Source: Panax quinquefolius
Lineage: Eukaryota; Streptophyta; Magnoliopsida; Apiales; Araliaceae
Reading direction: 5' to 3'
DNA length: 64,000 bases
Assembly: GCA_020205615.1 (NCBI GenBank)
Contig: CM035167.1
Coordinates: 57,123,023-57,187,022 of the forward strand
A program made the position numbers and the translations under genes. Shown here piece by piece: positions 1-64,000 of the stretch (positions within the stretch are counted from its first letter, which is position 1; each line of letters starts with the position of its first letter). The notes beneath the pieces were generated by a model that saw nothing but the letters and a program-made list of their open reading frames with translations, was not told the DNA's origin and did no database searches.

Positions 1-311
1 CCCGGCTAGTTCCTGCTATGTTCTCACCTCATGAGGAGAAAATTGGAACAAAAAGGAAAAGGGTGAGCTCAACTAGCCTAGTAAAGAATATTATGACTAA
101 GATAATACACAACAAATTATCATTAGTCTTCAACAAATTAGATAAAATATAATGGACAACCAGTTTTAGATCAATATTCGCAGCGAAAATAACAATTCAT
201 TAGAAGAGTTAAGTAGAGAATGAAATCTACTATCATCTATGAATTTAAAAGTCCATTATCAATATTTTATCCATGTAACATCAGTCAATATACATCTTAA
301 ATCAAATATTC

Positions 312-448
312 ATCTTTGCACTACAGGCCAAAGATATTCATTTATATCACCAGTTGGTCATGTTTATCTCAACACCTGTTCATCTTTGCACTATGGGCCA
401 AAGATATTCATTAGTTAATCATTCATCTTTGCACTACAGACCAAAGAT
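312..448 (-). repeat. Array of three hairpins with a constant loop (T2 leader)
   Basis: Three inverted repeats at 312-335, 382-405 and 425-448 each pair ATCTTTG with CAAAGAT around a 10-base loop of the form CACTAYRGRC. The same array occurs in every full T2 LTR in the window. Relative to the minus-strand TATA site it lies in the predicted transcribed leader. Confidence 0.75.
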
Positions 449-1467
449 ATTTGGTACTATCATCATTTAGGACTGAGGATGATGAAAAATATCTTAAAGA
501 GAACGAATCTAGTGAGATAAAAGATCAAAGATTAGGGATTCGTACTTTAGTTTATCCAAGTTCAAAAATACCTTATAATAATCAATTGTGGAGCCAAATT
601 CAAGAATGAAGATCAAAACATGGATACAATCAAAGATAGTAACTATAATAGACAACTTGGACAAAGAAAAGAAAATTTCATTTTTTTTGTGAATAGTGCC
701 GTATACGTGAATAGTAACCCCGACATGAAAAAGGTAGAAATTCCATAATAAAATCCATACCAATATTTTGGTATAATGATATTGAAAGAATAACATTATT
801 ATGAAAAAAATAACATCCCTTACCTCAAAAGAACAGTACTTCTGACTGGAATATCGAATATAGTATTGAAGAAAACTTGCACTGAATAGCAACTCTCAAA
901 GTATATAAATACTCACAAAATACGCTCGATAATATATATAGAGAGAGAAAGCTTGTTTCTGGTGTGATTTTTAATTCTAACTAAGCACCCTATTTATAGG
1001 AAAATGCTTAGAACGCCATAGTAGACTAACTTGCTACCTGATGGCTTTAACGGCTACTATTCAAGCCCACCACTTTTGAAATACAATTTTAGCACATTTT
1101 TTCAACCAAAAGTGGGGCCCACCCATGTTTTTAATAAAAAAACATTTATTTTCAAAACTTCAATAATTCACAATAAATAGCCCTTTTATTAGAAAAATTT
1201 GAATTTTGTGTCTATTCCATTGAAAATTAAATTCTCTACAACTTTGTAAAAGAAAGTTTTTCCAAATTCCAAACAGAAAATGCCTGAAATCCATATACGG
1301 ATGATTTTTAATACCTTCATTCAGACAAAATACTGATAAAATATCTCAACATTAATTTCATCATTTATAACCACATAAAACAAATATTTCCTTATCATAT
1401 AAATTAATAAATAATTATTCACAAATAATATTACAGAATCACAATAATGACAACCAGGTCGTTCTCA

Positions 1468-1528
1468 GGAAAGAGGGGGTTTTCCGATAAGGATTTCTCC
1501 TTATTGGTGCGCAATTAGGTGACCAAAC
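1468..1528 (-). promoter_or_regulatory. Conserved two-hairpin box of T2 LTRs
   Basis: One hairpin pairs GGAAA with TTTCC around a G-rich loop. The next (1487-1504) pairs ATAAGGA with TCCTTAT around TTTC. A GCGCAATTAGGTGACC segment follows. The block recurs at about 16670-16738, 42628-42693, 50075-50136 and, reversed, 27478-27537. It lies in U3 upstream of the TATA site; its function is unknown. Confidence 0.6.
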
Positions 1529-1529
1529 C

Positions 1530-3802
1530 TATAACGACCGAGAAATTCGAATCCTTTGTAAAAACATTTGAAAGAATTAAATAATGAATAAAATAATATT
1601 ACTTGTTATTATATGTGTTGATAAGATGTATAGCGTTCTATAACCTAGAAACGTCAGAAGATCGTAGTATTTAAACCACGTGAACGAATCATAATAGGAT
1701 TGATAGAGAAGTGAGAAGGTTTGATGATAGCATGTAATAGGTCATTGATGAATGAACTTAACCTGAATAAGTTGAATAAGCAACTTGAACCTAAATAAGT
1801 TGATGAATTTATGAAGAATTTCCATTTGTTGTCATAAGCATGAGAATTGTACTTATTAAGTGAAATAAGTCATTGGCTTATTAGAATAAGTCAAAACCGA
1901 CCTTATATTAAGTTGGTGTAATAAGTAACTTGTAATGTCTTCATGTTGATTAAAACCCACTTAGAATGATTAGTATTGAGGTTTCGCCGGAATTGCACGA
2001 TTGGTCGATAATCGTTGAATTCGTGAAATTCTCGGAATGAAAGTCGTATTTTGTGTTTGACAATGGAAACATGGGTTTTCGATGGAGGAAAGTCATATTT
2101 GGCATTATAGAGTTGCGGACTCAAAAATGGCCGGATTCTGACTTAGAACGAAGAAACGAGCGTTGAACATTCACGAACGTTTATCGTTTTCGTTAAAAAT
2201 GGACTAATAGGCGAAATTTTAGAAAATGAAGTCGAATAGATCAAATTCTTGAATAAATACATAGAGTACGTGATTTATGAACCGTAGTCTCTTGAACGAG
2301 CCAATTCGGACTTATAACAAAGAAGTTACGAGTCCGGGAATCTCACAAAATTTGAAGTCTGTAAAAATTTTCACGGGTGCAAAGAGTGTGCGCTTGGCCA
2401 AATTTCAAGGCCATTTAGCTTGCCATGTGAATCGAGCTTGACCGCACATGCGACCATTAACTCTTGAGACTCATGACGCCTTGTGCTTGAGTCCGGGTTC
2501 TAAGCGATAATAGGTGATGTGCATGGTACGACATCAAGCAAAAGCCGGCGTCGCATGGCCTTGACCTCAAGACCAAGACAATAATGAATGTTTATATATA
2601 GAGCATGGTTAGTAATTGATAAACAATTAAATGAAGATCTTAATGAAACATTGTTAAGACATATTAGAACTTAAGTATGCACACTTAAGGTTAAGACTAA
2701 GTCAATTACTTATGAATGTAAGAATGACGTAATGGAAAGCCGGAACCTATAATAACAAATCTAATATGTAATTAGATTGAGAAGTAGGGTAAGATTCTTT
2801 AGGAACCATGTGTGATCATTCATGACCTAATGTTCTATGTTATGCTATCATCTAATGTAGAGACCTTAAAGACGTAAAGTGCACGTGTTATAAATTATAG
2901 CAGACGCTAAAGGCAAGTACTCTAACCCTTGTTCCAGTTCGATCTGGGCAAGTCTTTGTGATTCATGTATTCTTCGCATGAGTTAGTATCTGAGGAATGT
3001 CAAAGCCAATCCTTTTTGGCTGAGCGTATGCTATGTTATTCTATCAAGTGTTGATAAGGATTTACCAAGCTAATATCGTTGTGGTTTTCAAAAGTAGATT
3101 TAGTATGCTAAAATGTTTTGTCGTCAAGCAGCGAGCACGTGAGGTTGCCACAACTTAAACATATACACGTTTAATGAATGTAGTGTTGATCAACATAGAG
3201 TACTATAGGCTGATCACCTAGACGTGTTCGTAAGCTATACCGGACTTACGGACTTAGTGTCGGGATGTCCTTTTCAAAGTACTTATGAAATGTTTACGGT
3301 TTTGAACCGGAATTGATGTTTTACTGAATATTATTGTTGTAAAACGTTTTGAATGAAAAGAAGTGCTATTTTGAATTATCAATAGTACTTCGTAACTATT
3401 ATTCAGTTATTGAAGATATACGATTCCTATGTTTCAAGCATGCTATTTTACTAGAATTGTTGTACTTGCTAAGCTAGTTAGGCTCATTCTTGCTTGAACC
3501 ATATGAATGCAGCTAAGACAGAACGGATCGATGGATCCGACAAGGATAAAAGGAAGGCAAAGGCGAACCCGTAGATTGCTTATGTAATAGTATAGGTTTT
3601 GTAATAAATAATATTGATATTATGACAAAGACGCTGTATTGGTTGTAAAAAACCTGGGGAATGTAAATATTCTTTTGATATATATATATATATAAGACAT
3701 ATCCGTTCTTTTGAGGCATTTCAATTGAATGTTTAGGTGAATTGTAGCACCGTGTAGCACCATCTGTCGGGTTGGAAGATACCCAGATTTGGGGGCGTCA
3801 CA
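1530..3802 (+). repeat. 5' LTR of element 1 (lacks its TATA region)
   Basis: It begins TATAACGACCGAG (TG changed to TA) and ends GGGGGCGTCACA. Aligned by eye with the 3' LTR (9474-12551) it lacks about 765 bp: the join at about 1688/1689 corresponds to loss of about 9633-10397. The missing part holds the only clear TATA box (10220-10227). A segment at about 2370-2564 differs strongly from its counterpart (11080-11318), while the flanks are nearly identical. Confidence 0.9.
3679..3694 (+). repeat. (TA)n microsatellite in the 5' LTR
   Basis: A TA run about eight repeats long. The same place in the 3' LTR (about 12434-12443) has fewer repeats, so the tract changed length after insertion. Confidence 0.8.
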
Positions 3803-3805
3803 GGT

Positions 3806-3817
3806 TGGTATCAGAGC
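3806..3817 (+). promoter_or_regulatory. Primer-binding site, initiator tRNA-Met
   Basis: TGGTATCAGAGC starts three bases after the LTR end. This is the standard plant PBS complementary to the 3' end of initiator tRNA-Met, used to prime minus-strand cDNA. Confidence 0.92.
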
Positions 3818-3977
3818 AATAGGTTATAAAACTTAAGGGGGGAAATAAAACTTTAAGTCATAACCTTAAGAAAAGTCAAAGAATAAAAGATGAAAGTTAA
3901 CCTTATAAAAATGCATCATATATGTTATATGTTTTATTATACTGACGTTTACTAATCAATTCTTTTTGTTGTTATAG

Positions 3978-4502
3978 ATGTCAGGTGAAAATAGAGATGT
4001 ACAGGTAGTCAGTGAAGGGTCGGTAAACCAGATAGAAATCATACCGAACCTTATAGCAGCAGATCCTGAGATAGTTGTGGTGGATTCTGGAGACTCCGAA
4101 AGCTTAGACCTCATATCGGTATTTGACAGCATGTTGGAAGAAGAAGTGGAGGTAGTATCCTTCAATCCGGTGGATATAGCAGCAGAGATAACTCCAGGGG
4201 AGTCGATGATGTCACTGTTCATATCAGTGATAGATAGGAACGTACACTACTGTCAGGAGGTCAAGGAGCTGAAGGCTGAACTCCAAGCTGTTATAGAGGA
4301 TAAGACGGACGTGGAGTCCATGTGGGAACAGGAACATGACGAGAGAGTTTTGGCTAAGGACAAGGTCCATGAGCTGAAGGAGGAGGTCTTTGAGCTTAGG
4401 AGCGAGCTAAAGACCAAGAAACAGAAGATAGGGAGAATGTCCTATATTCATAGGAGTTCTCATGAGGATTTCCGATTCTTGCGGGTAGTGGGTATCCTGT
4501 AG
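3978..4502 (+). CDS. Extra ORF between PBS and gag (174 aa, coiled coil, function unknown)
   Basis: The ORF starts with MSGENRD, about 160 bp after the PBS and about 400 bp before gag, on the same strand. Residues 1-75 are acidic and hydrophobic with no known motif. Residues about 88-155 are rich in E, K, L and V with heptad-like leucines, so a coiled coil is likely. There is no zinc knuckle, protease motif or membrane segment. A second copy at 12727 carries a stop at codon 18 and frameshifts. Extra ORFs before gag are known mainly from Tat/Ogre-type gypsy elements; in a Tekay-type element this is unusual. The start was chosen because it is the first ATG in an otherwise open frame, and the second T1 copy shares it. 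It is the only uninterrupted ORF in element 1. I do not recognise its family. Confidence 0.7.
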   Translation: MSGENRDVQVVSEGSVNQIEIIPNLIAADPEIVVVDSGDSESLDLISVFDSMLEEEVEVVSFNPVDIAAEITPGESMMSLFISVIDRNVHYCQEVKELKAELQAVIEDKTDVESMWEQEHDERVLAKDKVHELKEEVFELRSELKTKKQKIGRMSYIHRSSHEDFRFLRVVGIL

Positions 4503-4899
4503 ATGCAGAGGTACATCGGCATACTATCGGTAGTGATATTATGCGGTCTTGCCAAAGCAATGATTCGAGAATGCCTAAAGCGAGATATGATCAGTAGTTG
4601 TTAGAGTAGTTAGGTATGTACATATTGTATATATAGTAGTGACGTAAAGCCCTCTTTTGTATAATCAAGGGTAGTCTTTTGTAATTCCCAATTTTTGGAA
4701 AGCAATAGCGGAAAGTAATGTATCCGACTTTAGGTTTTGTTTATATGTAGATGTAGTATTATACTACGATGAATTAATATAAGTTTTCATTTTTGAAAAA
4801 TGTTGAGTAACAAATGTTTAAGTTATTGTTTAATATGGAATAATAACTAGCGGCAGAAATGCAAAATAACGAAATGTGTTTATTGTAATGAAGAAAAAA

Positions 4900-5998
4900 A
4901 TGCCGCCAAGAAGAGTACCACGTACCCAAAGTGCGAACACGAATCAACCAGGAGAGGAGGTCCAAGTTAACCCCATGTAAGAATTTTTGAACCTTTTAAC
5001 CGCAACGTTTTTAAAGCTGGAGCTAATATCCCGTGAATCACGGTGTAGTACGAGCTACTACATTTAAGGACTTTAAGAGTGTGGGTCCATGGGAGTTCAA
5101 AGGAACTACGGACCCTATTGAAGCTCAAACGTGGGTGAGGGAGATAGAGAAGGAATTTGTGATAGGAAATGTCGACGAGGCCCAAAAGGTTGCTTTTGCA
5201 ACCTACATGATGAAGGGAGAGGCCAACTTTTGGTGGGAGGCCAATCAGGCGAGGGCCAGAATAGATGTTATAATGTGGGTGAGGTTAAAGGAAATATTCT
5301 ATGAGAACTACTTTCCCACGAGTATGCAGGGAAGGATGGAGATGTGGTTTTTAGATTTAAAACAAGGGGACATGACGGTTCCCCAGTATACCGCCAAGTT
5401 TAATGAACTGATAAGGTTTGCTCCACATCAAGTGGATACCGAGGTGAGGAAAGCTCGACAGTTCGAGCAGGGCTTGAAACCCTAGCTCTATAATCGTATC
5501 TATGTGTTCCAAAGTACTTCCTTTGGAGTTATTTTAGAGAAGGCAATAATTTCCAAAGGTGGTAGTGAAGCACTGAGCCAATACCACAAGGATAAGAAAA
5601 GCAAGGGGAAGGTGGAGGGAGGAGTGAAGGTTGAAGGTGCCAGCGGGAGTGGCGAAGGGTATAAAAGGAAGTGAGTTAGCTTGGGGAATACCAGAGGGAA
5701 ACAAGGAGACCCTAAGAGGAGGATGGAGGCCTGCAAGACATGCGGAAAGACTCATTTAGGAGTCTGTCTCAAGGGTAAGGCCGTGTGTTACAACTGCGGA
5801 CAGGAGGGGCATATTGCGCCAAATTGTCCAAGCCCGAAGAAGAATCATGGGTGCTTTGTATGTGGGTCTACGGACCACATGGCAAAGAACTGCCCAAAGA
5901 AGGGGATAGACGGGAATAAGGGCGCCAATAGTGGTAAGTTAACTATTGGGGTCCGGTATGAATGGGCAGTAAGTAGATGGCTCGTACCTTTAATATGA
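4900..5998 (+). pseudogene. gag: gag of element 1, broken
   Basis: Translation from ATG 4900 begins MPPRRVPRTQ and stops at TAA 4978. The capsid-like retrotransposon gag domain reads on in another frame (5033-5485; landmarks include GPWEFKGTTDP, FWWEANQAR and FAPHQVDTE) and ends at a premature TAG. A third piece (5681-5998) holds three cysteine clusters: CKTCGKTHLGVC (spacing shorter than usual), CYNCGQEGHIAPNC and CFVCGSTDHMAKNC, the last two canonical CX2CX4HX4C RNA-binding knuckles. At least two stops and a frameshift separate these parts. Gag would form the virus-like particle and bind the element RNA. It overlaps the protease frame by 22 bases. Confidence 0.85.
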
Positions 5999-6372
5999 CC
6001 GTCCAAGATGCGATGGCCTCGGGGGACGTAGTCGCAGGTATTATTTTGATCAACAACTTAAATGCATACGTGTTGTTTGACTCGGGTGCTACTTGTTCGT
6101 TTATCGCATGTGATTTTGCTAAACGACTAGGATTACTTCCCGAAAAGTTGCTTATACCTTTGAACATTAAGGTAGCAAACGAAGAGATAATTCCTGTTGA
6201 AGATATTCATAGGAGTTGTTGTGTAGATATTCGAGGTTGTAAATTATCGGTAGATTTGATACCGATAAAGTTAGGAGAATTCGATGTAATTCTCGGAACG
6301 GATTGGTTGATAAATCATGGGGCAATTATAGATTGTCAAAAGAAATGTGTTAGTATTAAAACATCAATTTAA
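5977..6372 (+). pseudogene. Aspartic protease part of pol, element 1
   Basis: This 131-codon stretch reads RTFNMTVQDA, then the active-site motif LFDSGATCSF at residues about 33-42, and the flap and C-terminal landmark FDVILGTDWL about 70 residues later. It is a typical retropepsin-like domain that cleaves Gag-Pol and acts as a dimer. The catalytic Asp is present. The frame ends at TAA 6370-6372, whereas in related copies it continues into the linker before RT, so it is cut off from the rest of pol. The annotated start is simply the first ATG; the real polyprotein would enter from gag. Confidence 0.85.
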
Positions 6373-6426
6373 TCTCATATAATATTTTATGGGAATAAAT
6401 CGCCGGGACGTTCGTGTTATCTTACC

Positions 6427-7757
6427 ATGACACAAACTAGGAAATTATTGAGGAAGGGGTGTGTAGGCTATTTGTGTCATGTGGTTGATACCCAAAGAGT
6501 GGGAGCGACCATGGAAAAAATACCTATAGTGAGTGAGTTTATGGATGTATTTCCAAGCGAGTTACCAGGTCTTCCACCGGTTAGGGTGACCGAATTCATA
6601 ATAGACATTGTGCCAGGGACGACACCAGCTTCCAGGGCACCGTATCGTACGGCGCCAGTGGAGATGAAGGAGTTGATGGTACAATTGTAGGAATTGTTGG
6701 ACAGGAAGTACATTCAATCGAGTGTTTCGCCGTGGGGAGCACCGGTGTTGTTTGTCAAGAAGAAGGACGGATCATTGAGAATTTGTATCAACTACCGAGA
6801 GTTGAACAAGTTAACAATAAAGAATAAGTATCCATTGCCCAGGATCGATGATCTTTTTGATAAATTGAAGGGGGCAAAATATTTTTCCAAAATAGATTTA
6901 AGGACGGGGTATCATCAGCTGAAGGTTAGGAATGAAGATGTGCCAAAGACAATATTCAGGACTCGTTATGGTCATTATGAGTTTCTAGTGATGTCATTTG
7001 GGTTGACTAATGCACCTGCTGCATTTATGGACATGATGAACAGAGTGTTCAAACAATATTTGGACAAGTTCGTCGTAGTGTTTATTGATGATATTCTAGT
7101 CTACTCTAAGACGCCAGAAGATCATGCTGAACACCTGAGAATAGTGTTGGAGACACTAAGAAAGGAGAAGTTATATGCGAAGTTCACTAAGTGTGAATTT
7201 TGGTTAGAGAGGGTGCAGTTTTTAGGTCATGTTATTGACCATGAGGGTATTTCAGTAGATCCAGCAAAGGTAGAAGCCGTGATGAATTGGGAACAACCAA
7301 AAACACCAACCGAGGTACGAAGTTTCCTAGGGTTAGCGGGTTACTATCGGAGGTTCATTCAGGACTTTTTAAAGATAGCTACTCCACTGACTAACTTGAC
7401 GAGGAAGACGGTGAAGTATGTATGGACTGAGAAATACGAAGATAGTTTTCAAGAACTGAAGAAGAATTTGAGTGAAGCGCCTATTTTGTCATTACCCAAT
7501 GACACAGGAAATTTCGTAGTTTATAGCGATGCTTCGCATAAGGGACTGGGTTGCGTGCTCATGCAAAGCATGGCAAGGTCATCACGTATGCATCAAAGCG
7601 ATTGAAGGATTATGAGAAAGTTTACTCTACTCATGATCCTGGGCTGGCCATGATGGTGTTTCGCTTAAAGATATGGCGACATTATCTTTATGGGGAAAAG
7701 TGTGAGATATACACGGACCACAAGAGTCTAAAATATATCTTCACACGAAGGAGTTGA
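6427..7757 (+). pseudogene. Reverse transcriptase and RNase H of element 1, frameshifted
   Basis: The linker (VFPSELPGLPP) runs into a TAG at 6688. RT resumes at 6694 with [48 protein letters not shown] and the catalytic FIDDILVYS box (two Asp retained). The tether [12 protein letters not shown] and RNase H start [13 protein letters not shown] follow. A frameshift near 7570 moves RNase H into another frame (7551-7757, with [20 protein letters not shown]), and a further shift near 7745 ends it. RT plus RNase H would copy element RNA into cDNA. The domain set is complete but cannot be read through. Confidence 0.9.
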
Positions 7758-9428
7758 ATATGAGAGAGAGGAGGTGGTTTGGAGTTGATAAAAGATTATG
7801 ATTGTGAAATCTGTATCACCCTGGAGAAAAGCGATGTAGTGGCCGGCGATGCCTTGAGTAGAAAGGGTGGGGAGAAGTTGTCTTTTTAACAATGACTCAA
7901 ATTGAGTTAATAATGAGAGATGGCTAGGATGGAGTTGGAGGTGAAGTTGCCAAGTGAGGCGAAGCGAGAGACTTTTTTGGCAGAGATTCAATCTACCATC
8001 GTAGAGAGAGAGTCAAGGAGGTGCGACTCAAAACCGATGAGTGTGATCGGATGAAGGAAGCGGTTAACCCTTGAAAAAGATATTAGGTTTATTCTTGATA
8101 ATGAGGGATTATTAAGATTTGAGGGAAGAATTTGGGTTCCGAATGAGACGGAATTAAAGGAGCAAGTTTTACAAGAGGCTCATAGTTCGAGGTACTTGAT
8201 TCATCCTGGTAGCACTAAGATGTATTAAGACCTTCGACAGAGTTTTTGGTGGCCAAACATGAAGAGAGAAACAGCCGAGTATGTGAGTAAATGTTTGACT
8301 TGTCAAAGAGTTAAAGCCGAACATCGACGACCAAGTGGCTTGTTACAGTCATTGGAGATTCCGGAGTGGAAGTGGGAGCATATCACGATGGACTTTGTGG
8401 TGGGACTTCCGACGACTCAGAAGGGGTATGATTTGATTTGGGTAATAGTGGATCGGTTGATGAAGTGGGCTCACTTTTTGCTAATTCAAATTAAGTACAA
8501 CTTAGATCAGTTAGCTATACTCTATGTTAAGGAAATTATTTCCAGACATGGAGCACCTGTTTCGATAGTGTCAGATCGTGATCCGTGATTCACGTCGAAC
8601 TTTTGGAGAAGTCTTCAAGAACAATTGGGAACATAGTTGAAGTTGAGTACGACATATCATCCACAAATCGATGGACAGAGCGAGTGGACAATTCAGACAT
8701 TACAAGATATGTTGAGATCTTGCGTCATGGATATCAAGGGTAGTTGGGATGATCATCTACCATTAGTAGAATTTGCGTATAACAACAGTTATCATGCAAG
8801 TATAGGTATGCCGCCGTATGAAGCTTTTTATGGAAGAAAATGCAGAACGCCGTTGTATTGGATTGAAGTGGGAGAACGCCGACTGCTAGGACCAGAATTG
8901 GTGCAGCAAACAGCGGAAGTGGTGAAGTTGATTCGTATGCGTCTCGTCGCAGCTCAAGACAGACAAAAGAAATATGCGGACTTACATCGAGAGAATAGAG
9001 AGTTTGAGGTAGGCTCGTACGTATTTCTAAAGGTATCTCCCTGGAAAGGAAAGATATGCTTTGGAAAGAAGGGGAAACTAAGCCCGAGGTTCATAGGACC
9101 TTTTGAAGTATTAGAACGGGTAGGTGAGGTAGCTTATAGGGTAGCGTTACCTCCAGACTTAGAGCGAATACATAATGTATTTCACGTTTCAGTGCTACGT
9201 CCTTACAAATCGGATTACAAGCACGTGATAGAATATGAGCCTATTCAAATTGAGAAGGATCTAACATATGAAGAGATGCCGGTTCAAATTATCGATAGAA
9301 AAGAGCAAGTTCTGCGAAACAAGGTAATACCATCAGTAAAGGTGTTATGGAAGAACCACGATGTGGAGGAAGCAACGTGGGAACTTGAAGAAAAGATGAG
9401 AAAGAATTATCCTCTTTTGTTTGAGTAA
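7758..9428 (+). pseudogene. RNase H end, integrase and chromodomain of element 1, broken
   Basis: About 330 bp of shifted RNase H tail lead into the integrase. The zinc-binding part keeps HPGSTKMY, a stop, then CLTCQRVKAEH. The catalytic core shows ITMDFVVGLP (first Asp), VSDRDP (second Asp) followed by a TGA at 8586, and YHPQIDGQSEWT, where the usual QSER is QSEW but the catalytic Glu remains. The C-terminal ORF 8637-9428 is long and ends with VLRNKVIPSVKVLWKNHD, then EEATWE, a chromodomain-like segment that in chromoviruses is thought to guide insertion into heterochromatin. At least three stops make it non-functional. Confidence 0.88.
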
Positions 9429-9462
9429 GATAGAGCGAGATTCAGGGGGAGAATCTTTATAT

Positions 9463-9473
9463 AAGGGGAAGAA
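9463..9473 (+). promoter_or_regulatory. Polypurine tract of element 1
   Basis: AAAGGGGAAGAA-type purine run (9463-9473) ending exactly at the LTR start TGTAACG. It would prime plus-strand synthesis. Confidence 0.88.
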
Positions 9474-12400
9474 TGTAACGACCGAGAAATTCAGATCCTT
9501 TGTAAAAACATTTGAAAGAATTAAATAATGAATAAAATAATATTACTTGTTATTATATGTGTTGATAAGATGTATGGCATTCTATAACCTAGAAACGTCA
9601 GAAGATCATAGTATTTAAACCACGTGAATGAATTAAAGTGCTTAAATTTCCAAGACGAAAATAAATATTTTTCGAGAAAGTTTATGAAAAACACTATTCA
9701 CCGATTACCGCTCGGGAATTATTTTTGAACTTCCGAGAAATACGTAACGTTAGAATATCGAGACGTGATGGATTATGTAATAATAATCTAAGTATGGAAA
9801 ACGCAATGATTCACATGCGGACTTAAATTGAGAATGTATGTATTAATAATCTAATGAAATGGAATGGTGGATATTGTATAAAGAGCAAGTCCAATATGTA
9901 TAAGATGTAAACCTATGTGGGATTATTTTTCTAAAGCCCAAGTAGTAATAACATAAAGCCTTGGTAGATTAATACAAGCCCAAAGATAAGTTAATTGAAT
10001 TAAGCACTAAGCCCAAAGGATGATCCAATGGGTAAAGTAGGATCCATGGGCCAACCCATGGGTGATGTGGTAACCAAGTACTTTATGTGATGAGCAAGTG
10101 TTGTGGCTAGCAAGTTACTTGGTTGCTAGGTTATGAATAGTAAGGAGGTGGAAGTTGAGGAGGTTAACTAAGGAGGTGGGATGGCCTAAATGTCCATAGT
10201 GCCCTCACTTTGGGTTGCCTATAAATACCAAGCTTTATTTCTTAAGTTGGTTGTTTAAATTTCATCCAACTCCTCTCAAGATAAACAACTTATTTGTTAG
10301 AGTCAATAAGCACTTTGAGCTTAACCTTTCCTTAGTAGATTTCCAAAGCAATTGAAGTAATCATCAAAGGTAAATTATCTTGTCTCTTCCATCTCTATCA
10401 TAATAGGATTGATAGAGAAGTGAGAAGGTTTGATGATAGCATGTAATAGGTCATTGATGAATGAAATTAAGCCGAATAAGTTGAATAAGCAACTTGAACC
10501 TAAATAAGTTGATGAACTTATGAAGAATTTCCATTTGTTGTCATAAGCATGAGAATTGTACTTAATAAGTGAAATAAGTCATTGGCTTATTAGAATAAGT
10601 CAAAACCTACCTTATATTAAGTTGGTGTAATAAGTAACTTGTAATATCTTCATGTTGATTAAAATCCACTTAGAATGATTAGTATTGAGGTTTCGCCGGA
10701 ATTGCACGATTGGACGATAATTGTTGAATTCGTGAAATTCTCGGAATGAAAGTCGTATTTTGTGTTTGACAATGGAAATGTGGGTTTTCGATGGAGGCAA
10801 GTCATATTTGGCATTATAGAGTTGCGGACTCAAAAATGGCCGGATTCCGACTTAGAATGAAGAAACGAGCGTTGAACGTTCACGAACGTTTATCGTTTTC
10901 GTTAAAAATGGACTAATTGGCGGAATTTTAGCAAACGAAGTTGAATAGATCAAATTCTTGAATAAATACATAGAGTACGTGATTTATGAACCATAGGCTC
11001 TTGAATGAGCCAATTCGGACTTATAACGAAGAAGTTACGAGTCCGGGAATCTCACAAAATTTGAAGTCTGTAAAAATTTTACGGTGCACTTGAAATGCTG
11101 GCCAAATTTATTGTGGCCATTGAAACCATTGCCGTCAGCAAAGCGCTTGAGCTTGGACAACCAAAGCCATAACCTTCTGAGAGAGAGTGCCATAGCCAGT
11201 ACGACCATTAACACTTGAGACTCATGCCGCAACCCGAGTCCGGGTTCTAGGCAGTAATAGGTGATGCCATGCGGCAGCACACCAAGTGTAAAAGCCGTCA
11301 GCAAAGACCATGACCGACCTCAAGACCAAGACAATAATGAATGTTTATATATAGAGCATGGTTAGTAATTGATAAAAAATTAAATGAAGATCTTAATGAA
11401 ACATTGTTAAGACATATTAGAACTTAAGTATGCACACTTAAGGTTAAGACTAAGTCAATTACTTATGAATGTAAGAATGACGTAATGGAAAGCCGAAACC
11501 TATAATAACAAATCTAATATGTAATTAGATTGAGAAGTAGGGTAAGATTCTTTAGGAACCATGTGTGATCATTCATGACCTAATGTTCTATGTTATGCTA
11601 TCATCTAATGTAGAGACCTTAAAGACGTAAAGTGCACGTGTTATAAATTGTAGCAGACGCTAAAGGCAAGTACTCTAACCCTTGTTCCAGTTCGATCTGG
11701 GCAAGTCTTTGTGATTCATGTATTCTTCGCATGAGTTAGTATTTGAGGAATGTCAAAGCCAATCCTTTCGGCTAGACGTATGCTATGTTATTCTATCAAG
11801 TGTTGATAAGGATTTACCAAACTAATATTGTTGTGGTTTTCAAAAGTAGATTTAGTATGCTAAAATGTTTTGTCGTCAAACGACAGGCACGTGAGGTTGC
11901 CACAACTTAAACGTATACACGTTTAATGAATGTAGTGTTGATCAACATAGAGTACTATAGGCTGATCACCTAGACGTGCTCGTAAGCTATACCGGACTTA
12001 CGGACTTAGTGCCGGGATGTCCTTTTCAAAGTACTTATGAAATGCTTACGGTTTTGAACCGGAATTGATGTTTTACTGAATATTGTTGTTGTAAAACGTT
12101 TTGAATGAAAAGAAGTGCTATTTTGAATTATCAATAGTACTTCGTAACTATTGTTCAGTTATTGAAGATATACGATTCCTATGTTTCAAGCATGTTATTT
12201 TACTAGAATTGTTGTACTTGCTGAGCTAGTTAGGCTCATTCTTGCTTGAACCATATGAATGTAGCTAAGACGAAGCGGACCCGATGGATCCAAAGTAAGG
12301 CTAAAGGGAAGGCAAAGGCGAACCCGTAGATTGCTTATGTAATAGTATAGGTTTTGTAATAAATAATATTGATATTATGACAAAGATATTGTATTGGTTA

Positions 12401-12551
12401 TAAAAAACCTGGGGAATGTAAATATTCTTTTGATATATATATAAGACATATCCGTTCATTTGAGGCATTTCAATTGAATGTTTATGTGAATTGTAGCACC
12501 GTGTAGCACCATCTGTCGGGTTGAAAGATACCCGGATTTGGGGGCGTCACA
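9474..12551 (+). repeat. 3' LTR of element 1, full-length (3078 bp)
   Basis: It begins TGTAACGACCGAG and ends GGGGGCGTCACA. Unlike the 5' LTR it keeps the promoter region with a TATA box, preceded by an inverted CCATGGG/CCCATGG repeat around 10053-10071. It is followed at once by another PBS and a second T1 internal start, so it serves two internal regions. The ORFs in it (such as 11035-11304 minus) are short and without domains. Confidence 0.92.
10220..10227 (+). promoter_or_regulatory. TATA box of the T1 LTR
   Basis: TATAAATA preceded by a GC-rich stretch and followed by a plausible leader. The related LTR of element 3 has TATAAATA at 22772-22779 in the same context. The 5' LTR lacks this block. 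Confidence 0.7.
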
Positions 12552-13497
12552 GGTTGGTATTAGAGCAATAGGTTATAAAACTTAAGGGGGGAAATAAAAC
12601 CTTAAGTCATAACCTTAAGAAAAGTCAAAGAATAAAAGATGAAAGTTAACCTTTTAAAAATGCATCATATATGTTATGTGTTTTATTATACTGACGTTTA
12701 CTAATCAATTCTTTTTGTTGTTATAGATGTCAGGTGAAAATAGAGATTTACAGGTAGTCAGCGAAGGGTCGGTAAACTAGATAGAAATCATACCGAACCC
12801 TATAACAGCAGATCCTGAGATAGTTGTGGTGGAGTCTGGAGACTCTAAAAGCTTAGACCTCATGTCAGTATTTGATGGCATGTTGGAAGAAGAAGTGGAG
12901 GTAGTATCCTTCAATCCAGTGGCTATAGCAAAGAGAGATAACTCGTGGGAGTCGATGATGTCACTTTATTCATGTGTCGGTGATAGATAGGAACGTACAC
13001 TACTGTCATAAGGTCAAGGAGCTGAAGGCTGAACTCCAAGCTGTAATAGAGGATAAGACGGACGTGGAGTCCATGTGGGAACAGGAACATGACGAGAGAG
13101 TTTTGGCTAAGGACAAGGTCCATGAGCTGAAGTAGGAGGTCTTTGAGCTTAGGAGCGAGCTAAAGACCAAGAAATGGAAGATAGGAGAATGTCCTATATT
13201 CATAGGAGTTCTCATGAGGATTTCCGATTGCGGTAGTTGGGTATCCTGTAGAGGCAGAGGCACATCTGTGACATCTTATCGGTAGTGATATTATTGCCGG
13301 TCTTGCCAAGGCAGATTTCGAGAATGCCTAAATGCAGATATGATCGAGTAGTTGTTAGAGTAGTTAGGTATGTACATATTGTGTATATAGTAGTGACGTA
13401 AAGCCCTCTTTTGTATAATCAAGGGTAGTGTTTTGTAATTCCCAAGTTTTGGAAAGCAATAGCGGGAAAGTAATGTATCCAGCTTAGGCTGTGTTTT
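12552..13497 (+). pseudogene. Second T1 internal start with decayed extra ORF
   Basis: This is a near copy of 3803 to about 4735. The extra-ORF copy starts at 12727 (MSGENRDLQ), has a TAG at codon 18 and loses frame near 12930. A fragment near 13020-13190 still matches the coiled-coil part. Similarity ends near 13497, where the sequence switches into a T2-type gag. The layout LTR-internal-LTR-internal is what unequal recombination between elements would leave. Confidence 0.8.
12555..12566 (+). promoter_or_regulatory. Second T1 primer-binding site (one mismatch)
   Basis: TGGTATTAGAGC directly after the 3' LTR of element 1. It matches the first PBS except for C to T. Confidence 0.85.
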
Positions 13498-14795
13498 GTA
13501 ATGAGGAGAGAATGACGTGAATGTTTCTGCGAGGTTTGAAACTCGAAATACGTCAATACCTCATTTCTCACAAACTGTGTTTGTATTAAGATGTAGTGAA
13601 TAAGGCTCAGTTATTAGAGCGGGATTATGAGTTAGCTCAACCAAAAGATAACGACCAACAACACGATAATAATCGTACCAGTGGCAACGACCATCAGAAC
13701 AATGATAACCATCGTGGAGGAAATTATCATGCCTAAAATGGTAACCACTTCGGTGGTAATCATGGCCAAGATAATAGAAGAAATGATTCAAGTGGAAATT
13801 TTAAGAAGAGAAGATTTAACGATAACGAGAAGACATCGGCAGCAGCTACACCAGCAGCACCAACAACAAATTCTAGGGGAGGAGAACAACTGCCAGTTAG
13901 ATGCTACAAATGCAGAGAAGAGGGACACATAAGTCCAAACTGTTCACAGCCTTCCAAGGTATGTTTTAGTTATGGAAAAGACGGTCACATTGCTCGATTT
14001 TGTCCTGTAGAGATATCAAGTCTAGCTGGGACAGTGGCACCAAAGGCAGATACGTACAAAACAAAGTCGGTGGTTTCAGGAAGTGTGTTTTTCGTGACTT
14101 CTCAAAAAGATAGTAACCCGAACGAAGTTATCACGGGTTAGTTAATCATAAATTCTTGCGAAGTCTATACCTTATTAGATACCGGTTCTACCAATTCTTT
14201 TATTTCTCCTGCTTGTGCTCAATATTTGAACTTAACCCCTGAGAAATTAGACTTTGACTTATCTGTTGAAACTACGTTAGGAGAAATCTTCATTACATCC
14301 ACTATTTATAAATCTTGTTTGATTCAAGTTGGGACCATCACATTACCTTTTGATCTCATCTCTTTGAAAATACTTTCATTTGATGTGATTTTAGGGATTG
14401 ATTGGTTAATCACTCATTATGCTTAAATTGATTATTTTCGTAAGGTTGTTAGTTTTCGTATTCCTAACCAACCTGTTATACGAATTCAAGTAACTAAACC
14501 ACTAAAGTCAAACACTTTCATATCAAGCCTTAAAGGCATTTGTTTATTGAAAAATGGATTTCAAGATTTCTTAGCTAATGTCATGGACTTGAACAAAAAT
14601 ACGTCAGATTTGAATAATATTTTTTTTGTTAGTGAATTTCTTGACGTATTTCCTGAAGAACTTCCTGGCCTACCGTCAGAGCGTGATATTGAATTTTTGT
14701 ATTAATCTTGAACCCAATACAAAATCCATTTCTAAAATCTTATATCGAATAGCTCCTATTGAACTTCAGGAGTTAAAAACCCAACTACAGGTGTT
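13498..14795 (+). pseudogene. Element 2: T2-type gag-protease fragment
   Basis: The plus-strand frame opens inside gag (RGLKLEIRQYLISHKLCLY), passes an Asn/His/Gly-rich stretch, and keeps a knuckle CYKCREEGHISPNC. The next knuckle reads CFSYGKDGHIARFC, with the second Cys replaced by Tyr. The protease has LLDTGSTNSF (catalytic Asp kept) and FDVILGIDWL. The linker FPEELPGLPS leads to the first residues before RT (PIELQELKTQL), where similarity stops. Several stops interrupt it (for example at 14140, 14424 and after 14700). It matches elements 5 and 6, which lie on the other strand. There are no LTRs of its own here, and it is fused to T1 sequence on the left. Confidence 0.85.
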
Positions 14796-14814
14796 GGTAC
14801 CCGAGCCTCTATCT

Positions 14815-14950
14815 GGTGACTTCCTTTGTGGAATGCACCGAAGCTACTCTCCGTAGGGGACACTATATTTGTGTGGTGGTAAAACGATAGGTGCCATTGT
14901 GACGCGCTATACAAGATTGGGATATGAGTCACAGTTGAGAGCAACCTAAG
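14815..14950 (+). other. Unidentified segment shared with element 5
   Basis: It resembles the reverse complement of 33078-33200. Both carry GTGGAATGCACC and a related continuation through GATAGGT and TGTGACG. In element 5 it lies before the RT linker; here it lies after the RT start, so it is not a fixed part of pol. A partial open frame (VECTKARLSVGDVV) exists in the element-5 copy. Origin unknown. Confidence 0.45.
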
Positions 14951-17267
14951 TGTGACGGCCCCAAAATAGATATACATCACCCATTCTGAGTCGCCAAATA
15001 CATGGTACATAATCAAATATAACTTCAGTAATACAATTGTCCTGCAAAATACGACAACACATATACTGTGAGTTTAAATACAAATATTGTCTAATGGACA
15101 GTATACAAACTCAAAAGGAGTCCTCATAACAATTATTGATACACTATTTTACAAAATAGCGAGGACTACTAAAATAACTATCCTGAACCATCACTCCATA
15201 CCCCGACTACTTCCTGCTATGTTCTCACCTCATGAGAAGAAAAATGGAATAAAAAGGAAAAGGGTGAGCTCAAATAGCCTAGTAAAGAATATTATGACTA
15301 AGATAATACACAACAAATTATCATTAGTCTTCAACAAATTAGATAAAATATAACGGACAACCAGTTTTAGATCAATATTCGTAGCGGAAATAACAATTCA
15401 TTAGAAGAGTTAAGTAGAGAATGAAATCTACTATCATCTATGAATTTAAAAGTCCATCATCAATATTTTATCCATGTAACATCAGTCAATATACATCTTA
15501 AATCAAATATTCATCTTTGCACTACAGGCCAAATATATTCATTTGTATCACTAGTTGGTCATGTTTATCTCAACACCTGTTCATCTTTGCACTATAGGCC
15601 AAAGATATTCATCAGTTAATCATTCATCTTCACACTATGAATAGAAGATATTGATGATCGTCATCATTTAGGACTGAGGATGATGAAAAATATCTTAAAG
15701 AAAATGAATCCAGTGAGATAAAAGATCAAAGATTAGGGATTCGTACTTTAGTTTATCCAAGTTCAAAAATACCTTATAATAATCAATTGTGGAGCAAAAT
15801 TCAAGAATGAAGATCAAAACATGGATACAATCAAAGATAGTAACTATAATAGACAACTTTAACAAAGAAAAGAAAATTTCATTTTTTTCCTATGAATAGT
15901 GCCGTATACGTGAATAGTAACCCCGACATGAAAAAGGTAGAAATTCCATAATGAAATCCATACCAATATTTCGGTATAATGATATTGAAAGAATAACATC
16001 ATTATGAAAAAAATTACATCCCTTACCTCAAAAGAACAAAGATTTCATTTGGAATATCGAATCTGATCTTTCAAGAAAACTTGCAGATCAGATATAGCAA
16101 CTCTCAAAGTATCTAAATACTCACAAAATACGCTCGATAATATATATAGAGAGAGAAAGCTTGTTTTTGGTGTGATTTTCAATTCTAACTAAGCACCCTA
16201 TTTATAGGAAAATGCTTAGAACGCCATAGCAGACTAACTTGCTACCTGATGGCTTTACCTGCTACTATTCAAGCCCACCACTTTTGAAATAAAATTTCAG
16301 CACATTTTTCCAACCAAAAGTGGGGCCCACCCATGTTTTTAATAAAAAAACATTTATTTTTGAAACTTCAATAATTCACAATAAATATCCCTTTTATTAG
16401 AAAAATTTGAAATTTGTGTCTATTCCATAGGAAATTAAATTCTCTACAACTTTGTAGAAGAAAGCTTTTCCAAATTCCAAACAGAAAATGCCCGAAATCC
16501 ATATACAGACGATTTTTAATACCTTCATTCAGACAAAATACTGATAAAATACCTCAACATTAATTCCATCATTTATAACCACATAAAACAAATATTTCCT
16601 TATCATATAAATTAATAAATAATTATTCACAAATAATATTACAGAATCACAATAATGACAACCAGGTCGTTCCCAAGAAAGAGGGGGCTTTCCGATAAGG
16701 ATTTCTCCTTATTGGTGCGCAATTAGGTGACCAAACCCCTTTCCTAGACAGAACTTCTTTAGACATTACCAATAATGCTATCTAATAATATTATTCAAAT
16801 AATATAAATTATTGATCTGATAATGGAGATACTGTGCAGTGACAATTATTTAAACACCAATAATATAAAATATCAACGAAGCAATTATTGAATCAATAAA
16901 ATAAAATATTGAACAGTAATTACTGTAACAATTATTGAGTAGTGCCTTCTTACGTAAGAATCAATAATTCAAAAATCTTTGCAATAATACCGCGTCTTCT
17001 TGAACTGCGACCGTGCGTACATCGTATTTTAACCACTAAGTATATTCAACAAAGTGTTAATTCAGAATAACTACGTAGTTATTTATAAAAACTCAAACTT
17101 GTCATTTTCTTCATCCGACCGTTTTCTGTTATGGGGCCCACAAATGGATGCGCCGTCGTAAGAATATTTTCAGACAACAAGAATATTCCACGACCAAACG
17201 AATATTCTCCGACAACAATGAATATTTTATAACCACTTGTTTAATTTTGCAAAATTTTCATATTTCA
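14951..17267 (-). repeat. T2 LTR, minus orientation, right end cut off
   Basis: It begins TGTGACGGCCCC and follows the element-6 LTRs to CATTTCA at 17267, about 95 bp short of the expected end, where a T3-type LTR begins. No PBS is present to its left (GCAACCTAAG), so it is a 3' LTR or solo LTR rather than a 5' LTR. It holds a hairpin array (from 15512), the two-hairpin box (about 16670-16738) and two GAATATTC palindromes (17181, 17200) plus two degenerate ones. No genes. Confidence 0.85.
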
Positions 17268-18149
17268 TGTAACAATCCGGAATTTCAAATTGTAATAATT
17301 AAATATTTATTGAATTATATAAATATTTATTTGATGTGTTTATTGTTGAAATTGATGAAATAATTATATAATTAAATAATTAAATATTTATATTTATTAT
17401 ATAAATATTTATAATTTAGAGAGTTGTAATATAACATGAGATGTTATATTATTGTGTTGAGTTAATAATTTAAATGATATATTAAATTATTAAATAAAAT
17501 TATAATGAAATTATAATTTTGTGTTATTTATTTAATTGGTATATTTAATTAAAATATAGTGTGTAACTAAATTATTTGATTAATGTTGGATATGGAGAGC
17601 CAAATAAATAATATGTGATTATAAATTATAAACTAAATAGTTTATTAAAATAATTAAAGTAGTTTTAAATTGGTTTAACCCAAACAAGGCTTAAAGATAT
17701 TAAATCTTTATTTTAAAGACTTTTTGCCAAACAAAGCCTTATGGCTTTTGGATTTTCAAATTTTGAATTATAATAATATAAATAAAATAATAAATATAAT
17801 ATATTTATAACATATACGTTAGTTTGTAACTGATATTACAATTAGTAGTAGTATTAAGGTTATCCATTTTATTTCTTACGCTTGATTATCAGTTTGGGTT
17901 TTTACGCATAACCTTAGTTGCCTAGGAAGAACACTGAGAGTTCAGAGAGAGCTTGATAGAGCTTGACAGAGAGATTTGAGAGAGATTGAGAGGAAACCTA
18001 AGGATTTCACGACAATTCCAGTGTGTTTAGCAAGGATTTCTTTTAAGCAACAACATGTATGTTCTATAACCTTATTATACTTATGTGGGTTTCACGGCAA
18101 AAAATTTCTTATGTCTTGTGAAATCAAATTGTTGAATTGTGGATATTCT
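17268..18149 (+). repeat. Start of a T3-type LTR, plus orientation
   Basis: It starts TGTAACAATCC, matching in reverse the LTR end at 39417-39427. A landmark with AACAAAGCCTTATGGCTTTTG (17734-17754) matches in reverse the region near 38960-38980. A GA-rich stretch (17930-17995) parallels the CT-rich stretch at about 38750-38790. It is very AT-rich and diverged, and is joined to element 3 in mid-gag. The ORF spanning 17976-18560 is created by that join. Confidence 0.65.
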
Positions 18150-19130
18150 GGGGTAAAACAAGGGGATCCTAAACGTAGGATGGAGGCATGCAAGACATGC
18201 GGCAAGACTCATCTGGGAGTCTGTCTAAAAGGGAAAACGTGTTTTTATAATTGTGGGCAGGAGGGTCACATATCTCCCAACTGTACTAATCCTAAGAAAA
18301 GTCATGGCTGTTTTGTTTGTGGGTCGATGGACCACATGGCAAGAAATTACCTGAAGAAGGGGGTGGAGGTCAGTAAGGGTTCTGGTAGTGGTAATTTAGC
18401 CATTACTGGACCAACACCATCATTGGGTAGACCATCTTCTCGAACGTTTAATATGACTGTCCAAGATGTGGTTGCATCATCGGATGTAGTAGCAGGTATC
18501 ATTCCAGTCAACGAAATAAATGCTTATGTCTTGTTTGTTTATAGCATGTGGATTTGCTAAGTAACTGGGATTAAACCCTAAAAAGCTAGAAATACCTTTA
18601 GACATTAAGGTAGCAAACGAATAGATAATTCCCATTGAACACATTCATAGGAATTATTTCGTAGATATTATGGGCAACAAATTATCGGTAGATCTTTTAC
18701 CGATAAGGTTAAGAGAATTCGATGTAATTCTAGGTATGGATTGGTTAATTAACCATAGGGCGATAATAGATTGTCATAGGAAGAGAGTAAACCTTAGGCT
18801 TTCTAAGAAACCTGAGGTGGTGTTTTATGGAAATAAATCATCGAGACGTTCTTGTTGTCTAACTATGACACAAGCTAGGAAGATGTTGAAGAAGGGGTGT
18901 ATGGGTTATCTGTGTCATGTGGTGGATACCCAAAGAGTGGGAGCATTATTGGAATAGATAGTTGTAGTTCAAGAGTTCGCTAATGTATTTTCGGAAGAGT
19001 TACCCGGTATTCCGCCAGATAGGGATGTAGAATTTGTGATTGATTTGCTACCGAGTACGACACCAGTTTCAAAGGCACCATATAGAATGGCGCCAGCAGA
19101 AATGAAGGAGTTAATGGTTCAATTATAGGA
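18150..19130 (+). pseudogene. gag C-terminus, protease and linker of element 3; protease active site deleted
   Basis: The gag part has CKTCGKTHLGVC, FYNCGQEGHISPNC (first Cys changed to Phe) and CFVCGSMDHMARNY (last Cys lost). The protease start RTFNMTVQDVV is followed by AYVLFVYSMW. Compared with element 1, 20 bp are missing, exactly those encoding the DSGAT active-site loop, which also shifts the frame. Further stops lie at 18558 and about 18625. The remainder (18670-18957) keeps FDVILGMDWL, and the linker has a TAG before RT. This protease could not work. Confidence 0.88.
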
Positions 19131-20320
19131 ACTATTAGATAGGAAGTACATTCAACCGAGTGTGTCTCCGTGGGGAGCCCCGGTATTGTTTGTAGAGAAG
19201 AAGGATGGGTCGTTACGACTTTGTATCGACTATCGAGAGTTGAACAAGTTAACGATTAAGAATAAATACCCGTTGCCCAGGATCGATGATCTATTTGATC
19301 AGTTAAAAAGGGCAAAGTATTTTTCTAAAATAGATTTATGACGGGTATCATCATTTGAAAGTGAGGAAGGAGGATGTACTAAAGGCGGCGTTCGTAACTC
19401 GTTATGGGCATTACGAGTTTATGGTTATGTCGTTTGGGTTGACGAATGCGCCAGCCGCATTCATGGATATGATGAATAGAGTGTTCAAAAAGTATTTGGA
19501 CAAGTTCGTTGTAGTGTTCATTGATGATATTCTAGTATATTCAAAGACGCCAGAAGATCATGCTGAACATTTGAGAATAGTGTTAGAAACACTACAGAGA
19601 GAGAAGTTATATGCAAAATTCACTAAGTGTGAATTTTGGCTTAAACGAGTGCAGTTTTTAGGACATGATATAGATAAAGATGGCATATCCATAGATCCAA
19701 CGAAGGTGGAAGCAGTGAATGAGTGGGAGCAATTGAAAATGCCAACTGAGGTTCGGAGTTTTCTGGGGTTAGCGGGATACTATAGAAGGTTCATTCAAAA
19801 CTTTTCTAAATTAGCTACTCCATTGACAAATCTGACGAGAAAGTCAGTGAAGTATGAGTGGAATGAAAAGTGTGAAAATAGTTTTCAAGAACTAAAAAGG
19901 AGGTTGAGTGAGGAACCTGTATTATCCTTACAAGATGATATGGAGAATTTTGTAGTTTATAGCGATGCTTCACATAAAGGACTTAGTTACGTGCTCATGC
20001 AGCATGGCAAGGTCATTGCGTATGTGTCACGCCAGTTAAAGGATTATGAGAAGGTCTATCCTACTCATGACCTGGAATTGGCAGTTGTAGTATTTGCCTT
20101 AAAAATATGGAGACATTATTTATATGGGGAAAAGTGTGAGATATACACGGACCATAAGAGTCTGAAATATATCTTCACACAGAAGGAGTTGAATATGAGG
20201 CAGAGAAGGTGGTTAGAGTTGATAAAGGATTACGACTGTGATATCCTGTATCATCCAGGAAAGGCAAACGTAGTAGCCGACGCGTTAAGTCGGAAGGGTA
20301 GGGAAAAGCTGTCAATGTTA
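19131..20320 (+). pseudogene. RT and RNase H of element 3, one early frameshift
   Basis: RT begins with [19 protein letters not shown] and loses frame near 19340 (bases missing in the SKIDL-GYHHL region). From 19355 one frame stays open for 481 codons into integrase. It shows [18 protein letters not shown], the catalytic FIDDILVYS, the tether [12 protein letters not shown], RNase [14 protein letters not shown], then [13 protein letters not shown] and [11 protein letters not shown]. Catalytic residues of both enzymes are in place. It is the longest open pol frame in this window. Confidence 0.88.
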
Positions 20321-21852
20321 ACGACTCAGAATGAGTTAATAACAAAGATGGCAAGGATGGAATTAGAATTTAAGTTACCAAGTGAAACGGTGGAGATGTT
20401 ATTCTCAATAGAGACTCAACCAACGATAGTGGAACGGGTTAAGGAAGTACAGATAAGTAATGAAGAATGCGAGCGAATGAAAAAGATAATGGAAGATTAT
20501 GTGAAGACTAAGTATAACCTTGATAAAGAAGGTTTACTTCGTTTTGAAGGAAGAATTTGGGTTCCAAATAATTTCGATTTAAAAGAAGAGATCATGTGTG
20601 AGGCTCATAGTACGAGGTACTCGATACATCCTGGTAGTACTAAGATGTATCAAGACCTTCGTCAGAACTTTTGGTGGCCAAACATGAAGAGGGAGATTGC
20701 AGAATATGTTAGTAAGTGCTTAACTTGTCAGAAAGTTAAGGCTGAACACAAAAAACTGAGTGGGTTGTTGCATCCACTAGAGATTTCAGAGTGGAAATGA
20801 GAGCATATCACCATGGAATTTGTGGTGGGACTTCCAACAACGAGAAAAGGATACGATGCTATTTGGGTAATAGTGGATCAATTAACCAAATCAGCTCATT
20901 TTCTACCAATAGTAATTAGGTATAACCTAGAGCAACAAGCTAAACTTTATGTCAAAGAAATTATTTCTAGACATGGAGTACTTGTTTTGATTGTGTCTGA
21001 TCGTGATCCACAATTCACGTCGAACTTTTGGAGGAGTTTGCAAGAGCAATGGGAACGCATTTGAGATTGAGTACGACATATCATCCACAGACAGATGGAC
21101 AAAGTGAACGGACAATTCGAACGCTAGAAGATATGTTAAGATCGTGCGTTATGGATTTCAAGGGGAGTTGGGACGAACATCTACCTTTGGTGGAATTCGC
21201 TTACAACAATAGTTTTCACGCTAGTATAGGCATGCCGCCTTACAAAGCGTTGTATGGTAGGAAGTGCAGAATACCACTTTGCTGGGATGAAGTATGTGAA
21301 CGTCAAATGTTGGGACCTGAGATGGTGCAGCAAACAGCAGATATTGTTGAGTTAATAAGAACCCGATTTGTAGCGGCTCAAGATAGACAAAGGAAGTATG
21401 CAGATCCTCATCGAGAGAATAGATAATTTGAAGTAGAATCGTATGTCTTTCTAAGAGTGTCACCTTGGAAAGGGAAGATACGTTTTGGGAAGAAAGGGAA
21501 GTTAAGTCCAAGGTTTGTATGACCTTTTGAAATTTTAAGAAGGGTATGAGAGGTAGCTTATGAAGTAGCTTTACCTCCAGAGATGGAAAGAATACACAAT
21601 GTGTTTCACGTGTCAGTATTGCGTTCGTATAAACCGGACTACAAGCACGTAATAGAATATGAGTCTATTCAAGTAGAAAAAGACTTACCGTATGAAGAAC
21701 TTCTGATTCAAATTACTGATAGGAAGGAACAAGTCTTGAGAAATAAAGTAATACTTTCAGTAAAGGTAATATGGAGTAACCACGATGCTGAAGAAGCAAC
21801 GTGGGAGCTCGAAAGTAAAATAAAGGAAAAGTTTCCTCATTTGTTTATGTAA
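20321..21852 (+). pseudogene. Integrase and chromodomain of element 3, broken
   Basis: The HHCC part is intact (IHPGSTKMY ... [11 protein letters not shown]). A TGA ends the frame at about 20799. The next frame (20813-21064) reads TMEFVVGLP, where other copies have TMDFV, so the first catalytic Asp is Glu. It then has VSDRDP with the second Asp. After a frameshift, 21028-21426 holds [12 protein letters not shown] with the catalytic Glu. More stops follow (about 21424, 21521, 21548). The end, 21583-21852, carries the chromodomain-like VLRNKVILSVKVIWSNHD, then EEATWE. Not functional. Confidence 0.88.
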
Positions 21853-21882
21853 GAATAACAAAATTCTGGGGACAGAATCCTT

Positions 21883-21897
21883 ATAAGGAGGGAAGAA
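21883..21897 (+). promoter_or_regulatory. Polypurine tract of element 3
   Basis: ATAAGGAGGGAAGAA immediately before TGTAACGCCCGAG. Confidence 0.88.
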
Positions 21898-24800
21898 TGT
21901 AACGCCCGAGAATTTCGGCTTTTTAATGAATTAAATTTTTATTTGATTATGTGGATTAAATGAATTTAATTGATTAATTATGTGAGTAAGATGTTTGAAG
22001 GTCGTTTTATGACCTAGAATGTGTGAATGTGGTTAGTATTCTGGCTATGTGCTAGGATTAATTGTTTTGATTTATCAAGACGAAAAGAAATGTTTTTCGA
22101 GAATTTTCTCATAAAACACTATCCATCCGATTTCGTTCGGAGTTTAGGTTTGAAATTTCGAGAATCGCATAATGATAGAATATGAGGATATTATGGAATA
22201 TCCAATAATATTTCCGTTATGGCAAACGAAGTTTTCGCCTGCGGACTTAAAACCTAAGGGTTTGTGAAAGTAATTTCTGAAAGGGGAATGAAAGGCGTAT
22301 AATCATTTCGGTTATTATACGTATGGGATACGAGTATTATATTAGTTGAATACGAGTATGGTATGAAGAATAGTACAACATATAATGCGAATATTGTATG
22401 AGTACTAAACGAAGGGAATACGGGAGTTATACCCGTAGAATACGAGAAGTTCTAATGAATTTTGAGTTAAGGATTTGGTAGAATTCAATTTGACTTGGAT
22501 TAATAGCAAGCCCAACGAATTAAGTAAGCAAGCCCAAGTCAAGGCCCAATTTTAATTTAAGTCAAGCCCAAACCAAGAAAACGAACCGCGGATCGAACCG
22601 GCGGGTCACGGGATAGGTAAAACCCATGGAAAAACCCATGGGATGATCCATGAAGGAGGTGGGTCGGCCACTTGGCCACCAAGTAAAGTGATTACTTGGT
22701 GGCTAAGTTGAAGAGGAGGTGGAATAGTAAGGAGATGGCCTCTTGACCATTTTGCCTCCATATTGATTGCTTATAAATACAAAGCTAGGGTTGGTCTTTT
22801 AGTGTTTTACAAAGATTGTCCAACCTATATTGAGAGAGAGAAAGAGTTAGAAACACCTAACCAATCTACTTTCAAGCAAACCATAAGGCGTTTATAAAGA
22901 ACGTGAAGAACGACAAAGGTAATATCCCGTAAACATTAATCTTCATCTTTTTCGATTTCTTTCTCGTAGAGAATCGTAGATTGGTGGAACATGTTTAGTG
23001 AGGAGGAATAAGGATGACCATTAATAATGTAAACATTGATAGGTCATGGTTGAATGAAAATCGTAAGTGTTTACGTAAGTTAAAAATCGAAGAAAGTTAT
23101 GAACGTGAACTTAGTTATGATAGTATGAATTGAAAACCATTATAGCTAAGGTGTGTGCATATTGATTGGTTAGGATATAGATGATGAATCAATGGAGTGT
23201 TCCATTTGATTTGGCTTATAGAACACGAGTAACGAAGTTATGGCGAATTTTGCGAAAATAGACGTTAAACGTCGAAAATGTAGAAATATCGGATTAAGGG
23301 TCAAAAGTTGTCGTGTGACTTAAAAACATTGGTTTTCAATGCCAACACGTGAGATAGGGTATTTAAGAGTCGTGGACGCAAGTATCATCGAATTCCGACT
23401 TATAACGAAGAAAACGAGTATTGAACGGTCGAAAATGATAAATGAACGCTCTAAATGAACTAAAAGGTGAATTCCGAGTTAACGGATTCAAAAATGTGAA
23501 ATTCTTATATGAACACCTAGAGTATGTAATTTGTGAGTTGTGGGCTTTCGAATGAGTCAATTCGGATGTAAAACGAACAAATTATGAAGCCAGGAGTTTC
23601 GTTGGAAAAACCAATCATCCCGCTTAACTGGTGCATTGTGGGTGACATGCAGCAGCCAAACCCAAAGACAAAAATTTCGCAGCATGGCCAAATCCGCCAT
23701 GTCCTCGTTAAGCTGCTGGCAGTCACCGAAAGTTATTACTAGGGATCTTCATTGCAAATGTTACTTGTAGATGTAAAAAAGAGTTGACCAAGTTAGATTT
23801 TAGTTTCAATTGAAGGTAAACTAATAGGAAGACAATGAAAGTACTTAAGGTACATAATAAGACTGATCTTAAATCACTTAGGAAGTGATAACGTTAGAAG
23901 ATTAGATATGGTTTGATAAGAATTAAATGAAGAATGCAAGAACATAATCAATGAACCGTGAATGATGTTTAAACGTTGGTACTTCACCAATAATGATCAA
24001 ATGTCAGTTAATAACGTAAGAACTTTAACAAGCCGTAATGAAGCATAGAAATACGAATTGACTTTATGAACGAGATAAATTCAAGTAAGACATAGAAGAG
24101 AAAGAAGTTGGTTAGAACGATAAAGTTAGTTGTTTGTTAACTAATTACAGCGTGCTATGTGAATATATCATGTAGATCCTGTAAAGACTGAGAATTGATT
24201 GAATATTATATTCGAAGACGCTTAAAGGCAAGTCTTTCTTAACGCTTGTCTAACCTCCGTGTTAGCCAAGTTTTCTATGATTCATGTTATAAGATGCATG
24301 AATGGTTTTAAAGAAAGCGTCAATGCCTGTTTTTACTCGGCTAGACAAGTCTTGAAGAATTGATTGATTTGTTTATAAGTCTTTTGATATAGAACTGTTA
24401 ACGCTATCCTATGCCAAGTATTTGGTACGAATGTAAAGGTAAGTTTGTCTATGCACAAACAAAAGTATTTTCATCGATTATTCGATGGGCACGCGAGGTT
24501 GCCAAATGTTAAGCGTAAATACGTTTAACGAAAGAGTGTTGATCAACATAGAGTATAATAGGCTGATCACCTAGAAGTGCTCATAAGTAAAGATGGATGG
24601 ATGGCCTTGGTGCCGGATGTCCTTTTCAAGTATGAAAACGAAAAGAGTATGTTCATGGTCTTTTGACCGGTTTAGAATTCCTAAGCTATTATATATACTT
24701 TGGAATCGTTGTTATGAAATGAGAAGTACTATTCAAATGTTTCATAGTGCTTCATAGTTAATTGTTCTGTTATATAAGCTGAGCATATAATTCTCAATGT

Positions 24801-25154
24801 GATATTCATATGATTACTTGTTAGACTTATTGAGCTAGTTATGCTCATTCTTGCTTGAACCATATGATTGCAGCTAAAGCCGAACGATTTGAGAGTTCTA
24901 AGAGAGATAAAGATGAGGCTAAGATGGACAATTAAGCGTCCTGTAATAGATTAGTGTATTTGTATGTAATATACTTATGAAGAACAAAGAATGTATTTGG
25001 TTTATGAACCTAGGAAATGATTTAATATTATTGTAATACAAAGATAGTAAATACAATCATTTTGTTATTGTCTCAATGGAATGATTTTATGAATTGTAGT
25101 ATCGTGGAGCACCATCTGTCGGGTTGGAAGATACCCGGATTTGGGGGCGTCACA
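21898..25154 (+). repeat. 3' LTR of element 3 (3257 bp)
   Basis: It begins TGTAACGCCCGAG and ends GGGGGCGTCACA. A TATA box lies at 22772-22779. Its second half resembles the T1 LTR in patches, for example GTTGATCAACATAGAGTA and the final 80 bp. The segment near 23590-23740 stands where the T1 LTRs have their variable block. The small ORFs in it have no domains. Confidence 0.88.
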
Positions 25155-26888
25155 CTATGCCTCACGATAACTCAAAAAATATGAGAGGAATTATCCTACT
25201 CATGATCTAGAGTTGGCAGCTGTCGTTTTTGCGCTTAAGATTTGGAGGCATTACTTGTATGAAGATAAGGTGGAGATCTATACGGATCATAAAAGCCTCA
25301 AATATTTCTTCACTCAAAAGGAACTCAACATGCGGCAATGACGATGGCTTGAGCTATTGAAAGATTACGATCATACCATTCAATACCATCCTCGAAAAGC
25401 GAATGTAGTAGGTGACGCATTGAGTAGAAGATCGTATGCGGGAATGAGTGCGATATTGTCAATGCAAAGGCCCATTTTGTATGACTTACAAAGGATGGAG
25501 ATAGAGTTAAAGACTCTAGGGACCCATGTGATGATGGTGAATATACGAGTAGAACCGACTTTAATCGATAAAGTTAAAGCTGCTCAACCTACAGACCTGG
25601 AGTTGATGCGTATGAGGAAGAAAGTGCAAGAAGGTGTTATTCCTAAAGCAAGAATCGATGAAGAAGGAATACTTCGAGTCAACTCCAGACTTTGTGTTCC
25701 TAACGATTCTGACTTGAAGTATAAAATCATGATGGAGGCGCACAACACACCGTTTGCAATCCATCATGGGAGTACCAAAATGTCTCGTGATCTTCGACAT
25801 ACATTTTGGTGGAGAAATATGAAGAGAGAGATAGCGGGGTTTATCTCAAGGTGTCTAACTTGTCAACGAGTCAAGGCGGAGCACCAAGTGCCAAAAGGTC
25901 CATTGCAACCACTTGAAATTCTAGAATGAAAGTGGGAGCACATTACCATGGATTTCGTTACTGGTCTTCCCAAGGTTTCTCAAGGCATAGATGCGTTTTG
26001 GGTCATTGTTGATAGATTGACCAAGTCTGCTCATTTCTTACCGATACGAGAAACTTATACACTTGAACGTCTTACTCGTACATATGTAAACGAGATTGTA
26101 TGATTGCATGGTATGCCAGTATCTATAGTTTTTTATCAAGACCCAAGATTTACTTCACGATTTTGGGTTAGTTTGCAAAAAGCTATGGGCACGGATTTAC
26201 GATTTAGTCTAGCATATCATCCTCAAATGGATGGGCAGTCGGAGAGGACTATTTAAACTCTTGAAGATTTATTAAGACTCTGTGTCCTTGACTTCAAAGG
26301 AAGTTGGGACAAGTTCTTACCATTGGTGGAGTTTTCCTACAACAACTGTTATCAAGCAAGTATTGTCATGGCTCCATTTGAGGCGTTGTATGGAAGAAAG
26401 TGTCGTTCTCCAGTATGTTGGGATGAGGTGGGTGAGATCATATGTTGTTACGTGTTGCTCCATGGAAAGGAGTTACGAGATTTGGAAAGAGAGGAAAGCT
26501 CAATCCTCGATTCATTGGCCCATTTTTAATCCTCAATCGAGTAGGAACTGTGGCCTATAGACTTGCCTTACCGCCAAGTATTTCTCGTGTTCATAACGTT
26601 TTTCACATATCTATGTTACGTAAATATGTGAAAGACCCGAACCACATTATTAAATTAGAACCGGATGAGATAGCGGAAGATTTAACGGATGAAAAGGTAC
26701 CTGTTAAAATCTTGGATAAGAATGATCATATTCTACGCTCTAAGGTTATACCTCAAGTCAAAGTTTTGTGGAGAAACCACGATGTTGAGGAAATGACCTG
26801 GGAGTTAGAATCTAAAATGAAGTTAAGGTCTCCTCACCTCTTCGACATACCAGGTACGCACCCTAATTTCGAGGATGAAATTTCATAA
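25155..26888 (+). pseudogene. RNase H, integrase and chromodomain of element 4
   Basis: RNase H landmarks [20 protein letters not shown] and [16 protein letters not shown] are followed by a stop at about 25340. ORF 25357-25929 carries the HHCC part (IHHGSTKM ... CLTCQRVKAEH). The core has TMDFVTGLP, but the second Asp region reads FYQDP instead of SDRDP, so the catalytic Asp is Tyr. QMDGQSERT keeps the Glu. About 130-140 bp are missing after CWDEVGE relative to element 6, with a frame change. The last ORF (26442-26888) encodes the SH3-like and chromodomain-like end ([15 protein letters not shown], then EEMTWE). Confidence 0.87.
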
Positions 26889-26899
26889 GAAGGGGAGTT

Positions 26900-28101
26900 T
26901 GTAAGATCCCCAACTTTTATGAATAAAGATTAATTCTTCTCGAAATATATTTTTGAATAATATGGTGTGGATTTGATAAAATGTTATAGTTGTGGGTAAT
27001 ATTTACAAATTTTGCAAAGTAAGCAAGTGGTTATATAATATTCGATTGGTCGGGGAATATTCGTTTTAACAGGAAATATTCGTATGACAACACAATCATT
27101 GGTGGACCCTACAACGAAAGTATTGTCGTAGTTAGAAAACGACAGAATTATCTTTTTATAAAAATAACGACGAAATTTTTACCGTTAAACTGTTGAACTA
27201 CTCGGTGGTAAAAGTACAGTAATACGCGAGGTTGCATAGTAGCACACGTTATTGATTATTGATGCTTACGTGAGAAGTCACTCAGTTATACTCAATTATT
27301 GCTACAATAATTGCTGCATAATATCTTTCATATTATTGATTTAATTATTGTCACAATATCATCTGCATAATATTTTATATTATTAAATCAATAATTGAAA
27401 TGACAAAGTTATTCATATTATTATTTACAATATTGACAATGTCTAGAAATTCTGTTGAGGAGAGGTTTGGTCACCTAATTGCGCGCCAATAGGGAGAAAT
27501 CCTTATCGGAAAGCCCCCTCTTTCTAGGGAATGATCTGGTTGTTAAATATTGTGAGTTATAATATTAATGATGAATTAAGCTGAGTCTCAGCGATAAAGT
27601 TGATGAAAACACTTTTTAAATCATAGAAGATAGTAGATATCATGCTCTACTTGACTCTTCTAATGGATTGCTTGTTCCACTGCAGTTAAACTAGATGTTT
27701 ATTGTATTTTATCAGTTTAACACTGTTGAAGGCTAACGATAATTTATTCTGCATTATCTTAGTCATAATATTTCTTACTAGGTTAGTTAAGCTCACCCTT
27801 TGTTTTCATTGTTCTCTTTAGGAAAAGAGAATATAGCTGGGACTAGTCGGGGGACGGAGTGACGGTCCAGATGTTTGCATTAGTAGTCCTCACTATTCAG
27901 TAAAATAGTGTGATAATAAATGTAATAAGGACACCATTTGAGTTTGAATACTGTCTAGAAGACAATATTCGTAGTAAAACTCTAAGCTTATGTTTTGTCG
28001 TATTTTACACGACATTTGTATAATTAAGTTGTATTTGAATTTTATACCATGTATTTGGCGACTCAGAATGGGTGATGTATACCTATTTTGGGGGGGTCAC
28101 A
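26900..28101 (+). repeat. 3' LTR of element 4, internally deleted (1202 bp)
   Basis: It begins TGTAAGATCCCC after the purine tract AAGAAGGGGAGTT (about 26886-26899) and ends TTTTGGGGGGGTCACA. It keeps one GAATATTC palindrome (27055) and the two-hairpin box (27478-27537). It lacks the 1.3 kb or so that holds the TATA box, the minisatellite and the hairpin array in full T2 LTRs. Confidence 0.85.
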
Positions 28102-28363
28102 GACATTGTCTAATTATTATCACCAAACATCATTATTATTGGAGTTGGGTAACCCCACATTTATATTTCTTATAACTTTGCGAGATTCTTCTTTTAATCC
28201 TCTCACGCATGTTTTAATCCCATCTTTATAAATTTCTTAAATTACTTCTTATTGTTCAAACTCTATCTAAACTTATTCTTTCATTATCTTCGCCTTTCTT
28301 CTCTAAGGTTATAGCCTAAGGTACTCCTACCTAAGGTTTATAACCTAAAGCTCTGATACCAAC
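28102..28363 (-). other. T3 5' untranslated segment with PBS
   Basis: Nearly the same as 52322-52583. On the minus strand it starts with the PBS TGGTATCAGAGC (plus-strand 28350-28361) next to the LTR at 28364. It belongs to a T3 copy whose gag lay further left and is now replaced by element 4. No ORF. Confidence 0.8.
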
Positions 28364-29613
28364 TGTAACGACCTCAAAATTAATACAATTCAATTATCGA
28401 CTTTGGTCGTGAATAACACGTCTAACTTTTGATTTTACATCATTATTCAATGTTAAAATTAATAAAATGCGGAATAATTTAAACTTTTATATCTTCTTAC
28501 TTTAATTCCCTGAATCAAAACCTTTATCATCTACATGTCTTTGAATCATATATACTCCATGAGTCACATTATCAAATTTAATATATATTACTTATATATC
28601 AAATCGATATCCTTTATACAATGGACAACTCAAACTTTAACTTTACAACTCAATATAAAATATACATCATAAAACATTGAGTATATCTCATGAACCTTAA
28701 TCATGTTTTAAAGAAATAACAACTCTAGCTAAAATAATAATCTTCGTGTATTACATCTGATTCATGTCTTTCAAGTACCACATAATGTTACCTTCAATCC
28801 TTAACCTGCAAAAATGGCTATTTGCAAGGTTGAGCTCTACAACCCAGCAAATCTAACAGTTTTTATGCATCACGTAGCACATAATAACATGTTTATCATA
28901 TATCTCATAAATATTGGAGTAACATAACATACATGCTTTAGTTCATATAACAAGTATAGAGATTGAGTTCTTTACTCAATCAACATTCATTACTCAATCA
29001 ACGTAGTCATAAATTGACTTTATTTAACGCATCATAAATTGACTTTAACGTTTCATAATTTCAACATATATATAACACATCATGCTACTTGCAATAAAGA
29101 TTTAAAACAGTTCATCATCAAGTTCACATAGCAAATAGGAACTGAAAGACTTGCCTTAATCGTTATTTACCAATAATAGTTTAACATCTTACAATTATCT
29201 GCACTTCACGTGCCCTACACAATTATATAATCATACACATCAACTATTAGTCACATAGCAATGCATAGTAGTTGTAATGTAAACTCTATGCATTGCTATG
29301 TAAACTTTACTCTACATCTGATAACCCTTCTTAATATCAATACACAATGTTCAATTTGATTGTGTTAACTTTTGACTTTCATCTCACTGTATTACTTCTT
29401 AGGTCATACTTGAAGTTCATTTAAGTGTTTAAGTCTTGCTAGGACTACTTATTGGTTTTATATTAAACTCATTTAATATCTTATAATATTCATTTCATTT
29501 GACTTAAAACACTTTTTACGTTCATTATCACTTGACACGGCGTTTCGACGTTCATTCGTCACACGCCCGATTTGTCTCTCTTGTCTGTGCTTAGTATACT
29601 TATACAACTTATC

Positions 29614-29618
29614 TAATA
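29614..29618. repeat. Target-site duplication of element 5, left
   Basis: TAATA directly before the LTR start. It is identical to 37682-37686 on the other side. Confidence 0.9.
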
Positions 29619-30164
29619 CGTGACGCCCCCAAAATTAGGTATACATCACCCATCTTGAGTCGCCAAATACATGGTACAAAATTCAAATACAACTTAATAA
29701 TACAACTATCGTGTACAATACGATAAAATATAAACTGTTAGTTTGAATACAAATATTGTCTACTAGAGAGTATACAAACTCAAAAGGAGTCCTCATTACA
29801 ATTTATGACACTATTTCACAGAATAGTGAGGACTACTAATGCATCATCTAGGACCATCACTCTGTTCCCCGACTAGTCCCAGCTAAGTTCTCATTTCCAA
29901 AAGAGAACAATGAAAGAAAGGGTGAGCTAAACAAGCCCAGTAAGAAATATTATGACTAAGATAATGCAGAATAAATTATCGTTAGCCTTCAACAGTGTTA
30001 AACTGATACAATATAACAAACATCAAGTTTAATTGCAGTGAACAAGCAATCCATTAGAAGAGTCAAGTAGAGAATAAAATCTACTATCTTCTATGATTTA
30101 AAAGGTTTTTTCATCACTTTTATCACTGAGACTCAGCTTAATAAATAATCCACATCATCAAATC

Positions 30165-30470
30165 ATCCCTGCACTACAGGCCAAGGATATTCTTTAGTAT
30201 CATGACCACGAATTATCCATGCACTACGGCTAAAGATAATCATGTTTTCATCAACGGCCCTAATCATGCCATAAAACAATTCATCTTTGCACTACGGCCA
30301 AAGAGAATCCATAGCCATAATCATACCAAAAAGCGTCCATCAATGCACTACGGGCCAATGAGGACTTTTTTCCACATCATTTGTAACATTACTGGCTATG
30401 ATTACATACCGAATAATCCTCGGTCATAATCATACTAAGTCCATCATGCACTACTGTGCCACAGATGAAT
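30165..30470 (-). repeat. Hairpin array of the element 5 leader
   Basis: Successive inverted repeats share the loop core GCACTACRG, but stems differ: ATCCCTG/CAAGGAT, TTATC/GATAA, TCTTTG/CAAAGA with ATTC/GAAT extension. The right LTR holds the matching array at about 35638-35945, including CATCTATG/CATAGATG at 35914-35939. Confidence 0.7.
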
Positions 30471-30719
30471 TTCAAAAAAAAATATAAACATGAGGATGAT
30501 GACAATGATATAAGAATTCAATAAAACAAGTTCAAGAATTAATTTATTCAGAACTAATAACGCCCAAATTGTTAACATGATCTCGCTTTATAGAGTAAAA
30601 TTCAAGAATGCTCGTAATAATATTTCCATGAAAAGATCTTTGGATGAAGCGCAAATATCAAGGATATTCCACTAATTTCATGGAGTATAGAAGTCAAAAT
30701 TTTAACCAACCGAGTATAA

Positions 30720-31215
30720 TAAAGAATGGAATAACAAAAGAAATCACCATGTACGCGATTTCGATGATATAAAGTTATTCCAATGTAATAATAATTAACG
30801 AGAACCGGTCATGCATAAAGCACGCATGCGAGGATGTTCCAACAAAATAATAAAGAAGCGGAATAATAACAAAAATCAATCACATGCATGCATGCGGTAC
30901 TTCAATGATAATAAAAGTTATTCCAATAGAATACTAATAAGGACGGAATCAGTCCAGACGTAAAATGCATGCATGTGATATTCCAACGAATAATAATAAT
31001 AAAGAGGGAGTTCGTGCGTAAAAAAACGCATGCATGACATATGATATTCCAACAGAATAATAAAAAGACGGAATCAGTCCCACGTGAAACGCATGTACAT
31101 GATGATATTCAAATGAATAATAAAGACGGAATAATAGAAGAATGTCACCAAGTATGTAGGTATTTCTGCGATAACAAAAGTTATTCCAATGTAATAATAA
31201 AGAATGGAATAACAT
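30720..31215 (-). repeat. Palindromic minisatellite with CATGCATG motifs
   Basis: Roughly seven degenerate units of 57-83 bp. Each pairs GGAAT with ATTCC and most carry GCATGC or CATGCATG. The counterpart in the other LTR is at about 36180-36680. It lies downstream of the TATA site, so it is probably transcribed. Confidence 0.7.
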
Positions 31216-32221
31216 AAGTTCTCTTCATGAATACAAAAGAAATAATACTCCCTACGAAAGTACAACAAATAATATTCCCTACCTTAAGAAGAAGAGTCTT
31301 TGGATATATAAGTAGTGAAGTAGCGTAATACTTTCTTCTTTCTCTCTATAGTTTATCTCTCTCAGAGTTTCAAAATTGAATTAAGAGAAATAATGAAGGA
31401 ATGAGCTTCTATTTATAGAAAAATGGATCGCATAGTAACTAAGTCATGAAACGGTCAGATTGATTTACTTTAATCTGACGGTCCATATCCATATTTAAAG
31501 CAAAATCTTTTAAATAAAATATAATATATTCTATTTATAATCTAATAAAACGAATAACTTTATAAAAGACTTTACTACACTATGCAAACACTATGCATAA
31601 TAAAATATAATATATTCTAATTATTGTCTAATAAAATGAGATAACTTTATAAAAGTATTCTATTTTATATAAAAAGATTTTACTATGTAAAATACTATAT
31701 GTATATATATGCTAACAACACTATGCATAATAGAATATAATATATTCTATTTATAGAATAACTTTATAAAAGTATTTATTTTTTATATAAAAGATTTTCT
31801 CGTATTATTACATTAATAATACCAATAAAACAAAACCGAGTGACTTATCACATAAGCATCAATAATCAATACGTGTAATACATTATGCAACCACGCGTAC
31901 ATCATTTACTTTTAACACCGGGTGTTTCAACAAAGATTAACAGTAAAACTTCCGCCGTTATTTTCATAAAGCATTTTTGTCGTTTTCTCAATCCGACAAT
32001 AATTCCGCTAGGGTCCACCAATGATTGTCTTAGTTGTATTTAATATTCCTCGTTAAAATGAATATTCCCCACCAATCGAATATTATAATAACAACTTGCG
32101 TACTTTGCAAAATTTATAAATATTACCCACAACTATAACATTATATCAATTTCACTCCATAATATTCAAAAAAATATTTCGAGAAAATAACATCTTTATT
32201 CATAAAATCTGGGGTCTCACA

Positions 32222-32235
32222 ATCTCCCCTCCTTA
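32222..32235 (-). promoter_or_regulatory. Polypurine tract of element 5
   Basis: Plus-strand ATCTCCCCTCCTTA, that is a purine run on the element strand abutting the LTR. Confidence 0.85.
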
Positions 32236-32940
32236 TGAAATTTCGCCCTCAAAATTTACGTACGTACTACGTGTATGTCAAGAGGTGAGGATCCTTGACT
32301 TCATTTCAGATTCTAATTCTTGAGGTATAACCTTTGAGTGTTGAATACGATCCTTCTTATCCAAGATGTTAATACGTATCTCCTCATACGTTAAATCTTC
32401 TGTTATCTCGTCCTGTTCTAAATTAATAATGTGGTTCGGGTCGTCCACATATTTACGTAACCTCGATACGTAAAAAAAATGTTCTGAACACGCAACATAC
32501 TTGGCGGTAAAACGAGTCTATAGGCCACAGTTCCTACTTTATCGAGGATTTCAAATGGGCCAATTAAATCGAGGGTTGAGATTTTCTCTCTTCGTCGATT
32601 CTTGCTTCTAGAATAACGCCCTCTTGAACCTTCTTCTTCACATTCATCAGCTCCGGGTGTGTAGCTTGAGCGTCTTTAACTTTATCGATTAAAGTCGATT
32701 CTACTCGTATATTCGTTATCTTCACTTGGGTTCCTAGAGTCTTTAACTCTATCTTCATCATTTGTAAGTCGTACGAAATAGGTATTTGTATTAACAACAT
32801 CGCACTCGTAAACGCATCCGATCTTCTACTTAACACGTCAGCTACCACATTCGTTTTCCCATAATGGTATTGAATAGTACGATCGTAATCTTCAATAGCT
32901 CGAGTCAACGTCTTTGGCACATTATACGTTCGTTTTAGTT
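32236..32940 (-). pseudogene. RNase H/integrase and chromodomain remnant of element 5
   Basis: The minus-strand frame at 32920-32564 reads DYDRTIQYHYGKTNVVADVL, then matches the RNase H tail and integrase start of element 6 up to ARIDEER. The zinc-binding part and the whole catalytic core are missing: the next matching sequence is the SH3-like/chromodomain-like end, full of shifts, down to the purine tract. On its other side it is joined to the RT linker, so RT is wholly deleted. Confidence 0.82.
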
Positions 32941-33077
32941 GAAGAAATATTTGAGGGTTTTAGAAATGAGTTTTGTACTGGGGTCAATACAAAATTTGAT
33001 TTCACGCTCTAGGGGTAGGCTAAGAAGACTTCAAGAATACGTTAGGAAATTTATTAACAATAGAAATATCATTCAAA

Positions 33078-33200
33078 GCTGTGACCCTCATCAAAGACTT
33101 GGATAGTACGTCACATTGATACCTATCAACTTGCCATCATGATTCACGACGTCGCCTACAGAAAGTCTGGCTTTGGTGCATTCCACTCAAGGAAGTCAAC
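33078..33200 (-). other. Unidentified insert shared with element 2
   Basis: Replaces part of the protease-RT linker. The minus-strand frame includes VECTKARLSVGDVVNHDG, which does not belong to any pol domain I recognise. A related stretch is at 14815-14940 in another pol context. Confidence 0.45.
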
Positions 33201-33220
33201 AACGAAAGGACCGGGGCTCT

Positions 33221-33408
33221 TTACTTATGGCTTGATATGACAATGATTGATTTTAGTGGTTTGGTTGCTTGAATTCGCATAACAGGTTGGTTAAGAATAT
33301 GAAAGCTAACAACCTTACTTATGGCTTGATATGACAATGATTGATTTTAGTGGTTTGGTTGCTTGAATTCGCATAACATGTTGGTTAAGAATATGAAAGC
33401 TAACAACC
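33221..33408 (-). repeat. 94-bp tandem duplication in the protease-RT linker
   Basis: Two copies, 33221-33314 and 33315-33408, differ at one base. Ninety-four is not a multiple of three, so the duplication breaks the frame. Element 6 has a single copy. Confidence 0.92.
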
Positions 33409-33855
33409 TTACGAAAAGCATGATGAGTAGTTAACCAATCTATTCCTAAAATCACATCAAAGGCAAGTATTTTCAAAGAGATACGATCGACAGGTAACGT
33501 GAAAGTGTTGATTTGAACAAGATTTATAAATAGTGGAGGTAACGAAGGTTTCTCCCAACTGAGTTTAAACAAATTTATCAAAGTCTAACTTCTCCGGAGT
33601 TAACTTCAAACATTGAACACAACTAGGTGCAATAAAAGAGTAAGTAGAACCGGTATTTAACACGATATAGACTTCGCAAGAGTTTATGACTAACATACCC
33701 GTGATAATTTTATTCAGGTTCCTTGTCACAAAAAAAACGTTCTCTCTTAAACTACCGGCTTTAGCTTGTCTGGGACATCCTTTGGCATAACTATCCCAGC
33801 TAGACTTGACTTCACCATACGACAAAATCGAGCTAGGTGACCTTCTCTTCCGCAA
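33315..33855 (-). pseudogene. Aspartic protease of element 5, catalytic Asp lost
   Basis: Two frames together cover the domain. The upstream frame (33855-33565) reads SCEVYIVLNTGSTYSFIAPS, so the DTG/DSG active-site Asp is Asn. The downstream frame (33581-33315) has FTLPVDRISLKILAFDVILG then IDWLTTHH, the usual C-terminal part. About 60 bp of the middle are also missing compared with element 6. Inactive on two counts. Confidence 0.87.
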
Positions 33856-34907
33856 TTAAAACACGTTTTGGATTGCTGCGTACAGTTTGGACGGATGTGT
33901 CCCTCCTGTCCGCATTTAAAATATACGACCGGTGGTCGTTCTTCTTCCTTTGAAACGGGTGCTGGTGCCGATGTCTTTACATCATTTTTGAACCTTCTCT
34001 TCTTGAAATGTCCATTCTTATTGTTTTGGCCATGATTACCACCGAAGTGGTTACCATTTCTGACATGTTGATTCCCTCCATGCTTATTGTCACCGCTTTG
34101 ATGATCAATTATCACCCAGATTATTATCATTTTTTTACCGCTCTCTTTTGGTTTGGTTGACTCATTATCGCGATCCAATAACTGAGCCCTATTAAAAATA
34201 TCTGAATACAAACACAGTTTATGAGAGATAAGATATTGATGTATCTCCGGCTTCAAACCTCTTAAAAACATCCGCGTCATTCTCTCTTCATTATCAACCA
34301 AGTGGGACACAAATCGGGACAACTCGGCAAACTTGGCTTCGTACTGCGACACGGTCATGTTATTTTGCTCCAACTTGATAAATTCCACCTCCTTCATGTG
34401 ACGATTGCTTTCGGGAAAGTACTTGTCATTGAACAGCTCTTGGAACTTCTCCCAAGACATCTTGAGTGCGTCAGGCTGGGTACGTTTTACAGATTCCCAC
34501 CAGTAATCTGCCTCTTCACGCAACATGAAGGTGACAAAGAGAACCTTTTACTCCTCGGAGCATCCCAAGACATCAAATATCTTGGTGATCTGCTTTAACC
34601 ACGTTTCCGCCTTAAGTGGTTCTGGCTTTCCCAAAAACTCCGGTGGTCCCAGCGCCTTGAATTGCTTAGCGATGACCAACCGTGGGTTGCCATTATTTCC
34701 TCCTGCATTATGAACAGGAGCCGTCTTCGCCTGATGTTGCATGAATTCTAAAAAGCTCCTAAACATACCGTCGTTCGTCAATTGATCAGTGTTGTTGTTT
34801 ACAGGAGGATTATCGCCATCCTGTTGCACATTATCCTGATTATTGATCTGTGGAGAATCAACAGTCTCCTGTGCTCCATTGCTTATCTCAACATTTTCAG
34901 ATGCCAT
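33747..34907 (-). pseudogene. gag: gag of element 5, one stop
   Basis: Starts MASENVEISN at 34907 (matching MAAKNI in element 6) and stays in frame for about 385 codons except for TAA at about 34548-34550. Seen in order: a Gln/Asn-rich N-terminus, the capsid-like domain (KQFKALGPPEFLGKPEP, DYWWESVKR, YFPESNRHMKE, FMHxL-like FVSHLVDNEERMT), a His/Asn/Gly-rich basic linker, knuckle 1 YFKCGQEGHIRPNC with its first Cys altered, and knuckle 2 CFNCGREGHLARFC intact. It is the best-preserved gag in the window. Confidence 0.88.
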
Positions 34908-35080
34908 TTTCAAATACTGCCACAAAACAAGGGTTTATTAGCATATCACATATTATCTCTATACTCTGACTGACCAATTAAATTTCAAATAAACTTAGGT
35001 AGGTCATACTAGCGAAGGAATTCCCCGTCTCTCCCCTTCTAGTTCTAGTCTCACATCTTAGCCAGGGATCATATCCCTAA

Positions 35081-35092
35081 GCTTTGATACCA
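35081..35092 (-). promoter_or_regulatory. PBS of element 5
   Basis: Reverse complement TGGTATCAAAGC: initiator tRNA-Met type with one mismatch, two bases from the LTR. Confidence 0.88.
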
Positions 35093-35094
35093 AC

Positions 35095-37681
35095 TGTGAC
35101 GCCCCCAAAATTAGGTATACATCACCCATCTTGAGTCGCCAGATACATGGTACAGAATTCAAATACAACTTAATAATACAACTGTTGTGTACAATACGAC
35201 AAAACATAAACTGTGAGTTTGAATACAAATATTGTCTACTAGAGAGTATACAAACTCAAAAGGAGTCCTCATTACAATTTATCACACTATTTCACAGAAT
35301 AGTGAGGACTACTAATGCACCATCTAGGAACATCACTCTGTTCCCAGACTAGTCCCAGCTACGTTCTCATTTCCTGAAGAGAACAATGAAAGAAAGGGTG
35401 AGCTCAACTAGTCTAGTAAAAAATATTATGACTAAGATAATGCAAAATAAATTATCGTTAGCCTTCAACAGTGTTAAACTGATACAATATAACAAACATG
35501 AAGTTTAACTGCAGTGGAAAAAATAATCCATTAGAAGAGTCAAGTAGAGAATAAAATCTACTATCTTCTATGATTTAAAAGGTTTTTCATCACTTTTATC
35601 GCTGAGACTCAGCTTAATAAATAATCCACATCATCAAATCATCCCTGCACTACAGGCCAAGGATATTCTTTAGTATCACGACCACGAATTATCCATGCAC
35701 TACGGTTAAAGATAATCATGTTTTCATCAATGGTCCTGATCATGCCATAAAACAATTCATCTTTGCACTACGGCCAAAAAGAATCCATAGCCATAATCAT
35801 ACTAAAAACTGTCCATCAATGCACTACGGGCCAATGAAGACTTTTTCCATATCATTTGTAACATTACGGTTATGATTACACCGAATAATCCCTGGTCATA
35901 ATCATACCAAGTCCATCTATGAACTACAGGCCATAGATGACTTTCAAAAAAAATATAAACATGAGGATGATGACAATGATATAAGAATTCAATAAAACAA
36001 GTTCAAGAATTAATTTATTCAGGAACTAATAACGTCCAAATTGTCAACATGATATCGCTTTGTAGAGTAAAATTCAAGTATACTCGTAAGAATATTTCCA
36101 TGAAAGATCTTTGGATGAAGCTTAAATATCAAGGATATTCCACTAATTTCATGGAGTATAGAAGTCAAAACTTTAACCAACCGAGTATAATAAAGAATGG
36201 AATAACAAAAGAAATCACCATGCATGCAGATTGCATGGACAAAGTTATTCCAATAGAATAGTAATTAACGAGAACCTGTGTAAATGCAAAAAAGCATGCA
36301 CGGGATGTTCCAACAGAATACTAAAGAACGGAATAATAATTGAAATCACCATGCATGCGGTACTTGATTGATGACAAAGTTATTCCAATGTAATACTAAT
36401 AAGGATGGAATTAGGTCCCACAGAAATGAATGTAGTATATGATATTCCAATGTAATAATAATAAAGAGGCGGAACCAGTCCCACAGAAACGCATGCATAA
36501 GATATATATATTCTAAATGTAATAATAAAGACGGAATCAGTCCTGCGTAAAACGTAAAAACAACAAAATGCAGGATATTCCAATGTAATAATAAAGACGG
36601 AATAATAGAAGAATGTCACCAAGTATAGGGTAGCCCACAGTATACTGAGTTATTCCAATGTAATAATAAAGAATGGAATAACATAAGTTCTCTTCATAAA
36701 TACAAAAGAAATAATATTCCCTACGAAAGTACAACAAATAATATTCCCTACCTTTAAGAAGAAAGTATTGGATATATAAGTAGTGAAGTAGCGTAATACT
36801 TTCTTCTTTTTCTCTATAGTTTTCTCTCTAGAGTTTCAAAGTGAATTCGTAAGAAAATAATAAAGGAATGAGCTTCTATTTATAGAAAAATGGATCAGAT
36901 AGTAACTAAGTCATGAACGGTCCAGATTGATTTACTTTAATCGACTATCCATATTTAAAGCAAAATCTTTTAAATAAAATATAATATATTCTATTTATAA
37001 TCTAATAAAACGAATAACTTTATAAAAGATTTTACTATGCAAACACTACGCATCACTAGCCTTATGCATAATAAAATATAATATATTCCAATTATTTGTC
37101 TAATAAAGCAGATAACTTTATAAAAGTATTACATTTTATATAAAAAGATTTACTATGCAAAATACTATGCAGACACTGTGCAACACTATGCATAATATAA
37201 TATAATATATTCTATTTAAAGAATAAATTTATAAAAGTATTCTGTTTTATATAAAAAGATTTTCTGTATTATTACATTAATAATACCAATAAAACAAAAC
37301 TAAGTGACTTATCACATAAGCATCAATAATCAATATCGTGTGCTACTGTGTAACTACGCGTATTACTGTATTTTTAACACCGGGTGTTTCAACATTTAAC
37401 GGTAAAACTTCCGCCGTTATTTTCATAAAGTATTTTTATTGTTTTCTCAATCCGACAATAATTCCGTTGTGGGGTCCAATAATGATTGTGTCGTTGTACG
37501 AATATTCTCTGTTAAAACGAATATTCCCCGACCAATCGAATATTATAATAACAACTTGCGTACTTTTCAAAATTTATAAATATTACCCACAACTATAACA
37601 TTATATCAATTTCACTCCATAATATTCAAAAAACTATTTCGAGAAAATAAAATCTTTATTCATAAAATCTGGGGTCTCACA
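35095..37681 (-). repeat. 5' LTR of element 5 (2587 bp)
   Basis: Plus-strand TGTGACGCCCCC to GGGGTCTCACA. TATA site at 36877-36884 (TATTTATA on plus). GAATATTC palindromes at 37500-37507 and 37519-37526, with a degenerate third at 37538. By eye it differs from the left LTR by scattered substitutions and small indels. No gene. Confidence 0.9.
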
Positions 37682-37686
37682 TAATA
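37682..37686. repeat. Target-site duplication of element 5, right
   Basis: TAATA, identical to 29614-29618. Confidence 0.9.
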
Positions 37687-38018
37687 CATCATATTAATGT
37701 TAAGCATCATTATATTTACTAACATTCATGTTTTATAACTTAGAACAACATCTTTTATCGTCAGAAGCACTACACTTGCATACGTGCATGCCCGACGCCC
37801 TCCGATTGTCCCTGAAAACACAAAAGTCCAAACGATGGCAATTTTGACCCCTGTTACCGACCTCAAATTGAAAAACTTAAAGAATAAAAGTTGTAGGTCT
37901 ATTCGTTCGCGTTCCAGATCATCTTAAATCGCATCAATCGAAGTTCGTATGAAAATGTTATGCTCATTTTAGTCAAATATGTCCGGTAAAAAAAATTCAA
38001 AATTTGGGAAGTCATACT

Positions 38019-38040
38019 ACCCCCCGCGGGGGCGGGGGGT
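38019..38040. repeat. GC-only perfect hairpin
   Basis: Arms ACCCCCCGC and GCGGGGGGT around a GGGG loop. The G-runs could also take part in a quadruplex. It stands alone in very AT-rich LTR sequence. Confidence 0.85.
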
Positions 38041-39427
38041 TTTTGTACTACAATAGCCAACCGAGTTGGGGTTCCCTTCTGAAATTCACGAATGAACATC
38101 ACGAACACTACAGAAAGCCAACTTAGGCCTAAAAACTCATTTCAAACAACCATACCAACCTACCGAAGGTGTAATATGTTTACAGAAACATAAACTAATA
38201 TTTCTAACACGTTTCTAACCACATAAACAACATAAACAACATAAACATCAAAATTACAACCTTTAATTTCATTATTTCTATTATTTCTTCTTCTTTTGAC
38301 ATTCATAGCGAAATTCCTCACTGTGAATTCGTTTCTTAACCAAATTGATTCATTCAACTTGCGTTCTTTTCGTTTCTTATCGTATTAACATATTCTAGAC
38401 TCAATTTATAGTTTAGTTCACAAACGAACTACCAATTTGTGTACTTTCACAAGCCATATACATAACCAAATACACTATAAAGAATTTTCTTTCTTTTTGA
38501 ACATAATTAGCACACTAATTTCTTGTCTAGATGCTAATTCTAACATCACAAATTTACTAATAAACACAATTAATCAGTTTGTATAACAACAATTCATCAA
38601 ACATGCAATTACAGAAACTTTTGAAACTCATGAACATGAACTCTTTTTATGAACGAAAAACTCAAGATTGAGAGGTTATACCTCTAATTGCTTGGAGATA
38701 ATCATTGATAGAAGATGAAGATTTCCTTTGAAATCACAAAACTCTTTCTCTCCTTTCTCAAGCTCTTTCTCTCTCTCCAATTTTCTTTGTAAACCCTCCC
38801 TTCTCTATTTGGCCAAACTTTTTACGTAACATCAAACCAACGCTCCAAAACCCAAACGTCTAAAAATCGACGCTTTAATAATTATAATATTAACTATTAG
38901 TTATAAAATATTTAATATATTATTATTATTATTTTTAATTTAAATTTAAATTCAAATTCAAAAGCTATAAGGCTTTGTTTGGTAAACCCATTTAAAACCA
39001 CTTTAATTTATTTCAATAAATCATTAATACTATAGTTTATAATCTCACATTATTTACTTGGATTTTCATATTCAATCTTAATTAAATATACAAAACTAAA
39101 TACCACAAAATTATAATTTTCATTATAATTTTACTTAATAAATTAACATATCACTTTAATTACTAAATTAAATTAAAACAACATTCTAACAAACCATATA
39201 ATCCTTAATAACTCTCTAATTTAGTTATTAAGTTAAATTAGAGTATTATCTCATAAATTTAATTCATCACTCTTTTAACTTAATGAAGTTAATTTCCATA
39301 ACTCATGAATTATTTACTTACTAATAAATATCCAACAAATATCTACTAACAACAAACAAATCAATTAAAAATATTTATTTAATTCAATAAATATTTGAAA
39401 TTATAAATAAAATTTTGGATTGTTACA

Positions 39428-40696
39428 TTATTCCCTCCTTATAAGGATTTCGTCATCGAAATCACCAAAATCCTACCTTACTCAGGTTTTCATCAAAGAT
39501 ATCTTCATTGAATAACTTCAACACCTTACCTTAATATATGTTTTATATTTCCTACTTCCACCATTCTTCATAATAAATTCTAGGTTTTATTTCATAACTT
39601 TCCCTTGAACTCAATTATATTTTGAGTATTATATATTCTTTAACCCATTCATTTCCTTTTCTAAGGATGGTTATCATATACTTAACTCATAAACACTCAG
39701 GATATTACATTCACCTCTTCTTTTAAGAATTTCGTCCTCAAAATTTTATTTATTAATCTTCATTCATTCAATCTATCAAAATAGATTTTACGTTAATACT
39801 TTATTCATTCCTTCGGTTCTATAACCACTTTCTTTCCACAAAGATCTTTCTACAATTATTAACTTTTCTATTAAACTTTTTACATTAAAAAAAATTTAAC
39901 TCATCTCTTTCACATTTCAAAATTTCTTTTCTCACTTATTCAATATATTCATCGTTCAGTGTCGCATTCTACGACTTACTTCTTTATAAGAAATATCATC
40001 CTTACCATATTCGCCTTTTAGAATAACAAAAATCTTCCACAATTGCTCAATAATTAGGAAGTAGTATGAATAACTCAGGAATTTAAAAGATTCTCTAATC
40101 ATGTTGAGGGGTCATAAGACCTTGAACTACGTCCACGATTATAAGTATTTATTTTAACTTAAACCTAAACAGTCATTAGACTGTAGGGACTCTCGTACTT
40201 AGGGTATTAAGCCCTTCATACGATGTATAGTGTACAAACATCTAAACGCATCGCATAAAATATGTCCAAGGTTACAAGTAATCTTTCAACTTTAACCTTA
40301 ACAGTCATAACTGTAAGGACTCCACGTACTTATGGTGTTCAGCCCTTCGTACCCTGTATTGTGCATAAACATCTAAACGATTCCGTGTACTCGCCTATAA
40401 AAGGGTTGTTCACCTCAGCTTTTCAACACCTGAATCCGCACCAAAACAATTTGGTTTGGCATAACTTCTCAAGAAACGCTTGAACTGCATAAGCATCTTT
40501 CAATATTTGTCTAGCTGAATCAAATAACATAGACTTCTAACAACAACTCGAACATCAATTGAAATAGTTTTATCCAATTCATATGGCATATCTTTCTTAG
40601 TTTAAAGAAAACCAAAACACCTTTTTTTGATGAAATGATACTGTACTATCTCGATAGTACGATGAGGATTCAGTCATTATATGACTTTATCATGCT
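39428..40696 (-). other. T3 internal region, 3' side, no ORF
   Basis: On the minus strand it ends with a pol-end motif (GATTTCGATGACGAAATCC) and purine tract next to the LTR. About 280 bp further in is a second such module (TTTTGAGGACGAAAT, purines, TGTAATATCC at about 39707-39745), as if an older LTR start were embedded. About 40161-40390 holds two copies of a degenerate 135-bp repeat. No coding frame of note remains. Confidence 0.6.
40161..40390. repeat. Two-copy degenerate tandem repeat (about 135 bp)
   Basis: Copies starting at about 40161 and 40296 share CAGTCAT..ACTGTA, GGACTC, TACTTA, AGCCCTTC and AAACATCTAAACG in the same order. Confidence 0.75.
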
Positions 40697-40701
40697 ACAT
40701 T
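40697..40701. repeat. Probable target-site duplication of element 6, left
   Basis: ACATT here and ACATC at 50754-50758: four of five bases match. Confidence 0.6.
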
Positions 40702-43302
40702 TGTGACGCCCCCAAAATAGGTATACAACACCCATTTTGAGTCGCTAAATACATGGTACAGAAATAACTACAACTTTATTAATACAACTGTCGAGCAAAA
40801 TACGACAACACTTAAACTGTGAGTTTAAATACAAATATTGTAATCTAGACAATATCGACACTCAAATAAGTCCTCATTACAATTATTGATACACTATTTT
40901 ACAAAATAGTGAGGACTACTAAAACAACTTCTAGAACCATCATTCCACACCCCGACTAATACTCACTACATTCTCGCCTCCTGAGAAGAAAAATGGAATA
41001 AAAAGGAAAAGGGTGAGCTCAACTAGCCCAGTAAAGAACATTATGACTAAGATAATATAGAACAAATTATCGTTAGTCTTCAACATGGAAAAATCTAATA
41101 GAATACAATAGATAACCAGTTTTAAATCAATATTCACAGCGGAAATAATAATTCATTAGAAGAGTTAAGTAGAGAATAAAATCTACTATCTTCTATATAT
41201 GAATTTAAAAGTTCATCGTCAATATTTTATCCCTGTAACATAAATCAATATATATCTGGAATCAAATATTCATCTTTGCACTACTGAGCCAAAGATATTC
41301 ATCGATTGGTCATGTTCATCTAAACACTGCTCATCTTTTGCACTACTGGCCAAAGATATTCATCGAAATCATTCATCTTTACACTACAGGCCAAAGATAT
41401 TCAATAATATCATCATTTAGGACTGAGGATGATGAAAAATATTTTAAAGAAAACGAATCCAGTGAAGCAAAAGAACAAATATTAGGGATTCGTATTACAG
41501 TTTTATCTAAGTTCAATAATACTCCATAATAACCAATTTTGAAGCAGAATTCAAAAATAAGGATCAAAACATGGATACAATCAAATATAGTAACTATAAT
41601 AGACATCTTGGACAAAAAGAAGAAAATTTTATTTTTCGGTGAATAGTGCCGTATCCGTGAATAGTGCCGTATACGTGAATAGTAACTCCGACACAAAAAG
41701 TTCCAAATTTGATAAAACGTTCAGACCAATATTCTGGCACAATGATATTGAAGAAAATAATATCATTTAAGAAGAAATCAACATCCCTTACCTCGAAAAG
41801 AATAGTACTTCTGAATGAATTTTGGATATAACACTGAAAGAAACTTGCACCGTATAGCAACACTCAAAGTATCCAAATACTCACAAATATACGCTCGATA
41901 TTATAGAGAGAGAAAACTTCAAATTCTGGTGTGATTTTCAATTCTAACCTAAGCACCCTATTTATAGGAATATGCTTAGAACACCAAAGCAAAAAATTTA
42001 ATAAATTATTAATATTTTAAAATTATATTCCTACGCACACCACACTAGACCAAAATCATCAGCCATCCACCCCACAAAAATAACAAAAACGTTTTTCTTA
42101 ATTAAAATATTTTAAACTTCAAAAATTAATTATTTTGGAACTTCGGAAATTCAATAATTCATAATAAATAGCCCTTTTATCAGAAAAATTCGAATCTTAT
42201 GTCCTTTTATAGGAAATTCAATTTTCTACAACTTTGCAGAAGAAAGTATTTCCAAATTCCAAACAAAAATTGACCAAAATTCACATACGGACGATTTTAC
42301 AGGCTATAATCAAATTTCAGTCAAGAAATGGGTCCACCAACATGTTTAACATGTTTTAAATATTTTTAGTAACAAAAATACTCTTCCTCATTATTTACTC
42401 ATATATCCCACATTCATTGTAAAAATATCACCATTATTATATTATTGTAATATAATAATAAATTATTTTATCAGAAAAGATAAAATATCAATTTTCAACA
42501 ATTGTCACTTTTCTAAAAATTTCTCCATTTATATCCACATAAATAAATATTTTTCTTATCATATAAATCAATAATTAATTATTCACAAATAATATTACAG
42601 AATCACAATAATGACAACCAGGCCGTTCCCAGGAAAGAGGGGGCTTTCCAATAAGGATTTCTCCTTACTGGCGCGCAATTAGGTGACCAAACCTCTCCTT
42701 AGACAAAACTTTCTAGACATTGCCAATAATGCTATCTAATAATATTATTCAAATAATATGAATTATTGATTTGATAATGGAAAATACTATGTAGTGACAA
42801 TTATTAAAACAACAATAATATAAAATATCAACGTAGCAATTATTGAATCAATAAAATAAAATATCGAATAAAGAATTATCGTAATAATTATCGAGTAGTG
42901 CCTTTCACGTAAGAATAAATAATTGGTTCAATACCATGTGCTATCGCGGCAACAACGCAGACATCGTGTTTTAACCATCAAGTATTCCAACAAGATTAAT
43001 CTGCAGAATAACTACGCCGTTATTTATAAACAACTTAAACTTGTCGCTTTCTTCATCCAATCGCTTTCGTTATGGGGCCCACAAAAGACTACTACGCCGC
43101 ATTTAATATTCCCAACGGGAAGAATATTCCACGACCAAACGAATATTCCCCGACAACAATGAATATTTTATAACCACTTGCTTATTTAAAATATTTGCGC
43201 ATTTTACCCATAACTAACCACATTAATCAATTCAACCCTTACTATTTCAAAATAATAAATAGAGGAAATTCAATTTCATTTATAAAAAGTTGGGGTCTTA
43301 CA
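40702..43302 (-). repeat. 3' LTR of element 6 (2601 bp)
   Basis: Plus-strand TGTGACGCCCCC to GGGGTCTTACA. It holds a hairpin array (about 41272-41400), three 18-bp repeats (41639-41692), a TATA site (TATTTATA near 41961), the two-hairpin box (about 42628-42693) and GAATATTC palindromes at 43122 and 43141. The 42-kb part (about 41990-42530) is AT-rich without ORFs. Confidence 0.92.
41639..41692 (-). repeat. 18-bp minisatellite, three copies (four in the other LTR)
   Basis: Unit GTGAATAGTGCCGTATAC at 41639, 41657 and 41675. The 5' LTR has four units (49079, 49097, 49115, 49133); the LTR at 1-1529 has two near 689. Confidence 0.9.
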
Positions 43303-43316
43303 ACCTTCCCTTCTTA
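43303..43316 (-). promoter_or_regulatory. Polypurine tract of element 6
   Basis: Plus-strand ACCTTCCCTTCTTA; purine-rich on the element strand, abutting the LTR. Confidence 0.85.
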
Positions 43317-45128
43317 TGAAATTTCGTCCTCAAAATTGACGTACACACCTGGTGTTTTGAAAAGGTGAGGATACCTCGTTTTCATTTCTGATTCCAACTC
43401 CCAGGTCCTTTCTTCAATAGCATGGTTCCTCCATAAAACCTTAACTTGTGGTATAACCTTGGTGCGTAGGACATGCTCTTTCCTATCCAAGATCTTAACA
43501 GGTACCTCCTCATACGTTAAATCTTCGACTATCTCGCCTGGTTCTAACTTAATAATGTGGTTTGGGTCCTTCACATATTTACGAAGAACAGATACGTGAA
43601 AAACATTATGAACACGAGACATGCTTGGAGGTAACGCAGGTCTATAGGCCACATTTCCTACTCGGTCAAGAATTTGAAATGGACCAATAAATTGTGGATT
43701 GAGCTTTCCTCTCTTCCCAAATCTTGTAACTCCCTTCCATGGAGCAATACATAACAATACATGATCCCCAATGTCAAATTCCACGTCCTTTCGATGAAGA
43801 TCCGCATAACTCTTTTGTTGATCCTGTGCCGTTTGTATACGTTGTCGAATCGTTTGGATCTTCTCTGTAGTCATTCGTACCAACTCTGGTCCCAACAACG
43901 TTGCTTCTCCCACCTCATCCCATCATATTGGAGAGCGACACTTTCGTCCATACAATGCTTCAAATGGAGCCACACCTATACTTGCCTGATAACTGTTGTT
44001 GTAGGAGAATTCCTCCAATGGTAGGTACTTATCCCAACTCCCTTTAAAATCTAGGACACAAAGTCTTAATAGATCCTCAAGAGTTTGAATAGTCCTCTCT
44101 GATTGTCCGTCCGTTTGAGGATGGTATGCCGAACTGAATCGTAAATCCGTGCCCATAGATATCTGCAAGCTAACCCAAAATCTTGAAGTGAATCTTGGGT
44201 CATGATCCAAAACTATGGATACTGGCATGCCATGCAATCTCACAATCTCACTTACGTACATACTAGCAAGACGTTCAAGGGAATAAGTCTCCCGTATAGG
44301 CAAGAAATGGGCAGACTTGCTTAATCTATCAACAATAACCCAAATCGCATCTATGCCTTGAGAAACCTTGGGAAGACCCGTAACAAAATCCATAGTAATG
44401 TGTTCCCACTTCCATTTCGAAATCTCAGGTGGTTGTAATGGACCCTTTGGTATTTGATGCTCCGCCTTTACATGTTGACAAATTAAACATCTCGAGATAA
44501 ACTTCGCGATCTCTCTCTTCATATTGTTCCACCAAAATGTATGTCGAAGATCATGATATATTTTGGTACTCCCAGGATGGATTGCAAATGGTGTGTTGTG
44601 TGCCTCCATCATGATTCTATGCTTCAAGTCAGAATCGTTAGGAACACAAAGTCTGGAGTGTACTCGAAGTATTCCTTCTTCATCAATTCTTTCTTCTGGA
44701 ATAGTACCTTCTTTAACTTTCTTCTTCATGCGCATCAGCTCCATATCCGTATCTTGAGCAGCTTTAACTTTATCGATTAAAGTCGGTTCTACTCGTATGC
44801 TTGATATCATCATGTGGGTACTTGGAGCCTTTATCTCTATCTTCATCCTTTGCAAGTCATACAAAATGGGCCTTTGTGTTAACAACATTGCACTTGTACC
44901 CACATATGATCTTCTACTCAATGCGTCAGCTACCACGTTTGCTTTTCCAAGATGGTATTGGATGGTATGGTCGTAATCTTTCAACAACTCGAGCCAACAT
45001 CGTTGCCGCATGTTGAGTTCCTTTTGGGTAAAAAAATATTTGAGGCTTTTATGATCTGTGTAGATCTTCACTTTCTCCCCATATAGGTAGTGTCTCCATA
45101 TCTTCAACACGAAAACGACTGCTGCCAA
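43314..45128 (-). pseudogene. RNase H, integrase and chromodomain of element 6 (one internal stop)
   Basis: ORF 45128-43923 (401 codons) and ORF 43913-43314 (199 codons) are in the same frame, separated by one TGA at SPI-stop-WDEVGEA. Seen in order: RNase H ([20 protein letters not shown]), [11 protein letters not shown], the HHCC domain ([11 protein letters not shown] ... [11 protein letters not shown]), and a core with [15 protein letters not shown] and [12 protein letters not shown], so all three catalytic residues remain. Next come the GKLNPQFIGPF SH3-like part and the chromodomain-like end ([14 protein letters not shown], then EERTWE). It ends NFEDEIS, next to the purine tract. Integrase inserts the cDNA; here a single read-through event would be needed. 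Confidence 0.92.
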
Positions 45129-45170
45129 CTCTAAATCATGAGTAGGATAATTCCTCTCATATTCTTTGAG

Positions 45171-46105
45171 TTATCGTGAGGCACAGGCTATGACTTTCCC
45201 ATGTTGCATGAGAACACATCCTAACCCTTTGCCCGAAACATCACTGTAGATAACAAATCCATCCGAACCAGACGGTATTGTCAGAACAGTTGTTGAAATG
45301 AGTCTCCTCTTGAGATCTTGGAAACTCTTCTCGCATTCATCGCTCCATACAAATTTTGTATCTTTACGAGTCAGCTGAGTTAACGGAGTAGCGATTCGAG
45401 AAAATCCTTTTACAAACCTTCGATAATAACCAGCTAAGCCCAGAAAGCTAAGTACTTCGGTCACCGACTTCGGTTGCTCCCAACTTTGTATTTCTTCAAT
45501 CTTCGTCGGGTCAACAGACACTCCATGTTTTGACACCATGTGCCCAAGGAATGCTACTTCCTAAAGCCAGAACTCACATTTCTTCAGCTTGGCATATAGC
45601 TTGTTATCACGAAGCCTTTGCAGTACCAGCTTCAAATGGAGCTCATGATCTTCACGGCTTTTGGAATAGATGAGGATGTCATCAATAAAGACAACAACGA
45701 ACTGATCCAAATATTCTTTGAACACACGGTTCATCATATCCATAAAAGTAGTAGGAGCATTAGTCAATCCAAAAGACATGACTAGGAATTCATAATGCCC
45801 GCATCGAAGTTCTAAAGGCGCCTCTTGGAATATCCTCGCTTTTAACCTTCAAATTGATGATATCCGTAATCTAAGATCGATTTTTGAAAAGAATTGTGCT
45901 CCATGCAACTGGTCAAACAGGTCATCAATGCGAGGTAGCGGATACCTATTCTTGATGGTGACATGGTTCAATTCTCGATAGTCAATACAAAGTCGCATAC
46001 TCCCGTCTTTTCTTCTTTACAATAAAACAGGAGCACCCCAAGGAGATGTACTAGATTTAATAAAACCGATGTCCAACAACTCCCCGCAGTTGGACCTTTA
46101 ACTCC
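45171..46105 (-). pseudogene. Reverse transcriptase of element 6, degraded in its first half
   Basis: The fingers region ([29 protein letters not shown]) is visible between 46105 and 45790 but with shifts and stops. ORF 45779-45561 holds [18 protein letters not shown] and the catalytic FIDDILIYS. After a TAG, ORF 45539-45171 has [12 protein letters not shown] and RNase H start [15 protein letters not shown] stop then separates this from the next frame. The two polymerase Asp residues are kept. Confidence 0.9.
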
Positions 46106-47412
46106 TGAAGTTCAATAGGAGCCATTCGATATGAGATTTTAGAAATGGGCTTTGTACCAGGTTCAAGGTCAATAAAGAATTCAACTTCACATTTCAGAGG
46201 TAAACCGGGAAGTTCCTCAGGAAATACGTCAGGAAATTCACTAACAACAGAAATTTTATTCAAATCTGACGTGTTTTTGTTCAAATCCGTGACATGGGCT
46301 AAGAAAGCTTGATATCCGTTTTTCAATAAACGAATAGCTTTATGGCTTGATATGACAGTGATTGACTTTAGAGGTTTGGTTGCTTGAATTCGCATAACAG
46401 GTTGGTTAGGAATATGAAAACTAACAACCTTACGAAAATAATCAATTTTAGCATGATGAGTGGTTAACCAATCAATCCCTAAAATCACATCAAATACAAG
46501 TATTTTCAAAGAAATAAGATTAACAGGTAATGTGATGGTACCAACTTGGATCAAACAAGATTTATAAACAGTGGATGCAATGAAAATTTCTCCTAATGGA
46601 GTCTCCACAGATAAGTCAAAGTCTAATTTCTCCGGAGTCAAGTTTAAACGTTGAACACAAGCAGGAGAGATAAATGAATGGGTAGCACCGGTATCTAATA
46701 AGGTATAAACTTCGCAAGAATTTATGATTAGATTACCAGTGATCACCTCGTTTTGGTTCCTCGCATTTTGACCAGTCACGACAAACGCTCTTCCAGCAAC
46801 CGTTGACTCTGACTTTTCTGGGACAGCCTTTTGAGTCACCATCCCCACTGGACTTGGTTTCGCTACAGTATAATCTCGAGCGATATGTCCTTCCTTTCCA
46901 CAATTATAGCATATCTTGAACTGTTGTGGACAGTTTGGGATGATATGTCCCTCTTTTCCACATTTATAGCATACGACCGGTGGTCGTTCTCCTCCCTTAG
47001 AACCAGTTATTGTTGGTGCTGACGTCTTCACATTGTCATTGTTGAATCTCCTCTTTTTAAAATCTCCCCCTGACTCGTTTCTTCTATTTTCATGGCCACG
47101 ATTACCACCAGAGTTGTTACCTCTTTTGTCCGAATATTTTCCTCCTTCTTTGGTTTTCATTATCTGGATGATCGCCGCTTGCCGGTGATGACCGGTTGTG
47201 GTCCCTCGGTTGAACGTACTCGTTATCTCGCCTAATAATTGAGCCCCGTTGACAACATCCGAATATAAAGAAAATTTTGAGAGATAAGATATACGAATCT
47301 TGGATTTTAAACCTCTCAGAAATATCCACGTCATTCGTTCCTCATTTTCTATCAAATGAGGTGCAAACCTGGATAACTCCGTGAACTTCGCCTCGTACTT
47401 GGACACCGTCAT
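46057..47412 (-). pseudogene. gag C-terminal half, protease and RT linker of element 6 (451-codon open frame)
   Basis: Begins inside gag (MTVSKYEAKFTELSRFAPHL), so the start is not the true one. Residues about 100-130 are Gly/Asn/Arg-rich. Knuckle 1 CYKCGKEGHIIPNC is at 148-161; knuckle 2 CYNCGKEGHIARDY at 168-181 has lost its last Cys. The protease shows LLDTGATHSF near 238-247 and FDVILGIDWL about 70 residues later, with active-site Asp kept. The linker FPDVFPEELPGLP leads to the RT start, where the frame is lost (QLRGVVGHRFY). Gag and protease share one frame, as expected for a gag-pol polyprotein. Confidence 0.92.
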
Positions 47413-47959
47413 GTTGTTTTGTTCTAATCAAATAAATTCAACCTCCTTCATATGGCGAATACTTTCAGGAAAGTACTTGTCATTGAAAAGTTTCTAAAAT
47501 GTTTCCCAAGACAGGCTGAGTGCGACAAGCTGAGTACGCTTCACAAACTCCCACCAGTAGTCTGCCTCGCCACGGAACATAAAGGTGGCGAATGGAACCT
47601 TCTGTACTTCCGTGCATCCCAAGACATCGAATATCTTGGTAATTTATTTAACCCACCACTCTCGCTTTGATCGGATCCGACTTTCCAATAAATTTCGGTG
47701 GTCCCAACTCTTTTGAATCGCTTGGTCGTGATAAGTCACAAGCGTTATTATCATTTCCAACAGTTTTTTGTACACGAGTCTCCCTCGTCTGGTTTTGCAT
47801 GAATTAAAAAAAGCTTCTAAACATTCCATCGTTCATCGTCTGCTCAGTGGTGTTGTTTACAGGAGGAATATTGTCTTCCTGTTGCACGTTCTCCTGGGTG
47901 GTGATTAAAGGTGTCTCCACGGTCTCATTTACTCCACTGTTAATATTCTTAGCTGCCAT
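47413..47959 (-). pseudogene. gag: gag N-terminal half of element 6, frameshifted
   Basis: ATG at 47957-47959 opens MAAKNINSGVNETVE, then the Gln/Asn-rich start and DGMFRSF. Near 47820 the frame shifts, and the capsid-like part is spread over several frames until 47412. The same region in element 5 is nearly intact and served as guide. Confidence 0.85.
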
Positions 47960-48129
47960 TCTTAACTACCATAAAACAAGGGTTAATTAAACAAATTAAC
48001 ATATCACATATTAACCATATGCTCCGACTAACCAACAAATAAGCTTAGGTATGACACACTAGCGAATGATTACTCGTCTCTCCCCTCCTAGTTCTATTCC
48101 CCGATCTTTGCCAGAGACCATATCCCTAA

Positions 48130-48141
48130 GCTCTGACACCA
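48130..48141 (-). promoter_or_regulatory. PBS of element 6
   Basis: Reverse complement TGGTGTCAGAGC, one mismatch to the initiator tRNA-Met site. Confidence 0.88.
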
Positions 48142-49412
48142 ACTGTGACGCCCCCAAAATAGGTATACAACACCCATTCTGAGTCGTCAAATACATGGTA
48201 CAGAAATAACTACAACTTTATTAATACAACTGTCGAGCAAAATACGACAACACTTAAACTGTGAGTTTAAATACAAATATTGTCATCTAGACAATATCCA
48301 CACTCAAATAAGTCCTCATTACAATTTTTGATACACTATTTTACAAAATAGTGAGGACTACTAAAACAACTTCTAGAACCATCATTCCACACCCCGGCTA
48401 GTACTCGCTGCATTCTCGCCTCCGGAGAAGAAAAATAGAACAAAAAGGAAAAGGGTGAGCTCAACTAGCCCAGTAAAGAACATTATGACTAAGATAATAT
48501 AGAACAAATTATCGTTAGTCTTCAACATGGAAAAATCTAATAGAATACAATAGACAACTAGTTTTAAATCAATATTCGCAGCGGAAATAATAATTCATTA
48601 GAAGAGTTAAGTAGAGAATAAAATCTACTATCTTCTATATATGAATTTAAAAGTTCATCATCAATATTTTATCCCTGTAACATAAATCAATATATATCTG
48701 GAATCAAATATTCATCTTTGCACTACAGGCCAAAGATATTCACCAGTTGGTCATGTTCATCAAAACACATGTTCATCTTCAGACTACTACCAAAGATATT
48801 CATCGAAAATCATTCATCTTTGCACTCTGTGCCAATGATATTCAAGAATATCATCAATTAGACCGAGGATGATGAAAAATATTTTAAAGAAAACGAATCC
48901 AAAGTGAAGCAAAAGAACAAATATTAGGATTCAGACATGCTTTTATCCAAGTTCAATAATACTCCATAATAACCAATTTTGAAGCAAAATTCAAAAATAA
49001 AGATCAAAACATGGATACAATCAAATATAGTAACCATAATAGACATCTTGGACAAAAAGAAGAAAATTTTATTTTTCGGTGAATGGTGTCGTATCCGTGA
49101 ATAGTGTTGTATACGTGAATAGTGCCGTATACATAAATAGTAAATCCGACACAAAAAGTTTCAAATTTGATAAAAAGTTCAGACTAGTATTTCGGCATAA
49201 TTATATTGAAGAAAATAATATCATTTAAGAAGAAAACAACATCCCTTACCTCGAAAAGAATTGTACTTCTGACTGAATTTTGGATATAACGCTGAAAGAA
49301 ACTTACACCGTATAGCAACAAAGTATCAAAATACTCACAAAAATACGCTCGATATTATAGAGAGAGAAAACTTCAGATTCTGGTGTGATTTTCAATTCTA
49401 ACCTAAGCACCC

Positions 49413-49420
49413 TATTTATA
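49413..49420 (-). promoter_or_regulatory. TATA box of the T2 LTR
   Basis: TATAAATA on the minus strand, followed by GGGTGCTTAG. Conserved in position in the other T2 LTRs. Confidence 0.7.
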
Positions 49421-50553
49421 AGAAAATGCTTAGAACACCAAAGCAAAAAATTTAATAAATTATTAATATTTTAAAATAATATTCCTACGCACACCACACC
49501 AGACCAAAATCATCAGCCATCCACCCCACAAAAATAACAAAAACGTTTTTCTTAATTAAAATATTTTAAACTTTAAGAATTAATTATTTCGGAACTTCGG
49601 AACTTCAATAATTCATAATAAATAGCCCTTTTATCAGAAAAATTCGGATCTTATGTTCTTCTATAGGAAATTCAATTCTCTACAACTTTGCAGAAGAAAG
49701 TTTTTCCAAATTCCAAACAAAAATTGAGCGAAATTCACATACGGACGATTTTACAGGCTATAATCAAATTTCAGTCAAGAAATGGGTCCACCAACATGTT
49801 TAACATGTTTTAAATATTATTAGTAACAAAAATACTATTCCTCCTCATTTACTCATATATCCCACATTCATTGTAAAAATATCATCATTATTATATTATT
49901 ATAATATAATAATAAATTATTTTATCGTAAAAGATAAAATATCAATTTTCAACAATTGTCACTTTTCTAAAAATTTCTCCATTTATATCCACATAAATAA
50001 ATATTTTCCTTATCATATAAATCAATAATTAATTATTCACAAATAATATTACGTAATCACAATAATGACAACCAGCCGCTCCTCAGAAAGAGGGGCTTTC
50101 CAATAAGGATTTCTCCTTATAGGCGCCGCAATTAGGTGACCAAACCTCTCCTTAGACAGAACTTTCTAAACATTGCCAATAATGCTATCTAATAATATTA
50201 TTCAAATAATATGAATTATTGATTTGATAATGGAAAATACTGTGTAGTGATAATTATTAAAACAACAATAATATAAAATATCAACGTAGCAATTATTGAA
50301 TCAATAAAATAAAATATTGAACAAGAATTATCGTGTAACAATTATTGAGTAGTGCCTTCACGTAAGAATCAATAATTGGTGCAATATCGCGTGTGCATCT
50401 TGGCAAAAACGCCAGACATCGTGTTTTAACCACCGGTATTCCAACAAGAGATAATCTGTAATAACTACGTCGTTATTTATAAACTTATACTTGTCGTTTT
50501 CTTCATCCAAACGCTTTCCGTTATGGGGCCCACAAAAGACTGCGCCGTCGTAT

Positions 50554-50599
50554 GAATATTCCCCGACAGGAAGAATATTCCACGACCAAACGAATATTC
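50554..50599 (-). promoter_or_regulatory. Three GAATATTC palindromes 19 bp apart
   Basis: Sites at 50554-50561, 50573-50580 and 50592-50599, then GAATATTT at 50612. Each fits the plant P1BS consensus GNATATNC bound by PHR1-type factors. Comparable sets are in all T2-type LTRs of the window. Confidence 0.65.
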
Positions 50600-50753
50600 C
50601 CCGACAACAATGAATATTTTATAACCACTTGCTTATTTAAAATATTTGCGCATTTTACCCATAACTAACCACATTAATCAATTCAACCCTTACTATTTCA
50701 AAATAATAAATAGAGGAAATTTAATTTTATTTATAAAAAGTTGGGGTCTTACA

Positions 50754-50867
50754 ACATCATACCATAGTGGGCTGACGATCTTATGATCACATCCAACACC
50801 AGGTTCAATTGCATTGATGACTTCCTCGTTTGTCAAATCAGTATCATATTTAGTGATGCCTTAATGA
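50754..50867 (-). other. Exon-like fragment interrupted by element 6
   Basis: The minus strand has a pyrimidine-rich run ending in AG, then 36 open codons (including KYDTDLTNEEV and GVGCDHKIVSPLWYD). Leaving out element 6 and one duplicate of its target, the frame goes on for two codons into 40701 and below and ends in TGA. The codon content looks more like a gene than like the AT-rich surroundings. I do not recognise the protein. It may be a host exon caught in the T3 internal region, or chance. Confidence 0.3.
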
Positions 50868-52321
50868 CTACGAAAAAAATATTTATATTTTGATATTTTT
50901 AAATTATTTTTGTCTAGCTGAAACAATTAGCAGACATACGAATAACAGTATTGTTTTTAAAACTCATTGGTTCCATCGTTTAATCCAATGTTTTTTTCAA
51001 GAAAAATAGAAGTGCAAACATCAGCATGAAGTCAATAAATTTCGAAAATCTAACAAAGCTAGAAAATTTTGAATATCTAATTTCCACCATCAATTTCAAT
51101 CTTTACTAATTCTTTTTATTTCTAGCACCACCAATGCTTTTATACTAAATATTCTTGTATTTCAACTTACAATCTTCCTATACCCCCAGTATAGTTCATC
51201 AAACTTACTATACATTGGAAGTTCAAGAACTTGCCACAATAATATGAGTTTAAGAACGTATCCTAGTCTAACCATAGGCGTCCATTTGCTGAGGGGTTCA
51301 AAACATACCATATTATTATGAGTCACAAACTTACCATATGCATTACCTTTAAGAACCGTACCTAATCTTAATATCGTCTATCCTAACTTTAAAAGCCTCT
51401 AACTATCAAATATAAACATGAGAAAAGAATCACCTTTCCACCACATATATATTGATAGCGCGACACTGACATTCCAATGATTATCAATGTGATAAACCAA
51501 GTACATGCACAAAATCTTTGCCCATATAAAGGTTTGTATAACTTAGTCACCATATGAGTCCTCAATTGAAATCCCACCTAACATTACCTTACTCTTAACT
51601 TATTCTTAACTTGTCCTTAACTTGCTTAATACGAATTCCTCGTATCACATTATCTATAACTCCTCGTGAGTTTATCTCGTATTATATAATAGTACATTAT
51701 CTTCATAGCATCAAGCTATAATTATTCAAACATTACAGACCACCTTTCTTTTATAACTTAAACAGATCATGTCATTATCTTATTCTATAATTGTCTCCCT
51801 TAAAAGTCTTTTCTTAACTCGTGATCGTTTTGTTTTATGATCCTCTTTCTTTCTTTTTTCATCATTTACAATCTCATTAATGCTTTTAATCATACATACT
51901 TTGTCTATTCATCATTATTCGTTATCTTGGCTATTTGAGTTAGGTTACTCCCATTTCTTATCTTTATATACCCATCAAGATTCTTCTTTGAATTTTCTTG
52001 TTTATATAACAATTCTTCCTTTAAGAACTTCTAACTTCATTTACATTGCTCAACATTTCATTTGAGTTCCACATTTTCATCATACATATCCATTTCTATA
52101 CTTGATACACATCAAGTCTCTAATAGTTTCAATATGGTACGCTGAGTGGTTTCCCACAAACAACCAACAAACTAGGTTCCGAGTTACTAGTTCATATATA
52201 TCTCCGCTCTATGAAAGAATCGTTTAGCCCAGATACCATACACCAACTATTTAAGAGTACGATTGTACCATACTTAAATATAAATTTTTATTCTTAACTT
52301 TTTTATCATTCTCTTCTTATA
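50868..52321 (-). other. T3 internal region, 5' side, no recognisable gene
   Basis: AT-rich sequence, pyrimidine-rich on the plus strand near 51780-52060. No ORF longer than about 65 codons and no known domain. From 52322 it matches 28102 onwards. Confidence 0.6.
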
Positions 52322-52569
52322 GACATTGTCTAATTATTATCACCTTACATCCTTATTATTGAAGTTGGGTAACCCCGCATTCATATTCCTTATAACTCTG
52401 CGAGATTCTTCTTTGAATCCTCTCACGCATGTTTTAATCCCATCTTTATAAATTTCTTAAATTACTTCTTATTGTTCAGACTCTATCTAAACTTATTCTT
52501 TCATTATCTTCACCTTTTTTCTCTAAGGTTATAGCCTAAGGTACTCCTACCTAAGGTTTATAACCTAAA

Positions 52570-52581
52570 GCTCTGATACCA
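52570..52581 (-). promoter_or_regulatory. PBS of the T3 element
   Basis: Reverse complement TGGTATCAGAGC, two bases from the LTR start at 52584. Confidence 0.88.
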
Positions 52582-52583
52582 AC

Positions 52584-53167
52584 TATAACGACCCCAAAAT
52601 TAATACAATTCAATTATCGACTTTGGTCGTTTACATCATTATTCAATGTTAAACTTCATAAAATGCGGAATAATTTAAACTTTTATATCTTCTTACTTTA
52701 ATTCCCTGAATCAAAACCTATATCATCTACATGTCTTTGAATCATATATACTCCATGATTCACTTTATCAAAGTTAGTATATATTACTTATATATCAAAT
52801 CGATATCCTTTATACAACGGACAACTCAAACTTTAACTTTACAACTGAACATAAAATATACATAATAAAACATTGAGTACATCTCATGAACCTTAATCAT
52901 TGTTTAAAGAAATAACAACTCTAGCTAAAATAATAATCTTCGTGTATTACATCTGATTCATGTCTTTCAAGTACCACATAGTGTTACATTCAATCTTTAA
53001 CCTGCAAAAAATGGTTATTTGCAAGGTTGAGCTCTACAGCCCAGCAAATCTAACAGTTTTCATGCATCATGTAGCACATAATAACATGCTTATCATACAT
53101 CTCATAAACATTGGACTAACATAACATACATGCTTTAGTTCATATAACAAGTATAGAGATTGAGTTC
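52584..53167 (-). repeat. Partial T3 LTR, cut by element 8
   Basis: Starts TATAACGACC (TG to TA) and matches 28364-28970 except for a 24-bp gap after GGTCGT and minor changes. It stops at GAGTTC where the Sirevirus-like element begins. The expected continuation (TTTACTCAATC) does not reappear in the window. Confidence 0.85.
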
Positions 53168-53917
53168 TGTCAGGAATAAACATGTGAATGATATTCCTAT
53201 TTAATATATGATTTGATTATGATATATATGTGAATGAATATGCAAGTATGCTTGCATTAAGAAAAAGTCAGAAAGTCCTTTGATAGATAATAGAAATATA
53301 TGTACAAGGACTTAGAATGAATTAATCAAATATGTTAGGTTGATCCTACATAAGCAAAACAACTTTGTAAAGTCCTTAAAAAGAAATGATGTACAAGGAC
53401 TATAAATATAGAAAGATCAAGCTTGTTAGGTTGATCTTATGATGTAATAGATAGGCTTGTCTGATCGTCGAAACCTTTGCACTGTAAGTTGTAATCGCCA
53501 GAGAGTCAAGGTTAACTCGAGAGCTATCGAGGCAGAATAGGAGTATGCAAGATAGTAGATCTCGGAGTTCGTAGACTGCCAAGGGAAACGAAAAAGGACC
53601 GTAGTGTGTCGAGTAGAGCTTCCTCGGGATCATAGTGTGCTGAGGAAGTCATGTTCAGAATCGTAGAGACAGCCTACCTACGAACAGACCGATCATCTGC
53701 CAAAGCCAAGACAGAAACGTGGACTACACTCAGAGTCATAGAGTCTACTGATACCGAAGCCAAGTCAAGGATCGTAGATCACATTCTGAGTTCGTAGAGT
53801 CTATTGATTACATGCAGAGATCGTAGAGTGTCAAGATCTGATCTCAGGATCGTAGTGTCTGCACCAGCCGAAGCTGAATCGTAGAGTGCAGAACTACGAC
53901 CTCAACAGAAGTGCTCA
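53168..53917 (+). repeat. 5' LTR fragment of element 8 (U3 part)
   Basis: Closely similar to 55245-55997. It contains many copies of TCGTAGAG or TCGTAGTG (for example near 53664, 53787, 53820, 53878). No TATA box and no PBS on its right. Confidence 0.8.
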
Positions 53918-53962
53918 GGAGATGGAAGCTATCTCAGCTGGTGCTTCTCTCACTTCCCAAGC

Positions 53963-55012
53963 TTGGAGTTAGTGGCTCAGAACTTCCCAAGGGTGAAGAA
54001 GTTTGCAACCAAAACAATCAAAGAACAGCCCCACTTCAAGGTCTATCGTCATGCTAAAAATTTCTATATCCCCTACGATCGTAGAGTGGACTCTGAAGGA
54101 CGAAGAGTCATGACCAAGGAGCTGATCGTAGAGTCTATTTACTCTACTGCTGATGATGTTCAAGCCCAAAACCAGAAGCCTTCTTATGCTCAAGCACTAC
54201 TATCTAACATTCCCTCATCCTCACACAGTGATTGGAACTCAACGATCATTCAGATTCTTCAAACTTTCAAAAATTTATCTAAGGATGAAAATCGTAGAGT
54301 CCAAACTGATGCTCAACCAGCTGCTTCCCAACAAAAGGATCAAACTACTTTGGAGCAAGAACTACAAAAGAGTTCTGATGATCTAAGCGAGAAAATATCT
54401 CTGCTCATTGAAGAATCCCAAAAGCTGACAGTAGCAGGAGATAGTTCCTTCCAGCACAAGCTTCAAGCTACTATGGCTGATGTATCTCTCAAACTCCAAG
54501 AGAGAGATAACATCTATCAGAAGGCCATACAAGATCATAAGGCAGATGCTCTATGAATTCAGAAGACCAATGAAGAGCAGATCCAAGCCCTGTCTGACAA
54601 GATTGACGACCTGAAATAGTCTTTCTCAGTGCAACTTGAGTTAGGCCAGCAGGAACTCAAGTTTGAAGTTGCCAACTCCTCATACCTAATGGAGCAGCTT
54701 ATGTCCAACATGGAGAAGCTCTCTCAAATGATTGATGACAAAAAGGGGGAGAAAAAGAAGCATAGAAAGAGGAAGAGCAAGAAGAGCAAGAGGCACTCAA
54801 AGAAGAGCAGAGGGATAGAAGAAAAGAAATCAAATAAGACATCATCTGCAGAAAGAGTATCATCATTTGAGGGGGAGCCAAAAGATGATGATCCCATGAT
54901 CGCAGAGTCTGAGGGGGAGCATGATCAGAAAGAAGCTGAAGGGGAGATAGGCAAAGACAGAAGGTCATCATCCCAGGGGGAGCAAGAGAAAGAAGAAAAA
55001 TCAGATGAGTAG
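53963..55012 (+). pseudogene. Coiled-coil, Lys/Glu-rich ORF before the purine tract (two stops)
   Basis: One frame of 350 codons, broken by TGA at 54554 and TAG near 54615. It shows a globular-looking start (ELVAQNFPRVKKFA, HAKNFYIPYDRRVDSEG), a Ser/Gln-rich middle, a long helix-forming stretch with heptad leucines (about residues 115-270), then a Lys/Arg/Ser-rich block (KKKHRKRKSKKSKRHSKKS) and an acidic tail. No start ATG in frame: an ATG at 53922 lies in another frame, suggesting a frameshift near 53962. Its place between pol and PPT is that of the third ORF of some Sireviruses, but I see no membrane segment and do not call it an envelope gene. Confidence 0.6.
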
Positions 55013-55230
55013 CTGATCAGCAAACATCCTGGAAACATACATGGAGCCAAGGAGGTACATCTCTAACCTGTTAGGTATGTTCTAGATCCAGGATGTAGAA
55101 TGTCTGAATATATAAATTGCCATATCAATATAAATGACATTCATGATTATTTGTTTTAGAAATACAGCTGCTCACTGTATATAAGATTCATTCATAACAT
55201 GCATAAGCACTTAATGTTTTTGTCATAATC

Positions 55231-55244
55231 AAATAGGGGGAGAT
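55231..55244 (+). promoter_or_regulatory. Polypurine tract of element 8
   Basis: AAATAGGGGGAGAT directly before the second LTR; Sirevirus-like. Confidence 0.82.
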
Positions 55245-57709
55245 TATCAGGAATAAACATGTGAATGATATTCCTATTTAATATATGATTTGATTATGAT
55301 ATATATGTGAATGAATATGCAAGTATGCTTGCATTAAGAAAAGCTGTAAAGTCCTTTGATAGATAATAGAAATATATGTACAAGGACTTAGAATGAATTG
55401 ATCAAATATGTTAGGTTGGTCCTACATAAGCAAAATAGCTTTGTAAAGTCCTTAAAAAGAAATGATGTACAAGGACTATAAATATAGAAAGATCAAGCTT
55501 GTTAGGTTGATCTTATGATGTAATAGATAGGCTTGTCTGATCGTCGAGCACTGCACCAGAAGTCGTAGTCTGCCAAGAGAGTCAAGGTTAACTCGAGAGC
55601 TATCGAGGCAGAATAGGAGTATACATGCTAATAGATCTCGGAGTTCGTAGACTACCAGGGGAAATGAAGAAGGACCGTAGTGTATCGAGTAGAGCTTCCT
55701 CGGGATCGTAGTGTGCTGAGGAAGTCATGTTTAGAATCGTAGAGACAGTCTATCTACGAACAGACCGATCATCTGCCGAAGCCAAGACAGAAACGTGGAC
55801 TACACTCAGAGTCATAGAGTCTACTGATACCGAAGCCAAGTCAAGGATCGTAGATCACATTCTGAGTTCGTAGAGTCTATTGATTACATGCAGAGATCGT
55901 AGAGTGTCAAGAATCGATCTCGGGATCGTGAGTGTGCGCACCGACCCAAAGTGAATCGTGAGAGAGTGCGTAATCACGACCTCAACAGAAGTGCTCACAA
56001 TGCCAAAGCAGAATCGTAGAGCATATATGGTTCTCAACAAATGAGCACTCCCAGATTATCTAAAGGAATGAAGCCTCTGGTTGGCACTGCAAAGATGCAT
56101 TCCACCTTAAGGGAACCAGAGAACACTCAACGAATGGCAAGCAGGCTAGCAGAAGATCTAAGCACCAACCCAATCAGCATCAAGACTGAGTTGTAAGGCC
56201 ATTCATGATGAAGTCTTCCATGAGGAGATCCAAAGAAGACTTCAGAAGCTGACTAAAGAAAGTCAGCAAATGCAGTAGCTATCAAGTGAACAGAAGACAA
56301 CAATCTTGGAAGCAACCAAGATCGTAGAGTTTGCCAAACAAAGAAAGAACTGATGGAAGGTGAACCGAGATACTGGTCAGCCTCTGAAGAACAAGGCTAA
56401 AGTGATTAAGTGCAGGGTCAGTTCATTGATGATAAGTGAACGGGAGATCACAAGGAGAAAGAAAGTTGGACGCGCCATAAATCTGAAGTGTCTTGATATT
56501 CAGAAAGGGACCAGAGCAAGGAATTAGGCCATCAGTCTCTGAGAACAGTCAAAGAAAACAGAAGTATTGAAGCACTGCACAATAGAAGGAAGAGGTTTTC
56601 TACATTGAAGATCCAATCAACACTCTTCAAGATCGTAGTGTTAACTCTACCAGTCAATGAGCAACACTCAACAAGACACTACGATCAGTCCCTCGAAGAC
56701 GTGCATCAGAATTTTAGAGTTCGAATAGCTGAAGACTGAAGCATTGGCAAAGGTTCAATCTGAAGGGTAATATTCGGACAAGTGCTTATTGAGAGCATCG
56801 ATGCAATAGGACAACCTCTGATCGAGAAATCAGAAAGAGGTAATAAAGTCTTTGACCTGCCCAAGACATTAAAGTGATACATCTGATAGGGCATGTGAAA
56901 TAGTAGACTGCAGCATTAGAAAAAGTATGACATATCACATCAAGCAATCTACCTCAAGCAACTCGAGATCTGTGAAGATATTTGAATAGCCTTCAACGGT
57001 TACTTTCCAACGGAAGGATTGGAAAGGAGTATAAATGAGAAAGAGCTTCAAAGATCAAAGGTTGCTGGAGTTATCGATTTTGGAGAGAAGGTGGACTGAT
57101 CTAAACCATGTGAGATAGTGAGTCCGAAGGCTCACTCTACGATCCACCAAGAACACTCAGAGACATGCAAAGAAAGAAGTAGAAGTGAGAGTTCTACAAT
57201 GTAGAAGTGAGAGTTCTACTACTTAAAGAGCGTTCTGAACTGTCGAGAGAAAGAAGAGCATCATGTCATCTTGATGTCCATCATGGGAAGACTCTAAGTA
57301 CAATAGAGAAGAGCCTACAGTTATCTTAGCATGTCCATCATGAGAAGGCATTAAGTAGCAAGAAGGGAGATCACAAATGTCATCTTGGTGTCAAGCATGA
57401 GAAAGCTTCTAAGTACCTAACAGAAGAGTTTACAGTCATCTTAGAAGCCTATCATGTGCAGCCATCAAGTACCAAGGAGAAGGATCTTCAAGACAGTTCA
57501 TCAAGGGGACATCTGAAGTGGTTGAGCAACTGAAGAAGCTGAGCATCATGCAACACTCATCTGCACTTCAAGGATGATCAAGCCAAGCTGGTAAGTATAG
57601 AAGATGTTCAGAGCATGAAGACATCTTAGCAACTCAGCACCAACTCCAACAATAATAAACAAACAACTCAACAAAGCCAGGGCCTGAGGGGTCCTTGTCC
57701 GAAGGGACT
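55245..57709 (+). repeat. 3' LTR of element 8 (probable extent)
   Basis: The first 750 bp match the 5' fragment. Beyond it lie a CAACGGTTAC/CCAACGG promoter-like block, a TATA box (TATAAATG, 57030-57037), a 23-bp double repeat with inverted ends GTAGAA/TTCTAC (57179-57222) and four 57-bp repeats (57266-57492). The stretch is read as LTR because a TATA box so far downstream fits U3-R. The end could lie earlier. No gene. Confidence 0.6.
57266..57492 (+). repeat. Four degenerate 57-bp tandem repeats
   Basis: Units start at about 57266, 57322, 57380 and 57436. They share (T)CATCTT, a CATCATG/AGCATGAGAA core, and TCTAAGTA or its variant. Confidence 0.8.
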
Positions 57710-59049
57710 TGTGACACCCCCAAATTCGGGTACTTGCAACCCGAACTCGGTGCTTCACGATACCATTTCTATGAACGGAATAATGCTAATAATAATAACA
57801 ATAATATAAAAATCAAACTTAATTTACATTTATCAGAGTCTAATCCCAAGTACGCAACCTTTACTATATTCCTTACATGATAGATAATATATATCATTGC
57901 CTTAATACCTAACTATTACAAAAGATACCATTACACATATTCAGTTTGCTTTCCTTTTTCACTTGTTCTTGTCTGAACCTTCAGGTTGATCACGCTTAGC
58001 TGAAAACATTTAAATTTAAGCAAGGATGAGCATTTGAGTGCCCAACAAGTAATAACAATTAGAAATATAATTAGCTGAAAGAAATAAATGTTTTCTTTGT
58101 ACATCACTTCTACAACGAATTTATAGTTGTGAAGTAAACTGAACCAATAATAATAACATAACAATTCTATCTCAAATTTTTGAAACTACGATAGACTATA
58201 TATATAGGTATTAGTCGACAGATTATGAACATTATTTTTAGTTTTCGCTAAGGTTTAGCAGAACTTCATCTGCAAACCATCATAACTTACAGGCACGAGG
58301 GTGATCTGCCCAATATGCCCTGTATTGATCAATACTACATTGCTAGAACGATATTATCGTTCATCCTTTGTCCGCTTGAGCACATAAAAATTTTCCAGTG
58401 ATCGGGATGTTCATACCTAGTCTGGAATTTGAACCAAAACAATTTGATTGGATACAAAAAGGTTTTATCATATTCAACGACATTTCAAAAGGTTTTATCC
58501 TATTGTTCAACATGTGTTTAAATACAATGATTATCCAAGTGGGGACACTTGTATAACCATATTTCGAAATTAACGAACAGAACATATATATGAATTACTA
58601 TATACTAACATGTTGATAAACAATGATCGGATATAGAATATATCACAATAGGGTTAATAATATAGCATAATAATAATATAATTCTGAAACTTCTTACTCA
58701 TGTCCATTGCATAAAGGAAATGCAAAGGTAAGATACTTGCCTGATGCGCTGCTTACAGTTCGTAACTTAGTTCTATCTTTATATAACACCTATCAGTAAT
58801 AAGATCATTTGATCGATTAGAATAACATATTGTAACACATAATACTGCTTATTGCAGTCAGCACATAACCTATTCACATTGTCACATATGTTTAACAACC
58901 ATTGAATCACAAATAAACACATATCTAATCAAATTATCTAAGTCCAGATCAATTTCGAAACACGCTTGCAAATGAAAGCGACTTAATTTAATGAGTAATT
59001 ATCGAGTCTAAGACTCTGTCCCGTAACTTAGTATCAGTCATTTTATTTT

Positions 59050-60110
59050 TAAATAACATATAATAATTTTTAAACATTTATTATAATTTATCATGAATTT
59101 TTCAAACATTGAAATCATCATCAAATGATTTAAATATTAAACAATTCTATTATCATTAACATTTAATTAATATTAAACTATTAATGAAACCATTGCCAAA
59201 ATATTAAAGTTATTTATAATAACTCAAAATACTTTTAAAGTATTAATATTACACTTAAATGATTTTTAAAACATTTAAAATTATTTTTAAATAATTATCA
59301 TTAATATTAAAATATTAATGTTCTATTTATCAAAATAATAAAAGTCATTAATTATAACTTAAATATTTTTAATTCATTTGTATTCTTTTTAAATGATTTT
59401 TAAGTTAATAAAACCATTTTTAAACTATTTATTTAATATAATTATTAAATAAATTTAATATCATTAATAATAAATTAATAATCATAAATATTAAATTATT
59501 AATGAAATTATCCTTTAAATATTAAAAGTTATATTTTATAACTTAAAATATCTTTAAACACTTTATTTTTATTTAAAATGATTATTATAATATTAAAATC
59601 ATTTTAAACTAAATTATTTCATATGATTATTAAATAACTTTAATATCATTAATAATAATTAATTAATGAAATTAATCTTTAAATATTGAAAGTTACATTT
59701 TATAACTTTAAATACTTTTAAATACCTTATTATTATTTAAAATAATTTTAATATAATAAAATCATTTTTAATTAATTTATTTAATTCATTTAGTACATAA
59801 CTTAATTATCATTAATATTAATTTATTAATGAAATTTATCACAAAATATTTAAAGTCATTAAAATAACATAAAATATTTTCTTATATCATAATATAATTT
59901 TAAATGAGTTTTCAAATATTAAAATCATTTTTATCTAATTTATTTAATATTATAATTAAATACTAATAATATTTCAAAAATATTAAATATTTATGAAATA
60001 TACTTAAAATAATTAAAAACAAATTTTCAGAATTTAAAATAATTTTTAATAATTTATTTGGTATTTTTAATAATTAAAAACTTTTTTTTTCTATTTATTT
60101 AATTAAATTA
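59050..60110 (-). repeat. AT-rich degenerate tandem array (about 170-bp unit)
   Basis: Five to six units recur in the same order: AATATTAAAATCATTTTTAA, TTTATTTAATAT, ATCATTAATAATAA, ATTAATGAAATTATC, TATAACTTAAAATA. Base composition is close to 90 percent A+T. Confidence 0.7.
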
Positions 60111-60189
60111 ATTAATTTCCAGAAATTTCTGTCGCTAAAGGGCTCTATAGCGACAAAACTGTCGCAATAGGTGTTCTTGAGGTGTTCTT

Positions 60190-60845
60190 CATGAAACCCA
60201 GAAAACCTTGACAGTTACCGAGTTGGCCACTTTGACCAATGATTAAACACTGATAAAGTAGCTTCTGGACTTGCTTTTGGTCAGATTATGTAGTACAGAT
60301 GCAACACTACAAGTCCCAACAACAAACATGAACAAATTACATAACAAGAAAGAGATCGGATCGCCCAAAATAGCTGTCAGAGCTGTTCTTCATTTTCTGG
60401 GTTACCTAGAAATGAAGAACAGTTTGACAAGCCATTTTTGGGCTTCCACAACTTGCAATCCGTGTAATATTTACGTGATGTAATGGACCTAGTGTGTAGC
60501 CGGCATGACATGGAAGAGATCTATTATCTAAAACACATCTAAACACAAAACATAAAAAAAAATATAGCCCGGTCAAAACATGTCAGAGGACACGTTCAAA
60601 CGTTTTCTGGGTTACCCAGAAAACCAGAAAACGTGAACTGTGATCAACTGAGCTGGTTTGACCGGTCACTGAATCCAGTATATTTGATATATGGAGGTTA
60701 TAAAAACATTAATATCAAGTTAACATAACATAGTACGACTTAGACTCAAGATATATAACATATCATCAAATTACTGCCAGATCTAATGCTTAGCATATCA
60801 TGTCAGATGCTGCAAACAACTTTCTGGGTTACCCGGATTTCCTCT
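60190..60845 (-). repeat. Palindromic modules about 210 bp apart
   Basis: TTTCTGGGTTACC occurs at about 60394, 60605 and 60821, and in reverse AACCCAGAAAA at about 60194. In the third module arms TTTTCTGGGT and ACCCAGAAAA are one base apart, and ACGTTTTCTGG pairs with CCAGAAAACGT around them. Each module is preceded by TGTCAG and followed by GGTTTGACC-like sequence. Confidence 0.7.
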
Positions 60846-61541
60846 GGTCATGCCCGGTTAACGGGTTTTGACTAAGAATAACTAACGATCTAGACATGTA
60901 ATCACAGTGGTTCCACTTCCAGATTAAAGAACACATACCAAACGACAGATTAAAACTTTAAAACATCAAAAATCAAAAACATGAAGAGATCTACAGCCAC
61001 TGACATTCACTGTCAGACCACAAAACAAATTTTTTCCAGATTTGGCAAATCTTCAAATCCGACCCTCTAGATGTTATGGATCTAACATCTAGCAACCCAG
61101 ATCATCATTAGACACCTTATATAACATGTTCAACACAAAAAAAATAACATCAAACATCAGATTTTTGGACAGAAATCATGCTAGGGTTTTATACCTCTTA
61201 TGAACGATTTTGATTTATTGGCTTCTGATTTGGTTATGGTGTTCGTGGGGCTTTGATATGGGACTGATATGCTACTGAAATTCGGAGGTGAGAGCTTGAG
61301 AGAGTCAAGGATGAGAGTTGTGTATAATAAGTGAGCAAATGACACTTTCTCTCTCTCAAATCTATATATACTACTAATATTCAATGCATTTGGCTGAATT
61401 AGAGGCTGAGTGCTGTCAATTTTAAGTCAAGAGAGTTGTTGCATTAGGTCACCAACCCCTCTTATTGTCAAAACCTATTTGCTAGCCTCGTAATTTGGTC
61501 ATTTGTCTAACACATTTAATGGCAAAATTGTAATCAAACCC

Positions 61542-62280
61542 TTAGGGTTTAACCTTAAGGTTTAGCACAAATTATAGGATTTTCTCACTAGGGTTTGCAC
61601 AAAAATAAAAAATAAAATAAAATAAAAATTTTAGTTTCTAAAATTAGACAATTAGGGTTTGTTAATTAGATTAGGTTTCTAATTAATTTATACAGGAACA
61701 TTAGGGTTTAATATCTCTAATTATAATTAACTTTGCTAATTTAGCAATTAGGGTTTATAATTAGTAATTAGGTTTTATAATTTCTAATTAGGGTTACTAA
61801 TTATAGAAATTAGGGTTTCTAGAAATTAATATTTCAAAATGTTAATTAGGGTTTACCTAATTATTCATAAAATCATATAACATCATTACATAATAATCTC
61901 GAACTCATAATTGAGTTTCAAACTAGGGTTTAACACTTAAAATTAGGGTTTTTAATAATTTTGGGTTTTCTAAAAATTATTTAGGGTTTCTAGAACTCTA
62001 ATTAGGGTTTACCTAATTAATCACTTAATACACAACATAAAACATATAACACATTTAAATAACCGTCTTAAACTCACAATTGATTTTCAAATTAGGGTTT
62101 CCCCCAGTAAAACTAGGGTTTAACTAATTAATATTAGAGTTTTGAAATTAAACACCATAATTGACCAACCATTCTCAATATGTACATACAGTACATATTT
62201 ATAGTAGATGAAAAATCAAAATACAATTAATATTATATTATTATTCTCATTCTTTGATAAAAATCTAAAATTAGGGTTTG
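61542..62280 (-). promoter_or_regulatory. Cluster of about 14 telo-box motifs
   Basis: TAGGGTTT recurs about 14 times on the plus strand, all in one orientation, mostly as AATTAGGGTTT. It lies 170-920 bp upstream of the minus-strand TATA site at 61363-61370. On the element strand it reads AAACCCTA, the plant telo-box. Confidence 0.75.
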
Positions 62281-62679
62281 GATTACATATCTCGATTTAT
62301 TCTTCATATTTAACCTTAATAATTAAGGTAAAATAATTAACTTAACAATCAGTACTAAAATTCATATAATAAAATAATTATTATAGTTATTCTAAAAATC
62401 ATTTCATATATTATTTAAATAATATATGCTTATATATTCATGGAAAATAATTAATAAAAACATTTCTATTTTAAAATTAATTATTATAAAAATATATTTT
62501 ATAATAATCAATAATTCTAAAATAAATTTATTTGTAAATATTTATGTAATAAATATATTTTTATTTACCACATAAATACATATACACATTATCTTGTACA
62601 AATCCTCATCCTTAAAATATAAAAAAAATTATACGCAAAATTTCTTATTTATTTATATAGAAAATATCGGGTTGTTACA

Positions 62680-62693
62680 TTCACCCTCCCTTA
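62680..62693 (-). promoter_or_regulatory. Polypurine tract of the T4 element
   Basis: Plus-strand TTCACCCTCCCTTA; GACGGAATC-type pol-end sequence follows inwards. Confidence 0.8.
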
Positions 62694-62939
62694 TAAAGAT
62701 TCCGTCCCCGGAATTACCATTTTAAAACCTATACATACCAGGGTACATAGCATACACAATCATTGAGAGTAGATCTCGATCAAAATTGATCGAACTGATC
62801 TCTTAACTATTCAGCATAAAGCTTATCTATCTGTTTATACGGAAAATTAATTTCTAATAGAACTCAATTTCCTCCCTCAAAATAATTTATAAAATAATTT
62901 ACTATATATAAGAAAATAATATAGAAGAAAATAAAATTG

Positions 62940-63461
62940 ATTAGAATAATACCTGGAGTTACATCCCATACCGCTACAGCTTTCTTGAGCATTAAGTGTT
63001 GAAGACGCTTGATTGTTGATTTCGTTGATTTGATTATTGATGTTGGTCCCGTTGTCGCCAGTCTCCTGCTGCATTTTCCCGTATTTGCAGTCCTTACCGC
63101 CCTTCTCTTTCTTGCACAGTCTTTCACCTTATACTCCATTGATCCATACTTAAAACACATAAACTTTCCCTTTATCTCCATTCCTTTTTATCGTATAGGT
63201 GACAAAACTATCTTTTGCCCCTTCGTTATCTTAGTTATCACAAACGTTGCTACAGGTTAGTTGATCCTCTAAATCTTGATAGTACGACTGCCTTGAAGTC
63301 TTTGACGTTTGTCGATCTATTATCATTTGATCTTCCATGGTGGTATTATTGCTCGTATAGCTTGATCGCCCATATTAGGAAAAAAATTTCAGACGGTCGG
63401 TTGTCTTCGGTTTTGTTGTCAGGTTCTTTTGCCCGTGTATTTCATTTTAGTCTTGGCGGCA
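62940..63461 (-). pseudogene. Element 9: gutted T4 internal region (gag start, knuckle, protease start)
   Basis: On the minus strand MPPRL at about 63459 matches the gag start of element 1, soon followed by stops. ORF 63181-62864 has CFKYGSMEYKVKDC, a CCHC knuckle with Cys and His both replaced by Tyr, then VWDVTPGIILI, which matches the start of the T1 protease. No RT, RNase H or integrase lies between this and the LTR 260 bp away. So nearly all of gag-pol is missing. Confidence 0.6.
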
Positions 63462-63534
63462 TTATCATAAATTATTCTTTATTAACTTACATTCTTTATT
63501 AACATATCACATATTATCTCTATACTACGCCAGA
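63462..63534 (-). other. T2-like 5' untranslated piece
   Basis: AACATATCACATATTATCTC here matches the untranslated region of element 5 near 34940-34960. No gene. Confidence 0.55.
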
Positions 63535-64000
63535 ACCAATTTTGCAAAAGTCGCATGAGTTATTATATAATATTCGATTTGGTGGGAATATTCTTTTGTC
63601 GGGGAATATACATGCGACGACAGTGCACAATCATTAGTGGACCCCATAGCGGAACTAATTATTGTCGATTGAGAAAATGACAAAAATATTTTATGAAAAT
63701 AACGGCAAAAGTTTTACCGTTAATCATTGTTGAACTACTCGGTAGTAAAAGTCTGATGAATACTGTGGTTGCATAGTAGCAATACGGTAATGATTATTGA
63801 TACTTACGTGATAAGTCACTCGGTTTTGTTTTATTGGTATTATTAATGTAATAATACTGTAAAATCTTTTTATATAAAATGTAATACTTTTATAAAGTTA
63901 TTCTATAAATAGAATATATTATATTCTATTATGCATAGTGTTGCATAGTTTTTGCATAGTAAAATCTTTTTATATAAAATGTAATACTTTTATAAAGTTA
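63535..64000 (+). repeat. T2-type LTR (element 5 subtype), plus orientation, cut at both ends
   Basis: It matches the reverse complement of about 37080-37560, including GAATATTC at 63586-63593 and GAATATAC at 63604-63611, and a GCATAGT-rich tail. It continues past the window edge. Confidence 0.85.

Follow-up and report, generated by a model that had tools for sequence, protein, structure and literature searches.

The long terminal repeats (LTRs) of a Ty3/gypsy element of Panax quinquefolius carry arrays of short hairpins in which a constant loop is mounted on stems that change in letter while keeping their pairing. As judged from comparison of the sequences this structure is well supported, and the pairing is in all likelihood under selection in the RNA. 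What might such an array be for? The proposal made here is that it forms a leader hairpin array for packaging and/or dimerisation by way of the element's own Gag, and since the role is inferred this statement as a whole is put forward tentatively, at somewhat less than an even chance. The arrays were analysed in a window, meaning the whole stretch of 64,000 nucleotides from contig CM035167.1 (assembly GCA_020205615.1, positions 57,123,023 to 57,187,022), and in copies from elsewhere in the genome. An earlier note, made from the letters of the window, had described array E, in the LTR family that it called T2, as a set of leader RNA hairpins with constant loop and covarying stems.

The host element

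Self-comparison of the window by blastn delineates two LTR pairs, 29620-32221 with 35096-37681 (88.8% identity) and 40702-43304 with 48144-50755 (93.0% identity), together with additional LTR parts at 1-1530, 14948-17246, about 27037-28101 and 63535-64000. Between the LTRs of the second pair, Pfam matches give the domain order gag, protease, RNase H, integrase, SH3 and chromodomain (Table 1), and because these coding domains lie on the minus strand the element RNA is taken to be the minus strand; the RT region was assigned via DNA similarity to 6691-7605. The SH3 and chromodomain end of the integrase points to a chromovirus, and the array-bearing element is a Ty3/gypsy chromovirus whose chromodomain match is sub-threshold (22.8 against 25.1 bits). 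Its placement in the Tekay/Del lineage is a guess from LTR length only. The candidate TATA box and the end of U5 are separated by about 1.26 to 1.8 kb, which amounts to a long leader, and the stretch adjoining the U5 end of LTR E resembles a primer binding site of the initiator-Met tRNA type.

Named relatives at the protein level, within the best 120 of 570 hits, come for the most part from plant retroelements (Tanacetum, Heracleum, Daucus). A gag protein, P0002, which is 70% identical over 51% of the window's gag, is filed under a Chitinophagaceae metagenome bin and is probably plant DNA inside a bacterial bin. No contig with a gag relative was found among the viral contigs searched, and no tRNA was found in the window. 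Elsewhere in the window there are 0.75 kb direct repeats at 53170-53917 and 55247-55997, 92.8% identical and about 2 kb apart, which are perhaps the LTRs of a short non-autonomous element, and a tandem array of long diverged units at 59041-60116.

Table 1. Coordinates of the hairpins, arrays and element parts in the window.
Feature	Position	Strand	Description and basis
Array A	312..448	-	Three units, stem ATCTTTG/CAAAGAT
Array B	15513..15649	-	Three units; unit 3 is ATCTTC/GAAGAT, a two-sided change
Array D	30165..30467	-	Six units, two with 3 core mismatches; in 3' LTR of the element with LTR E
Gag fragment	33747..34547	-	Capsid plus CCHC zinc knuckle, 3' of LTR E; Pfam
Primer-binding-site-like stretch	35081..35093	-	TTGGTATCAAAGC, adjoining U5 end
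LTR E	35096..37681	-	5' LTR of the element with the reported array; blastn pair with 29620-32221, followed by primer-binding-site-like stretch
Hairpin E1	35641..35664	-	7 bp, one U.G, constant loop
Hairpin E2	35683..35720	-	Outer stem CAUGAUUAUC with GAUAAUUCGUG, inner part weak
Hairpin E3	35755..35784	-	10 bp, one bulged A, one U.G
Hairpin E4	35811..35841	-	Stem with bulge and one U-U mismatch
Hairpin E5	35857..35880	-	Degenerate, 4 core mismatches; lowest-energy model folds otherwise
Hairpin E6	35909..35943	-	12 bp, one bulge, strongest in array E
Candidate TATA box, LTR E	36878..36884	-	Motif match only; LTR E holds other TATA-like sites
Array F	41272..41398	-	Three units; in 3' LTR of the 40702-43304/48144-50755 element
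Integrase end	43314..43922	-	SH3 and chromodomain; Pfam, SH3 above cut-off, chromodomain 22.8 bits, below cut-off of 25.1
RNase H and integrase	45170-43923	-	Pfam
Gag-protease ORF	46057..47427	-	CCHC knuckles and aspartyl protease, 3' of array G; Pfam
Array G	48714..48839	-	Three units; in 5' LTR of the 40702-43304/48144-50755 element

Hairpin arrays and their units

The window holds six arrays with 24 units in total, of which A, B, F and G have three each and D and E six each, in line with the three to six hairpins per LTR of the earlier description. The stems quoted there are likewise present: ATCTTTG/CAAAGAT at 312-335, 382-405, 425-448 and 48714-48737, CATCTATG/CATAGATG at 35914-35939 inside 35909-35943, and ATTC+TCTTTG/CAAAGA+GAAT at 30279-30308. 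The core that had been given as the loop, GCACTACRGGC, holds as a DNA motif and not as the RNA loop, for with the element RNA on the minus strand this reads GCCYGUAGUGC, the loop being GCCYGUAGUG(C), roughly 10 nt. At up to two mismatches the core occurs 27 times in the window, with 17 of these within arrays; shuffles gave 6.2 +/- 2.3, and none of 100 reached 27. Several units have decayed or fold poorly. Units D5, D6, E5, F1 and G3 carry three to four core mismatches, B3 and G2 were assigned by positional homology, B1 reaches only -1.0 kcal/mol, and the lowest-energy folds of D5 and E5 differ from the expected hairpin. Rfam returned no matches at gathering score in the window.

The LTR copies also differ around the array. 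Copy C (27037-28101) has no hairpin array at the expected place, where no core was found at up to three mismatches and the blast pieces join near 27575; this is a natural array deletion. Two LTR subfamilies share U5 until just beyond the first hairpin (14948-15551 against 35092-35679, and 1-349 against 29868-30202) and have no blast match beyond it toward the TATA box, as if the array acted like a junction of LTR exchange between them. In LTR E, between the TATA box and the array, 36184-36690 is occupied by another direct-repeat family of ATTCCAATGTAATAATAAAGACGGAAT-like units.

Motif abundance and sampling

The 3.57 Gb genome contains the exact core GCACTACRGGC 298,264 times and the backwards-read pattern 700 times; the core is thus not confined to the T2 copies of the window with which the earlier note had associated it. 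A set of 61 loci was assembled, comprising the window and 60 stretches taken around exact core matches within the initial 3 Mb of contig C1, which is not a random sample. It contains 228 units at up to two core mismatches, 104 of them exact and 196 distinct, with no overlapping matches. Loci L041-L048 were dropped from all unit counts (overlap with L049-L054 and L089), and L109-L128, which had been chosen by pair type, were used only for the outer-pair counts of one hairpin class. Of 87 arrays, 83 have one to four cores at up to two mismatches, three have five and one has eight, neighbouring cores lying a median of 61 bases apart. Relative to the core, positions from about -8 to +20 carry high information, and the spacers mostly hold 0.0-0.5 bit; as the core was the search key, only the arms count as independent evidence for conservation there. 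The full canonical unit had no exact match in viral contigs and none in prokaryote genome contigs, and a 16-base core pattern matched 40 viral stretches once each, which is read as chance.

Covariation of the stems

Central to the case for pairing is what happens when the arms of different hairpins are exchanged. When scored by duplex energy, the arms of array E pair best in their own combination out of 720 permutations (1/720), with corresponding values of 2/720 for array D, 1/720 for D and E jointly and 1/5040 for seven classes. Across 20 unit classes (228 units, 61 loci), each found in at least two loci, own arms give -8.53 kcal/mol against -5.66 +/- 0.48 kcal/mol for swapped arms, with none of 20,000 swaps better, several of the classes sharing the canonical stem so that they are not 20 independent cases. 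A tree-aware null, in which substitutions were replayed on the tree of 154 distinct units from the first 41 loci, gives a summed excess pairing for the 7-bp helix of 65.6 against 9.0 +/- 20.7 (1/150) or 5.2 +/- 19.2 (0/150). The column pair with the top excess in this test is a stem pair; ranks 2 to 5 are not. In an alignment of 80 units (at most one core mismatch, 80 of 130 distinct references kept), 88.4% of cells are paired against 81.7 +/- 0.7 when shuffled (0/500) and at most 57% in slid controls; the covariation score reaches 0.288, with 0.151 +/- 0.011 in shuffles (0/500) and no more than 0.173 in slid controls. D/E and F/G are each the two LTRs of a single element, and the differences within these pairs therefore arose after insertion; they were rejected as covariation, being no evidence of selection, so that only comparisons of different units and of different elements can supply the evidence.

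Individual pairs can be followed at larger scale. For one stem pair counted over the 298,264 cores of the genome the Watson-Crick combinations are T..A (159,311), C..G (59,770) and A..T (47,520), these three counted types making up at least 89% of exact-core copies, and the others counted are C..A, which is U.G in RNA (13,662), T..G, which is C.A in RNA (5,637), A..A (1,496) and T..T (1,163); nine uncounted combinations hold the remaining 9,705 of 298,264. Founder copies inflate these counts and register shifts blur them, so that they indicate scale and not significance. The outer pair of one hairpin class, in 56 units with no double counts on recount, is A-U in 40 (33 loci), G.U in 10 (4 loci), G-C in 6 (6 loci) and A.C in none, and leaving out L109-L128 gives 30, 10, 5 and 0 of 45 in the same order.

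Other tests are weaker. By whole-sequence minimum free energy (MFE) the arm swap gives 75/720 for D, 14/720 for E and 18/720 jointly. An R-scape-like GTp test with correction found no significance, the best pair having E of about 0.57; no single pair rose above the family-wise null in the tree-aware test of 154 distinct units, and RNAalifold predicted no pairs as the consensus fold of the 80-unit alignment. In that alignment pairs with two-sided change are not beyond shuffles (284/500), further pair types are barely so (27/500), and for both counts the true register is matched or surpassed by some of the slid ones. The comparison of internal with terminal branches, 0.49 against 0.34, is weak, one slid control reaching 0.62. 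Against dinucleotide shuffles the arrays have z values of -3.3 (D), -2.55 (E), -2.0 (G), -1.94 (A), -1.05 (B) and +0.17 (F). Stability at the level of the array is low in B and F. The idea that the array is the most stable fold of the LTR was rejected: in LTRs E and G other parts have lower z, and the ten 120-nt windows with the lowest z all start outside the array. The weak tests are read as the signature of short, AU-rich, partly decayed stems under real but local constraint. Covariation of the stems, as the earlier note had claimed it and proposed to verify over many copies, is thus borne out for the whole helix, through arm swaps, the tree-aware helix sum and pair counts; with these R-scape-like scripts it is not borne out for single pairs, none of which is significant family-wise.

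Strand and position

Is the pairing a property of the RNA, and of which strand? Antisense duplexes likewise beat all swaps in the 20 unit classes, and for D and E jointly an in-register swap score gives 2/720 antisense and 6/720 sense. Since pairing separates from swaps in both strands, the choice of strand has to be made from wobble bias and position. The 179 distinct arm pairs contain 203 G.U pairs in the sense strand and 26 in the antisense strand, against 229 and 64 after swapping and 205 and 74 after shuffling. Neutral differences between paired LTRs, as they read in the RNA, are less strongly biased by strand (A/G 108, C/T 68), and this A/G excess implies a mutational share in the G.U bias at U-A pairs. 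The wobble bias beyond composition, taken together with position, favours a structure in the sense-strand RNA.

With regard to position, 43 arrays with full flanks were compared. The U5-end motif lies within 1 kb on the expected side in 27 of them and is missing in 16, and its reverse complement was found within 1.8 kb on the other side in none of the 43. The distance from array to U5 end is 552-684 nt in 27 of 29 cases, the remaining two being 832 and 937 nt; these motif matches place the array inside the LTR, with a regular interval between it and the primer binding site that follows. A sense TATA box lies within 1.8 kb upstream of 31 arrays, compared with 10 for the opposite orientation on the same side (one mismatch allowed), and 12 arrays are without a TATA match. 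Where the box was found, the arrays thus lie downstream of it in the sense direction, as had been said of the window's copies, and with the transcription start inferred from TATA motifs they are very probably transcribed. A poly(A) hexamer just upstream, which would confine the array to U5, was looked for around the 43 arrays, and no clear cluster emerged.

Proposed role and alternatives

A constant loop on stems that change only in paired fashion typically marks a protein-binding stem-loop, and this combination is the reason that one is proposed here. In such a scheme the leader RNA between the TATA box and gag would usually contain one to six short stem-loops, each with a constant loop of about 10 nt and with stem letters free to change as long as pairing stays. 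The stem would act as presenter of the loop to the protein, and the loop as address. Repetition of the hairpin suggests avidity, several copies giving a multivalent site. The most likely partner would be the Gag that the element itself encodes, for the presence of CCHC zinc knuckles in gag and the place of the array in the 5' leader make Gag recognition the first choice; that this is the role of the array may be so, with chances just short of balanced. The array would then mark the full-length RNA for packaging and/or dimerisation. Many of the loops include GGCC and several classes do not, and a nearby kissing partner is unsupported, the loop complement giving 10 around 39 arrays against 32 for the reversed control.

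The same structural evidence applies if the selected hairpins have another job, such as translation control in the leader (shielding or shunting), an effect on RNA stability or on export from the nucleus, or recognition by a protein of the host. A leader of about 1.26 to 1.8 kb needs some way to reach gag, which speaks for this, whereas an identical repeated loop suits multivalent protein binding at least equally, and a job of this other kind is considered rather unlikely. A mutational origin would dispense with selection altogether. Template switching in quasi-palindromes, during reverse transcription or replication, is a known mutational process that copies one arm onto the other; the hairpins of the arrays qualify as short quasi-palindromes, and a single event could account for two-sided changes such as that of unit 3 in array B. 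Such repair should, however, be perfectly Watson-Crick, whereas G.U is common (10 of 56 outer pairs, in 4 loci, and 13,662 copies genome-wide) and biased to the sense strand, and the constant loop and regular place would be left unexplained, all of which makes this origin improbable.

Two further explanations draw on Sirevirus precedents. The repeats could be a DNA-level cis element, a protein-binding site with dyad arms in the LTR comparable to Sirevirus motifs; arrays of palindromic motifs do occur in LTRs (PMC2829016), and antisense pairing is also above swaps. Yet the arms retain complementarity and not sequence, the asymmetric loop is constant, the arrays are downstream and not upstream of the TATA box in the 31 of 43 where one was found, and a wobble bias would be unexpected for DNA, so that this is held to be very unlikely. 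A source of small RNA, in which processed hairpins feed silencing, has a precedent in the Sirevirus LTR palindromes (PMC10760457). Against it, the stability of whole arrays is unremarkable in several copies, and 156 of 179 distinct stems are 7-12 bp, short for Dicer-like enzymes; because the stems are so short a miRNA-type source in particular is unlikely, and small-RNA production of any type is given only a slight chance. Selected RNA hairpins with Gag as partner thus remain the reading preferred here.

Relation to known systems

In the psi regions of retroviruses such as MLV, HIV-1 and MMTV, hairpins for packaging and dimerisation are located in the 5' leader. Conserved stem-loops in a 5' leader are what was found here too, on the strength of covariation and position, with transcription probable from the TATA motifs. 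The likeness to retroviruses, MMTV (the subject of PMC8096270) among them, extends to several conserved stem-loops upstream of gag and a zinc-knuckle Gag. In contrast to psi, the present array is repeated and sits in the LTR part of the leader, with hundreds of bases separating it from the primer binding site; on the Gag side of such a putative packaging signal, the gag sequence shows CCHC knuckles. Among plant elements, BARE (Ty1/copia) is likewise an LTR retrotransposon with proposed dimerisation and packaging signals, and with a separate packaged RNA pool; it belongs to another superfamily, and the passages of PMC3735527 on these signals describe no repeated constant-loop array.

The nearest known system is that of the Sirevirus palindromes. 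LTRs of these Ty1/copia elements carry repeated palindromic motifs with a CGG-CCG core upstream of the TATA box (PMC2829016), and PMC10760457 links the palindromes to small RNAs and notes that maize Ty3/RLG elements generally have no obvious peak of such structure. Common to both are clustered copies of a short dyad motif in a plant LTR, for which structure and small RNAs have been proposed as relevant (PMC2829016, PMC10760457). The Sirevirus motifs are copia palindromes of conserved sequence on the upstream side of the TATA box; the present hairpins combine a constant loop with covarying stems, the domain order is that of gypsy, the core is GCACTACRGGC and the arrays with a TATA match (31 of 43) lie downstream of it. 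A literature search, with most subscription journals outside its range, turned up no paper whose title or opening of the abstract describes repeated RNA hairpins of constant loop in the leader of a plant gypsy element.

Implications

The means by which LTR retrotransposons of plants label their own RNA are, to our knowledge, little known. The array offers a short, defined candidate for in vitro work that is backed by covariation, and its roughly 300,000 natural variants constitute a ready-made mutational scan of stem and loop. If the proposal is true, repeated structured motifs would be a feature of a Ty3/gypsy lineage as well as of the copia Sireviruses, in this case on the RNA side of the promoter. 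It is conceivable, if more doubtful than the role itself, that the lineage evolved a multivalent array letting Gag select and pair its own RNA, and that this aided its spread to hundreds of thousands of motif copies.
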